Shown here: positions 1 through 64,000 of the stretch, piece by piece
How positions within the stretch are numbered: position 1 is the stretch's first letter
How the letters are laid out: every line of letters starts with the position of its first letter
Assembly: GCF_011290685.1 (NCBI RefSeq)
Contig: NZ_JAANYN010000015.1
Coordinates: forward strand, 1-64,000
Origin: Cyclobacterium plantarum
GTDB taxonomy: Bacteria > Bacteroidota > Bacteroidia > Cytophagales > Cyclobacteriaceae
Direction: 5' to 3'
DNA: 64,000 nucleotides
Notes under the pieces: model-generated
Told to the model about the DNA's origin: nothing
Seen by the model: only the letters and a program-made list of their open reading frames with translations
Database searches by the model: none
Position numbers and translations under genes: made by a program

Positions 1-94
1 AACCTCATGAAAAGAATGGTAGAAAAACCACCATACCCTTACAAAGAATTTTATTTATCATACGCCTAGTTCAATAATTCTATTTTCAGGTTTA

Positions 95-640
95 TTGATT
101 CTGGGTCTGTATTCCTTTGTTTCCAAAGAAGAGAATAAAAAGGCCAGGCTCTTGGAAATGGTACAGGCATATGCGGATGCCATGATTGAAAAAGGTAGGG
201 ATAACTATGGTGATTTGCAATCGCCACTATTTGCAGCAGCACTTGACAGGTTCGGAATGACCCTTGGATCAATAGAAAATTTTAGTGAGATTCAGGGTGT
301 TCGTAAAAGTGACAGGTCTCTGGGGGGTGCCAATCCTCAAGAGGATCGATCCCTGTATGCCATCCTATACGAGCTGACTGAAATTACCGCTGATGAAAAT
401 GAATTGCAAAAACCCGACGCCTTTGCAAAAGTGGTGGAGCATATGATCAATACCTATCAATTGACAGGAGCGGAAAAGTATCTCAGGCGGGCGGATTACT
501 TTGCCTGGTTAGGGATCGATTTATTTCTTGCAGATGGAAATCCGCTGCCAATGGCCACCAATCAACACGATCATTATGAAGCCATCACAGGAGGGCCTGA
601 TTTTATGTATGCCCTTTTGCATCTATACCAAAAGTACTAA
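95..640 (+). pseudogene. Remnant of a glycan lyase/hydrolase-like alpha-barrel protein
   Basis: This 181-codon reading frame opens with TTG and has no ATG near its start; the frame is open back to a stop at 20-22. It begins with a hydrophobic stretch (ILGLYSFVS), then shows YADAMIEKG and SPLFAAALDR, followed by a helical QEDRSLYAILYELTEIT segment. I associate this pattern with the N-terminus of large secreted alpha/alpha-barrel polysaccharide lyase or hydrolase-like proteins of Bacteroidota. The last ~45 residues (ADYFAWLGIDLFLADGNPL to the end) look like the C-terminus of the same kind of protein. Such proteins are usually several hundred residues long, so I infer an internal deletion that removed the catalytic middle. 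A short unrelated frame ending at 69 may be the tail of a gene entering from the left. A genuine small protein is the alternative. The exact family is uncertain. Confidence 0.45.
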
Positions 641-663
641 ATGTTACCACCGTAGCAGGTCAT

Positions 664-1770
664 TTATGCAGGCCAGGGTGCTTTTTCCGAAATCAGTTTT
701 TTCTCTACCAGTTCTTCCCAAAAGGCCTGAGGTATTTTCACTTTCATTGCCGCCACATTGGCCTTCGCCTGGTCCGGATACCGGGTCCCGGGAATCACGG
801 CAGAAACCACCGAAGGGGCCGCAGAAAACTGCAAGGCAGCGGCGATAAGGTCGATTCCGTGCCGTTTGGCGATTTCCGTCATTTGTCGCCGCTTTTCCTT
901 AAAGCCTTCCGGCATTTCTCCCCAGTAATTGTACCGGTCTATGCCAGCCAGGAAACCGGCATTCAGGGGAGCACCTACCACGATGTCCACTCCTTTTTCT
1001 TCACAAGGGGGAAACAAACGGTCAAGAGCATCCTCATGGTACATTAACGAATATTGGGTTGCTGAAAGACATACGTCGGGATCCGCCACTTTAAGGGTTT
1101 CCAGTATAGGTTCTATGCGATTCACTCCCAGGCCCCAACCTTTGATCAATCCCTCCTCCTTCATTTTGGTCAGTTCGGGCATGGCACCTTTGGCTGCCAC
1201 TTTGAAATATTCCATCCAATTGTCCTTCATATCTCCATTTTCAGGAGAAAGGTCGTGGATAAAAACAATATCCAGACTGTTGATGCCCATTCTTTGCAAG
1301 CTGTCCTCTATAGACCTGCGCACCCCTGAAGCACTGTAGTCGTACTCATAATCAAAAGGAGAGGCCTTTTTCCAGGAGTTGTTTGTTGGTGCGCCCTTGG
1401 TCGCTTTTAATATCCTGCCGACCTTTGTGGCCAGTACATAATCTTCTCGTTTTTGATTGTGTAGAAAACGCCCAAAACGTCGTTCGCTTAAACCCAATCC
1501 ATACCAGGGAGAAGTGTCAAAAAACCGGACGCCGGCCTCCCAGGCACCTTCTAATGCCAATTGTGCCTGCTCATCCGTGGTCGGTCTGAAACCATTGCCT
1601 ATGGCTACGCCTCCAAGGCCAAAGTTGGCTGGTAAATTAACTTTAATTCTATTCATTTTTTCTTTCGTATTCTCTGGGTTGGTAAGTCCAAATCCGGGTA
1701 GGTTGGTAGCCATTCCAGCTGTCAAACCAACCTGCAGGGATTTTTGGATAAAATTTCTTCTGCTGTTCAT
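664..1770 (-). CDS. Tat-signal aldo/keto reductase
   Basis: The product is 368 residues of the NAD(P)H-dependent aldo/keto reductase superfamily. The N-terminus has a clear twin-arginine motif (SRRNFIQKS) followed by a hydrophobic stretch, so export in folded form with cofactor bound is likely. Barrel and active-site signatures are visible: DTSPWYGLGLSE with the catalytic Asp/Tyr, a TKVG strand with the catalytic Lys, and IHDL with the His. The overall pattern (GLGVN, SATQYSLMYHEDALD, GAPLNAGFLAG) is closest to D-threo-aldose or L-fucose dehydrogenase-like members. A role in oxidising a deoxysugar such as fucose or rhamnose would fit the nearby rhamnose genes, but the substrate is inference. 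It is transcribed away from the sigma/SusCD module and stands alone. Confidence 0.85.
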   Translation of the reverse strand: MNSRRNFIQKSLQVGLTAGMATNLPGFGLTNPENTKEKMNRIKVNLPANFGLGGVAIGNGFRPTTDEQAQLALEGAWEAGVRFFDTSPWYGLGLSERRFGRFLHNQKREDYVLATKVGRILKATKGAPTNNSWKKASPFDYEYDYSASGVRRSIEDSLQRMGINSLDIVFIHDLSPENGDMKDNWMEYFKVAAKGAMPELTKMKEEGLIKGWGLGVNRIEPILETLKVADPDVCLSATQYSLMYHEDALDRLFPPCEEKGVDIVVGAPLNAGFLAGIDRYNYWGEMPEGFKEKRRQMTEIAKRHGIDLIAAALQFSAAPSVVSAVIPGTRYPDQAKANVAAMKVKIPQAFWEELVEKKLISEKAPWPA

Positions 1771-2174
1771 TTGGTTATTTTTTCAATCAGTAAACCTTCC
1801 GGTTTTTTGATATTACGGTTCAAGTTAAAACCCAAATCCGTAGGGAAGTAAGGACCTAATGCCGTTTCTTTTCCGATGGAAAATAAATTATTAACCTGTC
1901 AAAGTAAAATTACGGTATATGAACTTGCAAGGCAACATTATCTGGACCAAATGCTCACTAACCCACTTTCTTTTCCCAGCAGAGGTAGTGGACTGTTGGG
2001 GATGGTACCATCGTCCTTAAAAGTAAATATTTTGTTGGGAACATAAAAATATCATTTTGATTGAGTTGGAAATAATATTGGTATTTACTGACATTTGAGC
2101 AATAAACACCAAATTCTTTTTAAATTCATTGATTTGTACGTATTTTAGATGGCAATAAACCCGGATTACTTTAC
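1771..2174. other. Intergenic region between divergent genes
   Basis: About 400 AT-rich bases separate the leftward aldo/keto reductase from the rightward sigma factor gene, so both promoters should lie here. A TATTTTAG box at about 2140-2147, one mismatch from the Bacteroidota -7 consensus TAnnTTTG, lies roughly 30 bases before the sigma start. I could not identify a convincing matching -33 element. No coding potential, repeat or RNA gene was seen. Confidence 0.4.
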
Positions 2175-2768
2175 ATGTACCAAGAAAATGATTATACAAA
2201 GCCTGACCAAAATGCCGATGATGTGGTTTATTGGATGCAAATCACAAATGATGAAAGGGCTGGAATGGAAGCCTTGTATGTAAAATACACACGGGAACTT
2301 TTCAGGCTGGGCATGTCCATTAAGGGGGACCGCAGTTTGGTAAAAGATTGCATACAGGAAGTTTTTTTACAAATCTGGCAATACAGACATACCGTAAAAG
2401 CCACTGATAATGTTAAACTGTACCTATTTAAATGCCTAAGCAATAAAATTCACAAAGAGGTAGGCAAGGATAAAAAACGGTATGGCCACCTGGACACGGA
2501 CCTGGAAACAGAAGTGGAGCAGGAGACAGGCGCAGGAGCATCCTTTATGTCTTTAGAAAAAAAAATCAGTCTTAATAATGCCCTTAGTCAAATCCCATCC
2601 CGGCAAAAAGAAGTGATCCACCTGCTGTATTATGAAAATCATTCCTATGAAGACATTTCTAAGATCATGGGAATCAATGTGCAATCTGTTTATACACTTG
2701 CCTGGAAGGCCCTGGCTAATTTAAAGAAGCGCATGGTATTGGTTTGGTTTTTTTACTTGCTTTTTTAA
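2175..2768 (+). CDS. ECF-type RNA polymerase sigma factor (module 1)
   Basis: This 197-residue protein is a group 4 (extracytoplasmic function) sigma factor. Region 2 is visible at residues ~30-90, including DCIQEVFLQIWQY, the core-binding and -10 recognition helix. Region 4, a helix-turn-helix, lies at ~140-190 (SRQKEVIHLLYYE, SYEDISKIMG). It starts the classical surface-signalling order sigma - FecR - SusC - SusD. By family knowledge it should be held by the FecR protein just downstream and released when the STN domain of the SusC receptor signals substrate binding, then activate its own glycan-uptake genes. The C-terminus carries extra hydrophobic residues (VLVWFFYLLF), common in this subfamily. 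The ATG start is unambiguous. Confidence 0.93.
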   Translation: MYQENDYTKPDQNADDVVYWMQITNDERAGMEALYVKYTRELFRLGMSIKGDRSLVKDCIQEVFLQIWQYRHTVKATDNVKLYLFKCLSNKIHKEVGKDKKRYGHLDTDLETEVEQETGAGASFMSLEKKISLNNALSQIPSRQKEVIHLLYYENHSYEDISKIMGINVQSVYTLAWKALANLKKRMVLVWFFYLLF

Positions 2769-2926
2769 CCCGATTCATTTTCAAATCCACATTTATTCCC
2801 TTTTTTATTAGCATAGTATTAATCAAATTCTGTTATACCTATTAGTTCTGAAAAAATAAAATTTTTTCTTCAGGTATAGGATAGATTTTTAAATGTCAAG
2901 ACTTATGTGGGTGAATTTGTTTTAAA

Positions 2927-4042
2927 ATGGATATTTCCAATTATACCGCAGAGGATTTTGTTTTGGACCCATCATTCAAAAAATGGGTGATGCAACCCAA
3001 TGCAACATCGAATATTTTTTGGGAGCGATTATTGGCCAAAAATCCTTCCAAATACAATGAAGCCAAAAAAGCGCGTGCACTTATTCTCAGCTTGAACACC
3101 AAAAATCAACCCAAACTTTCGGATGCGGAGATTTCGGAGATTTGGAAGCATATTGATTTCAAAATGTCAGCAGCCTATCAGGGGAATGAGTCTATAAAGA
3201 AGGATAAAGTTGTCCCTATCAATTCCTACAGCACTTTGGAAAGAGGGGCTTCAAACGGCTCAATCCGTTATAAACCTTTTGCCAAATTCAGTGTCAGGGT
3301 AGCCTGTATCCTGGCCATGGCCATTGGCCTGGGCTACCTTTCAGGTTGGCTGGTGTCGACCACAGTTATTCAGGAAGAAAATCCACCCGTGTTGGAATTT
3401 GTAGAGCATAAGACCGTGCCAGGGGTAAAATCTCATCTTACCCTGAGTGATGGCTCGCTGGTCATCTTGAATTCCGGGAGTGAATTAAGGTATATTAAGA
3501 ATTTTGAAAAGGGCAGAAGGGAAGTTCAATTAAGAGGAGAAGCTTTTTTCAGTGTAGCCAGGGATTCCCTGAGGCCCTTTATCGTCAATTCCAGGCAGAC
3601 CACCACCACTGCTTTGGGCACCAGTTTTAACATCAAGGCCTACGAGGGAGAAACACTGGACGTATCCCTGCTGACCGGAAAGGTAGCCATAAACAGGGAT
3701 GGGCTTATGGAAGAGCCAATCACTTTACTTCCGGGAGAAGCCTTAAAAATCGATACGGAAAAGGACCGGTTGGAAAAAACAGGCTTTGACCAGGACCTGG
3801 TGATGGGATGGACAAAAAAAAGGATCATTTTTCGGGAAACGCCACTGATGGAGGCCATTAGGGTCCTGGAAAATTGGTACGGGGTCCAGATTTCAATAAA
3901 AAACAGGCCCCTCAACCAGGTATTGCTTTCGGGAAAATTTCAGGACGAGACCTTGGAAAACGTACTGGAGGGAATGAAGTTTTCGGCAAGATTTGATTTC
4001 ACAATTGATAAGGAAGATGTAAAAATCATATTTAAAGAATAA
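2927..4042 (+). CDS. FecR-family anti-sigma factor (module 1)
   Basis: This 371-residue protein has the FecR layout. A cytoplasmic N-terminal part (~1-120) would bind the sigma factor, one membrane helix lies at ~125-148 (VACILAMAIGLGYLSGW), a periplasmic FecR domain at ~160-265 contains the typical LSDGSLVILNSGSELRY and LRGEAFFSV stretches, and a C-terminal DUF4974-type domain covers ~300-370 (ETPLMEAIRVLENWYG). It is expected to hold the upstream ECF sigma factor inactive and to contact the STN domain of the downstream SusC-like receptor through the periplasm. It lies 158 bases after the sigma gene and 157 before the receptor gene. Confidence 0.93.
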   Translation: MDISNYTAEDFVLDPSFKKWVMQPNATSNIFWERLLAKNPSKYNEAKKARALILSLNTKNQPKLSDAEISEIWKHIDFKMSAAYQGNESIKKDKVVPINSYSTLERGASNGSIRYKPFAKFSVRVACILAMAIGLGYLSGWLVSTTVIQEENPPVLEFVEHKTVPGVKSHLTLSDGSLVILNSGSELRYIKNFEKGRREVQLRGEAFFSVARDSLRPFIVNSRQTTTTALGTSFNIKAYEGETLDVSLLTGKVAINRDGLMEEPITLLPGEALKIDTEKDRLEKTGFDQDLVMGWTKKRIIFRETPLMEAIRVLENWYGVQISIKNRPLNQVLLSGKFQDETLENVLEGMKFSARFDFTIDKEDVKIIFKE

Positions 4043-4199
4043 GAAAATTTGCCTATGAAATAACCCCAATTTTAAGAAAGGCCGGGAATGCGCCAACATC
4101 CCCGACCAAATCAATCTCCGGAAAAACTAGCTAACGGAATTCCGGGGCATGTTTATTCAAAACCATTCATTATAGTTTTAAAACAAACAAAGTAAAGGT

Positions 4200-7100
4200 A
4201 TGAAAAATCTTATACTATTACATGTTATACGCATGACCAAACTATTTACCTATGCGTTTCTGATTCAATTCCTTTCTATGAGTTTTCTGTTTGCCTGGAA
4301 TGGCAATGCACAGATCAAGGATATTGAAGAAGTAATGATCACCTTAACCCTTGAAGATACCAAAATCGAAAAGGCATTTTCCACCATTGAGAAAATGACC
4401 GGGTTTAGTTTTGTGTATACAGATAAGGAATTAAAAGGTACTCCAAGGGTCACTACTGCCGGGGGAACCCAGACGGTTTATGACTTATTATCCTTAATTG
4501 GCCGGCAAACGGGTTTGTATTTCAAACAGGTTAACCGGAATATTCATGTCAGGAAAGTCCCTCAGCAGGAAAAAGAGTTGGAGCGTGTCGCAAATGTTGA
4601 AGCATTGTTGGAGATTAACATAACCGGAAGGGTTACCGATGAGAACGGGGAACCCTTGCCTGGGGCATCTATTACTGTAAGTGGAACCACATCTGGAACT
4701 GTAACAGATATTGATGGGAATTATTCTATAACCGTTCCGGAAAATGCAACTTTAGTATTTTCCTATATAGGATATGAATCCAAATCAATAGTTGTTGGGA
4801 TGCAAAATACTATTAATGTTACATTGGGGGAAGACCAATCTTCATTGGAAGAGGTAGTTGTTACAGGGTATGGCACCCAGGAAAGAGCCAAGGTTACCTC
4901 GGCTATTTCTGAAGTAAATACCTCTGAGTTAAAAAGTTTACCATTATCTCAACCAGGTCAACTTCTACAAGGGAGAGCATCTGGAATAACTGTTAGAGAC
5001 AATAACGGAGCTCCAGGGTCAACTCCCAGTATTCAAGTTCGGGGCCTTAGTTCAATCAATGCCGGTGTATCTCCCCTTGTTGTAATTGACGGAAACCCAG
5101 TGGGTGATATTCCATCCAGTTTAAGCGCAAACGATATTGAAAAAATCACTGTACTTAAAGATGCGGCATCTACTTCAATTTATGGTGCCAGAGGTTCCAA
5201 TGGAGTAGTTTTGATAGAAACTGTTAGAGCTAAAGAAGCTCAGGGCCAGGTTGAGTATACAGTAAGTGGGGGATATAACTATCTCCCTCAAAATTGGAGG
5301 CCTACCTTTTTAAATGCACAGCAGTATGCACAATATAACGTGGAGCGAATTCAGGAATTGAATGCTCGAAATAATACATCCAATCCAGTTCCTCAAATTT
5401 ACCTCGATGTTTTGGCTGATCCCAATTATGGTCCAGGAACGAATTGGCAGGATGAAGTTTTTCAGGAGGGTTCAGATGCCCGGTTTCAGAGCCATAATCT
5501 TACTTATCGAGGCGGAAATGAAAAGCTTAGAGGCGCTGTTTCAGCTGGCTACTTGGATCAGGATGGATTATTGCCCAACACCAATTTCAAACGATATTCG
5601 CTAAGGACAAATGTTGATGGTAAATTTAATGATTGGTTGAGTGCGGGAGCCAATTTATCTGTTTCACACACTGAAAGTAATGAAACGCCTGAATTGGGAC
5701 CAAGAGGGATTTCTATGACAGCTATGACCTTAAGCCCGTTGAAATCACCCTATGATGAAAACGGTGAACTTGTTCCATATATTGATGGAGATTCTCCCGG
5801 ATATTTTTCATTCGCTAATCCATTGTTTAAGTCTAAAGTTACTAAAGATCAAACCATAAGTCGAGACATTTATGCCGGGATGAATTTAGATATTAAAATC
5901 ATTGAAGGATTACATTTCAGACCACGGGTTTATAGTAGGTTATTGACCACTACTAATAATGTATTTATCCCAACCACTGTGGGACGTCCTGCGATTGGCA
6001 ATGGTGGAAGGCCTCCACTAACCAACAGTGCCTCGAACGTAAATTATGATATTACAAATTGGGGATTTGATAATCTCTTAAGTTATGATAGAATGATAGG
6101 CATGCATTCATTTGGCACATTATTAGGGTATACTTCACAGAAACAATCAGGGGAAATGTCCTCCATCAATGCCTCCAATTTTCCCAACGACAATAACATC
6201 AATTTCCTGGAAGCGTCTCAGGTATCAGCTGCAGTTACAGATCGTAGCAATTGGGCGCTTGCAGCCTTTTTTGGAAGGTTAAATTATGACTTTAATGGTA
6301 AATATCTTGCTGAAGTGAATTTCAGACGAGAAGGGTCTTCCAGATTTGGAGCTAAAAACAAATATGGGAATTTTCCTTCTGCCTCTGTCGGTTGGAGAGT
6401 TTCAGAAGAAAGTTTTTACCCCAAAGATTTTTTTATTAACGAGTTGAAGATCAGGTCAAGTTATGGAATTACCGGCAATAGTGCCATTGGTGATTTTGAC
6501 CAATATGGCCAAATCTTATCTATTCCTAATTTGAATAACTTGAACAACAACTACAACTATGTCTTAAACAGCGCAATAGTTACCGGAAAAGCCCTTGCGT
6601 CACTTGGTTCAGAAAATTTGAAATGGGAAACATCTAAGCAATTTGATATTGGACTATCATTAGGGTTTTTAGATGATCAATTCGGGCTAAAAGTGGACTA
6701 CTATGAAAAAACCACTGAGGATATGTTATTTAATGTTTCAGTGCCACAGGCTTCGGGTTTTTCATCCAGTAGAATCAACATTGGGGAAATGCTTAACAAG
6801 GGATGGGATTTTGAGGCTGTAGGAACCCACCAGGTTAACGCTTTTAGGTGGAATGGTAATCTAAACGTTTCATTACTTCGAAATGTGGTCACCTCCATGC
6901 CGGAACAGATTGAAAGGATTACTATCGGAGATAATATTACGGAGGAAGGATTACCTGTAGGATCTTTGTGGGGATATCAAATAGATGGTATTTTCAATAC
7001 CGAGGAACAACTGGATAACCCTGATCTATATGGATATCCTGGTGCTAAGGATTTCGGAGCATATATCTATAGAGATGTAAACAATGATGGAATTATTAAT

Positions 7101-7634
7101 GCTCAAGATAAAACCAATATTGGTAATCCGCATCCCCGAACTGTTATTGGATTTAATAATCAATTTATCTATAAAAATCTTTCACTTTCTATATTAATGA
7201 CCGGCTCATTTGGCTATCAGATAGCCAATGCACTTTATGAAGCATCGTATAATGAAGTTGGAAGATGGAATGTAGATGAGGCATTCCTGACACGATGGAA
7301 GTCTCCCGAAAACCCGGGAGCTGGACGTATTCCTGCTATTTACTATCCGGGACAACACTTTGTGTCAAATGTATATGTGGAGAACGGTGATCACCTATGG
7401 ATAAAAAATGTAACTCTTGGCTACCAATTACCTCCATCATTAATCGATAAAACTGAATTTATTTCCAATGTTCGGTTTACACTAAGTGCTCAAAACTTAT
7501 TTAAGATTACTAATTATACAGGTTATAATCCAGAGGTAAGTCAAAACGGTGGTACACCAAGCAGAATTGGTGTCGACAATTTTGCATACCCTGTACCCAG
7601 AACCATTACAATAGGTGCTAGTATAACGCTTTGA
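4200..7634 (+). CDS. SusC-like TonB-dependent receptor with STN domain (module 1)
   Basis: This 1144-residue outer-membrane receptor imports oligosaccharides in an energy-dependent way with its SusD partner. After an N-terminal signal (~1-38) comes an STN (secretin/TonB N-terminal) domain at ~48-118, a carboxypeptidase-regulatory-like domain at ~140-208 (GRVTDENGEPLPGASI), a TonB-box-like SLEEVVVTGYG at 215-225, a plug domain with GAPGSTPSIQVRG and a long beta-barrel ending in aromatic/hydrophobic residues. The STN domain marks it as a transducer signalling to the adjacent FecR and ECF sigma proteins. Its stop is 27 bases before the SusD gene. The ligand is unknown; downstream sulfatase and rhamnose genes suggest a sulfated deoxysugar polymer (inference). 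Confidence 0.95.
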   Translation: MKNLILLHVIRMTKLFTYAFLIQFLSMSFLFAWNGNAQIKDIEEVMITLTLEDTKIEKAFSTIEKMTGFSFVYTDKELKGTPRVTTAGGTQTVYDLLSLIGRQTGLYFKQVNRNIHVRKVPQQEKELERVANVEALLEINITGRVTDENGEPLPGASITVSGTTSGTVTDIDGNYSITVPENATLVFSYIGYESKSIVVGMQNTINVTLGEDQSSLEEVVVTGYGTQERAKVTSAISEVNTSELKSLPLSQPGQLLQGRASGITVRDNNGAPGSTPSIQVRGLSSINAGVSPLVVIDGNPVGDIPSSLSANDIEKITVLKDAASTSIYGARGSNGVVLIETVRAKEAQGQVEYTVSGGYNYLPQNWRPTFLNAQQYAQYNVERIQELNARNNTSNPVPQIYLDVLADPNYGPGTNWQDEVFQEGSDARFQSHNLTYRGGNEKLRGAVSAGYLDQDGLLPNTNFKRYSLRTNVDGKFNDWLSAGANLSVSHTESNETPELGPRGISMTAMTLSPLKSPYDENGELVPYIDGDSPGYFSFANPLFKSKVTKDQTISRDIYAGMNLDIKIIEGLHFRPRVYSRLLTTTNNVFIPTTVGRPAIGNGGRPPLTNSASNVNYDITNWGFDNLLSYDRMIGMHSFGTLLGYTSQKQSGEMSSINASNFPNDNNINFLEASQVSAAVTDRSNWALAAFFGRLNYDFNGKYLAEVNFRREGSSRFGAKNKYGNFPSASVGWRVSEESFYPKDFFINELKIRSSYGITGNSAIGDFDQYGQILSIPNLNNLNNNYNYVLNSAIVTGKALASLGSENLKWETSKQFDIGLSLGFLDDQFGLKVDYYEKTTEDMLFNVSVPQASGFSSSRINIGEMLNKGWDFEAVGTHQVNAFRWNGNLNVSLLRNVVTSMPEQIERITIGDNITEEGLPVGSLWGYQIDGIFNTEEQLDNPDLYGYPGAKDFGAYIYRDVNNDGIINAQDKTNIGNPHPRTVIGFNNQFIYKNLSLSILMTGSFGYQIANALYEASYNEVGRWNVDEAFLTRWKSPENPGAGRIPAIYYPGQHFVSNVYVENGDHLWIKNVTLGYQLPPSLIDKTEFISNVRFTLSAQNLFKITNYTGYNPEVSQNGGTPSRIGVDNFAYPVPRTITIGASITL

Positions 7635-7661
7635 TCATTTATTAATAAAATTCAATTAATC

Positions 7662-9191
7662 ATGAAAAAATATACTATTAAATCGAATATACAAACAATA
7701 AGGTTTTTTGTACTTGCCTTACTATTTGGTTCTGGTTGTAGTGAAGATTTCTTAACCGTTACACCCAATCATTATACTACTGAGGCTGACTTTTATCAAA
7801 CAGATGATGATTTTATTCAGGCAACAAATGCTGTATATGGAGACCTTCAAACTTTTACTTTGAGTGCACATGTTTTACAGGAGGGTAGATCTGATAATAC
7901 AACTTATGACAATGAGAACGATCAGGGATCATTGGGGGGAGCTGCCCAACTTGGTTTTTTAGATCAGTTTAAAGAAACTTCCGATGCCAATTCCATTGCC
8001 GGTCCATGGAACAGTATTTATAATGCCATAAAGGATTGTAATGTACCCCTATTCCATTTGGAAACAGCAGATATCAATCCGGATTTGGCGCAGCGATTAG
8101 AAGGTGAATTGAGGTTTTTCAGGGCCTACTTTCATTTTATTGCGGTTCAATACTGGGGGGATGTTCCATTGCTTTTAGAACCTATAACCACAGCGGAACA
8201 AGCATTTTCCATTGAACGGAGCCCTGTTTCTGAAGTTTACCAGTCTATTATTACAGACGTTCAATTCGCAATTTCCGCATTAGATCCAAGTTATACCGGA
8301 AGCAACAGCGGGCGTGTTACCAGTTATGCAGCTAAAATGTTATTGGCAAAAGTATATATGACAAGTACCGATAATCGCGATTACAGCTTGGCTCAAAGAG
8401 AACTGGAAGATATAGTGAATTCCGATCTTTTTGAAATTCTTCCCAACTATGCGGATCTTTTTGATCCGGCCATGAAAAATAGTAAGGAGTCAATATTTGA
8501 AGTGCAGTATTTAGATGGCACAGCTGGAGAGGCTAGTAATTTTATTTATCAATTTGCACCGGTAGGTTCCGGAGGGACTGTTTTTCTTGGGCCAGGTAAT
8601 GGTGGAGGTAGAAATATTCCCACTTTGGATATGGTCAATGCGTATGAAGTTAATGATTTTAGAAAAGATGTTTCAATCGGATTTTTTGACAGGGGATCGC
8701 TTTCAGTACCTTATGTGAAGAAATACGACAATGATGTTGATCCGGATTTTGCTACTACACCGGATAACTGGCCAATTTATCGGTATGCAGATGCACTCCT
8801 CTTATTGGCTGAAGCCATCAATGAGCAGGCATATGATACCGGATTGCCTTTTACCTATTTAAATGAAATCAGATCCAGGGCCAACTTGCCTGACCTAACA
8901 CCTACAGATTTACCAGATCAGGATGCTTTTCGCACTGCAATAGCCCATGAAAGAAGGGTTGAATTGGCCTTTGAAAATCATCGATGGTTTGATCTTTTGA
9001 GAACTGGCAAGGCGATAGAAGTGATGTCAGCCTATGGCCAGGTGGAATTAGCTAATCCAACAACACCTCCGCCAAATTTTCTTCCCTATGATGAAACCTG
9101 CTGGGTGATGACGCCAAATAAATTATTGTATCAAATACCAAGCGGGGAACTGAATTTAGCTCCATTTATCGATCAGAATCCAACTGACTAA
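7662..9191 (+). CDS. SusD/RagB-family surface glycan-binding lipoprotein (module 1)
   Basis: This 509-residue lipoprotein has a signal sequence ending in LFGSGC, with Cys26 as the lipidated residue. Family features include early DFLTVTPNHYTTEADFYQT, FRAYFHFIAVQYWGDVPLL in the TPR-like core and the C-terminal signatures YADALLLLAEAINE, ERRVELAFENHRWFDLLRTGKA and IDQNP. SusD proteins form a lid on the SusC barrel and bind glycan at the cell surface. It directly follows its SusC partner and they are almost certainly cotranscribed. It shares no close sequence with the second SusD in the window, and its C-terminus differs from the duplicated susD tail at 14118-14201. Confidence 0.95.
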   Translation: MKKYTIKSNIQTIRFFVLALLFGSGCSEDFLTVTPNHYTTEADFYQTDDDFIQATNAVYGDLQTFTLSAHVLQEGRSDNTTYDNENDQGSLGGAAQLGFLDQFKETSDANSIAGPWNSIYNAIKDCNVPLFHLETADINPDLAQRLEGELRFFRAYFHFIAVQYWGDVPLLLEPITTAEQAFSIERSPVSEVYQSIITDVQFAISALDPSYTGSNSGRVTSYAAKMLLAKVYMTSTDNRDYSLAQRELEDIVNSDLFEILPNYADLFDPAMKNSKESIFEVQYLDGTAGEASNFIYQFAPVGSGGTVFLGPGNGGGRNIPTLDMVNAYEVNDFRKDVSIGFFDRGSLSVPYVKKYDNDVDPDFATTPDNWPIYRYADALLLLAEAINEQAYDTGLPFTYLNEIRSRANLPDLTPTDLPDQDAFRTAIAHERRVELAFENHRWFDLLRTGKAIEVMSAYGQVELANPTTPPPNFLPYDETCWVMTPNKLLYQIPSGELNLAPFIDQNPTD

Positions 9192-9344
9192 TCAAATAGA
9201 AAGCTTGAAAACCAGACAAAGAATTAATTTCCGGCTAATCTGAAATCAGCAGGTTAAGTTTGACATAAATGATAGGATTACTGGTTTCAGTATTGCAGAT
9301 AAAAGTAGAAATGAGTTCAATTGAAAGTTTAAAATTCACAAGAA

Positions 9345-10835
9345 ATGATGGCACAGCACTTATCCATATTGAAAAAATACCTAATGATTTGTTGCTTTCT
9401 TATGCTGAGTATGTGTACTCAAAATAGTAATCAAGCTTCTGAAAAATCAACAAAACCTAATATAATATATATTCTTGCAGATCAACTACGGGCCCAGGCT
9501 GTGGGCTACAGTGGAGACCCAAATGCAGATACCCCAAACCTGGATCGGCTAGCGGCCAGTGCAATTAATTTTAAAAATGCAGTGGCTGTAAGTCCTGTAT
9601 GTACTCCATACCGAGCGGCACTCATGACGGGTCGTTTTCCACTGAGTACAGGAATGTTTATGAATGATTTGTACTTGCCAAGTGAGGAACTTTGCATGGC
9701 TGAAATCTTTAAGGAAGCAGGATATAAAACAGGATACATTGGGAAATGGCATCTGGACGGGCATGGTAGGGAAAGTTTTATTCCTAAAAACCGCCGCCAA
9801 GGGTTTGAGTATTGGAAAGCACTGGAATGTACACACGATTATAACAATTCTTTTTATTATGCGAATGAGGACACTACAAAGCTTAAGTGGGAAGGTTATG
9901 ATGCCTATGCTCAGACCAAAGATGCTCAAGATTACATCCGGACCACTTCTACCGATGAGCAACCATTTCTACTTATGATATCCTATGGTATACCACATTT
10001 TCCGCACCATACAGCGCCTGCTGAATTAAAAGAAAAATATCCTTTAGATTCCATAAAACTCCGTCCTAATGTGCCTGAATGGAGGCAAGATGAAGCTCGA
10101 AAAGAGGCTCAGGGTTATTATGCCCATATCCTGGCACTGGACCTTTGTATAGGTAATTTAATGAAGACGCTTGAGGAGACAGGTCAAGCAGAAAATACAA
10201 TAGTAGTTTTTACAGCAGACCATGGAGAAATGCTGGGTTCACAAGGTGAGCCATCCAAAGAGAAACAGCGTCCCTGGGATGAGTCTATTCGTGTTCCTTT
10301 TCTAATTAGCTATCCAGCTATTTACGGGAAAGAAGGGTATGAGGTCAATGCACCAATTAATACGCCCGATATCCTACCAACTTTGTTATCCATGTCAGGA
10401 GTAGCCATACCCAAATCAATTGAGGGAGAAGACCTTACAGATTTTATCTCAAATAACAACATGGAGGATGATCGGGCTGCTTTGATAATGAGCGTTTATC
10501 CGTTTGCCGGCTACCACGAAGGGATCCCTTATAGAGGCATAAGAACGGCACGCTATACCTATGTACGAAACCAGGACCAACCATGGCTAATGTATGATAA
10601 TTTGAAAGACCCTTATCAGATGGAGAATTTGGTTAACAATTTAAATTACCGGGACATTCAAAGTAAACTTGATGAAACACTCCAGGCCAAACTTAAAGAG
10701 AGGGGTGATATGTTTCTACCCAAAGAACAATATTTAAGCATTTGGGGCTATGAAGTGAACACCGAAAGGGGGCATGAAATTCCCTATAAAAATTATGAGA
10801 CCAAAGTGCAAAGTCCGGGATTCAAAAATAATTAA
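9345..10835 (+). CDS. FGly-dependent sulfatase lipoprotein
   Basis: This 496-residue protein is a type I (family S1) sulfatase. The sulfatase signature C-T-P-Y-R at residues 86-90 supplies the cysteine that a formylglycine-generating enzyme converts to FGly. Metal-binding residues are visible in IIYILADQLR near the N-terminus and in TADHGEMLG later. Other family landmarks are GYKTGYIGKWHL and ALMTGRFPLSTGMF. The N-terminus is hydrophobic and ends in LMLSMC (Cys24), consistent with a lipoprotein. Two adjacent ATG codons exist at 9345 and 9348. It lies 153 bases after susD and should remove sulfate esters from the polysaccharide handled by this locus. The exact linkage cannot be read from the sequence. 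It is not a close copy of the sulfatase at 24971. Confidence 0.93.
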   Translation: MMAQHLSILKKYLMICCFLMLSMCTQNSNQASEKSTKPNIIYILADQLRAQAVGYSGDPNADTPNLDRLAASAINFKNAVAVSPVCTPYRAALMTGRFPLSTGMFMNDLYLPSEELCMAEIFKEAGYKTGYIGKWHLDGHGRESFIPKNRRQGFEYWKALECTHDYNNSFYYANEDTTKLKWEGYDAYAQTKDAQDYIRTTSTDEQPFLLMISYGIPHFPHHTAPAELKEKYPLDSIKLRPNVPEWRQDEARKEAQGYYAHILALDLCIGNLMKTLEETGQAENTIVVFTADHGEMLGSQGEPSKEKQRPWDESIRVPFLISYPAIYGKEGYEVNAPINTPDILPTLLSMSGVAIPKSIEGEDLTDFISNNNMEDDRAALIMSVYPFAGYHEGIPYRGIRTARYTYVRNQDQPWLMYDNLKDPYQMENLVNNLNYRDIQSKLDETLQAKLKERGDMFLPKEQYLSIWGYEVNTERGHEIPYKNYETKVQSPGFKNN

Positions 10836-11058
10836 CTTAGGTTTGATGTATTGATTTACCCATCCTTGGAGCATTTTTTGTTCCTGTTTGTTTAAAAGTT
10901 CAATAAATTTAACAATTGATACCTGTCGTTAGCCTCATTGCCTGACCACATTATTTTCGTGATTCTGCTAAACCTACCATCAGACTAATAGGTTGATCAC
11001 AGTATGGGACCGATACTAATTGGAAATGAAATTTAAAAATAGTTTATTATAATCAGAT

Positions 11059-12471
11059 ATGATAAAAGTCGGACTATTTGGAATTGGACTTGACACCTAC
11101 TGGTCACAATTTGAGGGATTGCTCGACAATCTTAATGGGTACCAGGAACAAATTAAAACTAAAATAATTGGCTTTGGATTGGAAGTGGTAGATGCCGGAA
11201 TGGTAGATACTCCAGAAAAAGCACGCAAAGCGGCTGACTTGCTAAAGAAGGAGGATGTAGAAATTGTTTTTCTGTATGTTTCAACTTATGCTTTGTCGTC
11301 AACCGTATTACCCATAGCGCAAAAAGTAAAGGCACCAATCGTTATTTTAAATCTTCAACCTGTTCCCCAATTAGATTACGAAAAGTTTAATGCCCTTAAT
11401 GACCGTGGAAAAATGACCGGTGTCTGGTTGGAACATTGTCAATCTTGTTCAGTGCCGGAAATTGCAAGTGTGTTTAACCGGTCTGGAATCCAATACGATT
11501 TTGTGACAGGATATTTAAATGATGAACAAGCCTGGTCGGAAATAAAAGTGTGGACGGAGGCGGCATGCGTTGCTGCGAAAATGAGAAACAATCGGCTTGG
11601 AGTTCTTGGGCATTACTACGGTGGAATGTTGGATGTATATACCGACCTGACAAAACAAAGCACTGTATTCGGCACGCACATCGAATTGCTGGAAATGTGT
11701 GAAGTAAAAAAATTCCGGGATGAAGCTTTAGAAGGGGAAGTGCTTTCAAAAATAGAAGAATTTACAAACTCTTTTGAGGTCTCAACTGAGTGTGAGAAAA
11801 GTGAGATTGAAAGGGCAGCGAGAACATCAGTAGCACTAGATAAGTTAGTAGAAACCCACACTCTTGGTGCACTTGCATACTACTATGAAGGCGAATCCGG
11901 AAACGATTACGAAAATATAGTTACATCGGTAATAGCTGGCAATACCCTATTAACCGGGAAAAACATTCCTGTAGCGGGAGAATGTGAGGTAAAAAATGCA
12001 CAGGCCATGAAAATAATGGCTGAATTTGGTGCAGGAGGCTCCTTTTCTGAATTCTACCTGATGGATTTTAAAGATGACGCCATCTATCTGGGTCACGATG
12101 GTCCTGCACATCCCGCCATTGCCGAGGAAAAAGTAAAATTGGTTCCACTGCCCGTTTATCATGGCAAGCCCGGGAAAGGTTTATCCATTCAAATGAACGT
12201 TAAAAACGGACCGGTGACTTTACTCTCTGTGGTGGAAGGAACAGAAGGTTTGTTTTTTTTAACTGCAGAAGGGGAATCAGTTGCGGGGCCTGTATTGCAA
12301 ATCGGAAATACCAATAGCCGCTATAAATTCCCTATTGGTGCTAAAATGTTTATGAATCAATGGTCGAAACGGGGCCCAGCACATCATTGTGCTATTGGAC
12401 TTGGGCATATTGCTGACAAAATTGAAAAATTGGGTCAAATATTGAATATCGACGTGGTAAAAATTTGTTAA
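11059..12471 (+). CDS. L-fucose/L-arabinose isomerase-superfamily protein
   Basis: This 470-residue cytoplasmic protein has no signal peptide and belongs to the L-fucose/L-arabinose isomerase fold group. Typical features are the N-terminal KVGLFGIGLDTYW strand, the VEIVFLYVSTYALSSTVLPI nucleotide-binding-like segment, MRNNRLGVLGHYYGGMLDVYTD, and the C-terminal GECEVKNAQAM and HHCAIGLGH motifs that carry candidate metal-ligand Glu and His residues. Members interconvert aldoses and ketoses with Mn2+; the substrate could be L-fucose, L-rhamnose or L-arabinose. With RhaT nearby, a role in 6-deoxyhexose catabolism is the best inference. It lies 223 bases after the sulfatase in the same direction. 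Confidence 0.83.
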   Translation: MIKVGLFGIGLDTYWSQFEGLLDNLNGYQEQIKTKIIGFGLEVVDAGMVDTPEKARKAADLLKKEDVEIVFLYVSTYALSSTVLPIAQKVKAPIVILNLQPVPQLDYEKFNALNDRGKMTGVWLEHCQSCSVPEIASVFNRSGIQYDFVTGYLNDEQAWSEIKVWTEAACVAAKMRNNRLGVLGHYYGGMLDVYTDLTKQSTVFGTHIELLEMCEVKKFRDEALEGEVLSKIEEFTNSFEVSTECEKSEIERAARTSVALDKLVETHTLGALAYYYEGESGNDYENIVTSVIAGNTLLTGKNIPVAGECEVKNAQAMKIMAEFGAGGSFSEFYLMDFKDDAIYLGHDGPAHPAIAEEKVKLVPLPVYHGKPGKGLSIQMNVKNGPVTLLSVVEGTEGLFFLTAEGESVAGPVLQIGNTNSRYKFPIGAKMFMNQWSKRGPAHHCAIGLGHIADKIEKLGQILNIDVVKIC

Positions 12472-12573
12472 TTATTACAGCAAAGTTTTGAATACTAGGA
12501 AAAAAAATCAGAATAAATGTGGAAAAATAGTAAAGGTTTCCGGACACATTAAAGTAAAATTTACTGGCGTATT

Positions 12574-12936
12574 TTGAAGTCATTTATTAATATTAAAAAT
12601 TTGCTCACGAAATATTTGCAATTTGGAATCATAAAAGATGTAGGTATTACCGAGGTAAAAATAAATGGACAAGACAAAGGCATCGTCTGGACATCGCCAT
12701 TTCTGGTAGAAATTAGCGATGCACAACAAAAAGGCGACAATATCCTTGAAATTAAAGTGGTGAATTCATGGTACAATCGTGTAGCAGGTGACCAGATTTT
12801 ACCCAATAAAAAGAAATTCACCTCCACCAACATCGATTTGAAACATGATTATAGAGGCAGACCGATTGACGAAATACCATTGGAACCATCAGGTTTATTG
12901 GGGCCGGTTACTATTTTAGAGGCAGAAGTATTCTAG
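12574..12936 (+). pseudogene. C-terminal remnant of a GH106-like alpha-L-rhamnosidase
   Basis: This 120-codon frame has a weak TTG start and no signal or catalytic domain. From about codon 22 it matches the C-terminal jelly-roll (galactose-binding-like) domain of large GH2/GH106-type hydrolases: VGITEVKINGQDKGIVWTSP, then NILEIKVVNSWYNRVAGD, ending in LEPSGLLGPVTI. Intact GH106-type enzymes are around 1000 residues, so roughly 90 percent is missing. I read it as the surviving 3' end of a rhamnosidase gene deleted between the isomerase-like gene and rhaT. The retained tail keeps its frame and stop. GH2-type enzymes have a related domain, so the exact family is an inference. Confidence 0.7.
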
Positions 12937-13063
12937 TGTCAATGCAAGCCTAAACCTATGTAAATAGTATGTCTTTGAGCTATTTCAGCCGTACAAAAAG
13001 CCTCAGATCACCCAGGCTATGCTTGTTTTTTGTACCTTAACCAAATTCAAAATTCACTAATCA

Positions 13064-14170
13064 ATGCAAGCAATTTTTGGAATAATTTTCCACTCAATAG
13101 GTGGATTTTCCGCAGGTAGTTTTTACATGCCATTTGATAAAGTAAAAGGTTGGGCTTGGGAAAGTTACTGGATCGTAGGAGGTCTTTTTTCATGGATAAT
13201 AGTGCCTCCTCTGGCGGCTTGGCTTACAGTTCCTGATTTTATGGAAATTATCAGTAGTTCTTCAATGAGTATTATTTATCTTACTTTTTTCATGGGTGTT
13301 TTGTGGGGCATTGGAGGATTAACTTACGGCCTGGGAATAAGGTACCTGGGCATGTCTTTGGGTAGTTCCGTCGTTTTGGGTTTTACAGCAGCTTTTGGGG
13401 CCTTGGTTCCATCAATATATTACAATTTATACCCTGCTGTTGGGAAAGTTTCATTTACTGATATGATAAACAGTACCGGAGGCCGTTTGGTATTATTAGG
13501 TGTCCTTCTTTGCCTGACAGGTATTGCTGTCTCGGGAAAGGCTGGTATGATGAAAGAACGGGAACTATCGGAAGAACAGAAAAGAAAAAGTATAAAGGAT
13601 TTTAGCCTGGTGAAAGGATTGATAATTGCCATTATTTCCGGTATTCTCAGTGCATTTTTCAACTATGGAATTGAGGCTGGAAAACCTTTGGCAAATGCCG
13701 CTGTGGCGGCAGGGTTTAACCCGCTTTATCAAAACAATGTTAGTTTTGTAGTAATTTTGTGGGGAGGTTTTGCCACCAACTTTATTTGGACAACATTTTT
13801 GAGCTTAAAAAACCGTACACATAAAGATTTTTTGAATAAAACAACTTCCTTATTTAATAATTATATGTTTGCAGCAATTGCGGGAACTATCTGGTTTTTA
13901 CAGTTCTTTTTTTACGGAATGGGCGAAAGTAAACTAGGTAATGGTGCAAGTTCATGGATACTCCATATGTCAACCATAATCTTAACTGCTAATTTTTGGG
14001 GCTTTTACCGAAAAGAGTGGAAAGAAACTTCAGCAAAAACCAAGTGGACCATAGCATCAGGAATTGTTATCATTATTTTGTCGGTATTCATAGTAGGGAT
14101 TGGAAATTTTAAAGAAACATTACCTTTGGTCCATTCCTTTACAGGAAACCAATTTCAATGGTGCCATTGA
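13064..14170 (+). CDS. rhaT: L-rhamnose/proton symporter RhaT with a chimeric C-terminus
   Basis: This 368-residue inner-membrane protein has about ten hydrophobic helices and strong RhaT features: FHSIGGFSAGSFYMPF near the N-terminus, GVLWGIGGLTYGLGIRYLGM, GSSVVLGFTAAFGALVP, AFFNYGIEAGKP and FFYGMGESKLG. RhaT imports L-rhamnose with a proton. Members I know end near residue 345-355. Here residues ~352-368 (from TLPLVHSF to WCH) are translated out of frame from DNA homologous to the 3' end of the susD gene at 20075-21526, so a recombination junction near 14117 replaced the native end. The transporter core is complete and may still work. It lies 127 bases after the rhamnosidase remnant. Confidence 0.9.
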   Translation: MQAIFGIIFHSIGGFSAGSFYMPFDKVKGWAWESYWIVGGLFSWIIVPPLAAWLTVPDFMEIISSSSMSIIYLTFFMGVLWGIGGLTYGLGIRYLGMSLGSSVVLGFTAAFGALVPSIYYNLYPAVGKVSFTDMINSTGGRLVLLGVLLCLTGIAVSGKAGMMKERELSEEQKRKSIKDFSLVKGLIIAIISGILSAFFNYGIEAGKPLANAAVAAGFNPLYQNNVSFVVILWGGFATNFIWTTFLSLKNRTHKDFLNKTTSLFNNYMFAAIAGTIWFLQFFFYGMGESKLGNGASSWILHMSTIILTANFWGFYRKEWKETSAKTKWTIASGIVIIILSVFIVGIGNFKETLPLVHSFTGNQFQWCH

Positions 14171-14201
14171 TTCGGCAACAGACCAAAACCCCAGTTATTG
14201 A
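14118..14201 (+). pseudogene. SusD C-terminal tail fragment
   Basis: In the frame shifted by one from rhaT, these bases encode HYLWSIPLQETNFNGAIDSA and then a DQNPSY end with a TGA stop. This nearly matches the last residues of the SusD protein encoded at 20075-21526 (differences include Pro to Ser and Gly to Ser). Only the tail is present; upstream lies rhaT sequence. It is therefore the 3' stub of a second copy of that susD gene, or of a close relative. Confidence 0.88.
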
Positions 14202-14209
14202 TAATTGTA

Positions 14210-14244
14210 GCAGACCTTCCAGGTTTTTGAAGCTTGAAGGTCTG
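14210..14244 (+). terminator. Hairpin in the susD-FAD oxidoreductase spacer, copy A
   Basis: The arms GCAGACCTTC and GAAGGTCTGC pair over 10 base pairs across a 15-base loop. The matching spacer in copy B (21540-21566) also forms a strong hairpin from partly different bases, so structure is kept while sequence changes. There is no long T tract right after it, so it could be an intercistronic mRNA-stability or attenuation element rather than a full terminator. Confidence 0.6.
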
Positions 14245-14266
14245 CGTTATACAAACCCAAGATAAG

Positions 14267-14593
14267 ATGAAACGAAGAGAAATGATCGCCAGAATTGGGG
14301 CGATATCAGTAGGACTGACCGCCCCGCAGCTTACAAAAGGGGAAATGCTGGCAGCACCATATACCATCAAAAAGCAAAACATTGAAACCGAAATTTTGAT
14401 TGTCGGAGGGGGAACTGCCGGCGTTGTGGCAGCCATACAAGCCAGAAGAGCAGGAGCCAAAACCACCCTGATAGAAAGTGGTAGCCAATTGGGAGGGACG
14501 ACTAGCACCGGAGGGGTGTCCTTCCCCGGGATATTCCATGCCTGGGGGAGGCAGATTATCGGAGGAATAGGATGGGAGCTGGTACATCCTTGA
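14267..14593 (+). pseudogene. Truncated FAD-dependent oxidoreductase (N-terminal copy)
   Basis: This 108-codon frame is the N-terminal quarter of the oxidoreductase encoded intact at 21590-22969. It starts MKRREMIARIGAISVGLTAP, keeps the dinucleotide-binding motif VGGGTAGVVAAIQARRAGAK and GGTTSTGGVSFPGIFHAWG, then leaves homology at GWELV and stops two residues later. I chose the ATG at 14267 by alignment with the intact copy; an upstream in-frame TTG at 14234 lies inside the hairpin. No substrate domain remains, so it cannot be a functional enzyme. The stub is still open with no internal stop. Confidence 0.9.
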
Positions 14594-14775
14594 AATAACC
14601 AACCATTTTAAAAGTGCATCATTGATTGTATGGGGTCTTTTTCTATGGAGTTGCGGGGACAAAAATGGGGTATATTATTTTTTCTATTTTCATCCAGCTG
14701 TTTTCAAGTTTTTTTTAATTAAAAAATTATGTATTATTAACCGGAGAATCCAAAAACATTTAACCCACATATAGC

Positions 14776-15450
14776 ATGACTTTTCAAAAAATAAGGACAT
14801 CACCCTACCATGCTAAGGGGAGTGAAAAAAATGATCCTTTTAGAAAAGCAGCATATAAAAAGGAAGATCAGGCATTGTGGAATTCCTTTAAGGCTGGAGA
14901 GGAAGCGGCATTTATCCACATTTACAGTGCCTATGCCAATATCCTGTACAATTACGGGTGTCAGTTCACCTCTGATCATGAGATAGTAAAAGATTGCCTC
15001 CAGGATTTTTTTGTTTATTTGAGGGAAAAAAGGTCCGGACTGGGAAATACTTCTTCCATCAAGTTTTATCTGATGAAATCCTTTAAAAGAAGAGTGATTC
15101 ATGATCTGGAAAAAATCAAACAGGAAAATAGAAATAATGAAAATTTCAACTATTTTCAATTCCCTGTTGAGTTGTCCCATGAGGCGATATATATCCAGAA
15201 CCAAATGGAAGAGGATCAGCTTTTGAACCTGGAGCAGGCCCTTAAATCTTTGGAAAGTAAGGAAAGGGAAGCCATATATTATTTTTATTATGAAGGGTTT
15301 TCCTATGAACAAATAGCTGATATTTTCGATTTTTCACACACTTCATCCGCAAGAAGATTAATCTATAAAGGCTTGGCCAATATTAGAAAAATCATGATGT
15401 CTTTTATTGTCGGCCAAATGATAATCCTTTATTTTAATTCCTCCAATTAA
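14776..15450 (+). CDS. ECF-type RNA polymerase sigma factor (module 2)
   Basis: This 224-residue protein is an ECF sigma factor. Region 2 covers roughly residues 45-110, with DHEIVKDCLQDFFVYLREKR matching the conserved helix. Region 4 lies around 150-205 (LESKEREAIYYFYYEGFSYE, then QIADIFDFSHTSSARRLI). It opens a second sigma - FecR - SusC - SusD set and is 182 bases downstream of the truncated oxidoreductase. It is clearly diverged from the module 1 sigma, so the modules are not a recent duplication of each other. By family knowledge it should be released from the FecR protein at 15528 when the SusC receptor at 16714 senses its glycan. Confidence 0.93.
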   Translation: MTFQKIRTSPYHAKGSEKNDPFRKAAYKKEDQALWNSFKAGEEAAFIHIYSAYANILYNYGCQFTSDHEIVKDCLQDFFVYLREKRSGLGNTSSIKFYLMKSFKRRVIHDLEKIKQENRNNENFNYFQFPVELSHEAIYIQNQMEEDQLLNLEQALKSLESKEREAIYYFYYEGFSYEQIADIFDFSHTSSARRLIYKGLANIRKIMMSFIVGQMIILYFNSSN

Positions 15451-15527
15451 AAAAAATCATTTTTTTTTTTTAAAAGCCGGTATCATTTCCCGTTTCTTCC
15501 CCTTATACTATTAAACAAGCTACTACT

Positions 15528-16580
15528 GTGAAGGAAGAAAAACCGGATATTTTCAGTTTTTTAATTTCCAATAAGGATTTCAGGGATTGGGTATTAAAAC
15601 CCAATGAAGAAAATGCTTATTTCTGGGAGAAATGGATGGAGGAAAACCTGGTGCATTTAAAGGAAGTATATAAGGCAAGGGAATTTATAGAAAGACTGGA
15701 TTTTAAACAGGAAAGCCTTTCTGAAGAGGAGCTGAATTTGCTTTTGGGTAAAATTATTGCCAGGGAGCCTATCCATTCCAACTCCTTTCCACCACAAAGG
15801 GGATATTTTCCCATTTGGCAAAAACAATGGTTCCGTATTGCTGCCATTTTGGTATTGATGGTTTTATCTTCTGTCCTTATGGAAGAAATTTTCAGAAATC
15901 AGATTATCCCTGCTGAGAGTGTAGGGATCGAATGGAAAGAATTTCACAATCCAAGAGGAAAAAAATCAAAGATCACCCTACCGGATGGCACTTTGGTTCA
16001 TTTGAACCATGAAAGTACGCTCAGGTTTCCCAAGAAATTTTTGGGTACATCCAGGAGTGTGGAATTGACGGGTGAGGCTTTTTTTGAAGTGGTACCCAAT
16101 GATACCTTGCCTTTTATTGTACAAGCTGGCGGGCTGAAAGCAGAAGTGTTGGGTACTTCTTTCAATATTCAATCCTTTGATTATAACCCTTCTTCATCCA
16201 TATCCCTGGTTACCGGAAAAGTAAGGGTGAGTTTTCAAGAGCATCAGGATCTCGATAATGAAATATTAATACCAGGGGAACAGCTTAATTTTGACAAGCA
16301 TCAAAAGAAAGCCTTTAGGTCAAAATTTGATAGGGAGGCCGTTACTGCCTGGAAAGACGGTATTTTGATATTCAGGGATTCGGGATTCGAAAACTTCATC
16401 AAACAATTGGAGCGATGGTATGGGGTGGATTTCCAGGTATATGGAAACACAAAGCAGAAATGGAAAGTAAACGGCCGCTATCAGGACCAGAAATTAGATG
16501 ATATCCTGATCGGATTGAAGTTTGTCTATGATATCGACTACAAAATACAAGGTAAAAACGTAATCCTAAAAGTTAATTAG
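15528..16580 (+). CDS. FecR-family anti-sigma factor (module 2)
   Basis: This 350-residue FecR protein starts with GTG (VKEEKPDIFSF); no ATG lies nearby that keeps the conserved N-terminus. The N-terminal NKDFRDWVLKPNEENAYFWE region matches the sigma-binding part of module 1's FecR. A membrane helix lies at ~103-120 (IAAILVLMVLSSVLM), the FecR domain at ~130-240 (LPDGTLVHLNHESTLRFP, LTGEAFFEV) and a C-terminal DUF4974-type domain at ~285-350 (FENFIKQLERWYGVDF). It lies between the module 2 sigma factor (77 bases upstream) and SusC (133 bases downstream). A T-rich tract (about 15460-15470) sits in the upstream spacer. Confidence 0.92.
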   Translation: MKEEKPDIFSFLISNKDFRDWVLKPNEENAYFWEKWMEENLVHLKEVYKAREFIERLDFKQESLSEEELNLLLGKIIAREPIHSNSFPPQRGYFPIWQKQWFRIAAILVLMVLSSVLMEEIFRNQIIPAESVGIEWKEFHNPRGKKSKITLPDGTLVHLNHESTLRFPKKFLGTSRSVELTGEAFFEVVPNDTLPFIVQAGGLKAEVLGTSFNIQSFDYNPSSSISLVTGKVRVSFQEHQDLDNEILIPGEQLNFDKHQKKAFRSKFDREAVTAWKDGILIFRDSGFENFIKQLERWYGVDFQVYGNTKQKWKVNGRYQDQKLDDILIGLKFVYDIDYKIQGKNVILKVN

Positions 16581-16713
16581 CATGAGGAAAATATCAATTG
16601 GAAGGTCAAATCATCAAAATATAAAATTGTAAACCTGTTTCTCCTACTGGACCGTCCGGAATTCAGTGAATTGCTTCAATTAACAATCTATTAATATCTT
16701 TAAACCCATAATT

Positions 16714-19700
16714 ATGGAAAAATTCTTACAGTTCCTACGCACCAAAATAGGGAAACCCTTATTTGGTATGATCACGCTCCTCCTCTTGACGAGCGTTGGA
16801 TTCTCTCAGGTTAATCTTGCATCCGTTGGTGAATTTACCTTTTCCAGGACACAGTATCAGTTGGATGAACCTATCGATATTGAACTGGTAAATGCCAATA
16901 TCCGGGAAGTATTATATGTAATAGAAAGAAAATCAGGCTTTAAGTTGGTATATGACAAGTCCATCCTAAGCAATAAGGCTTCATTTACCATGGAAGCGCA
17001 GAAAATTTCTTTATATGAATTTCTACAGAGAATTTCTTCCCAATCGGCATTGAGGTTTAAGCAGGTAAACAACAACCTCAATGTGACAATGGTAGAGAGA
17101 GCAGAGGAAATACCAAAGTCACAGGACGATATTACCGTGACGGGATCAGTGGTAGATGAAAATGGTAATCCCCTTCCGGGTGCTACGATTACAGTGGAAA
17201 ACACCTCGATAGGCACAGTTTCGGACATAGATGGTAATTTCTCTATAGAGGTCGATGAAGGAGTTGTTTTGGTAGTGTCTTTTATTGGATACCAGACCAA
17301 AAGGATAACAGTTACCAATCAATCCCGCATTGATATTCAGATGGAGCTGGACGAATCCGCCCTTGAAGAGGTGGTAGTAGTAGGCTATGGTACGGTAAAA
17401 AAGAGTGATTTGACCGGAGCCGTTTCTCAGGTGAAATCAGAAGAAATCAATGCTTTTCCAACTTCCAATGTGATGCAAGCCCTTTCCGGAAGGGCTGCTG
17501 GGGTTCAGGTGATCCAGAATACCGGAGCTCCGGGAGGTGGAATTAGTGTTCGTATTAGAGGTACCAATTCCATTCAGGGAGGAAATGAGCCTTTATATGT
17601 TATTGATGGCTTTCCATTTTCTGGAAACCCTACAAATTTGAATAATTTTGATATTGAAAGTATTGAGGTACTTAAAGATGCCTCGGCTACTGCCATATAT
17701 GGTTCCAGAGGTGCCAATGGAGTTGTTTTAATAACCACTAAAGGAGGTAAAGAAGGTACAACCAAGGTAGATTTTGAATCAAGCTACAGCATCCAATCAC
17801 TGCGCAAAAGGCTGAATCTTATGAATGGCCGTGAATATGCGGAGCTACAAAATATGCAGGCATCCAATGATAACATCCCACCCTATTTCACACAGGAGGA
17901 GCTGGCTGATTTCGGAGAAGGATATGATTGGCAAGATTTGGTGTTTCAAAACGCTCCTATCCTCAATACATCATTAAATATAAGTGGAGGGAATAGTAAA
18001 ACGCAATATGCTATTTCAGGGAGCTACTTTGGACAGGAAGGGATAATCAAAGGAAGCGATTATAACCGATACTCCATTCGGACCAACATAACACATAAAA
18101 TTAGTGAAAAGATCAAAATCGATTTTAACAACACCCTAACCCACTTGAAAACGGAAAGGAGAGATAGTGGTGGAGGACATCGAGGTACTTCTATGATCGG
18201 TTCTTCCATAATGGCGGCACCAATATCCCAACCCTATAACGAGGATGGTTCTTATAATGTATTGGCAAATGAGTTTCCTTTTGTAGCTCCTGATATCATT
18301 AACCCTTTAAATTTCATTAATGAACAGCACAATGAAATCAAGGCCAATGTAGTTTTATCTAATCTGGCCTTTGTATACCAGCCTACAAAGGAACTGACCT
18401 TAAGGATATCAGGAGGTATTGAAAATAGGGATGATAGAGAAGATAGCTACACAACCAGAAATTTTTTCAATTCTCCGGGGAGGGCAAGCGTAAATACTGG
18501 GCAGTTTAGAAGCCTATTGAGTGAAAATACCCTAAGTTACAACAAGACAATTGCTGATAGGCACCAGATAAATTCAGTGATTGGATTTACCTTCCAAGAC
18601 TTTCTAAATACTTCTTTGGGTGCGAGTGGTGTTGGTTTTTTAAGTGATGCATTTGAGACCTACAGTCTCGGATCTGCAGAAACACCTGGAATTCCAGGTA
18701 GTGGGTACTCCTATTCGGCATTGCTTTCCTATTTGGGGAGAGTTAATTACACCTATGATAATAAATACCTTTTCACTGTGAGCTTCAGATCGGATGGTTC
18801 TTCCAGGTATAGTCCAGGGAATAAATGGGGTTACTTCCCTTCAGGAGCTGTGGCGTGGAGAATTTCGGAAGAAGATTTCATCTCCACCTCCTCCGTCCTA
18901 TCTGACCTGAAGCTTAGAGCAAGCTGGGGGATGACAGGTAGCCAGGCAATCAGTCCCTATGCAACGCTCAATCAGTTGAGTCCTGGCCGAACCATATTTG
19001 GCAACCAGCTTTACAATACCTTCGCCCCAAGTACGGTGCTTCCCGGTGACTTGAAATGGGAAACTACAGAGCAATTGGATATCGGTTTGGATGTGGGTTT
19101 GTTGGACGATAGAATCATTTTTAATGCGGATTATTACATCAAAAACACAAGAGATTTGTTGAATACAGTTCGATTACCAAGCTCTATGGGTTTTACTACT
19201 ACCGTGCAGAATGTTGGCCAGGTGCAGAATAAAGGCGTAGAGTTTGGTGTAGATGCCAAGGTCCTGACAGGTCAGTTTAAGTGGGACCTTTATGGTAATA
19301 TTGCTTTCAACAGAAATAGGGTCATCAGTTTACACAATGGAGAAGATATTTTAGGAGCATTTGTGAATGTACTGGTGGTGGGCGATAACTTGACCATTTT
19401 AAGGGAAGGCAGACCAATTGGGCAATTTTATGGATACGTAGAAGATGGTTACAATGAGAATGGTCAAATCAAATTCGTTGATTTAAATAATGATGGTAAT
19501 ATTAACGATAATGATAAAACCTATATTGGTGACCCCAACCCTCGATTCATATATGGGTTGAATTCAAGCATGACTTATAATAATTTTGAATTTCGTTTTT
19601 TCATCCAGGGAACACATGGAAATGATATATTCAATGTTAGTTCCATTCCAAGTACGCTTGATTTTGGCCAGGGATTAAATATGCCAAGAGAAGTTTTTTA

Positions 19701-20034
19701 TGATCACTGGAGCCCCGAAAACCCAAATGCCAAGTACCCAAGGATTAGTAGAAATACTGCTGCCAGGGTATCTGACAGGTTTGTGGAAGATGGTTCTTTT
19801 TTAAGGTTTAGAAATATTGAGTTAGCGTATAGTTTGCCATTGGGTAATTTTGGAAGCAATACCTTTAAACGCGCTCAGATTTATATAAGTGCCCAAAACT
19901 TCATTACCCTGACCAATTATTCCTGGTGGGACCCCGAAGTGAATTCCAGGGGAGCAGGTACCCAGCAAGGAATAGATCATTACAGTTACCCAATTCCAAA
20001 ATCATTTACCACTGGAGTTAGACTGGGGTTTTGA
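16714..20034 (+). CDS. SusC-like TonB-dependent receptor with STN domain (module 2)
   Basis: This 1106-residue outer-membrane receptor has a signal sequence (~1-32), an STN domain at ~55-125 (ANIREVLYVIERKSGFKLVY), a carboxypeptidase-regulatory-like domain at ~142-210 (GSVVDENGNPLPGATIT), the motif ALEEVVVVGYG at ~216-226, a plug (GAPGGGISVRIRGTNSI) and a C-terminal barrel. The STN domain makes it a signal transducer to the FecR/sigma pair directly upstream. It resembles the module 1 receptor only at family level. SusD follows after 40 bases. Its ligand is unknown; the linked FAD oxidoreductase and sulfatase suggest a polysaccharide with oxidisable or sulfated sugars (inference). Confidence 0.95.
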   Translation: MEKFLQFLRTKIGKPLFGMITLLLLTSVGFSQVNLASVGEFTFSRTQYQLDEPIDIELVNANIREVLYVIERKSGFKLVYDKSILSNKASFTMEAQKISLYEFLQRISSQSALRFKQVNNNLNVTMVERAEEIPKSQDDITVTGSVVDENGNPLPGATITVENTSIGTVSDIDGNFSIEVDEGVVLVVSFIGYQTKRITVTNQSRIDIQMELDESALEEVVVVGYGTVKKSDLTGAVSQVKSEEINAFPTSNVMQALSGRAAGVQVIQNTGAPGGGISVRIRGTNSIQGGNEPLYVIDGFPFSGNPTNLNNFDIESIEVLKDASATAIYGSRGANGVVLITTKGGKEGTTKVDFESSYSIQSLRKRLNLMNGREYAELQNMQASNDNIPPYFTQEELADFGEGYDWQDLVFQNAPILNTSLNISGGNSKTQYAISGSYFGQEGIIKGSDYNRYSIRTNITHKISEKIKIDFNNTLTHLKTERRDSGGGHRGTSMIGSSIMAAPISQPYNEDGSYNVLANEFPFVAPDIINPLNFINEQHNEIKANVVLSNLAFVYQPTKELTLRISGGIENRDDREDSYTTRNFFNSPGRASVNTGQFRSLLSENTLSYNKTIADRHQINSVIGFTFQDFLNTSLGASGVGFLSDAFETYSLGSAETPGIPGSGYSYSALLSYLGRVNYTYDNKYLFTVSFRSDGSSRYSPGNKWGYFPSGAVAWRISEEDFISTSSVLSDLKLRASWGMTGSQAISPYATLNQLSPGRTIFGNQLYNTFAPSTVLPGDLKWETTEQLDIGLDVGLLDDRIIFNADYYIKNTRDLLNTVRLPSSMGFTTTVQNVGQVQNKGVEFGVDAKVLTGQFKWDLYGNIAFNRNRVISLHNGEDILGAFVNVLVVGDNLTILREGRPIGQFYGYVEDGYNENGQIKFVDLNNDGNINDNDKTYIGDPNPRFIYGLNSSMTYNNFEFRFFIQGTHGNDIFNVSSIPSTLDFGQGLNMPREVFYDHWSPENPNAKYPRISRNTAARVSDRFVEDGSFLRFRNIELAYSLPLGNFGSNTFKRAQIYISAQNFITLTNYSWWDPEVNSRGAGTQQGIDHYSYPIPKSFTTGVRLGF

Positions 20035-20074
20035 TACCAATTAGACCTTATTTTGAAAAAAAATATTTGAAATC

Positions 20075-21526
20075 ATGAAATCTTACCATACATATTTAGT
20101 GAAATTTGGCTTGATTCTTTCCTTTGGGGGACTGTTGGCCTGCGAAGAATTGCTAATTGAGGAGCCTAAGACTGTGGCAGTTGAGGTGTTTTACAATACT
20201 GCTGAAGAGGTGGAAACGGCTGTAAATGCCATTTATTCACCCTTAAGAAGTACCAGAGCGGAGCAAATCGCCATTTTGGACGCTCATACAGATTGGGGAT
20301 ACGGAAGGGGCAGTAGGGCTCAATACAATGATTTTGCCGGCCTAAACCCTACAAATATCAATACGGCAGGATCTAGATGGGATTCGTTTTATCAGGCCAT
20401 CAGAAACGCAAATCTCGTAATTGCCAATGCTCCTGAGGGCGACAATATTAGTCAGGAAAATATTGATCTGTATGTTGCCGAAGCAAAATTCCTGAGAGCC
20501 CTAAGTTATTTTGACCTGGTGCGCAATTGGGCCGGAGTTCCTCTTCGAACCGAAGAAACCATGTTGGAAATAGATTTGCCGAGAAGTTCTGAACAGGAAG
20601 TGTATGAGTTGATTTTGGCGGATTTGCTGGATGCCGAAAGTCATCTTCCGGAAAATCCCAAAGACCTGGGAAGACCTACCGTTTATGCAGCTAAAACACT
20701 TTTAGCGGATGTATATCTTTTTCTGGAAAGGTATGAGGATGCCAGAAACAAGGCATTGGAAGTTATCCAGTCAAACAAGTATTCCCTGGTTCCCATAACA
20801 AACAAAGAAGATATTCAGTTAAATATTTTTGGTCCGGAACTAATGACAAGTTCCGAGGAAATATTTTACTTTAAATATGCCAGGGAATTGGGGCAAGGGA
20901 ATTGGATGCTTTTTGTGCTTAACCATCCCAGTACGGGTTATTTTAATTTCGGGGGAGCATATGCCCATTACAGTGATGCCACGAACCCATTCTATGCAGA
21001 ATGGGAAGACGGTGATATCAGAAAGGAACTCTGGGATCAGATTGACTTTGGATTAGGACCAACTACATTAGTCAGTAGTAAGTATGTGGACCCCAATGCG
21101 GTAGACCGGTTAGGTGCCGGTAATGACTTGCCGATTTACAGGTATGCCGAAGTGTTGTTGATCTTTGCAGAAGCAGAAGCCAGGTCAGCAGGTACTGTAG
21201 GACAAGATGCAATTGATGCCTTGAATCAAGTCAAAAGGAGAGCTTATGGATTTTCCACCCAAAGTCCTTCTCCGGTAGACTACCAGTTTAACCAGAATGA
21301 AGTTGAAGCTTTCCTGGATGCTGTTTTGCAGGAAAGGGCCTATGAATTCCAATTTGAAGGGAAAAGGTGGTTGGATTTGAAGAGAACCGGTAGAGCCCAG
21401 GAAATGATCCTTAAAAACAAGGGATTGGAAATTGCGGAGGCACATTACCTTTGGCCCATTCCTTTGCAGGAAACCAATTTCAATGGTGCCATTGATCCGG
21501 CAACAGACCAAAACCCCGGCTATTGA
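20075..21526 (+). CDS. SusD/RagB-family surface glycan-binding lipoprotein (module 2)
   Basis: This 483-residue lipoprotein has a signal ending GGLLAC with Cys23 as the lipidation site. SusD hallmarks include FLRALSYFDLVRNWAGVPL, the C-terminal YAEVLLIFAEAEARSAG, QERAYEFQFEGKRWLDLKRT and a final YLWPIP ... DQNPGY. It partners the SusC at 16714. Its last ~28 codons are part of the 466-base direct repeat also found at 14117. A perfect 13-bp-stem hairpin follows 13 bases after the stop, between this gene and the oxidoreductase. Confidence 0.95.
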   Translation: MKSYHTYLVKFGLILSFGGLLACEELLIEEPKTVAVEVFYNTAEEVETAVNAIYSPLRSTRAEQIAILDAHTDWGYGRGSRAQYNDFAGLNPTNINTAGSRWDSFYQAIRNANLVIANAPEGDNISQENIDLYVAEAKFLRALSYFDLVRNWAGVPLRTEETMLEIDLPRSSEQEVYELILADLLDAESHLPENPKDLGRPTVYAAKTLLADVYLFLERYEDARNKALEVIQSNKYSLVPITNKEDIQLNIFGPELMTSSEEIFYFKYARELGQGNWMLFVLNHPSTGYFNFGGAYAHYSDATNPFYAEWEDGDIRKELWDQIDFGLGPTTLVSSKYVDPNAVDRLGAGNDLPIYRYAEVLLIFAEAEARSAGTVGQDAIDALNQVKRRAYGFSTQSPSPVDYQFNQNEVEAFLDAVLQERAYEFQFEGKRWLDLKRTGRAQEMILKNKGLEIAEAHYLWPIPLQETNFNGAIDPATDQNPGY

Positions 21527-21906
21527 TTATTATAGCAAACCTGCCAGGTTTTCAAAACCTGGCAGGCCTTTATACTAACCCAATAAAAGATGAAAAGAAG
21601 AGAAATGATTGCCAGGATGGGAGCGATATCAGTAGGACTGACCGCTCCACAACTTTCCAAAGGGGATGTACTGGCAGCACCCTATACCATCAAAAAGCAA
21701 AAAATTGAAACCGATATTTTGATTGTCGGAGGGGGGACTGCAGGAGTTGTGGCAGCCATACAAGCCGGAAGAGCAGGAGCCAAAACCACCCTGATTGAAA
21801 GCGGCAGCCAATTGGGAGGGACCACTACCACCGGAGGGGTATCCTTCCCCGGGATATTTCATGCCTGGGGAAAGCAGATTATCGGGGGAATTGGATGGGA
21901 GCTGGT
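21442..21906. repeat. Imperfect direct repeat, copy B (partner 14117-14583)
   Basis: This block spans the end of an intact susD and the start of an intact FAD oxidoreductase gene and matches 14117-14583 with about 90 percent identity in the coding part. Because the genes here continue intact on both sides, copy B is in its native context and copy A is the derived, truncated one. The small length difference (465 versus 467) falls in the spacer. Confidence 0.93.
21540..21566 (+). terminator. Perfect hairpin between susD and the FAD oxidoreductase gene
   Basis: CCTGCCAGGTTTT and AAAACCTGGCAGG pair perfectly over 13 base pairs around a single base, so the real loop will be slightly larger. It starts 13 bases after the susD stop and is followed by CCTTTAT, not a strong T tract. 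It may attenuate transcription or protect the upstream SusCD mRNA end. The same-position hairpin in copy A shows compensating changes. Confidence 0.7.
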
Positions 21907-22969
21907 GATGGAAGCGGTAAAACTAAACGATGATATCCTGCCCAATTTCTCCATCATTCCCAACAATGATACCATTCGTCATTGGAGGCATCAGGTAACG
22001 GTAAATAAAGCCCTATATGCCCTGCTGGCAGAGGAAAAGTGCACGGAAGCTGGAGTGGATATTCACTTTTATGAAGCGCCTACAACCATTAATTTCACCA
22101 ATGGAAAATGGACGGTTAAAACAGTCGGAAAAGGAGTTGCCAATGAAATCATTTGTGATCAGATCATCGATTGTTCCGGTAATGCCGCCGCCGCCTCAAT
22201 TGCTGGATTTGACCTATTGAGAGAGAAAGATACACAACCAGGGTCCTTTATCTTTCGGATTGGGGGGTACGATTTCGATTCGCTGGACCTTTCCAAAATA
22301 CCGAAGGAATACCATGGTAGACTTAGACAAAATATGCTCATCAACGATGAGGTGAAGGTGGAATCCTCAGTGAATAATTTTCCTCCTACTGTGCCCTATA
22401 ATTATGTCTATGTGCATGGGGCCGACTCGTCAACTGCAGCATTACATACCCAAGCGAACATGGAGGGCCGGGCTTCCCTATTAAACCTGATAAGGAAATT
22501 GAGAACATTTCCGGGATGTGAAAAATTAAAATTAATGGATGCGCAGACTGAAACAGCCGTTCGGGAAACCTACCGGATCGACGGACTTTATAAGGTCACT
22601 CATGAGGACTATGTTTCAGGAAAAGTGTTTCCCGATTCCTTGTCTTATTCCTTTTATCCCATTGATTTGCATAGAGATGGGGAATCCATTTATCAGGAAT
22701 TTCTCAAAGAGGACATTGTGGCCACCATTCCACTCCGGGCATTGATACCCAAGAACAGCCAGAATTTTTTGGTCGCAGGACGTTGTCTGAGTAGTGATCG
22801 CCTGGCCAATTCAGCATTGAGGGTTCAGGCATCCTGTATGGGCATGGGACAGGCAGCGGCAGCAGCGGCCGTTTTGGCCATCAAACACAAGGTTACCCCG
22901 GCCAAGGTCCCCCTTGATGAGTTGAAAAATATGCTAAAGGTGCATGGAGGTATTGTGCCGGAAGCTTAA
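21590..22969 (+). CDS. FAD-dependent oxidoreductase, probably Tat-exported
   Basis: This 459-residue flavoprotein belongs to the FAD_oxidored/fumarate-reductase-like superfamily. The start MKRREMIARMG resembles a twin-arginine signal (KRREMI) followed by a short hydrophobic stretch, so the mature enzyme may be periplasmic. The FAD-binding motif DILIVGGGTAGVVAAIQAG with the downstream acidic residue in TTLIES is at ~38-65, GGTTTTGGVSFPGIFHAWG follows, and the second flavin-contact region is near the C-terminus (NFLVAGRCLSSDRLANSALR). It follows susD by 63 bases and precedes an SGAT-motif protein by 24 bases, so all are probably cotranscribed. Its substrate is unknown. A truncated copy lies at 14267. 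Confidence 0.85.
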   Translation: MKRREMIARMGAISVGLTAPQLSKGDVLAAPYTIKKQKIETDILIVGGGTAGVVAAIQAGRAGAKTTLIESGSQLGGTTTTGGVSFPGIFHAWGKQIIGGIGWELVMEAVKLNDDILPNFSIIPNNDTIRHWRHQVTVNKALYALLAEEKCTEAGVDIHFYEAPTTINFTNGKWTVKTVGKGVANEIICDQIIDCSGNAAAASIAGFDLLREKDTQPGSFIFRIGGYDFDSLDLSKIPKEYHGRLRQNMLINDEVKVESSVNNFPPTVPYNYVYVHGADSSTAALHTQANMEGRASLLNLIRKLRTFPGCEKLKLMDAQTETAVRETYRIDGLYKVTHEDYVSGKVFPDSLSYSFYPIDLHRDGESIYQEFLKEDIVATIPLRALIPKNSQNFLVAGRCLSSDRLANSALRVQASCMGMGQAAAAAAVLAIKHKVTPAKVPLDELKNMLKVHGGIVPEA

Positions 22970-22993
22970 ACAAAACCTACAAAGCAGAGCTAC

Positions 22994-24091
22994 ATGATCC
23001 ATTGGGTAAAGGGATTTTTGATCGGGCTTTCATTGGTCCTGTTTTTCTTGGGAAAAGAGGAGGATATCAGGTATTTTCAACCTGCTACCATAACCATAGC
23101 GGATTCTTCCAGCCTGGTCACCGTACCTATCAACGATTCTCTGTACCGACAGGAAATGCTTCAGAAAGACGGAACTGTAGGAGTTCCACTGAATTATTTT
23201 ATGGATTTGCACACCGGCGTATGCTTTGACAACAAGTGTCGTCCCTTAAAAATAAGGGTGTACTGGAACATTACCGGCAGGTACCTGGGTTTTGAGCTGT
23301 ATGATGGCGAGTTCCTGAGCAAATATGACCATGATCCTTTTTCAGCAATAGAATACGAAAAATTGCATCAACTGCTTGCAGATCCCTTTCTGCCATTGGG
23401 AGATTATGCCTTTGAGGATTTAATCAACCATACGGACACGGCAAGCCATTCAGTAGATGGGGTATCAGGAGCTACGGCAAAGGATGTGCTGGAATATGTG
23501 GTGCCCGGAGCTGCCTACACTACCCATAAATTATACCATGTCGTCCATGGCCCGGTTCAACAGCAGGTTATAGGTCTGACAGAAAGCAGCCTTGATCCGC
23601 ATTTGTTTACAAAGATCCTGCAAAGTACCGATCAGACTGACAGAACCTGGGCATTGGAACGGCTTGCCTTACTCCCGGAATTGAATGATTTGGTGCTAGA
23701 TGGATTAATTAAAATTTTACTTGAGGATGAATATTTCCAGTCCTACCTCTTGCTGAATACACTTACCAGCAGTCAATTGGAATCGGAGAAATTACAAACC
23801 AGTCTCTTCCAACTCATTGGAAAGGTAGACGCTGGAATAGAAAACCTGATTTTTAATAAATTGGCTGAAGCACCTCATTTAAGGCCAGCAGTGGTTGAAC
23901 AATCACTGCCGAACCTAAAGCAGATGAATGGTCCGCAGCTGGTAAAGTTGCTGAAATTATATTCAGAGCATGGGATTAATTCGGCCAATTTAAATGAAGC
24001 ACTTGGCGGAATGATACCCCATGAAAACAGTTTTGTGGAGCGTCAGGTACTACAGTTTCTGGAGAAGCAGGGCAGCAGTCCTGATCATTAA
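22994..24091 (+). CDS. SGAT-motif (FMN-binding-like) exported protein with helical C-terminus
   Basis: This 365-residue protein has one N-terminal hydrophobic segment (~5-19, GFLIGLSLVLFFLG), so it is membrane-anchored or secreted. Residues ~30-185 form a mixed domain with a Cys pair (GVCFDNKC, 77 and 82) and the motif DGVSGATAK at 155-163. That motif closely resembles the [S/T]GAT site at which ApbE attaches FMN to a Thr in NqrC/RnfG-type FMN-binding domains; Thr161 would be the attachment residue. Residues ~200-360 are leucine-rich helices that look like HEAT-type repeats. It follows the FAD oxidoreductase by 24 bases, suggesting an electron-transfer pair outside the cytoplasm (inference). 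The final motif position is Lys rather than the usual Ser/Thr, which lowers certainty. Confidence 0.6.
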   Translation: MIHWVKGFLIGLSLVLFFLGKEEDIRYFQPATITIADSSSLVTVPINDSLYRQEMLQKDGTVGVPLNYFMDLHTGVCFDNKCRPLKIRVYWNITGRYLGFELYDGEFLSKYDHDPFSAIEYEKLHQLLADPFLPLGDYAFEDLINHTDTASHSVDGVSGATAKDVLEYVVPGAAYTTHKLYHVVHGPVQQQVIGLTESSLDPHLFTKILQSTDQTDRTWALERLALLPELNDLVLDGLIKILLEDEYFQSYLLLNTLTSSQLESEKLQTSLFQLIGKVDAGIENLIFNKLAEAPHLRPAVVEQSLPNLKQMNGPQLVKLLKLYSEHGINSANLNEALGGMIPHENSFVERQVLQFLEKQGSSPDH

Positions 24092-24224
24092 AGGGATCCC
24101 TGGTGCCTAAGGGAGACCGTTGTCTTTTTCTATTGTTAGAGTTAAATCGCGTAAAGCTCCACCTATTCAAGTAAAATCCTGTGGGTCTAGATTGTTTAGA
24201 ATTTGCCTTTTAACAATAGGTAGT

Positions 24225-24245
24225 AATACGATACTTTATCGTATT
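24225..24245. promoter_or_regulatory. Perfect palindrome upstream of the VapB-like antitoxin gene
   Basis: AATACGATA and TATCGTATT form perfect 9-bp arms around a CTT centre, ending 19 bases before the antitoxin ATG. Ribbon-helix-helix antitoxins usually bind such inverted repeats in their own promoter, so this is a likely autoregulatory operator. Weak alternative: an unrelated regulator site. Confidence 0.7.
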
Positions 24246-24264
24246 TTCGTAAAAAGTTATTATT

Positions 24265-24471
24265 ATGAAAGTTACAGCCATTATTCCTGACGAGTTGATA
24301 GCGGAAGACATGGAATTATCCAAGGCAGGTACAATCACAGAAACGGTAAAAATCGCTTTAATTGCTTACATCAGAACCCAAAAAATCAAGCAATTGGGAG
24401 CCACGGTTTTGAATGAACCATTGGCGTTTAGGTACGCTGCGAAGGAAATACGGGACTTGAATCGCGAATGA
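24265..24471 (+). CDS. VapB-like type II antitoxin
   Basis: This 68-residue protein has the layout of VapB antitoxins: an N-terminal strand (MKVTAIIPDELI) followed by helices (TITETVKIALIAYIRTQ) that make a ribbon-helix-helix-like DNA-binding part, then a charged C-terminal tail (RYAAKEIRDLNRE) of the type that wraps the toxin. Its stop overlaps the start of a PIN-domain reading frame by the ATGA arrangement typical of vapBC operons. The toxin frame is truncated, so the antitoxin appears to be an orphan. A perfect palindrome lies just upstream and probably serves as its operator. Confidence 0.75.
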   Translation: MKVTAIIPDELIAEDMELSKAGTITETVKIALIAYIRTQKIKQLGATVLNEPLAFRYAAKEIRDLNRE

Positions 24472-24599
24472 GAGGTGTTGTGTTCGATACTTCCATCTGG
24501 ATTGAATACCTGAAAGGAAATCCCAAATACTTTAATGTTTGCCAGGAACTTCTTGAGAATGGCAGAGTGTTTGGCCTTGAGCTTATTTTTGTGGCTTAG
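24468..24599 (+). pseudogene. Truncated VapC-like PIN-domain toxin
   Basis: This 43-codon frame overlaps the antitoxin stop. It begins MRGVVFDTSIWIEYLKGNPK, the N-terminal PIN-domain motif carrying the first catalytic Asp (D7 in VFDTSIWIEYL), and continues through LLENGRVFGLELIF before stopping at TAG. Normal VapC proteins are about 125-140 residues with three further acidic residues, all absent here. I found no continuation in the following ~55 bases before the next gene. The toxin is therefore inactivated by deletion. Confidence 0.8.
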
Positions 24600-24655
24600 C
24601 TCAAATTTATGGCTCCTGCCTTGATAATCCCTAATTTTTTATCCAAATTAATGTC

Positions 24656-24958
24656 ATGGAAGCCCATCCAATATCCTTTTTTCATCCCAGGGAACTGCAT
24701 AGCAATACGAGTGTCCTGACCATGACTGCCTACGTACTCAATGGTATGATGGTATATTTGAACTGGCCCCATTGGGTGGGGTACCTGTCATTACTTATTT
24801 TGACTATTAATTTTACTCTGATAGGCATACTTTTTTACCAGGTCCTGAATGACGAGGAAGAAAAAAATATGCGTAGGAACTGGTTATTTACTATTTTAAG
24901 GACAGTACTAAACCTGTTGCTCTTATTTTTGGTGCTTTACCATATGGAATTGATCTGA
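24656..24958 (+). CDS. Small two-helix membrane protein of unknown function
   Basis: This 100-residue frame encodes two hydrophobic segments, at about 42-63 (GYLSLLILTINFTLIGILFY) and 78-99 (WLFTILRTVLNLLLLFLVLY), joined by a short charged loop (DEEEKNMRR). The N-terminal 25 residues are polar. I do not recognise the family. It lies 12 bases before the sulfatase ATG, in the same direction, so translation coupling is possible. The frame has codon use like its neighbours and starts with ATG. Confidence 0.55.
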   Translation: MEAHPISFFHPRELHSNTSVLTMTAYVLNGMMVYLNWPHWVGYLSLLILTINFTLIGILFYQVLNDEEEKNMRRNWLFTILRTVLNLLLLFLVLYHMELI

Positions 24959-24970
24959 ATTTTGCCTGTA

Positions 24971-26413
24971 ATGAAAAAAGCCAACCCTGTTTTTTCCTGT
25001 TTAATTTTCCTACTTGCTTTAAATATGGGTTGGTTACAGGCCCGGCAAGCTTCACCACCCAATATCCTGATGATCTCCGTCGACGATCTCAACGATTTTA
25101 TCGGCGGTATGGGCCATCCGGATGCCATTACCCCCCACCTAGACCGCCTGATTTCCCGGGGTGTTTTGTTTGCCAACGCCCAATGCCAGGCTCCCATGTG
25201 CAGTCCGTCCAGAACGGCCATCATGACTGGGCTTAGGCCTTCCACCACCGGTATTTATGGGTTTATCGGGGACAACCAAATCAAGGAGACGAACGAGGCC
25301 ACCCAAAAAATCACCTTGCTACACCAATATTTCAAGGATGCTGGGTACCATACCATGGGTGTTGGAAAAATTTTTCATAACCATGCGCCCGACGGCTTAT
25401 TGGATGAAAGCGGCGGGAGGGAGAGCGGTTTTGGTCCCAAGCCGGCACAAAGCTTCCATTGGGATAAAAATGGCACCTCCACGGACTGGGGGGCTTTCCC
25501 CGAAAGGGACGATCAGATGCCGGATTATCGATCGGCCCAATGGGCCATTGAAAGGATTCAAAAAGAATATGATCAACCCTTTTTCCTATCCGTGGGTTTC
25601 CTTCGTCCTCATGTGCCATGGCATGTACCTCAAAAATGGTTCGATCTTTATGACACAACAAAGATCCATTACCCGGCATACCTTAAAAATGACAGGGATG
25701 ACCTGCCACAGATAGCCTTGAAAATTGATGATTTACCCATGATGCCTACGACGGAATGGGCCAAAAAAAACGGGCAATGGAAAAATATACTTCATGCCTA
25801 CCTTGCCTGTGTATCTTTTGTTGACCACTATATTGGGGAGTTGTTGAATGCCCTGGAAGAAAGTCCCCATGCGGAAAACACCATTGTGGTACTCTGGTCT
25901 GATCATGGCTACCGGCTGGGAGAAAAGGGCACCTTTGCCAAAGTTGCACTCTGGAACAGGGCCACCATCTCCCCCCTGATCTTTGCGGGTCCCGGAATCC
26001 CAAAAAACCAGCGTGTAGATGCACCGGTGGAGTTATTCTCCATTTATCCGACGCTTACGGACCTGGCCAAGCTCCCCAAACCCCAACATATGGAAGCCAA
26101 AAGCATCTATCCACTCTTAAAAGACCCCAAAAGTAAATGGGCAACCCCTGCCATCACCACATGGGCCCGGAATAACCATGCGGTTGTCAGCCAGGATTAT
26201 CGCTACATCCGCTATGAGGATGGTTCCGAGGAATTGTATGACTTGAATGAGGATCCGAACGAGTGGTACAATGTGGCTGGAGAAGAAAAATATTCATCCA
26301 TAAAATCGGAGTTGTCACAGTATCTACCCAAAATAAACGAAAAATGGGCAGCGGCATCCCGCTATGACAACAATGACTATTTTCGAAAACAAAAAGCGGA
26401 GCAAAGTGAGTAG
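24971..26413 (+). CDS. Iduronate-2-sulfatase-like secreted sulfatase
   Basis: This 480-residue type I sulfatase resembles iduronate-2-sulfatase-like members. From the ATG at 24971 it has a signal peptide (PVFSCLIFLLALNMGWLQA), metal-binding NILMISVDDLNDF, the FGly motif C-S-P-S-R at 77-81, GYHTMGVGKIFHN and LWSDHGYRLGEKG. The TTG nine bases upstream is a worse start because it precedes the signal. It should hydrolyse sulfate esters on a polysaccharide, substrate unknown. Its last ~97 codons also exist as a decayed copy at 27222-27514, 1101 bases further on, so this gene is the intact parent of a partial duplication. It follows a small membrane protein and precedes a convergent toxin-antitoxin pair. 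Confidence 0.92.
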   Translation: MKKANPVFSCLIFLLALNMGWLQARQASPPNILMISVDDLNDFIGGMGHPDAITPHLDRLISRGVLFANAQCQAPMCSPSRTAIMTGLRPSTTGIYGFIGDNQIKETNEATQKITLLHQYFKDAGYHTMGVGKIFHNHAPDGLLDESGGRESGFGPKPAQSFHWDKNGTSTDWGAFPERDDQMPDYRSAQWAIERIQKEYDQPFFLSVGFLRPHVPWHVPQKWFDLYDTTKIHYPAYLKNDRDDLPQIALKIDDLPMMPTTEWAKKNGQWKNILHAYLACVSFVDHYIGELLNALEESPHAENTIVVLWSDHGYRLGEKGTFAKVALWNRATISPLIFAGPGIPKNQRVDAPVELFSIYPTLTDLAKLPKPQHMEAKSIYPLLKDPKSKWATPAITTWARNNHAVVSQDYRYIRYEDGSEELYDLNEDPNEWYNVAGEEKYSSIKSELSQYLPKINEKWAAASRYDNNDYFRKQKAEQSE

Positions 26414-26559
26414 GGGATTTAGTGTTTTCAGAAATGAATTCAATTCAAACCCCAAATGAATTTTCCTTCATTTCTATCGTCCTCAGACCATAATTCTGGG
26501 GTTCTGAGTTTTTGATTTATTGATAGTCCACGATTAAAAAGCGTTTCAAGCCGTTTTAA

Positions 26560-26904
26560 TTATTGTAATTCGAACATCAATTTAAGCTTTTTATTGACAG
26601 CATGTTGTTGAGTGGCTGAAAGTTCTCCCAGTTGCCTTTTGATAAGGTTTTTAGGAATCGTTACCAGACGATGTAGTCTGACAACGGAATTAACAGCTAA
26701 ACCGGTAATAGAAAAATCATCACTATTTTCTCTGATTACAATATCAGAAACGGCTGGAATATTAGGGGTTTTGCTACTTATGAAAGCTATTATAACATGG
26801 TGGTATTCTCCAATTGTGTTGGTCAGGCATACAGCAGGTCTGACCTTTGTTGCACTAAAATCATCAAAAGGAAAAGGCACTAATACAATTTTATGTTTAA
26901 TCAT
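26560..26904 (-). CDS. MazF/PemK-like type II toxin
   Basis: This 114-residue protein matches the MazF/PemK ribonuclease toxin fold: a start with IVLVPFPFDDFSATKVRPAV, then ITGLAVNSVVRLHRLVTI near the C-terminus. MazF toxins cleave mRNA at short motifs. It is translated from an ATG overlapping the antitoxin stop by 8 bases, the usual antitoxin-first arrangement. It lies between an intact sulfatase and the remnant of a duplicated one, and a ~50-base fragment matching its middle is found at 27515-27563. It appears intact in length. Confidence 0.85.
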   Translation of the reverse strand: MIKHKIVLVPFPFDDFSATKVRPAVCLTNTIGEYHHVIIAFISSKTPNIPAVSDIVIRENSDDFSITGLAVNSVVRLHRLVTIPKNLIKRQLGELSATQQHAVNKKLKLMFELQ

Positions 26905-27127
26905 TTAGAGGTTTTCCATCGGTTATAGAATAAATATCTTCTTGCTCATCCTTGAGAAAATCAAAGGCAGGATTGGTTGACATCGTAGATAGCCATTCCT
27001 TCTCTTCCTTTTCATCTTCCTCCATTAAAATAATAATTTTAACTTTTTTCCCTCTCACAACCAAGGGCTGGTCCAGAAGTATCGCCCCTTCTTGATTAAT
27101 TTGTCCGGTAGTCTCTATCGCTTTCAT
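26897..27127 (-). CDS. Antitoxin paired with the MazF/PemK-like toxin
   Basis: This protein is 76 residues from the ATG at 27127 (MKAIETTGQINQEGAILLDQ); an upstream TTG would add eight residues but is less likely. The N-terminal part, with ILLDQPLVVRGKKVKIIILM, resembles the small beta-rich DNA-binding portion of antitoxins. The acidic C-terminus (MEEDEKEEKEW and the following region) is the likely disordered toxin-binding tail. It overlaps the toxin gene by 8 bases, so the two are translationally coupled. The family assignment rests mainly on the neighbour. Confidence 0.72.
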   Translation of the reverse strand: MKAIETTGQINQEGAILLDQPLVVRGKKVKIIILMEEDEKEEKEWLSTMSTNPAFDFLKDEQEDIYSITDGKPLND

Positions 27128-27221
27128 ATGCTTAAATTTATCCTTAATCAAAAATATGAAATTAAAACTGAACTTTCTATTCCTATTTCCTTTCTAAGAT
27201 CAAAGTATTCATCCTCAGTTG

Positions 27222-27514
27222 AAGACCCCTGACAGCAACTGGCAACCCCTGCCATCACTACATGGGCCCGGAACAGCCAGGCGGTTGTCAGCCAGGATTA
27301 CCGTTACATCCGCTATGAGGATGGTTCTGAAGAATTGTATGACCTGGCAGCAGATCCAAAAGAGTGGTATAATGTTGCCGCTGAGGAAAAATATATATTG
27401 GTCAAACCGGAGTTGGAGCAGTATCTGCCGTAAATCAATGTAAAATGGGCAGCGGAATCCCGATATGATAATAACGACTACTTTCGAAAACAAAATGTGG
27501 AGCAAAGTGAATAG
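27222..27514 (+). pseudogene. Decayed 3' end of a second sulfatase copy
   Basis: These 293 bases align without gaps to 26121-26413 of the intact sulfatase at a constant offset of 1101 bases. By hand I count about 47 differences over the last 273 positions, roughly 83 percent identity. The frame keeps [17 protein letters not shown] and EEWYN-like landmarks but has an internal TAA at 27431-27433, replacing a Lys codon, before the shared TAG. Only the last ~97 codons survive; the rest is missing and the copy begins abruptly after AT-rich sequence. It cannot make an active sulfatase. Confidence 0.9.
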
Positions 27515-27563
27515 CAGCTGGTATATTAGAGATTTGGCTACTTAATGAAAGCTATTATAACAT
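27515..27563. pseudogene. Fragment matching the middle of the MazF-like toxin gene
   Basis: Directly after the sulfatase remnant, about 49 bases match 26751-26798 inside the toxin gene, with about five mismatches and one single-base gap, including a run GAAAGCTATTATAACAT identical in both. In the intact copy these two segments are about 340 bases apart. The fragment suggests that the sulfatase-toxin segment was duplicated together and then mostly deleted in the second copy. Confidence 0.6.
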
Positions 27564-27733
27564 CTAGCCCTTGCCGTAGCTCGCCCAAGTCCAATCCCAT
27601 CAATCTCTTTCAATCTATTTCACAATCAGCCCAGATCAATCCTGTTTTTATTTTGCCATTTATTGGATTTAAGATGTCATTTAATTTAACTTGGATTTTA
27701 ATTTTGAATTTCTGCCCAATTAACCCAAGTCTT

Positions 27734-28696
27734 ATGTGCCAAATCATTTCCTTCTTTCGTATTTTTGGTAAACGATCAATTTGGGTTTATTTGGTTCGGT
27801 TGGTATTTTTTCTGAATTTATTTTTCTTCCTTAAGCCCGATGGCCAGGCACAGTCATCAGATAACATCCCTGTTTTAATTGTGGATGGGTTCAGCAACCA
27901 CGATTGGAAACAAACTTCCGCGGTTACAAAATGGATTTTGGAAGAAAGCGGATTGTTTAAAGTTGATATAAGCACAGTTCCTGAGGACAGCATGGCAAGG
28001 CAATCCTGGCTTCCAACATTTGACCGATATGCTGTGGTCATTCAAAACACCAATAATATCCATAATTCCAGTTTAAGGTGGCCCAAAGAAGCCGAAAGGG
28101 CATTGGAAAAATACGTGGCCAAGGGAGGTGGATTATATATCCTTCATTCGGCCAACAACGCATTTTCCCATTGGGAAGCTTACAATGAAATGATAGGGTT
28201 GGGTTGGAGATCCCAATCGGTGGGTAGGGCATTGGAAATTGACTCACAGGGAAATATAAAACGATACCCACCGGGTGAGGGAAGAGGCACCGGGCATGGT
28301 GAGCGCTTTAATGCCCTTATCCAAATTTTAAACCGACACCCGATCAATCAGGATTATCCGGATGCCTGGCAGACGGTGAATACCGAAGTTTACTACTTTC
28401 CACGAGGTGATGCGAAAAATATTGAGGTGTTGTCTTATGCTAATGATAGCACAAGTACCCAACAAAACTGGCCAGTTGAATGGGTGGTTGAGTACGGGAA
28501 AGGCAGGGTTTATAATTCATCACTGGGGCACCTTTGGGAAGGGGAGATCTTTCCTCCAGCTTACCGCTGTGCGGGTTACCAAACCACTGTGGTCCGGGTC
28601 ACCGAATGGCTGGCCACAGGCAAAGTGGATTTTCCGATTCCCCCTGATTTCCCTACGGCCGATTCACCTAGCCTGAGAAATCCAACTATGGAATAG
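27734..28696 (+). CDS. ThuA-domain secreted protein
   Basis: This 320-residue protein, counted from the ATG at 27734, carries a ThuA/trehalose-utilisation-like (class I glutamine-amidotransferase-fold) domain. The N-terminus is a signal-like hydrophobic stretch (YLVRLVFFLNLFFFL) ending near GQAQ. Domain features are IPVLIVDGFSNHDW, YVAKGGGLYILHSANNAFSH, and later YGKGRVYNSSLGHLWEG. ATG codons further upstream in the same frame (from 27545) begin inside the toxin-gene remnant and are unlikely starts. ThuA-like proteins are frequent in Bacteroidota sugar loci, where their chemistry is poorly defined. It is followed by an esterase gene 41 bases later. Confidence 0.82.
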   Translation: MCQIISFFRIFGKRSIWVYLVRLVFFLNLFFFLKPDGQAQSSDNIPVLIVDGFSNHDWKQTSAVTKWILEESGLFKVDISTVPEDSMARQSWLPTFDRYAVVIQNTNNIHNSSLRWPKEAERALEKYVAKGGGLYILHSANNAFSHWEAYNEMIGLGWRSQSVGRALEIDSQGNIKRYPPGEGRGTGHGERFNALIQILNRHPINQDYPDAWQTVNTEVYYFPRGDAKNIEVLSYANDSTSTQQNWPVEWVVEYGKGRVYNSSLGHLWEGEIFPPAYRCAGYQTTVVRVTEWLATGKVDFPIPPDFPTADSPSLRNPTME

Positions 28697-28737
28697 AAAT
28701 AGAAAGCCATAAGCACTTAAAAATTAAACCAAATTAA

Positions 28738-29604
<867 letters not shown>

Positions 29605-29664
29605 GCTAATCCTTTCGTTTAAACCCTTCAATCCTAATTCTCCGACAACTCAGCGCCTAAGGGG

Positions 29665-29746
29665 CCTGGGCCTGTCGAAGGCCAATCTCCATCAATCTGG
29701 TGCCTGCAGTACCTGTGGTCCCTGGGCTTGTCGAAGAGTAATCTCT
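29665..29746. repeat. Two copies of a CCTGGGCYTGTCGAAG intergenic repeat
   Basis: Positions 29665-29690 (CCTGGGCCTGTCGAAGGCC...) and 29721-29746 (CCTGGGCTTGTCGAAGAGT...) are two copies of a short motif in the same orientation, each followed by AATCTC. Related copies are at 30954-30990. The core GTCGAAGG is a short dispersed element I recognise as common in spacers of Bacteroidota chromosomes. It sits in the gap between convergent genes. Confidence 0.65.
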
Positions 29747-29770
29747 TTCCACCTTCGGACCAATTATTAC

Positions 29771-30733
29771 CTACAGCTGCTTCAATGGATTTACCAAAGG
29801 CTTTCCCATTTCCGGAATGGTTATTTCAAACCGGTCTCCATCCTGCACTTCAATCCCGTCGGCAAAACTGGCTACTGCAGTGCCAAAATAATGCACATGT
29901 ACATCCCCGGGTTGCCGGAAAAGCTCATATTTGAAATGGTGGTGTTCCAGGTTGGCGATATTATGACTCATATTGGCATTGCCGGTAAGAAATTCTTTTT
30001 GCCAAACGACTTTGTCGCCTCTTTTGATGGAACTGAGCCCCTGTAAGTGATCTGGCAGATCGCTGACAAGCAGTTCCGGCCCGTAAGCACTGGGCCTGAG
30101 TTTGGAATGGGCCAGGTAGAGGTAATTGATTTTCTCCATTTTATGGTCCGAAAATTCATTGCCCAGGGCAAAACCAATCCGAAACGGTTTGCCATCAGGG
30201 TCAATAACATACAGCCCAGCCAGTTCGGGTTCCTCTCCTCCATCCAGGGCAAAGGGAGGGGAAATCAGGGGATGTCCCGAAGGTACCACACAAAGTCCGT
30301 TGCCTTTGTAAAACCACTCGGGCTGAACTCCAGGATCTTTACCATGCATTTTTCCACCCTCCAGTCCCATCTGAAACATCTTCATGGAATCCGTCAACTC
30401 GTCAGGCTTACTGCTTTCAAGTTTTTGGTGCATTTTGTCCCGGGAAGCAGCCGATCCCAGATGGGTCAGGCCAGTCCCTGTAATCCACGACCGGTAAGGG
30501 TCAGGGTGTGCTAGAGGTAATTGGATCAGGTTATTGACAATAAGGGGTTCATAGGCTTGGGTTTCCCTGCTCAAATGTTCTTCTACCAGATCTGAAATGG
30601 ATTTTCCTGTCTCAAATACTTCTTGGGTCAGGGCATAGGTGCTGGATATTCCTTTTACTATACGGAGATGGTCTTTTTCCACCATCCCTACCTGTGAAGC
30701 GGAATCTTTATTTTTAAATTGTACAATTCTCAA
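29771..30733 (-). CDS. Fumarylacetoacetate hydrolase-family (AraD1-like) protein
   Basis: This 320-residue cytoplasmic protein belongs to the FAH superfamily of metal-dependent C-C-bond hydrolases and hydratases, the AraD1/GguC-like branch by overall pattern. Visible signatures are YRSWITGTGLTHLGSA, PEWFYKGNGLCVVPSG with PLISPPFALDGGEEPELAG (the acidic metal-binding EPE-type region) and the C-terminal VHVHYFGTAVASFADGI. It uses a TTG start (encoding MRIVQFKNKD) with no ATG nearby. Such enzymes act late in sugar-acid or acylpyruvate catabolism; a 2-keto-3-deoxy sugar acid is a plausible substrate but not proven. It is 259 bases downstream of the large cytochrome gene. Confidence 0.82.
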   Translation of the reverse strand: MRIVQFKNKDSASQVGMVEKDHLRIVKGISSTYALTQEVFETGKSISDLVEEHLSRETQAYEPLIVNNLIQLPLAHPDPYRSWITGTGLTHLGSAASRDKMHQKLESSKPDELTDSMKMFQMGLEGGKMHGKDPGVQPEWFYKGNGLCVVPSGHPLISPPFALDGGEEPELAGLYVIDPDGKPFRIGFALGNEFSDHKMEKINYLYLAHSKLRPSAYGPELLVSDLPDHLQGLSSIKRGDKVVWQKEFLTGNANMSHNIANLEHHHFKYELFRQPGDVHVHYFGTAVASFADGIEVQDGDRFEITIPEMGKPLVNPLKQL

Positions 30734-30953
30734 GAGTAATTGGGTTTAGGTTAAGAAAACGGAAAAGGTAGCATGGTCCGGTATAAAAGACAAGATTAAA
30801 GGGCATCTAAATGGATTTTTCAATTCGGAAATAAGAGAGCGGCTGCATCTTCTAAAATGAAATTTTCCGGGTACTTAAAGTTTGATTAACAGTGGAGCCA
30901 GGTACTTTCACCTAAAACCGAAACAAATGGTAAGGGCAATCCGGTGCCTGTTG

Positions 30954-30990
30954 TGCCTGAGCCCGTCGAAGGCAGCCTGTCGAAGGTCAA
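30954..30990. repeat. Further copies of the GTCGAAGG spacer repeat
   Basis: TGCCTGAGCCCGTCGAAGGC and GCCTGTCGAAGGTCAATCC lie back to back between the stop of the cytochrome gene and the start of the FAH-family gene, both on the minus strand. They match the two copies at 29665-29746, so the FAH-family gene is bracketed by this element on both sides. Confidence 0.6.
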
Positions 30991-30992
30991 TC

Positions 30993-33926
30993 CTATTCCG
31001 AACGTAACCCGCTTAAATAAGCCGTGAGATGTGCCAAATCTTCTTCATTCATGTCCAGTTGTGCAGGATCAGGCATGATGCTGGTATTGAACCTTTTCCG
31101 GGATGCAATGTCTTCTGAGGAAATGTTATAAGCCTCATTTTGCATGCCTTCCAGTACCACTATCGGCCCATCCGCCTGCAGGAATCCGGCAGCCACCGTC
31201 CCATCTTTTAAAGTGATGAGCCACATTTCATAACCAAAGGCTACCCCGGCACTTGGATTGGTGATCGCATCCAATAAGCCTTCCTGATCCAGTTTGGCCC
31301 CAATCATGCTCAGGTTTGGTCCGATATTCCTGCCTTCATTCCCTATTTGGTGGCAGGTGGCACATTTGCCCTGGTATACTTGTTTCCCTTTTACAGGGTC
31401 ACCGTCCAATGCCGTGATGTTGGCAAGGGAGAAAGCTGTTTCAGGGGAGGGATGGTCAAAATAATCTCCGGCCAGCACCTGAATGGCCTGTTCCGGGTTG
31501 TCGAAAATCACCTCGCTGACGGCTGCTTTCAATTCAGGGGATAATGCTTCTTTTTCTGCCAGTCCGAGGAGCATCAGTCCTCCGGTTTTATCCCTGGCCA
31601 TGGCTTTGGCTGCCTGAACTTTTTCGGCTGTTGGGGCATTGCTACTTTCAATTGTGGATTTCAAATCCAGCATCTCCTTCTGAATTTCCGAACTGAGGTT
31701 GGCCTTCAATTCCGGAATTTCCATATCAAAACCATTCCAGTCATTGTTTCTCCTGTACCTCAGCCACCACAAAGCCTGGTCCTTTACACCGGCAATTTCT
31801 GATGCCGCAATTTCCTGCATGGCATTTACCGCTTCCTGTTCATTGATAAAACCCAGGGCGGTAACTGCTTTTTGTTGCTGGGCAGCCGTTAGTTGATTTG
31901 CCATGGCCCTTTCTTTCAATCCGGAGATGGCCTGGATGGGATGCAGGCGCCACATCAAATCCGCATATCCCGGTTGCCAATTAACCGGATCAGATCCAAG
32001 TTTCTGGTGCAGGGCAGGATAAATTTCTTCTTCTTTTCCGTCCATAGCCAATCCCAGGGCTTCAACATAATAGCGGTCTGCACCTTCGTGTTGAGATGCC
32101 AATTGAATCAAGGTTTCTTCTACCGCTTCGAGAGGCATATCCCTCAGGGCCACTGCTACCTCACGTCTGACTTTAGGAGAGGGATCTGCACTTAATTCCC
32201 TTGCATAGGTAATGATATCTGATTTAACCTGACGCAAAGCCCTGAAAGCAGTCAGGCGCAGGTCCGGATTTCCGGCTTCCAGCTGTTTTTCTACTTCCAA
32301 AACCCCTTCATCGCCCATTTGGGCCAAAAGCCAGATGGCCCTTGCCTGGTGGTAAGGGTTTTCATCTTCCAAAACAGCCCTGACCTCTTCAATGGCCTGG
32401 CTGCCTTGTGCTGCCAGCAAGGCAAAGCCCGCATTCCGAACATTGACAGCCGGGTTCAATAAAGCAGCTATTTGCCCACTTGTAGTGGAGAGGTCGATTT
32501 CAGGTTTTGGGAGGTTTTTACCCTTAGGTGTGATGCGGTATATGCGGCCATAACCCACACTGTCAATCATCCTATGGCCTCCAACCATACCGTCATACCA
32601 ATCAGCCACATAGATGGCCCCATCAGTTCCTACAAGCACATCGCTGGGACGGAACCATTTGGATTTATCTTCATCCGTTGCGCGGCTTTTGGCTTCCTCT
32701 ACTTCCTCCTCCTTCAGGGAAGTGATCAGGTTGTGGCGTTTCAAAACAAATCCGGCACCCTTGGTTTCGGGTTTGTAAGCCAAAATTACATTTCTGCCCG
32801 CTTCCCCTGCCAGTAAGGTGCCACGGTATTTTTCCCCCATCAAATCACTCTCGTAGAAAGCTACACCGGTAGGCGAACCGGCACCTGTGCTGTCCCCGAG
32901 CGGAATTACTCCGGGATCATCCTGGTGCCAGTGGGCGGTTACGGTAGCTTGACCGGGACGGCGATCGGCCTGCCATTTCCTGGATCCATCGGTATTGAAA
33001 TAGCCCATATTGCCGCCTTCCATCAGCCAGGAAACACGGACGCCTTTGTTCCCATCGTCGTCGTTGTCATTTTGCCACATATTCCCATAGGAATCCAGTG
33101 CCAGCTCGTAGGAATTTCTAAAATTATGGCCCAGCACTTTCATGCCGGTGCCGTCCGGATTGACCCGCAGAGCAATGCCGCCAACCCACATTTTCCCATC
33201 GTCGCTGACCATGCCCGGTGCGTTATCTTTCATATGCGGCGAACCCCCATTGTATAAACTTCCTGATCGCAGGGTCCAGCCGCTTTTATCGGTGACAATA
33301 TGTGGTCCTGCATTGCCGGCATTGAAGTAATATTTCCCATCGGGTCCGGCCACCACGGCATGTAATCCATGGTCATGATCCAGTCCCCCAAAACCAGTCA
33401 AAAACACCTCCTTTTTATCTGGGGTATCGTCTCCGTTTTCATCCGTATAAATGATAATGGAAGGCCCGCTGGAAACAATGACTTTATTGCCTATTACAGA
33501 AATTCCCAATGGGGCCGTTAGATCCTCGTCTTGCACGAAAACCTTGGAAGTTTCGGCCACCCCGTCTCCATCTTTGTCCTCCAGTATCATTACCCGATCT
33601 CCAGATGCATGGTTTTTAAACTTTTCAGGATCATTCCGGAACAAGCGGTAATTGAGCGCCTCTGTCACCCATATCCTTCCTTTTGCATCCACATCCATAT
33701 TGGTAGGGTTAAAAAACTGGGGTGATTCCGCCCATAAGGTGGCTTCTAAATCTTCAGGCAAATACAGCCCGGTACTGTCATCATAATATTTTTCACCCAA
33801 TGAAAAAGGCTCCTCCTGAACTTCTTTTTGGCAACTGAGGGTGAATAATGAAATGACCAGGATGCTCATGCAAAAGAAGGCCATGCTGAAGCTGGCAGGT
33901 CCTGACTTGAATAAATTATATGACAT
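30993..33926 (-). CDS. PVC-type c-type cytochrome / quinoprotein-like dehydrogenase lipoprotein
   Basis: This is a 977-residue exported lipoprotein, with the start placed at the ATG at 33926 and the lipobox ...FTLSC at Cys32. A beta-propeller membrane-bound-dehydrogenase-like domain fills ~60-480 (NPTNMDVDAKGRIWVTEALN, and YVADWYDGMVGGHR near its end). HEAT-type helical repeats cover ~490-830, and a cytochrome c domain with CATCH at ~855-859 and MPDP near the distal Met closes the protein. This order is the PVC-type heme-binding family; Bacteroidota loci for sulfated glycans often carry it. Its electron partner and substrate are unknown. It faces away from the upstream barrel protein gene. 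Confidence 0.88.
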   Translation of the reverse strand: MSYNLFKSGPASFSMAFFCMSILVISLFTLSCQKEVQEEPFSLGEKYYDDSTGLYLPEDLEATLWAESPQFFNPTNMDVDAKGRIWVTEALNYRLFRNDPEKFKNHASGDRVMILEDKDGDGVAETSKVFVQDEDLTAPLGISVIGNKVIVSSGPSIIIYTDENGDDTPDKKEVFLTGFGGLDHDHGLHAVVAGPDGKYYFNAGNAGPHIVTDKSGWTLRSGSLYNGGSPHMKDNAPGMVSDDGKMWVGGIALRVNPDGTGMKVLGHNFRNSYELALDSYGNMWQNDNDDDGNKGVRVSWLMEGGNMGYFNTDGSRKWQADRRPGQATVTAHWHQDDPGVIPLGDSTGAGSPTGVAFYESDLMGEKYRGTLLAGEAGRNVILAYKPETKGAGFVLKRHNLITSLKEEEVEEAKSRATDEDKSKWFRPSDVLVGTDGAIYVADWYDGMVGGHRMIDSVGYGRIYRITPKGKNLPKPEIDLSTTSGQIAALLNPAVNVRNAGFALLAAQGSQAIEEVRAVLEDENPYHQARAIWLLAQMGDEGVLEVEKQLEAGNPDLRLTAFRALRQVKSDIITYARELSADPSPKVRREVAVALRDMPLEAVEETLIQLASQHEGADRYYVEALGLAMDGKEEEIYPALHQKLGSDPVNWQPGYADLMWRLHPIQAISGLKERAMANQLTAAQQQKAVTALGFINEQEAVNAMQEIAASEIAGVKDQALWWLRYRRNNDWNGFDMEIPELKANLSSEIQKEMLDLKSTIESSNAPTAEKVQAAKAMARDKTGGLMLLGLAEKEALSPELKAAVSEVIFDNPEQAIQVLAGDYFDHPSPETAFSLANITALDGDPVKGKQVYQGKCATCHQIGNEGRNIGPNLSMIGAKLDQEGLLDAITNPSAGVAFGYEMWLITLKDGTVAAGFLQADGPIVVLEGMQNEAYNISSEDIASRKRFNTSIMPDPAQLDMNEEDLAHLTAYLSGLRSE

Positions 33927-34046
33927 TTTGGGCAAAATTAAATGGATTGTATAATGGCGATTTGGCCATCGTTATTTTACAGTTAAGGCTAAAAGTAAAA
34001 AAAAATGCTATGAAAAGAAAGCATTGGATTTTCTGCGCAACCATTT

Positions 34047-35345
34047 TTATTCTTTCGGAAACAAATGATAATTAACCCCAATTGAAACGCCCATAAGATG
34101 ATATTTGTGCCGTTCACCACCAATGGGTTGAATGCCTTTCCAATATTCACCTTCCAAATAGGTGGAAAACCGCCTACTCAATTCATAGCTAAGACCCAGT
34201 CCACTTTGAAGGTAGGATAGTTGCCAGGTATTTTGGAAAACGGATGTTGAATAGCCCAAAGATGAGGCAAATATAGGTTTATTGTAAGCAAATTTTTGAT
34301 CGCCAATATAATGGGCAATCAGTCCCACTCTGAAATTTAAGCCAAAATTATTGATGATATTTTGATGATAGCTAAGTGAAAGTGGCATTAGCAACTGCCG
34401 GGTTTCTATTCTGATATGGTCCACAGGATAGTTTACCATCGACCAATCAGGGAAATGCAGCAGTTTTTCTGTGGGATAGCCTTCTCCAACTGAAATGTAA
34501 TTATTGGTATTGCTACCCATTACCCCGGCAGAAACAGACCACTTTTGATTGATTACCAAGGCCATATGTAATCCGGGAAATCGCCAGGAAAATAATTCTT
34601 CCGAATAGGGTAGCCGCGTGGTACTGAAGCCATCAACGGGGTAAAGCCAGCGCATCGCCGGACCCAGGGTTAGGTCCCAATGTAATGGCTCTTTTGTTTT
34701 ATACATGTCTCCAGTCCCCTTCACGGTGGCAGAGGGGATGGTTGAGGTGCTGTCGTCAATTGTCAGCAAGTGACGGATCAGTTCCTGCTCAGACATGGTA
34801 TCCAGGCTAAAATAGCTTTGCGGGTTTTTCTGACTGTAATAGCTCGGCTTTGATCCGGTATTATTTTCTGCAGAAGCCTGCTTTTTATCCCCTGAATATC
34901 TTTTTAGGACGGCTGTTTTCTTTCTTTTTCCAGCATTGCTCTTTTTACCGGCTGGGTTTACGGAATTTTCTTTTTTAATTTCTTTATTTAAATCCTCTGA
35001 ATAACCCTGATGCTTTCCGACATTATAGTCCTCAGATTCATTGGAATAAGGGACAAGCTGATTCGATTTGTCAGTGCTCTCTGACAATGAATTAATATTT
35101 GGGGCTTTCCCTTCTATCTGAATGGAGTAGGTATGTTGTGTTTCGGTTTTGAGTCCGCGGTATTGGAAGTAAAGAAAAGTTCCCAATAAAAATAAGCCAG
35201 AAACCGGAACAACAATCCACCAGGTTTTCCACCAGGGAATTTTCTTCAGATGTGGCAAAAAATCCGTCCAGGCAGCTTCCGAAAATTCAGGATGGTAAGC
35301 TTCCAGTTTTTCCTTGATCAGGCGATCCATTTTATTCTTTTCCAT
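34047..35345 (-). CDS. Membrane-anchored protein with C-terminal barrel domain, partner of an ECF sigma factor
   Basis: This 432-residue protein starts with a short cytoplasmic, charged segment (DRLIKEKLEAYHPEFSEAAW) and one membrane helix at ~43-60 (WIVVPVSGLFLLGTFLYF). A low-complexity charged linker follows (~65-190, many Lys/Ser/Asn), then a C-terminal ~240-residue domain of alternating aromatic strands ending ISIGVNYHLFPKE that looks like an outer-membrane beta-barrel. Its start overlaps the sigma factor stop by 14 bases, so it is likely the sigma regulator, an anti-sigma factor that may span the periplasm. This design differs from the FecR type and its function is inferred from position only. 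Confidence 0.7.
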   Translation of the reverse strand: MEKNKMDRLIKEKLEAYHPEFSEAAWTDFLPHLKKIPWWKTWWIVVPVSGLFLLGTFLYFQYRGLKTETQHTYSIQIEGKAPNINSLSESTDKSNQLVPYSNESEDYNVGKHQGYSEDLNKEIKKENSVNPAGKKSNAGKRKKTAVLKRYSGDKKQASAENNTGSKPSYYSQKNPQSYFSLDTMSEQELIRHLLTIDDSTSTIPSATVKGTGDMYKTKEPLHWDLTLGPAMRWLYPVDGFSTTRLPYSEELFSWRFPGLHMALVINQKWSVSAGVMGSNTNNYISVGEGYPTEKLLHFPDWSMVNYPVDHIRIETRQLLMPLSLSYHQNIINNFGLNFRVGLIAHYIGDQKFAYNKPIFASSLGYSTSVFQNTWQLSYLQSGLGLSYELSRRFSTYLEGEYWKGIQPIGGERHKYHLMGVSIGVNYHLFPKE

Positions 35346-35907
35346 ATACCTGTTGTGTTGAAGTGGAAATATCGTTTAGTACCTGTTGAAGTTTCAGCCT
35401 TGCCTTGGAGAGATTTGATTTTGAAGTTCCAGTAGAGATTCCAAGTTTTTCAGCAATCTCCTTGTGGCTGAATTCCTCTACCACATGTAAGGTGAATACC
35501 ATCCGGTAAGCCGGGGGGAGGCATTGTACCAACTTAAGGATATCTTCAGTATGCAATTGGGATAAGTTCCTTTCAGCATCCGGCCGTTCTACATCCAGCC
35601 CGATATCCACATGCTGGTTATTGTGTTTTTTATTTTTCCGATAATGATCTATAGCGGTATTGATTAAGATTCTTCTTAACCAGCCGGCAAAGGATAGATC
35701 AGGTGAATACCGCTTGATCTGTGTAAAAACTTTCAGGAAACCGTCGTTGAGAATTTCTTTGGCTTCTTCAGGACCGGATGAAAAGCGAGCACAAATACCC
35801 ATAGCATAAGGATAGGCATGTTTGAATAGTTCATATTGTGCTTTGGATTGACCCTGGCAGCATTGGGCGATGATTTTTTTCAGTTTAGGGGATTCATGCA
35901 GGTTCAT
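35332..35907 (-). CDS. ECF-type RNA polymerase sigma factor (third)
   Basis: This 191-residue sigma factor has region 2 at ~25-90 (AKEILNDGFLKVFTQIKRY, then FAGWLRRILINTAIDHYRK) and region 4 at ~125-175 (CLPPAYRMVFTLHVVEEFSH, then KEIAEKLGIS). It differs from the two SusCD-linked sigmas in having a short N-terminus and is followed by the membrane/barrel protein with a 14-base overlap. It probably controls a cell-envelope response; no SusC receptor or FecR lies nearby. The 216 bases before it towards the oxidoreductase gene at 36124 hold divergent promoters. Confidence 0.92.
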   Translation of the reverse strand: MNLHESPKLKKIIAQCCQGQSKAQYELFKHAYPYAMGICARFSSGPEEAKEILNDGFLKVFTQIKRYSPDLSFAGWLRRILINTAIDHYRKNKKHNNQHVDIGLDVERPDAERNLSQLHTEDILKLVQCLPPAYRMVFTLHVVEEFSHKEIAEKLGISTGTSKSNLSKARLKLQQVLNDISTSTQQVYGKE

Positions 35908-36123
35908 ATATCTACATCACGGGAAAAATCATAGAGGGGGTTGCCTGTCCTTAGAAAATTTTTTTAGTTATTACATAAAACGATTGAAAAGGAATGCGAT
36001 CTGAAGCCAACAGCGTTAAGTTCAAAATTCAGTTAAGGAGAAACCAAAAATAATTACTTTCATTTTAAAAAATTGAAATAAATGATTATTATCCCGGTTA
36101 AACACCAACAATAACCCCAACAC

Positions 36124-37533
36124 ATGACAAAACGCAGAGAATTTTTAAAGAAAACCGCATTAAGTACTGCAGGAATAAGCTTCAGCGGTCTTGGATTCAG
36201 TGCCAAAAGTTATGCATCCATTATGGGTTCCAATGACCGCATCAACCTGGCCCAGATAGGTATCCGCAATCAGGGAACCGTTCATCTCGACAACTATTGC
36301 AGTCTCAAAGACAGTCACAACGTGGCTTTAAGGGTACTTTGTGATGCCGATGAAGCATTATTTGATGTCAAAGCAAAGCTCGTAGAGGACAAGACTGGTG
36401 CCCGGCCTGGTCTGGAATGGGATCTTAGGAAGGTACTGGATAACAAAGAAATTGATGCAGTTTCCATGGCCACACCCAATCACTGGCATGCCCTGGCCAC
36501 GGTTTGGGCTTGTCAGGCAGGAAAGCACGTTTATGTGGAAAAACCAGCCTCGCATACGATTTGGGAAGGCAGGAAAATGGTGGAAGCTTCCCAAAGGACT
36601 GGGTTGACAGTACAAGTTGGATTGACCAATCGTGCGTATACAAATGTACGGGATGCTATCCAATTCCTACATGAAGGCGGAATAGGAAAGGTGTACATGG
36701 CTCGCGCCCTTACGTACAAGCTGCGCAACTCATACGGTACGGCAAAAGACAGTGATCCACCGCCAGGTTTCCACTACGACCAATGGTTGGGTCCGGCACC
36801 CTACCGTCCCTATAATGAAAAGCGGAGTCATTACAACTGGCACTGGTTCTGGGATACGGGCAATGGGGATTCGGGCAATACCGGTACCCACCAATTGGAC
36901 ATCGCCCGCTGGGGGCTGCAAAAGTACGAACATCCGGAGACAGTGTATTCCAGGGGAGGAATTTACGGTTTCGACCAGGATGCATGCAAGCCTGAAGATT
37001 GTACTCCCGGTACCCTGGTTTATGGCGATGTAAATACCTATGGGCATGACCCCTCCATGCAGGAAACCCCGAATATACAAACGGCCCTGTTCAATTATGC
37101 CGATGGTACCCTGCTCGAATACGAAGCACGCGGAAGGTATACCAACCACGAAGGGAGTGATGGCAGGGAAGTGGGAAACCTCTTTTATGGTTCGGAAGGC
37201 TGGCTGGAAATCGCGGGTAACAGTTGGAGGGCATTTCACCACCGGGATACCAGACCTTTTGCCAGTTCAAAGGAACAGGCTTCAGGACCGGAAGCCACGC
37301 TTTTTTCCAACTTCCTGGAGACCATTCGGTCCGGAGACAATAGGCAGCTCCAATGCACCATGCAGGAAGGGTTTTATTCCTCCGCATTGCCTCTGTTGGC
37401 CAATATTTCCTACCGTGTCAGGCGGGAACTGAGATTCCTGGGAGATAGGGAGCAATTTGCCAACGATCCCGAAGCCAATACGTACCTATCCAAAATTTAC
37501 CGAGAACCGTTTTCTTTTCCCAAAATAACCTAA
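36124..37533 (+). CDS. Tat-exported Gfo/Idh/MocA-family oxidoreductase
   Basis: This 469-residue NAD(P)-dependent oxidoreductase starts with a strong twin-arginine signal (MTKRREFLKKTALSTAG). The Rossmann part begins INLAQIGIRNQG, and the family signature AVSMATPNHWHALATVWA with VEKPASH, whose Lys lies in the E-K-P motif, is clear. The second domain has WLGPAPYRPYN, NWHWFWDTGNGDSGNTGTHQ and LDIARWGL. Members act on inositol-like and sugar substrates, and exported ones are common in polysaccharide loci. The substrate is unknown. Two bases after its stop begins a TIM-barrel isomerase, a classic pair for sugar catabolism. Confidence 0.9.
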   Translation: MTKRREFLKKTALSTAGISFSGLGFSAKSYASIMGSNDRINLAQIGIRNQGTVHLDNYCSLKDSHNVALRVLCDADEALFDVKAKLVEDKTGARPGLEWDLRKVLDNKEIDAVSMATPNHWHALATVWACQAGKHVYVEKPASHTIWEGRKMVEASQRTGLTVQVGLTNRAYTNVRDAIQFLHEGGIGKVYMARALTYKLRNSYGTAKDSDPPPGFHYDQWLGPAPYRPYNEKRSHYNWHWFWDTGNGDSGNTGTHQLDIARWGLQKYEHPETVYSRGGIYGFDQDACKPEDCTPGTLVYGDVNTYGHDPSMQETPNIQTALFNYADGTLLEYEARGRYTNHEGSDGREVGNLFYGSEGWLEIAGNSWRAFHHRDTRPFASSKEQASGPEATLFSNFLETIRSGDNRQLQCTMQEGFYSSALPLLANISYRVRRELRFLGDREQFANDPEANTYLSKIYREPFSFPKIT

Positions 37534-37535
37534 AA

Positions 37536-38528
37536 ATGAAAAAACATATAATTAGAACCCTAATAGCGTTGTTCGTCGTATCCAGTGCCTTTGGCCAGGC
37601 CGTTCCAACGGGTAATCCGGCTGATTTTAAAGTGAAAACCTGCCTGCATTCCATTGGCTATTCCGGTCTGTGGCGGGGACAGGCTGTCCTTTCCGTGGAT
37701 GAATTTTTAGTCAAAGCCAGCGAATTGGGATATGATGGGGTGATGCTCATGGCAAAAGCCCCACATCTTTCCATTTTGGAATACGATAAAGAAGCCCGGG
37801 AGCGCCTCAAAAACCGGATCGCTGAGTTGGATTTAACCCTTGTCGGACTTGCCGGGTACTCTGATTTTACTGCAGGCATGGACAAGCCCGGAATCCCTCA
37901 TACTGAGATACAGGCAGCCTATATCGGTCAATTGGCGGAACTGGCCAGTGATCTGGGAACCAACATGATTCGTATTTTTACGGGCTACGAGCGCCCGGGA
38001 ATTGCCTATGATAAACAGTACGCCACGGTAGTCGAAGGTATCACCCTTGCTGCCAAAGAAGCACAAAAATATGGGGTCACACTGGCCATCCAAAACCACC
38101 ACGATATTGCCATCCACCACGACGCCATGTATTGGTTGCTCAAGGAGGTTAACCAGCCCAACGTCATGTCGGGTTGGGATGCATGGTCGCCCACCCTGGA
38201 AGGACTCACAAAAGAAGAAATCAGAAATTCGGTAAAGAAGATGAAGCCCTTTTTGGTGAATACCATCTTAGCAGATTATATCCCGCTTCCCAGATACCAA
38301 TATGAACATTCACTGACCAATTATAAGTCTGAAAAACCAGTAATGCGGGCAACGGCTATGGGAGAGGGGATTATTGATTATGAGAATTTTATCGGAGCCC
38401 TGAAAGAAATTGGCTACCAGGGCTACCTGGTCTATGAAATGTGCGAAGTGCTGGAAGGTGGAGGCTCCATTGAAAACCTGGATGCTACCGCCAAAATATT
38501 TCTGGATTATGTAAAGCAGTTTGAATGA
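37536..38528 (+). CDS. Xylose isomerase-like TIM-barrel epimerase/isomerase (first)
   Basis: This 330-residue secreted protein has a signal peptide (IIRTLIALFVVSSAFGQA) and the AP2/xylose-isomerase-like TIM barrel. Landmarks are LVGLAGYSDFTAG, GTNMIRIFTGYE, TLAIQNHHDIAIH (metal-ligand Glu or Gln and His region), VMSGWDAWSP, and LVYEMCEVLEGGG near the C-terminus with the catalytic-type Glu. Such proteins act on sugars after or beside Gfo/Idh/MocA oxidoreductases, consistent with the gene ending two bases before this start. The exact reaction is unknown. Confidence 0.87.
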   Translation: MKKHIIRTLIALFVVSSAFGQAVPTGNPADFKVKTCLHSIGYSGLWRGQAVLSVDEFLVKASELGYDGVMLMAKAPHLSILEYDKEARERLKNRIAELDLTLVGLAGYSDFTAGMDKPGIPHTEIQAAYIGQLAELASDLGTNMIRIFTGYERPGIAYDKQYATVVEGITLAAKEAQKYGVTLAIQNHHDIAIHHDAMYWLLKEVNQPNVMSGWDAWSPTLEGLTKEEIRNSVKKMKPFLVNTILADYIPLPRYQYEHSLTNYKSEKPVMRATAMGEGIIDYENFIGALKEIGYQGYLVYEMCEVLEGGGSIENLDATAKIFLDYVKQFE

Positions 38529-38811
38529 TTTAAATTTTTGGTCAATACCATACACGGTTGATCAGGCTGGCCCTGTTTTTGTCCTCAGGTTTGATCAGGC
38601 CGAAGAAGTGGTAGTCGAGGTTTTTCGCAAATTATTGCGCAAAAAAGAATCTCAGATGGATTTTCGGAATTTTGAAGGCTACCTTTTTAAAATGGTGAAA
38701 CACGAGTGCCAGAATTATTTAGATACCAGAAAAAACCGGGATTTCAGACATGTATTTGTTGATGATTTACAAGATTACCTCCACATGGATCAAAATGATC
38801 CTGAAAAATAG
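38521..38811 (+). pseudogene. Fragment of an ECF sigma factor, region 2 only
   Basis: This 96-codon frame has a TTG start inside the end of the previous gene and no good initiation. From about codon 26 it matches sigma region 2: QAEEVVVEVFRKLLRKKESQ, then FEGYLFKMVKHECQNYLDTR. The protein then ends with no region 4 helix-turn-helix, which every ECF sigma needs for -35 recognition. The following spacer up to 39291 holds an unrelated nuclease remnant. I read it as a decayed sigma gene whose other parts are gone. Confidence 0.65.
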
Positions 38812-38913
38812 ATTTTTATATTCTCAATCATTGTAAGATTAGTATTTTTTCTTAGGGAAATTAGCGGTAATGCACTGACTCTTGGGGGATTATATCCAAT
38901 TCCATTATATTAG

Positions 38914-39066
38914 TACAATGAAGCAGAAAGAAGCCGGAAATATATCCCATCGAGACTTTTTACATCAGGGGATGTTATCGTGTCCAAAAGCATTTCTGGA
39001 TTCCATTTGGATTTGGAATATGTTTTTAGGGATTTGGACGAAGGTAGGGAATACCCCAAAAATTGA
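38914..39066 (+). pseudogene. C-terminal remnant of a Uma2-family nuclease
   Basis: In one frame these bases encode YNEAERSRKYIPSRLFTSGD followed by a VIVSKSISGFHLDLEYVF segment and a TGA. This matches the typical C-terminus of Uma2 (PD-(D/E)XK-like) proteins, where a short acidic/hydrophobic motif like SGFxLDLxxVF closes the fold. A TAG precedes the fragment in the same frame, so no N-terminal catalytic part exists here. A different frame overlapping it (38882-39145) is probably spurious. Confidence 0.6.
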
Positions 39067-39291
39067 CTTGTCGGAAAGGGGTTCGGAATCTATATTCCCA
39101 AGCACCTCAATGAATCAACCGAAATTTAATTCGATAGTATGGTAAATTTAAAATGAGTGAGGCCCTGGTTTTTCCTGAGCAAATTTTTGGCTTAGCGATA
39201 AATATAAATCAGTTTTTGATTTTTTTGGCCATATTTGAATAAATCAACTAAATTGTAGACCAGATAGCCTAAACCAAATTGACCTAAAAGA

Positions 39292-40146
39292 ATGAAAAAA
39301 TTAATCCCCTTTGTAATTCTCCTGCTTATAAGCATGGATGTGCTCCAGGCCCAGGGCAACCGGCCCATTTTCGAAGAAATGCCCGGCATGGTTTCCTATA
39401 CTTACCGGGATAGCTTCTCCAAAGACGTGGCTGCCACCCTGGATACCCTACAGGCCATGGGCATCAAGGACATGGAATTCTCCAACCTGTTTGGGACAAC
39501 GGCAGCAGAAATACGAAAACTGCTCGATGAAAGGGACATGTATTGCTCATCATTTGGCGTGGGTTATCCTGATTTGGTCAATAAAACCCAGGAGGTGGCA
39601 GCAAATGCCAAAACCCTGGGTGCAAAATTTGTAAGGGTGGCCTGGATTCCCCATGAGTCCCCTTTTGACCTGGCAGATGCCAAAAAAGCCATTTCCGATT
39701 TCAACAAGGCCGGAAAAATCCTAAAGGAGGAACATGGCCTCACCTTTTGTTACCATAACCATGGTTATGAATTCTATCCTTATGAAGACGGGACCTTATT
39801 CGATTACATGACGGAAGAAACCGATCCTGAATATGTAAGCTATGAAATAGATATCCTTTGGACCTTCTTTCCCGGAGAAGATCCTGCCGCATTGATCAAT
39901 AAATATCCTGATAGATTTAAGTTAATGCACCTGAAAGATCTTAAAAAAGGAGTGGACGGAAACATGTCTGGCGGAACACCTAAAGAAAATGACGTGGTTT
40001 TAGGTACAGGGCAATTGGACCTTCCCGCTATCCTGAAAGCGGCAAAAGCAGCCGGTATTGAGCATTACTATATAGAGGACGAAAGTCCGGTTTATTACAA
40101 GCAGGTACCCAGGTCCATTGAGTATTTGCAGGGTTTAACGTATTAA
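39292..40146 (+). CDS. Xylose isomerase-like TIM-barrel epimerase/isomerase (second)
   Basis: This 284-residue secreted protein has a clear signal peptide (LIPFVILLLISMDVLQAQ). The barrel signatures are NRPIFEEMPGMVSYTYRDSF, SFGVGYPDLVNKT, FCYHNHGYEFYP, with the metal-ligand His residues, VSYEIDILWTFFPGEDP with a catalytic-type Glu, and HLKDLKKGV. It is distinct from the isomerase at 37536 and about 45 residues shorter. It lies 1.8 kb after the oxidoreductase pair, beyond the two pseudogenes, and is possibly another member of the same catabolic set. Confidence 0.87.
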   Translation: MKKLIPFVILLLISMDVLQAQGNRPIFEEMPGMVSYTYRDSFSKDVAATLDTLQAMGIKDMEFSNLFGTTAAEIRKLLDERDMYCSSFGVGYPDLVNKTQEVAANAKTLGAKFVRVAWIPHESPFDLADAKKAISDFNKAGKILKEEHGLTFCYHNHGYEFYPYEDGTLFDYMTEETDPEYVSYEIDILWTFFPGEDPAALINKYPDRFKLMHLKDLKKGVDGNMSGGTPKENDVVLGTGQLDLPAILKAAKAAGIEHYYIEDESPVYYKQVPRSIEYLQGLTY

Positions 40147-40305
40147 AAAAAGCAAAAAGTCTGCAAAAATTCTCATCACAAGAAAAATCAATAGTGTTTT
40201 ACGTCAAGCACGTAAACTTGACATGATACTAAATCCGATTTCGTTATGTAGGGGTGGGAGTGAACTTGTTTGTGTGCAGAATATCCGGACCGGAAATTTA
40301 AGCTA

Positions 40306-40336
40306 TTGCTTTTAGCTTTTTAATTGGCTAACTTTA
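40306..40336 (+). promoter_or_regulatory. Candidate promoter of the Uma2-family gene
   Basis: A TTGC element at 40306 and TAACTTTA at 40329 are separated by 19 bases. This resembles the Bacteroidota housekeeping pattern TTTG - 19 to 21 - TAnnTTTG with two or three mismatches, and lies about 22 bases before the Uma2 ATG. Confidence 0.35.
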
Positions 40337-40358
40337 ATAAGGTAAATTGTTGAATATC

Positions 40359-40916
40359 ATGGCAACTGAAGTAGTGAAGCGCTTGATTAATGTGGATGAA
40401 TATTATAAAATGGCTGAAGTTGGAATCCTAAAGGCAGAAGACCCGGTAGAGCTTATTCATGGAGAAATTTTTCAGATGAGTCCGATAGGAAGCAGACATG
40501 CAGCAATTGTCGATAGATTAGCCAGAAAATTCAATCAATTTTTGACGGGTCAAATAAATATTCGGATTCAAAACCCCATCAGATTTGATAGAAACAATGA
40601 ACCTGAGCCAGATATTTCCCTTTTGAAGTACAAAACTGACGATTATGCTTCGTCACATCCCCGACCTTCCGATGTGCATGCCCTTTTTGAAGTGGGGGGT
40701 TCTTCCATCAGGTTTGATAGGGAGGTGAAAGCTCCGCTGTACGCTGCACATGGCATTCCGGAATTCTGGATAATTGACCTGGACACCAATCAAATGGAAT
40801 ACTTTTCCAAACCCCAAGGCGATGCTTACACAGAATCCAGGGTTTTTCGGCCTGGCGATGAGGTCAGAATAATGGATAGAAAATTCTCTGTAAAAGAGTT
40901 GCTTATTTTGAGCTAA
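40359..40916 (+). CDS. Uma2-family (PD-(D/E)XK-like) nuclease
   Basis: This protein is 185 residues from the ATG at 40359. Uma2 features are EDPVELIHGEIFQMSPIGSR, then the catalytic-type EPDISLLK, GGSSIRFDREVKAPLYAAHG with the Lys, and GIPEFWIIDLDTNQMEYF. These proteins are a large family of small nuclease-fold proteins whose roles are poorly defined; many occur next to decayed copies and near repeats, as here (remnant at 38914). The leftmost in-frame TTG codons give a slightly longer product but add no conserved sequence. Confidence 0.85.
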   Translation: MATEVVKRLINVDEYYKMAEVGILKAEDPVELIHGEIFQMSPIGSRHAAIVDRLARKFNQFLTGQINIRIQNPIRFDRNNEPEPDISLLKYKTDDYASSHPRPSDVHALFEVGGSSIRFDREVKAPLYAAHGIPEFWIIDLDTNQMEYFSKPQGDAYTESRVFRPGDEVRIMDRKFSVKELLILS

Positions 40917-41252
40917 GGAAGCAAACGAGTTCTTACCCAGGACTGAAGAGTCCCCCAACCATGTATAACTTGATTTGAATTAAAACTGGTATTCGAATCT
41001 TTTTTGGGGAGGTGGGTTTTGCAAATCTGGAGAATGATGCCAGGCCCGATTTAATAATTGGGTGCGGTTTTTTTAGCCTGTTGTGCTTCAGGCTATTTCT
41101 GAATTGAAAGTATTTTTCTGGTTGGAGGGGCTTCCTTCTCTTTACGGAAAGGCTAAAGGATTTCTGAAGGCCTCAATTTATCTGTTGCACAGCCTTTTAA
41201 AAATATAATATTTGTGGTTCAAAAATTGCTTGTGTTAAATCAAACTTGAACC
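40917..41252. other. Spacer with weak terminator-like hairpins
   Basis: This 336-base gap contains two small hairpins: GGACTGAAGAGTCC at about 40942-40955, and AGCCTG/CAGGCT at 41075-41080 and 41089-41094, followed by ATTTCT. Either could end transcription of the Uma2 gene. A TATAATATTTG stretch at about 41204-41214, some 40 bases before the metallopeptidase start, is a possible promoter element. Nothing else was recognised. Confidence 0.4.
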
Positions 41253-42323
41253 ATGAAACTTTTCCAATGCAAGCATTGCCTGCAGCCCGCCTATTTTGAG
41301 AACACAAAATGCAGCCATTGCAGTACCCTGTTGGGGTTTGATCCCGAAATATTGGATTTGATGGCCCTTTTCGAACAGGGAAGCGGTGCTCCGATGATTG
41401 ATTCAGCAGGTAATCCTTTTCGTTATTGTCTGAATCGACAGCATGAAGGTTGCAATTGGTTGATTCCAATGGCTTCCGATGACCGCTATTGTAAGGCTTG
41501 TGTGCTCAACCAGATCATTCCGGATCTTTCAAATCCAGCCTACAAAAAAAGGTGGCAAACCATAGAAAATGCCAAACACAGGCTCTTGTATGCCATTTTG
41601 AGATGGAATCTGCCCTTTAGTTCAAAGGCACTGAACCCTTCGAGTGGTCTGGGATTTGAATTTAAGGCAGCAGAAGAAAATGAACCAGTAATAACAGGAC
41701 ATGCTTCTGGGATCATCACGATGAATATTGCAGAGGCAGATGATGTGGAAAGAGCCATGGCCAAAAAACAAATGGATGAGGTTTACCGCACGGTTTTAGG
41801 ACATTTCCGCCATGAAATAGGTCATTATTTTTGGGATGTTTTTATTTCCGGATCGGATAATTTGTCTGATTTCAGGGATTTGTTTGGGGATGAAAGGGTC
41901 TCCTATCAGCAAGCCCTTGAAAAGCATTATCAGAAATCTGGTTCAAATGGTTGGCAGAAGAATTATATTTCAGCCTATGCAAGTTCTCACCCATGGGAAG
42001 ATTGGGCGGAAACCTGGGCGCACTACCTCCATATAGTGGATACTTTGGAGACAGCCTATTCATTTGGGTTGAGTTTAGCTCCCAGACTTCCAAAGGATGT
42101 TCCCCTTATGTCCGGTTCAATCACCAAAGACGCTTACTGCTGTACTGATTTCGAACAAATAATCGATCAATGGATTCCACTTTCTCTGGCATTAAATAGT
42201 TTGAACCGAAGTATGGGACTTCAGGATAGCTATCCCTTTGTGATCAATCCAGAGGTAAAACTAAAATTGGCATTTGTCCACCAGGTCATTCAGGCCTGGT
42301 CTCCAGGTTTTAGGTCATCCTGA
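41253..42323 (+). CDS. Zinc-ribbon and zinc-binding metallopeptidase-like protein
   Basis: This 356-residue cytoplasmic protein has an N-terminal zinc-ribbon with CKHC and CSHC pairs at residues ~6-23 (FQCKHCLQPAYFENTKCSHC), more Cys pairs at ~60-85 (YCLNRQHEGCNW, CKACV), then a HExxH zinc-protease motif (FRHEIGHYFWD) and a later WEDWAETWAHYLH segment that would supply the third ligand. The layout matches the putative zinc-binding metallopeptidase family with a zinc-ribbon head. Its substrate is unknown. It stands alone between a Uma2 gene and an esterase gene. Confidence 0.83.
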   Translation: MKLFQCKHCLQPAYFENTKCSHCSTLLGFDPEILDLMALFEQGSGAPMIDSAGNPFRYCLNRQHEGCNWLIPMASDDRYCKACVLNQIIPDLSNPAYKKRWQTIENAKHRLLYAILRWNLPFSSKALNPSSGLGFEFKAAEENEPVITGHASGIITMNIAEADDVERAMAKKQMDEVYRTVLGHFRHEIGHYFWDVFISGSDNLSDFRDLFGDERVSYQQALEKHYQKSGSNGWQKNYISAYASSHPWEDWAETWAHYLHIVDTLETAYSFGLSLAPRLPKDVPLMSGSITKDAYCCTDFEQIIDQWIPLSLALNSLNRSMGLQDSYPFVINPEVKLKLAFVHQVIQAWSPGFRSS

Positions 42324-42605
42324 TAATTGCTTTTTTCGGGTAATTATCAATAGTCCCGTGAATTTGGTTTTTATTTTATAAGAAATCCAGCCCAGGTAGG
42401 TTCTTTATTTGAAAAAGGGGGGGGGTTCCGAAAGTTAGACTATAAACCCTTTCGGAAAATCTGTAGAATCAGAAACATTTTCGCTAACATAAGTGGTGAA
42501 ATGATGTGTGTGAAAATTTATATTTCACTTTTCTTAAAATGCTAAAATATAATTTTTAAATTCCCGGATTAATTAATTTTTGATCAATTTAATTATTTTC
42601 AAGGA

Positions 42606-43448
42606 ATGAAGCATCTCAAATATTTTTTTCTTTGGTTCAATTTGATTTTGGTCGCTTGTATCCCGCAGGAAGATGGGCCACAGCAACAAATAGACTTTGA
42701 ATTTAAGGCCATTTCTAATGTGGCTTATGGTGAACATGAGCGGCAGGTGTATGACATTTATTTGCCTGCAAATAGAAATGAAAATACCTCCACCATTTTA
42801 CTACTCCATGGTGGAGGATGGATGGAAGGAAATAAATCCGATATGAATCCTTTCAAGGACTTTTTGCGGGATCAATTGCCAGGTTATGCCGTGGTGAATA
42901 TGAACTACAGGTTAGCTGATCAAAACCATTCCCCTTACCCCATGCAGCTTGAGGATATTACTTCGCTGATCAGCCATTTGGAAAGTAACCGGGACGATTA
43001 CCAGATTGGAGAAAAGTTGGGCTTTGTAGGAGCTAGTGCAGGAGGGCATTTGGCCCTTTTGTGGAGTTATACCCGAGATGTAAATGAGCAAGTGCAAATG
43101 GTTTGCAGCATAGTGGGCCCTACAAATCTGCTGGACGAAGCCTACCTGAATACCCAAAACTCAGAACTCAAAGGAATGTTGGATTTGTTTGGTGCGGATG
43201 AAGAAATGCTCCGAGCGGCAAGTCCCCTGTTTCAGCTACAGGACAAAGCTCCCCCAACCATCCTTTTTTATGGGGGGAAGGATCCTCTTATCCCTAATAG
43301 TCAGGGAATTTCTCTCAAAGAACGGCTGGAAGAACTGCAGGTAATCCATGAATTTCATTTTTATCCCAATGAAGGCCATGGTTGGATTGGGCTTAACCTG
43401 CTGGACTCCTCTTTAAAACTTAAGGCATTTATTGAAAAGAACTTTTAA
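42606..43448 (+). CDS. Lipid-anchored alpha/beta hydrolase (esterase/lipase type)
   Basis: This 280-residue hydrolase starts with a lipoprotein signal ending ILVAC (Cys18). It is of the HSL/esterase-lipase type: oxyanion motif LLLHGGGWMEGNKSD, nucleophile GASAGGHLALL, the Asp in FYGGKDPLIP and the His in NEGHGWIG. It probably cleaves acyl esters on carbohydrates or small substrates. It is preceded by an AT-rich spacer containing a nine-base G run (42417-42425) and followed by a 476-base gap. Confidence 0.87.
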   Translation: MKHLKYFFLWFNLILVACIPQEDGPQQQIDFEFKAISNVAYGEHERQVYDIYLPANRNENTSTILLLHGGGWMEGNKSDMNPFKDFLRDQLPGYAVVNMNYRLADQNHSPYPMQLEDITSLISHLESNRDDYQIGEKLGFVGASAGGHLALLWSYTRDVNEQVQMVCSIVGPTNLLDEAYLNTQNSELKGMLDLFGADEEMLRAASPLFQLQDKAPPTILFYGGKDPLIPNSQGISLKERLEELQVIHEFHFYPNEGHGWIGLNLLDSSLKLKAFIEKNF

Positions 43449-43523
43449 GGAAATAATATCCTTTTCAATTGTTTATCATTGATTAAACGGCCATAACTTT
43501 TCCCGATTCCCGGGAGAAGGTCC

Positions 43524-43579
43524 CATACTTCCCCCTCCCCCCGATAACTATCGGGGCTATCGGAGCATCCCAAAGTATG
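43524..43579. repeat. Nested inverted repeat (spacer palindrome element)
   Basis: An inner 8-bp stem CCCCGATA/TATCGGGG with a two-base loop (43539-43556) is nested in an outer CATACTT/AAGTATG pairing (43524-43530 with 43573-43579). The compound palindrome looks like a dispersed intergenic repeat element rather than a simple terminator. A related CCCGAT...ATCGGG palindrome lies in the branching-enzyme leader at about 54352-54368. Confidence 0.6.
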
Positions 43580-43591
43580 ACGGTGGTTTCA

Positions 43592-43622
43592 AGCCTGTTT
43601 GCATCAAACAGGCTCGATTTTA
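43592..43622 (+). terminator. Rho-independent-type terminator
   Basis: AGCCTGTTTG and CAAACAGGCT form a perfect 10-bp stem around CAT (43592-43614), followed by a T-rich stretch (CGATTTTATTTC). It lies about 145 bases after the esterase stop and 300 before the porin start, so it most likely ends transcription from the left, although a bidirectional role is possible. Confidence 0.75.
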
Positions 43623-43924
43623 TTTCTCAAAATTCTTATCAGTAACTCAAGCAATCATAACCAAAATCAATTAAGTTTTGCAATTGGGATCTTTCCCGAT
43701 TGATTTTTACAGGTATAGGTAGTACGTCTCATGAATTAAAGCATTCATTTTATTTAAGAAAAACACAAAAAGATTTTTGCTTGTAAATTTTTTATTCAAC
43801 TTAAAATGATGGGTGGTGAAAATGATGGTTAAAATCGATTTTGAGATAAATGAATGGTCTCAAAAGTTTTTATTCCCTTTAAATTTTGATAATTTAAAAT
43901 TTGAAAGGAACCAAAAGCCAACGG

Positions 43925-45253
43925 ATGAGATATTGTTTATTCATTTTTTTATTCTTTTTTAATGCATTAAATACGCTTGGAGGTGAAGATTCTTTGAATA
44001 GAAAAGGAAATAACATCCCCTTATACTTGGGGCATGATTACGGTAATGAAAAAAGCACACTTGAACTTCTTCATCAGCCACAACAGGCATTAAACCGGGA
44101 TACTACCTGGCTTAAAATTGGAGGCGCATTTCGGTTAAATAACCTGTATACACATTATGAAGGCCAGACCTTTCCTCTGGGGACTTTTCTCAGGAATGAA
44201 TGGACATGGGATACCTGGAGGGTAAATGTGGATGCCTATAGTGAAGGGATTCAACTTTCCTTTGAATACCGCTTTTATCCTACGTTCAATACGCATTTCC
44301 TGAAATACGGTTGGCTTGGCTACCGCCTTACCGAAAACACCAACCTAAAATTGGGCATTACCCAAGTTCCTTTTGGCCTATTGCCCTATGCCTCTCACAG
44401 TTGGTGGTTTCAATTACCTTATTACCTTGGTCTTGAAGATGATCACCAAATGGGTTTTCACTTATCCCATAAGACAGATAATTGGCGGTTAGACGGTGCT
44501 TATTTCTTATTGTCCGAACCCCGGGGAACCAATGAAGCTACCTTCGGGGCATTTTCCACTGCCAGGTATTCCTATGATGTGGTCCCTGTTCCGGGCAATT
44601 CCAATATTGAGCGCCATCAGATAAATCTCAGGGCAGCAAAAAATTGGTCAGGCCATGAAACAGGGTTTTCATTTCAATGGCATGAATTGTACAACATACA
44701 AAGTACCCATTCAGGATCTCATTGGTCGGCTGCTATTCATCATGATGGAAATTGGGGTCCGTGGAATGTAAAAGCCGAAGCCATCTATTATACCTACAAT
44801 GATGTAAGGAATGATGCGGGGGAAGTATTGGACGTGGTCCAAATGGGGGCCTATGGTTTTGGAACCTATGATGTGGCCAACAGTGCCGCACTTTATGTCC
44901 TGGGCCTGGCCTATGATATACCGCTGGAATGGGGTCCCGTAAGCCACATTCAATTGTATAACGATTATACCTTGATGCAAAAATTTACTTCCGGACCAGT
45001 CGGCCCGACTCAAGAATATCAAAAATCGCAACAAAATGTCTTTGGAGCCCTGGTCTCAGCCGGTCAGGTATATGCCTACTTTGATGTGGCAATGGGGTAC
45101 AACCACCCCTGGCTGACCAATGCTTTCGGTGGAAATGCATTGGGGACCGGTAGGGGGATGGAATACAGGCAACCTGTTTCAGCCCTTAACCCCACTGCCA
45201 AAGACCCTGGATGGAACACAAGATTAAATGTAAATATTGGTTATTATTTCTAA
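43925..45253 (+). CDS. Outer-membrane porin-like beta-barrel protein
   Basis: This protein is 442 residues from the ATG at 43925, where a signal peptide starts (LFIFLFFFNALNTLG); an upstream TTG at 43901 precedes the signal and is less likely. The mature protein is rich in alternating aromatic strands (WLKIGGAFRLNN, NLKLGITQVPFGLLPYAS, YALAYDI-like segments) and ends in YYF, the usual terminal aromatic of an outer-membrane barrel. It resembles phosphate- or carboxylate-selective porin types. It precedes a BCCT transporter by 12 bases, so the two may form an uptake path across both membranes for a small osmolyte or zwitterionic substrate (inference). Confidence 0.75.
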   Translation: MRYCLFIFLFFFNALNTLGGEDSLNRKGNNIPLYLGHDYGNEKSTLELLHQPQQALNRDTTWLKIGGAFRLNNLYTHYEGQTFPLGTFLRNEWTWDTWRVNVDAYSEGIQLSFEYRFYPTFNTHFLKYGWLGYRLTENTNLKLGITQVPFGLLPYASHSWWFQLPYYLGLEDDHQMGFHLSHKTDNWRLDGAYFLLSEPRGTNEATFGAFSTARYSYDVVPVPGNSNIERHQINLRAAKNWSGHETGFSFQWHELYNIQSTHSGSHWSAAIHHDGNWGPWNVKAEAIYYTYNDVRNDAGEVLDVVQMGAYGFGTYDVANSAALYVLGLAYDIPLEWGPVSHIQLYNDYTLMQKFTSGPVGPTQEYQKSQQNVFGALVSAGQVYAYFDVAMGYNHPWLTNAFGGNALGTGRGMEYRQPVSALNPTAKDPGWNTRLNVNIGYYF

Positions 45254-45265
45254 AAATAATGTTTG

Positions 45266-46868
45266 ATGAAAAATAAATACTTTGATATCCATGCACCTGT
45301 ATTTTGGCCATCAGTAGCCTTAATCATTCTCTTTATTACGGTTACATTATGGGTTGGAGAACCCATGGCTTTGGTTTTTACGGACATAAAAACCTTCATT
45401 ACTGATAAAACCGGATGGCTGTTTATTATAGCAGTCAACACCTTTATCATTTTCTGTTTTTACCTTGGATTCAGCAAATATGGAGCTATTCGCCTGGGAG
45501 GTAAGGAGGCCCAACCTGAATTTACTACCGGAGCCTGGTTTGCCATGCTTTTCAGTGCCGGTATGGGCATTGGATTGTTGTTCTGGGGGGTAGCCGAACC
45601 TGTTTATCATTATGCAGTCCCACCATATGGTGAGGCCCACACCCTGGAAGCGGCCAAAAGGGCCATGAACCTTACGTTTTTGCACTGGGGTTTTCATGCA
45701 TGGGCCATATATGCAGTGGTAGGGCTGGCACTGGCTTTCTTTGCTTATAACCGAAAATTACCTCTTACCATTAGATCCGTTTTCTACCCCTTGTTGGGAG
45801 AAAGGATGAATGGCTGGATGGGGAATGTCATAGATGTATTGGCTGTTCTGGCCACGCTGTTTGGTTTGGCCACCTCTTTGGGTTTGGGGGTTCAACAAGT
45901 CAGTGGAGGCTTGTTCTACCTATTTGGCATACCTAACACCGTGATGGTTCAGGTATTGTTAATAGCTGGCATCACCTTGATAGCCACTATATCCGTCGTT
46001 TCTGGAATTGATAAAGGGGTGAAATTTCTAAGTCAATGGAATGTAAGGATCGCCGCCATTTTATTGATTTTTGTTCTGATCGTAGGGCCTACGCTGTTTA
46101 TTTTCCGAAGTTTTGTTCAAAACATGGGAAATTACCTCACCAGTATTATTGAAGTTTCTACCTGGACGGAAGCTTACCGGGATAATGGATGGCAAGGCGA
46201 CTGGACGGTTTTTTATTGGGCCTGGTGGATATCCTGGTCTCCCTTTGTAGGGATGTTTATTGCCAGGGTTTCCCGGGGTCGTACCATTCAGGAATTTATC
46301 TTTGGGGTATTGCTGGTGCCCACTATACTTACCTTTTTATGGCTTACTGCCCTGGGAGGCTCGGCCATTTTTATTGATATGAAAGAAGGCTTGCTTAGTG
46401 GTAATCATGTTTTAGCAGAATCGATTACGGATGATGTATCAATAGCTTTGTTTGTGTTTCTAGAAAAATTTCCATTTAGCGGTATAGGTTCCATTATCGG
46501 GATTTTATTGGTAACTAGTTTTTTTTGTTACCTCCTCTGATTCGGGTTCTCTGGTGATAGACAGTATTACAGCAGGAGGCAAACTGGATGCTCCTGTGGG
46601 GCAACGGGTTTTCTGGGCAACGACCGAGGGAGCAGTGGCAGCAGTTTTGCTTATAGGTGGAGGATTGACGGCCTTACAGACGGCAGCCATTACCACAGGC
46701 TTGCCTTTTTTGGTGATTTTGGTCATCATGTGCTATTCCCTTCAAAAAGGTTTGCAGCAGGAGTACGCCCGGCTGAGTCAGTTTGATAAAGACCTGGACC
46801 GCAAATCATACGAAAAAAGATTATCAGATGTGATTATGAAAAAACTGGAAAAACAAAAGAAATCATGA
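45266..46868 (+). pseudogene. BCCT-family osmolyte transporter, frameshifted at a T8 run
   Basis: This betaine/carnitine/choline transporter is split by a one-base shift. Residues up to ~423 show the family's GMGIGLLFWGVAEPVYHYA, ALAFFAYNRKLPLTIRS and the Trp-rich ...WTVFYWAWWISWSPFVGMF. Then the frame meets eight T residues (46519-46526) and ends after FFCYLL. Skipping one T gives the expected FFVTSSDSGSLVIDSITAGG and a complete C-terminus to 46868, about 533 residues, a normal BCCT length. The break may be a real mutation, a phase-variable tract, ribosomal slippage or a sequencing error; the sequence alone cannot decide. BCCT carriers import compatible solutes with Na+ or H+. The start ATG is at 45266. 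Confidence 0.88.
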
Positions 46869-47725
46869 GCAAACTTAAAAAAATTGGGTTGTTTATCGAC
46901 CTGTCTGATCTGGATAATTTATTATTACAATACATACAGCAATTGGATGAAAAGTTTGATTTTGAGCAGCTGACCCTGATTCATTTTGTGGCCCTGGAAG
47001 AAGTATCCAAAGAAATAGGCGACATGTTGCCTTATTTGGACAAATCTCTGGATGAAATCCTGGAAGAGGAGGCCCTGGAAAAAGTGGAAGCTGTCTTCAA
47101 AGAAAGGAAAAGTAGCATTAATGTTAAGATCTATTCCGGGGGGCAACTGGATAGTTTGGTGGAATGGGTGGATGCACAGAAATTCGATTTGGTATTACTG
47201 GGGAAGAAATCGGTCCATGGTGGAACCGGTATATTTAGCAGTAAAGTGGTTCGGCTTACTTCCTCCAATACGCTTTTTATTCCGGAAACTTCCAAGGCAT
47301 CTATTCAAAAAATTGTTTTGTCCGTTGATTTTTCGGATTATTCCGAAAGCCTGGCTAAGATGGTTAAAGTATTGTCCGGGCATACGGGGGCAGAAGTTTT
47401 GCCCGTACATGTTTTAAAAGTAGGTATGCAATATTTCCCTTATATCCGCAAACCTTCCGAATTCAAGGAAGCTCTGGAAAAGAAAGCTGTTTCAAATTAC
47501 GCAAAACTCAAGAAGAAAATTGGGTTGACGGAGGATTTGGAAATTATCAAGGGAGAGGAAGTGCCGGTAGCCAGAAGTATTTATGATTATGCCATCCGAA
47601 AAGGGGCGGACCTGATCGTATTGGGAAAGAAAGGGAAAACTGATGACGATACCCTGCTGATAGGTTCTGTGGCGGAACGATTGATTGCTGCCGACAAGCA
47701 CCTTCCGGTTTTGATTGTCAAATAA
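46865..47725 (+). CDS. Tandem universal stress protein
   Basis: This 286-residue protein has two UspA-type domains, residues ~1-140 and ~145-286. The second shows the nucleotide-binding signature LIVLGKKGKTDDDTLLIGSV preceding VAERLIAADKHLPVLIV; the first has DLVLLGKKSVHGGTG. Its ATG overlaps the BCCT stop (ATGA), so it is translationally coupled to that transporter, an arrangement suggesting a regulatory partner of the carrier. The exact role is unknown. Confidence 0.85.
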   Translation: MSKLKKIGLFIDLSDLDNLLLQYIQQLDEKFDFEQLTLIHFVALEEVSKEIGDMLPYLDKSLDEILEEEALEKVEAVFKERKSSINVKIYSGGQLDSLVEWVDAQKFDLVLLGKKSVHGGTGIFSSKVVRLTSSNTLFIPETSKASIQKIVLSVDFSDYSESLAKMVKVLSGHTGAEVLPVHVLKVGMQYFPYIRKPSEFKEALEKKAVSNYAKLKKKIGLTEDLEIIKGEEVPVARSIYDYAIRKGADLIVLGKKGKTDDDTLLIGSVAERLIAADKHLPVLIVK

Positions 47726-47790
47726 TACCTAGGTTTGCAGAAAAGAATCGTAATTTCGCAAAGTCATAGATATCACTTTTGAAATAACTT

Positions 47791-48528
47791 ATGCAAGCCG
47801 ATATTAAAATAGCTGTTCTGATTGATGCGGATAATGTTCCTTCTAACCAAATAAAGGAAATGATGGAAGAGGTGGCCAAATATGGCAATCCTACCATTAA
47901 GAGAATTTATGGGGACTGGACCAAACCCCAATTGGGCAAATGGAAAAATGTCCTGTTGGAGAATGCCATCAACCCTATTCAGCAATATGGCTATACCTCC
48001 GGGAAAAATGCCACCGACTCCGCCATGATCATTGATGCGATGGATATCCTTTATTCAGGAAAAGTAAATGGTTTTTGTTTGGTTTCCAGTGACAGTGATT
48101 TTACCAAACTGGCAACAAGGCTCCGTGAAGCAGGTTTGATGGTAATTGGAATGGGTGAAAAAAAGACCCCTGATCCTTTTATTGTGGCTTGTGATAAGTT
48201 TATCTATTTGGAAATCCTCCAACAGGCCTCCGATGAATCGGCTGGTAGCAAAGAAAAATCAAGCAAACAACCACAGGTTGATAAAGTCAACCCCAAACTG
48301 ATCCGTTTGATTGCTTCCACCATATCGGATTTGGCTGATGATGACGGTTGGGCATTTATGGGAGACGTCGGTAACCTTCTGCAGAAAAAGCAACCCAATT
48401 TTGATTCAAGGAATTACGGTTTTCAAAAATTAACACCCCTGATCAGTTCTATTAATAAATTTGAAATAGAGCAGCGGGAAAACCAAAAAGGTAAATACAA
48501 GTTGATTTACGTAAGGAACAAAAGCTGA
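47791..48528 (+). CDS. NYN-domain protein with C-terminal OST-HTH/LOTUS-like domain
   Basis: This 245-residue protein begins with a PIN-like NYN nuclease domain (~1-150). The motif AVLIDADNVP holds the first acidic pair, DSAMIIDAMDILYSG the second and VSSDSDFTKLATRLRE the third, as in LabA-like proteins. After a Ser/Lys linker comes a ~75-residue LOTUS/OST-HTH-like domain (WAFMGDVGNLLQKKQPNFDS, then YGFQKLTPLISSI) of the kind that binds RNA or G-rich sequences. This fusion is a known bacterial architecture of unclear role, probably RNA-linked. A TAATTTCGCA element lies 40 bases before the start. Confidence 0.85.
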   Translation: MQADIKIAVLIDADNVPSNQIKEMMEEVAKYGNPTIKRIYGDWTKPQLGKWKNVLLENAINPIQQYGYTSGKNATDSAMIIDAMDILYSGKVNGFCLVSSDSDFTKLATRLREAGLMVIGMGEKKTPDPFIVACDKFIYLEILQQASDESAGSKEKSSKQPQVDKVNPKLIRLIASTISDLADDDGWAFMGDVGNLLQKKQPNFDSRNYGFQKLTPLISSINKFEIEQRENQKGKYKLIYVRNKS

Positions 48529-48530
48529 GG

Positions 48531-49886
48531 TTATGCTGCCTCAACCATTTTGGGCAGGGTAAACGAAAATACGGCTCCTTCTCCGGGACTGGATTTGACC
48601 CATATCTCACCTCCCAGGCTGGTGATTATTTTTTTAACGATCGCCAGCCCCATGCCAGTACCTTCGAAATCTTTTCGCTGATGTAACCTTTGGAATAGAA
48701 CGAAAATTTTTTCAAAATAAGCAGGGTCTATTCCTATTCCATTGTCCTCTACCTGGAATAGCCAATCATTTTCTCTTTCTTCCAGGTAAATGTGAATTTT
48801 GGGAGGGATGTTGGCTTTGGAATATTTCAATGCATTGCCAATGAGATTTTGAAGCAACAGAAAATAAAAGCTGGAATGACCATGAACAATGGGAAGTGTA
48901 TCAGCTGTGATTTCTGCTTTTAGCCGTTTTATTTCCGGGCGGAAGGTCAATTTTATTTCCTCAAGAAGTTGATTGAAATCCACGGGTTCGGCTTTCTCGT
49001 TTATTTTTTTTACCCGAGAATAGGCCAATAGATCTAAAATGAGTTGTCGCATGCGCTGGGCACCATCCACAGCAAAATTGATATAGGTTTTACCTTTAGC
49101 GTCCAGCAGATGCCCATATTTTTTTTCCAATAATTGGAGAAAACCTGTCACCATACGCAATGGTTCCTGCAAATCGTGAGAAGCCACGTAGGTAAAATGT
49201 TCCAGCTCATTATTTTTGGTTTCAAGATCAGTCAGGGATTGCTTTAACTTTTCCTTTTGTCTTTTAAGTGCTGTTTCCAGCTGTGATTGTTCTTCAAGGC
49301 TTTGACGAAGCCCTTTAAATAACTTTGGAATCAAAATAGAGAACATCGCACTTAAAAAAATCAGGTTTGAAGAAATGGCTATCCAGGATTGGAGGTCAAC
49401 AGTAGAAGTAAAATAAGATTGCTGAAGATCTTCCTGGTAAATCAACCATCCAAAAAAGATGCAGGTCAATAAATTCAAAATAAAACTAACGAATGCGTAT
49501 TTATCCGGCAGCACCAGGAGCATGAAAACCGAAACTGAAAGCAAGTATAACAAACCAGGGCCAAAATTTCCTAAAAAATAGATCAGGAAGATTCCCGCCA
49601 AATAGGTTATTGCAATAAAAGTCCACTTCCTGATAGACAAAGGTATTCCCGGAATACCCGCTATTCCAATAAAGCCAAGAAAAGCCAGACAGTCAAAAAT
49701 CAGTAATCCCCAAAGCTCTGAAAGATAGGAAAGGTAAAGACCCGGAATAAGGGCTATGGTGCACAATGGAATAACAAAAATGAGTGCTGAAACGAACAAA
49801 TAATCTCTCCAATAGCTTAAAGTCCCTGATGGTTGGTGAGGGGTTAAACAGGTTTTTAAAATAAATAGTCGATACTTTTCCAACAT
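48531..49886 (-). CDS. Membrane sensor histidine kinase
   Basis: This 451-residue kinase has about six N-terminal membrane helices (~30-200), a coiled-coil linker (~210-235, RQSLEEQSQLETALKRQKEK), a HisKA domain with the phosphoacceptor His in TYVASHDLQEPLRMV, and a HATPase_c domain with NLIGNALKYSKAN (N box), DNGIGIDPAYFEKIF (G1) and GTGMGLAIVKKI (G2). No sensor domain beyond the membrane segment is seen. There is no response regulator beside it, so it is probably an orphan. It ends convergent with the NYN gene. Confidence 0.9.
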   Translation of the reverse strand: MLEKYRLFILKTCLTPHQPSGTLSYWRDYLFVSALIFVIPLCTIALIPGLYLSYLSELWGLLIFDCLAFLGFIGIAGIPGIPLSIRKWTFIAITYLAGIFLIYFLGNFGPGLLYLLSVSVFMLLVLPDKYAFVSFILNLLTCIFFGWLIYQEDLQQSYFTSTVDLQSWIAISSNLIFLSAMFSILIPKLFKGLRQSLEEQSQLETALKRQKEKLKQSLTDLETKNNELEHFTYVASHDLQEPLRMVTGFLQLLEKKYGHLLDAKGKTYINFAVDGAQRMRQLILDLLAYSRVKKINEKAEPVDFNQLLEEIKLTFRPEIKRLKAEITADTLPIVHGHSSFYFLLLQNLIGNALKYSKANIPPKIHIYLEERENDWLFQVEDNGIGIDPAYFEKIFVLFQRLHQRKDFEGTGMGLAIVKKIITSLGGEIWVKSSPGEGAVFSFTLPKMVEAA

Positions 49887-50272
49887 GGCAAATTTGGGCT
49901 TTTATCCAAAGCGCTCTTTCTTGCATTAAAAACGGCTGAGGCTAAATTCAGTCGAAAAAATGGATCCTTAAACGCTATATTCCATGAAGTAAAATTAAAC
50001 AATTATAGTTGCTTCTCTTTACCGTTTCGGCCATTTCTTATTGGAATTATTTTTAACTGGTAGGAAGGACATGATGTTTGGCCATCATGCACCCAGTGGG
50101 TATCGGTTTTTCCACAAATTCGTTTTGTGAATTACCTATTGGATGATTGTTCAAAGATTATCACATCATGCGACAGCTGAAAGCCATAGGTTGCTAAGGA
50201 GCGTTGACCCTTTCGAGCGGCAGAAAAGGCTTTGTTTTGTTTCATTTTTGTATCTTGCAAAAAAGTATTCCT
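49887..50272. other. Spacer between the histidine kinase and DUF445 genes
   Basis: This ~386-base gap separates divergent genes and should hold both promoters. Apart from the candidate promoter annotated at 50231-50258, I see no coding frame, repeat or RNA gene in it. A GTCGAAA stretch at about 49951 is too short to call as the dispersed repeat. Confidence 0.4.
50231..50258 (+). promoter_or_regulatory. Candidate promoter of the DUF445 gene
   Basis: TTTG at 50231 and TATCTTGC at 50251 are 16 bases apart, close to the Bacteroidota TTTG - TAnnTTTG pattern with a slightly short spacer. A transcript from here would begin only about 10 bases before the TTG at 50273, supporting that start over the upstream one at 50204. 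Confidence 0.4.
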
Positions 50273-51550
50273 TTGAAAAGTAAAGTTGGAATTTATTCCC
50301 TGTTGCTAGCCATTGTTGGTTTTATTTCCCTGGAAACAGCGCTTCACCTGAAATGGTTGGAGGGGCCATTTTGGCGGATACTGACCACCGGATTTGAAGC
50401 AGGTACCATTGGCGGGCTGGCTGACTGGTTTGCTGTAAGTGCCCTTTTTTATGAAATTCCCATTCCCTATGTACGGAAGCATACAAATATTATCGTAAAA
50501 AACCGGGCAAAGTTGACAGAAGGTATCGTTGAGCTGGTGACCACCAAATGGCTTTCTCCAGAAGTACTTCAGGAAAAGTTAGCCAATATGCAGATTGCCT
50601 CAACCCTTTTGCGGTCCCTGGAGACAAGAGAAAATGTGGGTAAGCTACTCGATTTTATCAGGCAAATTTTTCTTCGGTTTGCAGGTGAAATGGACCATCC
50701 CAAGTTGCCTGTTCTCCTACAAAAATTTCTAAAGGACAAGCTTCGGCATATTGACCTGGCCAAGCCTCTTGGAAGGTGGCTTCGGGAAGCCATTACCGGC
50801 AGGAAACACCATGAATTGATGAGTATGGCACTAAATCAATTCTCACTTTCTATTCAGGAGCCGGAGACCAGAATGCTCGTGTTGAATAAACTAAAGGAGG
50901 CATTGGCGGCGTACGCTAACAGGGATTGGGTCAAAAAATCGGCTGTATGGATTGGTCGAAGAACAGGAGGGATAGATCCGGATTTGCTTACCGACCGGAT
51001 TCTTGATTTGGCACTGGTAATGGTTGAGGAGACCAAGGATGACCCCAACCACCCTTTGCGACTGAAATTGGACCAATACCTACTGGAATTTGCCGACAAT
51101 CTGGAGAATGGAGAGGAAAAAACCCTGGCCTATGTAGAAAAATTAAAGCAAAATTGGGTGCTGAATGACAAAACCAAAGATATAATTCGGGAAGTTTTGC
51201 TGCAAATGAAAGGAAATGTTGCCGATCAACTGGTAAACATTGATACCCCTTTGATGCAGTTTATTCAAAACCAACTGATTCGATTCCTGGAAGATCTGAG
51301 AGCTGACAGGGAGAGCAGAATCCAATTGGATCAGTGGATCAGGGCCAGCGTAACCCAGTTGGTCAATAAGTACCATCATGAACTGGGAAATATGGTGAGA
51401 AGCAGTCTGGGTAAGCTGGATGACAAAGGCATCATGCTGCAGATTAAAGAAAAAGTGGGAAATGACCTGCAATATATCCGCTTAAACGGGGCGGTTGTAG
51501 GCGGTATGGTAGGTATATTGATTGCCACTGTCAGGTGGCTCTTGCTTTAG
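50273..51550 (+). CDS. DUF445-family membrane protein
   Basis: This protein is 425 residues from the TTG at 50273 (LKSKVGIYSLLLAIVGFISL). It is of the DUF445 type, with an N-terminal membrane helix, the conserved GTIGGLADWFAVSALF and PIPYVRKHTNIIVKNRAKLTE motifs, long amphipathic helices, and a C-terminal membrane helix (VGGMVGILIATVRWLLL). The frame is open upstream to 50204, but those residues would lie before the candidate promoter's transcription start and are not conserved-looking. The function of the family is unknown; its topology suggests an envelope-spanning or stalk-like role. Confidence 0.83.
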   Translation: MKSKVGIYSLLLAIVGFISLETALHLKWLEGPFWRILTTGFEAGTIGGLADWFAVSALFYEIPIPYVRKHTNIIVKNRAKLTEGIVELVTTKWLSPEVLQEKLANMQIASTLLRSLETRENVGKLLDFIRQIFLRFAGEMDHPKLPVLLQKFLKDKLRHIDLAKPLGRWLREAITGRKHHELMSMALNQFSLSIQEPETRMLVLNKLKEALAAYANRDWVKKSAVWIGRRTGGIDPDLLTDRILDLALVMVEETKDDPNHPLRLKLDQYLLEFADNLENGEEKTLAYVEKLKQNWVLNDKTKDIIREVLLQMKGNVADQLVNIDTPLMQFIQNQLIRFLEDLRADRESRIQLDQWIRASVTQLVNKYHHELGNMVRSSLGKLDDKGIMLQIKEKVGNDLQYIRLNGAVVGGMVGILIATVRWLLL

Positions 51551-51695
51551 CATGCTTATTTTTTTCTACAAAAGGGAAAAAGACCAATTTTTTAATTTAT
51601 AAACAGGACAAAATAAGGTTTATTTTTTAATAAAGGCTGAAAAGCTTATTTTTATCCTGAGTTACTGTTTTATAAACCCTTCACCTTCATTCGGA

Positions 51696-52673
51696 ATGAG
51701 TCATAAAACCATTAAAATTTTAGAAGAGCCACCTGCAGCAGTGCTGGAGGAAATCGCTGCCCTGAATCAGGTTTTGGACCTGGAGTTACCATTTAAAAAG
51801 CTAGACCATAACATCCTGATCGCTACCTGGAACATCCGTACTTTTGGAGATTTAACAGAAAAATGGGAGGCAGAACCGGCAGATTCTCCCAAAAGGGACC
51901 TGCATTCATTGCTGGCCATTGCCCAGATCATTGCAAGATTTGATATTATTGCCATACAGGAAATTAAGGGGAACATAAAGGCTTTCCGGCACATGCTGAA
52001 AGTTTTGGGAAATCACTGGAGCTTTATTTTAACAGATGTTTCAGGTGGCAATAAAGGCAATGACGAAAGACTGGGATTTCTGTTTGATACCAGAAAGGTA
52101 AAACTTTCCGGACTTGCCTGCGAATTGGTGGTTCCCAATGAAACAATAAATGGCATTAAAGAAGGGGCTTTTTCAAGGCAGTTTGCCAGGACACCCTATG
52201 CCGTCGGTTTTAAAGTGGAAGACAAGACGTTTGTATTGGTAAGCATGCATGTTTTGTATGGAAAAGTAATTTCGGATAGAGAAAATGAATTGAAGGCCAT
52301 TGCGGAATGGATGAAGGACTGGGCCAGCAACATGCAGTCCTTTGACCAGAGTTTAATTTTGCTGGGCGATTTCAATATTGATAGAATGGGGGATCCACGC
52401 TATGAGGCTTTTGTTTCTACCGGAATTACAGTCCCTGAAGATCTCTGGCATATCCGAAGAACACTGATCGATAACCAGACCAAATTTTATTCTCAAATTG
52501 CCTGGTTTGAAAATCATTTTCATATCCCCCAACTCTCCATAAAATATGTAGCGGGTGGTGTGTTTGATTTTGGTCCCCACTTGTTGAAGACCAGGGCCTT
52601 ATCACCCTTTCAAATGTCATGGAGAATTTCGGATCATTTGCCATTATGGGCGGAGTTTTCTACCAAAAGCTGA
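51696..52673 (+). CDS. Endonuclease/exonuclease/phosphatase-family protein
   Basis: This 325-residue protein without an obvious signal belongs to the EEP superfamily (DNase I-like, sphingomyelinase-like, inositol phosphatase-like). Landmarks are ILIATWNIRTFGDL with the first Asn, IAIQEIKGNIKAF with the metal-binding Glu, LVSMHVLYG, LLGDFNIDRMGDPRY with Asp and Asn, and the C-terminal SDHLPLWAEF with the catalytic Asp-His. The substrate could be DNA or a phosphoester; the sequence does not say. It precedes the phospholipase-rhodanese gene by 48 bases and may be coexpressed. Confidence 0.85.
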   Translation: MSHKTIKILEEPPAAVLEEIAALNQVLDLELPFKKLDHNILIATWNIRTFGDLTEKWEAEPADSPKRDLHSLLAIAQIIARFDIIAIQEIKGNIKAFRHMLKVLGNHWSFILTDVSGGNKGNDERLGFLFDTRKVKLSGLACELVVPNETINGIKEGAFSRQFARTPYAVGFKVEDKTFVLVSMHVLYGKVISDRENELKAIAEWMKDWASNMQSFDQSLILLGDFNIDRMGDPRYEAFVSTGITVPEDLWHIRRTLIDNQTKFYSQIAWFENHFHIPQLSIKYVAGGVFDFGPHLLKTRALSPFQMSWRISDHLPLWAEFSTKS

Positions 52674-52721
52674 TTTTTTAATAAGTTTCGATATATTTAC
52701 AAAAGACATAATACGGATAAA

Positions 52722-54149
52722 ATGTATTTCAGACTCCTTGTTTTTGCTGTTTTTTCTATCATTTGCTCATGTGGACAAAAGCCAACTGAGCTGCCGGAAC
52801 CTGTTAGCATCAATCATTTACAATTTATTGGAAGCCACAATAGCTACAAGAAAGCTATTCCCCAGGTCATAATGGATCAAATCAGTTCAGAAAACCCCGG
52901 TTTGGCTGCCAGCCTGGATTACAGCCATCCAGGCATTTGGCAGCAACTAGATATGGGCTTGCGTTTGTTAGAATTGGATGTATACCATGATCCGGAAGGT
53001 GGAAGATTTAGTAAGCCTTTGGGATTAAAGATGACCGGGGAAGAAATTGATCCGGATTTTGACACCCCCGGATTTAAGGTTTTTCACGTGCAGGATATTG
53101 ACTACAGAAGTCACCATCCCTTGTTAGAAGATTACCTGAAAGAATTAAAAAGTTGGTCAGACCTACATCCAAACCATCTCCCTGTTTTTATTACCCTGAA
53201 TGCCAAGGATCAGAATTATCCGGAAAAGGGTCTGACCGAGGCACTTCCTTTTGACAAACAGGCTTTCCAGGCATTGGATCAGGTCATTTTTTATCATCTG
53301 GGAAAGGAAAAGTTAATCAGACCAGCAGATGTAACCGGTAGTCAGCCGGACCTGAGGACGGCAATAGCTACAAATGGCTGGCCCGAACTTGAGGATGCCA
53401 AAGGTAAGTTTATCTGGATTCTTGATGAAAAAGCGAAGAAGCAGGAAGCATATTTATCCTCACTGGAGGCCCGGGAGGCTGGTGTTTTTTTTGTGACCGT
53501 ATCCGAAGACCATCCTATGGCAGGGATCTTTATTCTCAATGATCCTGTACGCCAGCAAGCACAGATCAGGGACTTGGTGGAAAAGGGATATTTGGTAAGA
53601 ACAAGGGCGGATTCCGATACGCAGGAAGCCAGAGCCAATGACACCCAGAGAAGGGATAAAGCATTCGAAAGCGGAGCTCAGCTGATAAGTACGGACTACT
53701 ACATTCCTGATCAAAGGTGGGATAGCAGGTATCAGGTAGTATTTGAAAAGTCAAGCTATACCAGGATCAATCCTTTCAATACTGGAAAAAATCTTGAAAA
53801 CTTCACTTTCGACGAAGAAAATGAAGGGGTAATTGGCTTGGACCCTCAGACCTTTTCTTTGGCAGAGGCCCAAATAGATCCATTGGTTCTGGATGTTCGT
53901 ACGCAGGCAGAAGTAGATGAAGGGATCATTACCGGTGCCAGTCATATTGATTTTCTGCAAGAAGGTTTTCAACAAAAAATAGAAGAACTTGATCTTAACA
54001 AAGAGAGACCCGTTTTGGTGTATTGCAAGGTAGGAGGTAGAAGTGCCAAAGCAGCCGAACAGCTGATGGATGCCGGGTTTAAAAATGTTTACCATCTTGA
54101 AGGGGGAATCGATCTTTGGAAATCTGAGGGTTTTCCGGTAGTTCCCTGA
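52722..54149 (+). CDS. Phosphoinositide phospholipase C-like and rhodanese fusion lipoprotein
   Basis: This 475-residue lipoprotein has a signal ending SIICSC (Cys15 or Cys17 as the lipid site). Residues ~28-345 match the Ca2+-dependent PI-PLC-like fold: LQFIGSHNSYKKAIP with His39, MGLRLLELDVYHDPEGG with the second acidic cluster, FKVFHVQDIDYRS, and LISTDYYIPD near the end. Residues ~375-475 are a rhodanese domain (VLDVRTQAEVDEGIITGASH and VLVYCKVGGRSAKAAEQLMD) whose catalytic Cys435 lies in C-K-V-G-G-R-S. I know PI-PLC-like and rhodanese domains separately; the fusion is unusual. The enzymatic coupling is unknown. Confidence 0.88.
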   Translation: MYFRLLVFAVFSIICSCGQKPTELPEPVSINHLQFIGSHNSYKKAIPQVIMDQISSENPGLAASLDYSHPGIWQQLDMGLRLLELDVYHDPEGGRFSKPLGLKMTGEEIDPDFDTPGFKVFHVQDIDYRSHHPLLEDYLKELKSWSDLHPNHLPVFITLNAKDQNYPEKGLTEALPFDKQAFQALDQVIFYHLGKEKLIRPADVTGSQPDLRTAIATNGWPELEDAKGKFIWILDEKAKKQEAYLSSLEAREAGVFFVTVSEDHPMAGIFILNDPVRQQAQIRDLVEKGYLVRTRADSDTQEARANDTQRRDKAFESGAQLISTDYYIPDQRWDSRYQVVFEKSSYTRINPFNTGKNLENFTFDEENEGVIGLDPQTFSLAEAQIDPLVLDVRTQAEVDEGIITGASHIDFLQEGFQQKIEELDLNKERPVLVYCKVGGRSAKAAEQLMDAGFKNVYHLEGGIDLWKSEGFPVVP

Positions 54150-54222
54150 TTGAATTGGAGGATTATCAGGTCTAAAATAGAAATTAAATTGATCCTGGCC
54201 GAGGCAGATAGAGCTGGCTGAA

Positions 54223-54493
54223 AGGTCACAGGTGGGTATAATTGTGCATGATGCGAGTTTTTATCTCACCGCATAAAAATATACAAAAATGAAATCGAGC
54301 ATGACGTAGCCGTCACATACTGGGAGGACTAACAACCATGCGAGATTCTCCCGATTAAGGATCGGGGCAGGCTATGTGGCCATTAAAGAACAAATTGTAG
54401 ACACATGAAATCGAGCAGGACGAGTACGTCACACAGTGGGATGATTATCATTGCGAGATTCCATCTGACCGCTAAAAATCAAATTATAAACAG
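54223..54493 (+). repeat. Tandem degenerate leader repeats upstream of the branching-enzyme gene
   Basis: Three degenerate copies of a leader follow each other. Each contains CACA..TGGG, then TGCGAG, then an AT-rich ending just before an ATGAAAT. Copy junction ATGs lie at 54289, 54405 and 54494 (spacing 116 and 89). The first two ATGs open only short frames (ATGAAATCGAGCA...); the third is the gene start. The second copy also contains a CCCGAT-TAAGG-ATCGGG hairpin. The pattern suggests that the gene's 5' region was tandemly duplicated. Confidence 0.75.
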
Positions 54494-56494
54494 ATGAAAT
54501 TAAAGATAGTTGAAGAAGACCCCTGGTTGGAAGATTACAAGGAAGAAATATATCAAAGGTGGGTAAGGTTTCAATTGGCCAGAGAGGAGTTGGTGAATGT
54601 GGACGGAAGTCTTTCCGCATTTGCCAGTGGCCATGAGTATTTTGGAATTAATTTCGATCCCCATCGACACGGTTGGGTTTACCGGGAATGGGCACCGGAG
54701 GCCGATGCCTTGTTTTTAATCGGAGAGTTCAATGAGTGGGACCGGTCTTCACATCCACTGGAAAGAAACCAATGGGGGGGTTGGGAGATTTTTCTGCCTT
54801 TTGAATCCTATAAGGATCGTTTTGTTCATCAAAGCCTGATCAAAGTTCATGTGCAGGGAGGAGGTACTGCCCGGGACCGTATTCCGGCCTATATCAGGCG
54901 GGTTGTTCAGGATGAGGCCAATAAGGACTTTTCAGGGCAACTCTGGTTTCCTGACCGGCCGTTTGAATGGACCGATCATGATTTTTTTATGCGTTATCAG
55001 AAAGAGGGACCACTTATTTATGAGTGCCATGTAGGCATGGGGCAGGAAGAGGAAGCCGTTGGAACCTATCTGGATTTTGCCGATAAAATTTTGCCCCGGA
55101 TAAAAAAACTGGGATACAATGCTATTCAGTTGATGGCAATAATGGAGCATCCCTATTACGGTTCATTTGGATACCATGTATCCAATTTTTTCTGTCCTTC
55201 AAGCAGGTTTGGTACGCCCGAAGAGTTAAAGTACCTGGTCAATAAAGCCCATGATATGGGCCTGGCCGTAATCATGGATGTGGTACATTCCCATGCAGTT
55301 CAGAATGTTTCCGAAGGACTCAACGAATTTGACGGTTCGGACCACCACTATTTTCACTCCGGCCCCAGGGGCTATCACGAAGTATGGGACTCCAAATTAT
55401 TTGATTATGGCAAATGGGAGGTTAAGCGGTTTTTGCTCTCAAATCTAAAATACTGGTTGGAAGAATTTCATTTTGATGGTTTTCGATTTGACGGGGTTAC
55501 TTCCATGCTGTATTTCCACCATGGATTAATCACCTTTGACCATTTTGAGAAGTATTTCCATAAAGATGTGGATTGGGATGCCATCATATATTTGCAACTC
55601 GCCAATGCGCTTATTCATGAGGTTAAACCCGGAGCCATCTCCATTGCAGAGGAAGTCAGTGGCATGCCTGGATTGTGCAGGAATCCGGAAGAAGGAGGAG
55701 TTGGGTTTGATTACCGCATGGCCATGGGCATTCCGGATTTCTATATCAAGACTTTAAAAGAAAAGCAGGATGAGGAATGGGATGTTTTGGAATTCTGGAA
55801 GGAATTGAGTGACCGCAGGTATAAAGAAAAAACCATTGCCTACGCAGAATCACACGATCAGGCACTGGTGGGTGATAAATCCATTGCTTTCTGGCTGATG
55901 GATAAGGAAATGTATTTTCACATGCAGGTTGAAGATGATAACATCATCATTGACCGGGGGCTAGCCTTGCATAAGCTCTTCCGGATCTTTACCAGTAGTC
56001 TGGGGGGTGAAGGATATCTCAATTTTATGGGAAATGAATTTGGACACCCCGAGTGGGTTGATTTTCCCAGAGAAGGCAATAACTGGAGTTTTCAATACGC
56101 ACGCAGGCAATGGAGCCTGGCTAAAGACCCAAAACTCAAATACAGATTTTTGGAAAACTGGGATAAGGCCATGGTTCACATGTTAAAGAAGCATCGCATC
56201 CTTCCCAGCCCTTTCGCTGAGCAACTCCACGCTGATCCCAAAAACAAGGTATTGATATATCGGAGAAACGAGCTGTTATTTGCGGTTTCTTTTAATCCCC
56301 AGGATTCCATTCCCGATTACAAGTTCAGAGCACCTGCGATGGATCAATACAGGCTAATTTTGAATTCTGATGATCCTCAATTTGGCGGATTTGGAAGAAT
56401 TGATGGTAAAATGACTTACTTTACCGACCAAAATCAGATGCTCAGCATTTATATGACCAACAGGACTGCCTTGGTTTTTGAGAGAATCGATTGA
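54494..56494 (+). CDS. glgB: 1,4-alpha-glucan branching enzyme (eukaryotic-type GH13)
   Basis: This 666-residue cytoplasmic enzyme branches glycogen by cutting alpha-1,4 chains and making alpha-1,6 links. The N-terminal CBM48-like module holds WVYREWAPEADALFLIGEFN, the barrel has YGSFGYHVSNFFCPSSRFGT (region I), FRFDGVTSM with nucleophile Asp333, ISIAEEVSGMPGLCRNPEEG with acid/base Glu386 and YAESHDQALVGDK with the third Asp. The SFGYHV, DGVTSM and ESHDQA patterns and the ~670-residue length fit the eukaryotic-like (GH13_8) branch rather than the bacterial GlgB type. No glycogen synthase or ADP-glucose gene is nearby. It follows a set of degenerate leader repeats. Confidence 0.93.
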   Translation: MKLKIVEEDPWLEDYKEEIYQRWVRFQLAREELVNVDGSLSAFASGHEYFGINFDPHRHGWVYREWAPEADALFLIGEFNEWDRSSHPLERNQWGGWEIFLPFESYKDRFVHQSLIKVHVQGGGTARDRIPAYIRRVVQDEANKDFSGQLWFPDRPFEWTDHDFFMRYQKEGPLIYECHVGMGQEEEAVGTYLDFADKILPRIKKLGYNAIQLMAIMEHPYYGSFGYHVSNFFCPSSRFGTPEELKYLVNKAHDMGLAVIMDVVHSHAVQNVSEGLNEFDGSDHHYFHSGPRGYHEVWDSKLFDYGKWEVKRFLLSNLKYWLEEFHFDGFRFDGVTSMLYFHHGLITFDHFEKYFHKDVDWDAIIYLQLANALIHEVKPGAISIAEEVSGMPGLCRNPEEGGVGFDYRMAMGIPDFYIKTLKEKQDEEWDVLEFWKELSDRRYKEKTIAYAESHDQALVGDKSIAFWLMDKEMYFHMQVEDDNIIIDRGLALHKLFRIFTSSLGGEGYLNFMGNEFGHPEWVDFPREGNNWSFQYARRQWSLAKDPKLKYRFLENWDKAMVHMLKKHRILPSPFAEQLHADPKNKVLIYRRNELLFAVSFNPQDSIPDYKFRAPAMDQYRLILNSDDPQFGGFGRIDGKMTYFTDQNQMLSIYMTNRTALVFERID

Positions 56495-56604
56495 TTTCCA
56501 ATTTTTATTTGGCGAAAATACAAAATATTGGAAAATTAAGAAATAAGTATTGGTCTTGCATCTTTTTTACCTAATATTGTGACCAGATTGTAGAAAGTTA
56601 GCCT

Positions 56605-57951
56605 ATGGCAATGAATATTGTGATTGCGGGAGCAGGAGATATGGGGTACCACCTGGCGGAACAGCTTTGTTACGAAAACAAGAACATCATTTTGATCGAT
56701 TTGGACAAAGATGTTCTGGACAATATTGGGTCCCGACTAGATGTACTGACTATTGAGGGGGACTCTGCTTCCATAGATATCCTGAAGAAGGCCAATATCC
56801 ATAATGCTGAACTCATGCTGGCGGTCACTACCTCTGAAAAGACGAACATTTGTTCGGCCATTTTGGCCAAACAATTGGGTGCAAGGAAGGTAATCGCCAG
56901 GGTTCGAAACCACGATTATTTATATCCTGAAAATAAAATATACTTCGAAAACCTGGGCATAGATTCCATTATTTCTCCATCTATGCTGTGCAGCAAGGAA
57001 ATTTCGCGTTTGATAAAACGCTCTACTTTTTCTGATGTTATCGAATTTGAAGGGGGTAAATTGAGCGTGGTGGGAATAACCCTGGAATACAATTCACCAT
57101 TGGTGAACAAAAAGCTGTCGGATGCTGCTACTGATCCTATATTTAAAGATATTCGTATCATTGCCATCGTACGGGACCACAGGACCCTCATTCCAAGGGG
57201 GGATACCTATATCCGAAATAATGACCATGTCTTTTTCATATCCAATAACAAGTCTGTAGATACTGTAAAAGATTTGGTGAGGCATAAGGAGAAAGACATA
57301 CATAGCCTGATGCTGATCGGGGGGGATGATCTGGCCTATTCTACAGCGACAGAATTGGAACATGATTATGGTATAACCCTTATCCACAATGATAAAGAAC
57401 GCTGTAAATGGCTGGCTGAAAGGTTGGATGCTACCCTGGTAATTCATGGGGATTACAAAAACATCAATCTACTGATAGAGGAGGGATTGGAAACCATGGA
57501 CGGATTTTTGGCTTTGACCAATAGCTCGGAAACAAATATTATTACCAGTCTGAGTGCCAAAAACCATGGTGTATATAAAACCATAGCCCATGTGGATACC
57601 CGGGAATATATCCATATTTCGCATAGCATAGGGGTGGATTCCCTGATCAATAAAAAACTGGTGGCGGCCAATCACGTAAGCCGCTACCTGACCAAAGGAA
57701 AGGTAGAAGCTGTGTCGGGGATTCATGGTGTGGAAGCAGAATTTGTACAATATCTGGTAACGAAAAATAACCGATTGACCAAGAAAAACCTTAAAGCCCT
57801 TCATTTCCCAAATTCAGCTATAGTTGCGGGTGTAATCCGGGGGGAGGAAGTGTTTATTCCTGATGGGGAATTCCAGTTAAAGCTAAATGATAAAGCCATT
57901 GTTTTGGCCCTCCCTGAAGCCAAGCCCGTTTTGGAAAAACTATTTAATTGA
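56605..57951 (+). CDS. trkA: Trk system potassium transporter regulatory subunit TrkA
   Basis: This 448-residue cytoplasmic protein has two RCK (KTN plus C-terminal) halves. Each begins with a nucleotide-binding segment: IVIAGAGDMGYHLAEQL with LIDLDKDVL in the first (~1-130) and SLMLIGGDDLAYSTATELEH with LIHNDKERCKWLAERLD in the second (~230-370). Each half continues with a TrkA_C domain. TrkA binds NAD(H) and gates the TrkH channel for K+ uptake. Its stop is three bases before the TrkH ATG, so they form one operon. Confidence 0.95.
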   Translation: MAMNIVIAGAGDMGYHLAEQLCYENKNIILIDLDKDVLDNIGSRLDVLTIEGDSASIDILKKANIHNAELMLAVTTSEKTNICSAILAKQLGARKVIARVRNHDYLYPENKIYFENLGIDSIISPSMLCSKEISRLIKRSTFSDVIEFEGGKLSVVGITLEYNSPLVNKKLSDAATDPIFKDIRIIAIVRDHRTLIPRGDTYIRNNDHVFFISNNKSVDTVKDLVRHKEKDIHSLMLIGGDDLAYSTATELEHDYGITLIHNDKERCKWLAERLDATLVIHGDYKNINLLIEEGLETMDGFLALTNSSETNIITSLSAKNHGVYKTIAHVDTREYIHISHSIGVDSLINKKLVAANHVSRYLTKGKVEAVSGIHGVEAEFVQYLVTKNNRLTKKNLKALHFPNSAIVAGVIRGEEVFIPDGEFQLKLNDKAIVLALPEAKPVLEKLFN

Positions 57952-57953
57952 CC

Positions 57954-59405
57954 ATGATCCATTACAAGGCTATTCTAAAAGTAATGGGAGGGCTGATGAT
58001 GCTCCTTGGAGTCCTGATGTCCCCGAGTATTGCATTTTCTTATTATTACCGAAGCGGTGACCAGATGACGCTAATTGGTTCCTCGTTGATTTGTCTCGTT
58101 GTAGGGGGGACATTTTTTTATTCCTTTGCCAAGCAGGATCAAAATATCAGAAAGCGGGAGGGTTACATGATCGTGGCCATGAGTTGGATCATTATGTCTG
58201 TCTTTGGGATGATGCCATATATTTTTAGTGGGAGTATTACCGCAGTGGCTGATGCTATTTTTGAGACCGTATCAGGATTTACCACCACTGGTGCAACTAT
58301 TTTAACTGATATTGAGCAACTTCCGGAAGGAATTCTATTGTGGCGGAGTATGACCCAATGGATAGGAGGCCTGGGAATCATTGTTTTAACGGTGGCGATT
58401 TTCCCTCTTTTGGGAATTGGGGGGATTGAGCTGTTTGTTGCTGAATCACCAGGTCCTACGTCTGATAAAGTTCATCCCCGGATTAGGGAAACGGCCAAGC
58501 GGCTCTGGTACATATATGTAGGATTGACGGTTATCCTGGTGGTATTGTATTACCTGGAAGGGATGTCGTTTTTTGATGCCATGAATCATGCGCTGACCAC
58601 CATGTCAACAGGGGGATTTTCTACCAAAAATGCAAGCATGGCGTATTTTGATAATCCCCTAATCCAATATACAGCCATCCTTTTTATGTTTCTGGCAGGC
58701 ACGAATTTTACGCTTCTCTATTTTGCCTTTAAAGGCAGGTTTAAGAGGATTTGGGCCAGTGATGAATTTAGAGCTTATTTGATATCACTATTGGCTTTAA
58801 TTATTGGTATTGCGATGGCCATTTATTATTTGGTACCAGGCAATCCGGAGAAGATCTTAAGGGAAGCCATGTTTCAGGTAGTTTCCCTGATAACTACTAC
58901 AGGTTATGTTACGGCAGATTATACAGCTTACAGCAATGGTTTGACGGTCATTTTTTTTATGATGCTTTTTATTGGTGCCTGCGCCGGTTCTACAAGTGGA
59001 GGGATCAAGTTTATCAGGCACCTGACTTTTGTAAAAAACTCCACCCTGGAATTCAAGCGCATTGTGCATCCCCGGGCCGTGGTGCCATTAAAAATCAATG
59101 GAGAGCGGGTCACTGGAAAAGTCATAACCCATATCATGAATTTTTTATTACTGTACCTCATGATATTTGTTTTGGGATCTATTGTGATGTCAATTGCCGG
59201 TTATGATCTCATTACTTCCTTTGGTGCTGTGGCTACTTCTTTAGGAAATGTGGGGCCGGCCATTGGACGTGTGGGTCCAGTGGATAATTTTGCCTTTTTT
59301 TCTCCCTTTGCGAAATTATTTCTCAGTTTTTTGATGTTATTGGGAAGACTGGAGCTTTTTACCATTTTGGTATTGTTTACTCCCTATTTTTGGCGTGCCA
59401 ACTAA
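57954..59405 (+). CDS. trkH: Trk/Ktr-family potassium channel subunit TrkH
   Basis: This protein is 483 residues from the ATG at 57954; the TTG overlapping the previous stop is less likely. It is a K+ transporter with four MPM repeats. Selectivity-filter-like turns are visible: TVSGFTTTGATILT, MSTGGFSTKNASM, ITTTGYVTADYTAY and a final SLGNVGPAIGRVG with the fourth filter. Other TrkH features are QWIGGLGIIVLTVAIFPLLG and GACAGSTSGGIKFIR. It works with TrkA directly upstream in K+ uptake. Confidence 0.95.
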   Translation: MIHYKAILKVMGGLMMLLGVLMSPSIAFSYYYRSGDQMTLIGSSLICLVVGGTFFYSFAKQDQNIRKREGYMIVAMSWIIMSVFGMMPYIFSGSITAVADAIFETVSGFTTTGATILTDIEQLPEGILLWRSMTQWIGGLGIIVLTVAIFPLLGIGGIELFVAESPGPTSDKVHPRIRETAKRLWYIYVGLTVILVVLYYLEGMSFFDAMNHALTTMSTGGFSTKNASMAYFDNPLIQYTAILFMFLAGTNFTLLYFAFKGRFKRIWASDEFRAYLISLLALIIGIAMAIYYLVPGNPEKILREAMFQVVSLITTTGYVTADYTAYSNGLTVIFFMMLFIGACAGSTSGGIKFIRHLTFVKNSTLEFKRIVHPRAVVPLKINGERVTGKVITHIMNFLLLYLMIFVLGSIVMSIAGYDLITSFGAVATSLGNVGPAIGRVGPVDNFAFFSPFAKLFLSFLMLLGRLELFTILVLFTPYFWRAN

Positions 59406-59420
59406 AATACATACAAACTT

Positions 59421-60185
59421 ATGAAACCGACCGTAATTGCTGTATTCACTGCACCTGAGCTGGGTTTTAGAGGAAACCCTGCCGCTGTTGTGCGTTCCCC
59501 AACTGCATTGAACGAGAAGGAAATGCAGGAGCAAGCTTCCGGAATTGGCATGCCCGCAACCTCCTTCCTGTTTCAGGATATCCAAGGCAAATACCACGTC
59601 AGGTGGTTTGCACCGGATGAAGAAATTGGCCTTTGCGGGCATGGTGCAGCTGCTGCAGGTATATTTCTGGCACTAAAAAATGCTACGGGTGAAGTTGAGC
59701 TTCATTTTCAGGGAGGCGTTATTGTGGTGAAGGTTGCCGGGGACAGGTTTTCCCTGCATCTGGAGGCGATTCCTGTTCTTGAAAGAATAAATCCTCCCCA
59801 AGCTATTCTCGACGGCCTGGGAATCCCGGTTTTGGAAATGTATAAAACAGCCAACAAGCACCTGATCATAACAGACACCGAAGCGGCAGTAGCCCAAATG
59901 CGCCCCGATTTTGTCAGGCTGAGACAGTCGGATATTTTTGGTTATGCTATTTCAGCCAAAGGGGATCAGGTTGATTTTGTAAGCAGGACCCTGGTGCCAC
60001 ATGTGCAGCAACTGGAAGATCATGCTACCGGATCTTCCCACGCACTTCTCGTGCCCTATTGGTCAGAAAAATTGAATAAGAAAAACATGACCGCCCATCA
60101 GTTGAGTCCCAGAGGTGGGCGCTTTTTCGTTGAAATGGCAGAAGAGGAGGTTATCCTGACGGGTACTTATGAGATCGAAAAATAA
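59421..60185 (+). CDS. PhzF-family isomerase/epimerase
   Basis: This 254-residue cytoplasmic protein has the PhzF (diaminopimelate-epimerase-like) fold. Typical stretches are VIAVFTAPELGFRGNPAAVV at the N-terminus, a mid MPATSFLF and RWFAPDEEIGLCGHGAAAAG, and the C-terminal pattern QLEDHATGSSHALLVPYW with QLSPRGGRFFVEM. Catalysis uses a conserved acidic residue near the N-terminus (usually Glu in GNPxAVV...). The substrate is unknown; many such proteins act on small metabolites. It stands between the Trk operon and the arginine operon. Confidence 0.88.
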   Translation: MKPTVIAVFTAPELGFRGNPAAVVRSPTALNEKEMQEQASGIGMPATSFLFQDIQGKYHVRWFAPDEEIGLCGHGAAAAGIFLALKNATGEVELHFQGGVIVVKVAGDRFSLHLEAIPVLERINPPQAILDGLGIPVLEMYKTANKHLIITDTEAAVAQMRPDFVRLRQSDIFGYAISAKGDQVDFVSRTLVPHVQQLEDHATGSSHALLVPYWSEKLNKKNMTAHQLSPRGGRFFVEMAEEEVILTGTYEIEK

Positions 60186-60304
60186 AGATGTTTCCTGATG
60201 ACAGGATGTCAGTAATTTTTTTAAGTTTTTGATTATTTGAATAATGGATAAAAATATTCTAATCAATTTATTTTTTATCCTGTTTTCGATATAAATTTTT
60301 TTCC

Positions 60305-60333
60305 TTGGTATAATTATTGCTTTTTTATTTTGC
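60305..60333 (+). promoter_or_regulatory. Candidate promoter of the arginine operon
   Basis: TTGG at 60305 and TATTTTGC at 60326 are 17 bases apart, similar to the Bacteroidota -33/-7 pattern, and lie about 40 bases before the argB ATG. No clear arginine-repressor palindrome was recognised nearby. Confidence 0.35.
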
Positions 60334-60373
60334 AATGTTTTTTTAAATCTAATTTCAACCAAATTAAAATATA

Positions 60374-61198
60374 ATGGAATACCGAAAGATTCTCATCAAA
60401 TATGGTGGGAATGCAATGGTCAACCAGGAATTAAAAGAAGCCATTGCCCAAAAAATAAAAACCTTGCAAAATCATGGCGTCCAGGTGATTTTGGTTCATG
60501 GAGGAGGTCCTTTTATCAACAAATCTTTGGAAGATGCAGGTATAACATCACAATTTTTTGATGGCCACAGACATACCAGCCCGGAAGCATTGAGCTGTAT
60601 AGAAAAAACACTGAAAGGGGAAGTAAACAGTTCATTAGTGAATTTGCTCAACCGGGAGGGCTTGCAGGCAGTAGGCCTTTCCGGAAAGGACGGCAAACTG
60701 GCCATAGCGCAAAAAAGATGGCACCTGGCACGCAATGAGGCGGGTGAAGAGAGTCAGGTGGACCTTGGGCAGGTAGGAGATGTAAAAGTCGTAAACCCTT
60801 TGTTGTTAAAAATTTTACTTGATAATGGTTTTACCCCTGTGATTACCTGTATTGCTTCAGACGAAAAAGGCAATGATTTCAATATCAATGGGGATGTATT
60901 TGCAGGAAAAATTGCAGCAGCTATGGAAGTAGATGCTTATATTGTACTCACAGACGTGGATGGCCTCTACCAGGACTACCCGGACCCTGCCTCTATTCTG
61001 AAAGAAGTCAATCTAAAAACCATTCCACAATATTATGGTAAAGCGATAAAAGGTGGGATGATCCCAAAGATTGAATCCTGTGTGGCAGCTTTAGAAGCAG
61101 GTGTAAAGAAAGCCGTCATTTTAAATGGCACACAGCCCGATCAGATTTCAGATTATATTATCAATCAAAGAACTATAGGAACAACCATAACTCAATAA
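60374..61198 (+). CDS. argB: Acetylglutamate kinase
   Basis: This 274-residue enzyme phosphorylates N-acetylglutamate in arginine synthesis. The amino-acid-kinase signature begins ILIKYGGNAMVNQELKEAI, with VQVILVHGGGPFINKSL, GLSGKDGKL, then VITCIASDEKGNDFNINGDV and a C-terminal MIPKIESCVAALEAGVKKAV. It opens the operon argB-argD-argC-argJ; argD begins two bases after its stop. The length is normal for the family. Confidence 0.95.
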   Translation: MEYRKILIKYGGNAMVNQELKEAIAQKIKTLQNHGVQVILVHGGGPFINKSLEDAGITSQFFDGHRHTSPEALSCIEKTLKGEVNSSLVNLLNREGLQAVGLSGKDGKLAIAQKRWHLARNEAGEESQVDLGQVGDVKVVNPLLLKILLDNGFTPVITCIASDEKGNDFNINGDVFAGKIAAAMEVDAYIVLTDVDGLYQDYPDPASILKEVNLKTIPQYYGKAIKGGMIPKIESCVAALEAGVKKAVILNGTQPDQISDYIINQRTIGTTITQ

Positions 61199-61200
61199 AC

Positions 61201-62403
61201 ATGCAGATTTCGAATGAATATTTATATGAGGAAGATAAAAAACATTACTTACCTACTTTTAAGCGCTTCCCGTTAGCACTTATCAAAGGAAAGGGTAGCA
61301 GGGTCTGGGATGCGGATGGAAAGGAATACATTGACATGCTTGCAGGAATTGCGGTAAATAATCTGGGACATTGTCATCCTAAGGTCGTGGGTGCTATCCG
61401 GGATCAGGCAGGAGAATTGATGCATATTTCCAATTTTTTTGTGAGTCCTCCTCAGGTCGCACTTAGTAAATTATTGGTAGATCTTAGTCGTTTATCCCAT
61501 GTGTTTTTAACCAATAGTGGGGCAGAATCGGTTGAAGGAGCGATTAAGGTTGCGAGAAAGTATGCTTCCAAGAAGAAAAAAGGAGGAGAGATCATCTCCA
61601 TGAAAACCTCTTTTCATGGACGGACGCTGGCGACCATTGCCACCGGACAGGCAAAATATCAAAAAGGGTTTGCACCCATACCTACCGGTTTTGTGCAAGT
61701 GGATTTCAATGACATCAAGGCTTTAGAGAATGCCATTACGCCAGATACCGCTGCAGTCATACTGGAACCTGTCCAGGGAGAAGGAGGTATTATCCCAGCC
61801 GAAAAAGCCTATCTGCAGGCTGCAAGAAAATTATGCGATGAAAATGATGTGCTTCTGATTTTTGATGAAATTCAATGTGGAATTGGACGGACAGGCCATC
61901 TTTTTGCCAAGGATCATTTTGGCGTTCAGCCGGATATCATGACTTTGGCGAAAGGCCTGGGTAGCGGTATGCCCGTAGGAGCTTTCCTTTGTAACGAAAA
62001 AGTTGGTGCAGCCATTGATTATGGAGACCACGGGACTACTTTTGGTGGCAATCCACTTGCGTCGGCTGCTGCGCTGGCTACCATCAAAGCCATCCTGGAT
62101 GAAAACCTCTGTCAGGCAGCTAAGGACAAAGGGGATTGGTTAATGAGCATCGTCCGTTCCTGGTCAAAGGATCACCCTATGATCAAGGAAGTAAGAGGTA
62201 TAGGATTGATGATCGGCATTCAGTTGGACCGACCTGCTGCGCCCATTGTGAAAGCCCTGATGGATGATGGCGTCATTGCCAATGCCACCGCAGAATCTGT
62301 GTTGCGCCTGGTCCCACCACTTAATATTCCTGAAGAGGACCTGGTGAAGTTTTTGGACAAATTAAAAGCAATCATAATTTCTGTAGAGCAAAATGAAAAG
62401 TAA
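61201..62403 (+). CDS. argD: Acetylornithine aminotransferase
   Basis: This 400-residue class III PLP aminotransferase makes N-acetylornithine from the semialdehyde. The PLP region shows NSGAESVEGAIKVARKYA, TSFHGRTLATIATGQ, VILEPVQGEGGIIPAEKAYL with the conserved Asp in LLIFDEIQCGIGRTG, and the Schiff-base Lys in LAKGLGSGMPVGAFLC. It overlaps argC by 11 bases, so the pair is translationally coupled. Family members also use ornithine or GABA, but the operon settles the role. Confidence 0.94.
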   Translation: MQISNEYLYEEDKKHYLPTFKRFPLALIKGKGSRVWDADGKEYIDMLAGIAVNNLGHCHPKVVGAIRDQAGELMHISNFFVSPPQVALSKLLVDLSRLSHVFLTNSGAESVEGAIKVARKYASKKKKGGEIISMKTSFHGRTLATIATGQAKYQKGFAPIPTGFVQVDFNDIKALENAITPDTAAVILEPVQGEGGIIPAEKAYLQAARKLCDENDVLLIFDEIQCGIGRTGHLFAKDHFGVQPDIMTLAKGLGSGMPVGAFLCNEKVGAAIDYGDHGTTFGGNPLASAAALATIKAILDENLCQAAKDKGDWLMSIVRSWSKDHPMIKEVRGIGLMIGIQLDRPAAPIVKALMDDGVIANATAESVLRLVPPLNIPEEDLVKFLDKLKAIIISVEQNEK

Positions 62404-63436
62404 ACAATATAAAACCAGTATCATAGGTGCTTCTGGATATACGGGTTCGGAACTGGCCCGGATTTTGGTTAATCATTCGGAAACAGAGATTGTCAGTATC
62501 ACTTCTGAATCTCATCAGGGGAAAAAATTCTCTGATCTTCACGCACAATTTTCAGGAATTTTAGACCTTACACTGATCAGTGCGGATGAGGTGGATGTGG
62601 CAGGTTTGGATGTGATTTTTTTGGCCCTGCCACATGGAGTTTCCATGGAATTTGTTAAACGCTGGCAAGATTCGGGAGTAAAAATCATCGACTTATCTGG
62701 AGATTTCAGGCTTTCAACTCCGGAGGTTTATGAGGACTGGTACAAAAAAAGCCACACATACCCCAGGGGATTTGAACAGGCTGTTTACGGCTTGCCAGAA
62801 TTGCATGAAAAGCGCATAAAGTCGGCTACCTTAGTGGCGAATCCCGGCTGTTATCCAACAGCTTCTATTTTGAGCCTTGCCCCTTTGTTTCAAAGCGGGA
62901 AAGTGGATGCCAAAGGAGCAATCATTGATGCCAAGTCAGGAATCACAGGTGCGGGGGTTAAAGCCAGTAATACCACGCATTTCTCAAATGTCAATGATAA
63001 TTTTAAAGCTTATGGTATTGGCAATCACCGGCATACGGTGGAAATTCAGGAACAGCTTTCATTTTTACTGAAAAAATCGGTTTATTTACAGTTTACCCCA
63101 CATCTATTACCAGTAGACAGGGGTATATTGGCAACAGCCTACATTAGTGTAGAAGGAGCGATGAATCAGGAAAAACTTGATAAAATGTATCAGGATTTTT
63201 ACAACAAAAAGCCGTTTGTAAGGCTAAGAAATCAGGCCCCTTCCATCAAAGAGGTTCGGGGAAGCAATTATGCCGATATTTATCCATTTTGGGATGACCG
63301 GACCAAAAGAGCGATTGTAGTGACTGTGATTGACAACCTGGTTAAAGGGGCTGCCGGACAAGCCGTACACAACATGAATCTCATGCTGGGATTGGAGGAA
63401 TCCACCGGTTTGAATCAGGTACCCATGCAACCATAA
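62393..63436 (+). CDS. argC: N-acetyl-gamma-glutamyl-phosphate reductase
   Basis: This 347-residue NADPH-dependent reductase has SIIGASGYTGSELARILV as the nucleotide-binding start, DLSGDFRL, and the catalytic Cys in VANPGCYPTASIL. The C-terminal part HRHTVEIQEQL and FTPHLLPVDRGILAT is typical. It begins inside the end of argD. Together with argB, argD and argJ it covers the acetylated half of ornithine synthesis. Confidence 0.95.
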   Translation: MKSKQYKTSIIGASGYTGSELARILVNHSETEIVSITSESHQGKKFSDLHAQFSGILDLTLISADEVDVAGLDVIFLALPHGVSMEFVKRWQDSGVKIIDLSGDFRLSTPEVYEDWYKKSHTYPRGFEQAVYGLPELHEKRIKSATLVANPGCYPTASILSLAPLFQSGKVDAKGAIIDAKSGITGAGVKASNTTHFSNVNDNFKAYGIGNHRHTVEIQEQLSFLLKKSVYLQFTPHLLPVDRGILATAYISVEGAMNQEKLDKMYQDFYNKKPFVRLRNQAPSIKEVRGSNYADIYPFWDDRTKRAIVVTVIDNLVKGAAGQAVHNMNLMLGLEESTGLNQVPMQP

Positions 63437-63449
63437 AAGCATAGAAAGA

Positions 63450-64000
63450 ATGATAAAAAATATTACCAGTGTAAAGGGGATCAAGTGTTGGGGAGCCCAC
63501 TCGGGGATCAAATCCATGAGAAGGGATCTGGCTTTGATCTATTCTGAAGTACCGGCTGCGGCTGCGGCTACTTTAACTCAAAATAAAGTGCAGGCTGAGC
63601 CCATAAAGGTGACCAAAAGAAATCTGAAAAACAATAAAGCTCAGGTGATTGTATGTAATGCGGGAAATGCGAATGCCTGTACAGGCGAGCAGGGTCGCAA
63701 AGGAGCCGAAGCCATGGCAGATACCGTGGCAGAGGCTCTGAATATTTCGCCCGATGATGTGATTGTAGCTTCTACCGGGTTGATAGGAGAACCTTTTCCG
63801 ACAGATGAAGTCGTGGAAGGGATAAAATCTACCGTTCCCAAATTATCCAATGATACCAAGGCAGGTTCTTTTCTGGCCAATGCCATTTTGACTACTGATA
63901 CCTTTGCCAAGGAAGGCTTTGTGGATTTTGAATGGGAAGGAAATACCATTTCTATAGGTGGGATTGCCAAAGGATCAGGAATGATCCATCCCAATATGGC
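63450..64000 (+). CDS. argJ: Glutamate N-acetyltransferase ArgJ, partial (cut by the window edge)
   Basis: The gene begins at ATG 63450, 13 bases after the argC stop, and is open to the last base of the window (183 codons). Visible ArgJ features are VKGIKCWGAHSGIKSMRRDL near the N-terminus, VIVCNAGNANACTGEQG, VASTGLIGEPFPTDEVVEGI and IAKGSGMIHPNMA immediately before the expected autoprocessing Thr of the ATML motif, which would lie beyond the edge. ArgJ transfers the acetyl group of acetylornithine back to glutamate, which recycles it; whether it is also bifunctional cannot be told. No stop codon is seen in the window. Confidence 0.93.
   Translation, partial: MIKNITSVKGIKCWGAHSGIKSMRRDLALIYSEVPAAAAATLTQNKVQAEPIKVTKRNLKNNKAQVIVCNAGNANACTGEQGRKGAEAMADTVAEALNISPDDVIVASTGLIGEPFPTDEVVEGIKSTVPKLSNDTKAGSFLANAILTTDTFAKEGFVDFEWEGNTISIGGIAKGSGMIHPNM

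What the first reader, a model, noticed from the sequence alone, without database searches (positions are those of the whole stretch)
14117..21906. A ~466-bp imperfect direct repeat brackets a complete sigma/FecR/SusC/SusD module and produced a chimeric RhaT end
Bases 14117-14583 match 21442-21906 (susD tail, hairpin spacer, first ~106 codons of the FAD oxidoreductase) at about 90 percent identity with sharp ends. Copy B is in native context; copy A is cut on both sides, joined to rhaT on the left and to unrelated sequence on the right. The last ~17 residues of RhaT are the susD tail read in the wrong frame. The segment between the copies, 7.3 kb with its own sigma factor, could have been inserted, or a larger susD/oxidoreductase copy could have been deleted. 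This is a module-scale recombination footprint in a glycan locus.
Basis: seen in the sequence. Interest (0 to 1): 0.75.

Follow-up and report, generated by a model that had tools for sequence, protein, structure and literature searches.

The report
Scar of a re-inserted sugar-uptake module
A bacterium apparently regained a lost set of sugar-uptake genes by recombination with foreign DNA, leaving a broken copy of one enzyme gene beside its transporter gene; the kind of event is known, but here its steps can be read from relatives.

Summary
The repeat is real: 14117-14583 matches 21442-21906 at 88.8% (465 positions), with no third DNA copy in the genome. (1) Older: rhaT was joined to the susD tail near a 14-bp shared run. 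The sister lineage G011 has this joint followed by one intact oxidoreductase, with no 7.3-kb module between and no SusD2 match in its genome. (2) Younger: a sigma/FecR/SusC/SusD/oxidoreductase-5' module came back in the window lineage. Copy A is the ortholog of G011's single copy (support 96), cut at codon 106 and decaying; copy B belongs to the newcomer. The downstream oxidoreductase is a mosaic that becomes G011-like near 22474-22500. Likeliest mechanism: homologous recombination on one side, illegitimate joining on the other (HFIR). Single-crossover integration of a truncated circle is the main rival. SusC2/SusD2 have far fewer silent differences from C. roseum than rpoB has, so the module moved between species. 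Both SusC genes are chimeras near the boundary between N-terminal signalling domain and transporter. A new, well-resolved member of a known kind.

The parts
664..1770 (-). aldo/keto reductase; left border of the variable slot, next to the oxidoreductase in three relatives without a module there
   Evidence: Pfam Aldo_ket_red 3.9e-47; gap of about 410 bp to the oxidoreductase in G001, G004, G005
2175..4042 (+). sigma1 (2175-2768) and FecR1 (2927-4042), regulators of the slot shared with G003, G006, G008, G011
   Evidence: Sigma70_r2/r4, FecR; orthologs
4200..7634 (+). SusC1, chimera: N-terminal (STN1) end to about residue 120-140 as in G003/G008, transporter body as in a C. salsum locus about 75 kb from its slot
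7662..10835 (+). SusD1 (7662-9191) and sulfatase (9345-10835)
   Evidence: Pfam Sulfatase; 88% and 84% identical to C. salsum genes
11059..12471 (+). arabinose/fucose-isomerase-like protein
   Evidence: Arabinose_Iso_C 3.8e-7
12574..12936 (+). remnant of the C-terminal end of a GH106 alpha-L-rhamnosidase
   Evidence: 81% identical to residues 876-982 of a G006 protein that is Glyco_hydro_106 4.9e-163; itself no Pfam hit
13064..14170 (+). RhaT with a 17-residue tail read from the susD remnant
   Evidence: RhaT Pfam 3.1e-71 over residues 4-347; tail
14095..14116 (+). older joint zone rhaT/susD tail: 14-bp run shared in register by rhaT end and susD
   Evidence: 16/22 identical; a run this long in 7 of 200000 random 22-mer pairs from the locus; same joint in G011
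14117..14583 (+). copy A: resident susD tail, decayed hairpin spacer, oxidoreductase codons 1-106 (pseudogene)
   Evidence: 94.4% to G011 single copy; tree 96; private changes A 19, G011 7
14584..14775 (+). AT-rich newcomer sequence right of the supposed illegitimate joint
   Evidence: 30% GC; one weak 50-bp match in held relatives
14776..16580 (+). sigma2 (14776-15450) and FecR2 (15528-16580), a regulator pair without close relative in the sampled genomes
   Evidence: Pfam; best sigma2 matches elsewhere 61% in a search of 295 family genomes; FecR2 no match at 1e-80 in the other 389 of 390 order genomes drawn, 48% in G177
16714..20034 (+). SusC2, chimera: different N-terminal domain (16714-about 17131) on a body orthologous to G003/G008
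   Evidence: TIGR04056 starts at residue 140
20075..21526 (+). SusD2
   Evidence: SusD_RagB 6.7e-28; 93% to G003
21442..21906 (+). copy B: susD2 tail, perfect palindrome 21540-21566, oxidoreductase codons 1-106
21590..22969 (+). FAD oxidoreductase, intact mosaic gene: G006/G004-like at 21940-22474, G011-like right of about 22474-22500
   Evidence: FAD_oxidored 5.5e-81; mosaic
22994..24091 (+). 365-aa protein of unknown family, conserved partner of the oxidoreductase
   Evidence: no Pfam or NCBIfam hit; next to the oxidoreductase in 8 of 10 further loci looked at

Best explanation
The locus is a variable slot between an aldo/keto reductase gene and an oxidoreductase gene. Step 1 (before the window lineage split from G011; order inferred): the SusC2 body and most of SusD2 were replaced by SusC1 body, SusD1, sulfatase, isomerase and rhaT. 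The old sigma1/FecR1/STN1 was kept, and rhaT ended up joined to the last part of susD2. Step 2 (window lineage only): DNA from a related species carrying sigma2, FecR2, SusC2, SusD2 and the oxidoreductase start recombined homologously inside the resident oxidoreductase (switch near codon 295-305). On its other side it was joined, as far as can be seen without homology, after codon 106 of the same gene. The resident start stayed behind as copy A, a dead fragment. The newcomer's start plus the resident end make the intact hybrid gene, and the module sits between them. Shown: both junctions, orthology of A, the mosaic, interspecies transfer of SusC2/SusD2. Inferred: direction, the one-sided mechanism, that 14584-14775 came with the module, and that the hybrid enzyme works.
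For: G011, the sister in the rpoB region (97.6%), is collinear with the window on both sides but lacks the module: 6561-14583 and 21420-24092 align to one continuous stretch of it. It has no SusD2 match at 1e-40 (27 of 75 first-look candidates scored). Its single copy pairs with A (94.4%; support 96; A alleles up to the last diagnostic site 14569), not with B. A decays: five private replacements including G60R, 19 private changes against 7 in G011, p 0.03. B's gene is G006/G004-like at 21940-22474 (57 of 65 informative sites against G011, 59 of 276 outside; 0 of 60 permutations) and G011-like to the right by shared sites. Silent fourfold differences to G003: rpoB 263/434, SusC2 body (residues above 180) 86/365, SusD2 47/170 (p 2e-26 and 2e-13). 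An analogous replacement is seen in G006: AKR, sigma1, FecR1 and STN1 are kept, a third kind of SusC body follows, and the last 66 codons of SusD2 remain before the oxidoreductase.
Against: B at 21690-21890 is nearer to G011 than to G006 or G003, so the donor was itself mosaic or of a near lineage. The tree of 22500-22966 does not resolve B with G011 (33); only the next gene does (92). With codons 1-106 alone the A/G011 pairing has support 75, and G008 falls beside it. The donor and the source of sigma2/FecR2/14584-14775 were not found, so homology at the left joint cannot be checked. G011 is a metagenome bin. A later gene conversion at 21940-22474 would leave the single-crossover and excision readings open.
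Confidence: 0.68

Rival explanations
1. Single-crossover integration of a circular molecule (circularised module with a truncated oxidoreductase end) into the resident susD tail/oxidoreductase start.
For: It gives exactly this topology. In E. coli most recombinants of this design were such duplications (PCR product in 56 of 60 clones; 14 sequenced, 109-950 bp; PMC3240628 passages).
Against: It predicts that B right of the crossover is resident. A stays G011-like to 14569, so the crossover would have to lie at 14569-14583, yet B at 21940-22474 is not G011-like. An extra conversion would be needed.
Confidence: 0.18
2. The repeat-bracketed arrangement is ancestral and G011 lost the module by recombination between A and B.
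For: Direct repeats of 466 bp at 89% can recombine; G011 has one copy and no module.
Against: G011 shows no switch from A-like to B-like inside the repeat, and just right of it differs from B at 38/76 fourfold sites in codons 117-295, against 17/70 in 305-459. The double arrangement was seen in none of the 10 other genus genomes whose upstream side could be read (in G009 the contig ends near the oxidoreductase).
Confidence: 0.1
3. Local tandem duplication of susD tail/oxidoreductase start followed by deletions (no foreign DNA).
For: Both copies are in the same orientation and close together.
Against: A is sister to G011's copy, not to B; SusC2/SusD2 show interspecies transfer.
Confidence: 0.03
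4. Transposition or site-specific integration with a long target duplication.
For: Insertion flanked by direct repeats resembles the H. pylori pattern named in PMC1643837.
Against: No Pfam hit to a recombinase among the module proteins scanned; the copies are not sisters.
Confidence: 0.01

Closest known systems
Homology-facilitated illegitimate recombination (HFIR)
   Same: [quoted passage not shown] recipient DNA between anchor and joint is replaced.
   Different: Read from genomes, not observed; donor unknown, so the illegitimate joint is not fully characterised.
Single-crossover duplications from truncated circles in E. coli
   Same: Partial duplication (109-950 bp) of the target gene flanking the inserted DNA (PMC3240628 passages).
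   Different: The mosaic in the right-hand gene does not fit without a further conversion.
T6SS effector-immunity displacement in Vibrio cholerae
   Same: Modules inserted one after another at an anchor, pushing remnants of the older gene aside; a mechanism akin to HFIR proposed (PMC5361080 passages).
   Different: Here nutrient-uptake modules, and the remnant is a dead gene start, not a kept immunity gene.
Insertion with long target duplication (Nobusato et al. 2000, seen only as cited in PMC1643837)
   Same: Insertion bracketed by a long direct repeat (PMC1643837 passages).
   Different: Here the two copies have different ancestry; there often linked to restriction-modification genes.
Polysaccharide utilization loci with SusC/SusD and ECF sigma/FecR
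   Same: Gene content and order.
   Different: Two units in one slot, both SusC genes chimeric near the N-terminal domain boundary.

Membership tests
HFIR event | homologous exchange at one end of the insert | tested here: met
   switch to resident-like sites in the oxidoreductase at about 22474-22500; the tree of 22500-22966 alone is unresolved
HFIR event | no extended homology at the other end | tested here: inconclusive
   resident oxidoreductase breaks at 14583 and 14584-14775 has one weak match among held loci, but the donor is unknown
HFIR event | recipient DNA between joint and anchor replaced | tested here: met
   codons 117-295 of B are not G011-like while A and codons 305-459 are
HFIR event | linear donor DNA taken up | not testable with these tools
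   needs an uptake experiment
single-crossover integration | sequence right of copy B is resident | tested here: not met
   21940-22474 is G006/G004-like, 57 of 65 sites; a later conversion could mimic this
insertion with target duplication | the two copies are sisters | tested here: not met
   A groups with G011, support 96
SusC/SusD utilization locus | adjacent SusC and SusD genes | tested here: met
   TIGR04056 5.4e-282, SusD_RagB 6.7e-28
SusC/SusD utilization locus | uptake of a particular glycan | not testable with these tools
   rhamnose suggested only by RhaT and the GH106 remnant

The most novel reading that the evidence does not exclude
The slot is a general exchange site in which sensing and transport are shuffled separately. 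Sigma, FecR and the STN domain at the front of SusC form one signalling cassette; SusC body, SusD and enzymes form a transport cassette. The break lies at the domain boundary inside susC, with the susD tail/oxidoreductase serving as the right-hand anchor. Behind the same sigma1/FecR1/STN1, three different SusC bodies are now seen: SusC2 type in G003/G008, SusC1 type in G011/window, a third in G006. In the window the SusC2 body has instead gained another signalling front. Bacteria could thereby rewire which signal switches on which uptake system, and lose and regain modules.
Probability: 0.35. Interest if true: 0.62.

Novelty: new member of a known kind. Interest (0 to 1): 0.42.

Why it matters
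It is an unusually readable case of how glycan-uptake modules are swapped, lost and regained between species. A close relative preserves the state before the last insertion, and the scar separates an older from a younger event. The SusC chimeras suggest a testable rule, namely that signalling parts (sigma, FecR, STN) move together and apart from transport parts. If general, that would explain how uptake systems change their regulators without breaking the contact between SusC and FecR.

Tried and rejected
Tandem duplication on the spot: rejected, A is not the sister of B. Transposon: no recombinase family among the module proteins scanned. Excision in G011: no A-to-B switch inside the repeat. 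The palindromic spacer as a mobile repeat: at up to 2 mismatches it occurs at 3 places in the genome and in 8 of 12 genus genomes, so it is no abundant family. Source of sigma2/FecR2: searched in 295 family genomes (sigma2) and 390 order genomes (FecR2), no near source. Ten selected regions were fetched. Among the five taken for their sigma2 matches (G067, G123, G219, G036, G177) none had a SusC2 body above 34% at full length; G067 had 40% over a 304-residue part.

Paper searches. For the mechanism: 17 papers with long target duplication terms, 15 listed, and 49 with homology-facilitated illegitimate recombination, 15 listed. For a prior description: Cyclobacterium with polysaccharide utilization and SusC 1 paper; SusC/SusD with horizontal transfer and homologous recombination 4; PUL evolution terms 8; STN/FecR/PUL terms 3; STN/domain-swap/SusC terms 4. 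From the listings alone no title or abstract start of these 20 rows describes this locus; none of them was opened. Opened by passages only: PMC5361080, PMC1643837, PMC3240628.

Dropped rows: one search aligned six relatives plus A and B only; the trees left out Lunatimonas (G029) and, in the last segment, G005 (contig end); the repeat tree left out G001, G004, G005, which lack the susD tail. One search looked at 10 of the 80 loci.
Full report
OBSERVATION. The repeat exists as described: 14095-14583 aligns with 21420-21906 at 431/490 identities, 88.8% over 14117-14583, and a DNA search of the whole genome gave no third copy. The parts are the last bases of susD, a spacer with a palindrome (of the two copies perfect only in B), and the first 105-106 codons of an FAD oxidoreductase. 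RhaT residues 352-368 are susD tail read in another frame. Native RhaT ends earlier in relatives. In G011 a stop codon lies just inside the tail (GNFKET*). At that position copies A and B and the tails of G003, G006 and G008 have the TAC of SusD, so the stop looks derived and the fusion first made a longer RhaT (inference).

WHERE IT IS. The genus is Cyclobacterium: records of other genus members among the matches are so named; the window's own species is not given.

THE SLOT. Twelve genus genomes including the window's own were compared between the aldo/keto reductase (664-1770) and the oxidoreductase. In three (G001, G004, G005) the two genes are neighbours, about 410 bp apart. In two (G003, G008) sigma1/FecR1/SusC2/SusD2 precede the oxidoreductase, in G008 with three further ORFs after the reductase. 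In G011 sigma1/FecR1/SusC1/SusD1/sulfatase/isomerase/rhaT precede it. In G006 the reductase is followed by sigma1, FecR1 and STN1 (72, 77, 73%), a third SusC body (26% to SusC2 over most of its length), a SusD, two GH106 rhamnosidases flanking the isomerase, and rhaT; then about 120 nt, then the last 66 codons of SusD2 (89%), then the oxidoreductase. In G002 and G010 the ORFs of at least 120 aa in the 15 kb upstream matched no window protein, in G007 only one did (a sulfatase, 25%); in G009 the contig ends there. The window alone has both sets. G002, G007, G009 and G010 carry SusC2/SusD2 relatives (72-77%) elsewhere, beside an oxidoreductase paralog of 58-60% identity. In the genome collection, SusC2-SusD2-oxidoreductase-365-aa protein also stands together in a Cyclobacteriaceae bin (L092) and Rhabdobacter roseus (L120), 2 of 10 loci looked at out of the 80 kept; the oxidoreductase/365-aa pair is in 8 of these 10.

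TWO EVENTS. G011 is collinear with the window from 6561 to 14583 and from 21420 to 24092 without a gap in G011. Its genome has no SusD2 match at 1e-40, with 27 of 75 first-look candidates scored. G011 shares the rhaT/susD-tail joint, including the eight bases 14109-14116, six of which differ from copy B. Hence the fusion predates the split and the module difference is separate. At the joint, 16 of 22 positions match susD in register with a run of 14, a run length reached in 7 of 200000 random 22-mer pairs drawn from 2001-24000. A native VGIGN or VGLGN end in other RhaT proteins means that the run may be true microhomology. The altered bases beside it remain unexplained.

WHO IS WHO. At the diagnostic A/B sites in the repeat, G011 carries A's letter at most. 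Where it carries B's letter, A stands alone among the three. The last A-like site is 14569. A-G011 identity is 94.4%, B-G011 91.4%, A-B 88.8%. The tree places A with G011 at 96. Changes private to one of the three: A 19, G011 7, B 32; A against G011 gives p 0.03. A's five replacements against G011 in 106 codons are all absent from B too, as expected for a dead fragment. With codons 1-106 alone the A/G011 pairing is weaker (75), with G008 beside it.

THE HYBRID GENE. Along B, sites that distinguish G011 from G006 were scored. Of 341 sites up to 24000, the best G006-like stretch is 21940-22474 with 57 of 65, against 59 of 276 outside; 0 of 60 permutations reach this. Fourfold differences B-G011 are 38/76 in codons 117-295 and 17/70 in 305-459; B-G006 are 16/78 and 36/68. 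Trees of the segments agree for the middle part (B with G006 and G004, 90). The tree of 22500-22966 is unresolved (33), and the next gene groups B with G011 (92). This is what one-sided recombination predicts: A wholly resident, B newcomer on the left, resident again on the right. Against a single clean donor, 21690-21890 of B is nearer to G011 than to G006 or G003.

TRANSFER BETWEEN SPECIES. Silent fourfold differences window-G003 are 263/434 in rpoB but 86/365 in SusC2 body and 47/170 in SusD2 (p 2e-26 and 2e-13). Window-G011 gives 44/467 in rpoB, 15/145 in rhaT, but 81/181 in SusD1, so other parts of the slot recombine too.

CHIMERIC SUSC GENES. SusC1 follows G003/G008 up to about residue 120 and, from about residue 181 on, a C. 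salsum SusC about 75 kb from that species' slot. In C. salsum that SusC body has another sigma, FecR and STN (42, 46, 51% to sigma1, FecR1, STN1). SusC2 follows G003 from about residue 141-160 on but has an unrelated front. The family model TIGR04056 starts at residue 140 of SusC2. STN is only a sub-threshold Pfam match in SusC1 (25.5 against 28.4 bits) and was not matched in SusC2, where FecR_C gives 19.9 against 24.4 bits; the name STN for SusC2 rests on position. The SusC2 body of G002, G009 and G010 has a FecR1/STN1-like front, and that of G007 a partial STN1-like one. This suggests that the window's sigma2/FecR2/front is the derived state. Against this, the FecR before a SusC2-like body is nearer to FecR2 in L092 (38%) and G046 (29%), with an STN1-like front in both. 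So which front is oldest in the wider family is open.

MECHANISM AND LIMITS. HFIR is favoured (0.68). Single crossover of a truncated circle (0.18) is the serious rival because E. coli experiments gave just such duplications (PMC3240628 passages). Excision in G011 (0.1) needs a later conversion in B. G011 is a metagenome bin, and the donor is unknown.

KNOWN OR NEW. HFIR, displacement series in T6SS loci (PMC5361080 passages) and insertions with long repeats (PMC1643837 passages) are known kinds. Transfer of such loci between Bacteroidota is stated in the abstract start of PMC13188876 (listing). This is a new case with a readable order of events. The separate shuffling of signalling and transport parts is the most novel reading. 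It rests on the two SusC genes here and the third body in G006.

Noticed in passing
26100-26413 and 27202-27514: A second direct repeat (about 80%): the sulfatase tail is repeated after a PemK/MazF-like toxin gene (26560-26904) and a putative antitoxin without Pfam hit. The orphan tail is 99.3% identical over 295 positions to that of C. salsum (rpoB 81%), and at this locus G011 has neither toxin pair nor second tail: a similar footprint with another cargo.
   Followed up: partly
25921-28400: 95.4% identical to C. salsum (G006) although rpoB is 81%: recent exchange between species.
   Followed up: partly
25293-25920: This part of the sulfatase gene is missing, with the same window ends, in both G004 and G006, which are not close relatives (81% in rpoB).
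   Followed up: no
12574-12936: Remnant of a GH106 alpha-L-rhamnosidase that is intact in C. salsum, where two such genes flank the isomerase.
   Followed up: partly
7662-9191: SusD1 differs from G011 at 81/181 fourfold sites while the neighbouring sulfatase differs at 24/183: a local replacement in one of the two.
   Followed up: no
22994-24091: 365-aa protein without any Pfam or NCBIfam match, yet found next to the oxidoreductase from Cyclobacterium to Arenibacter and a Lewinella bin.
   Followed up: no
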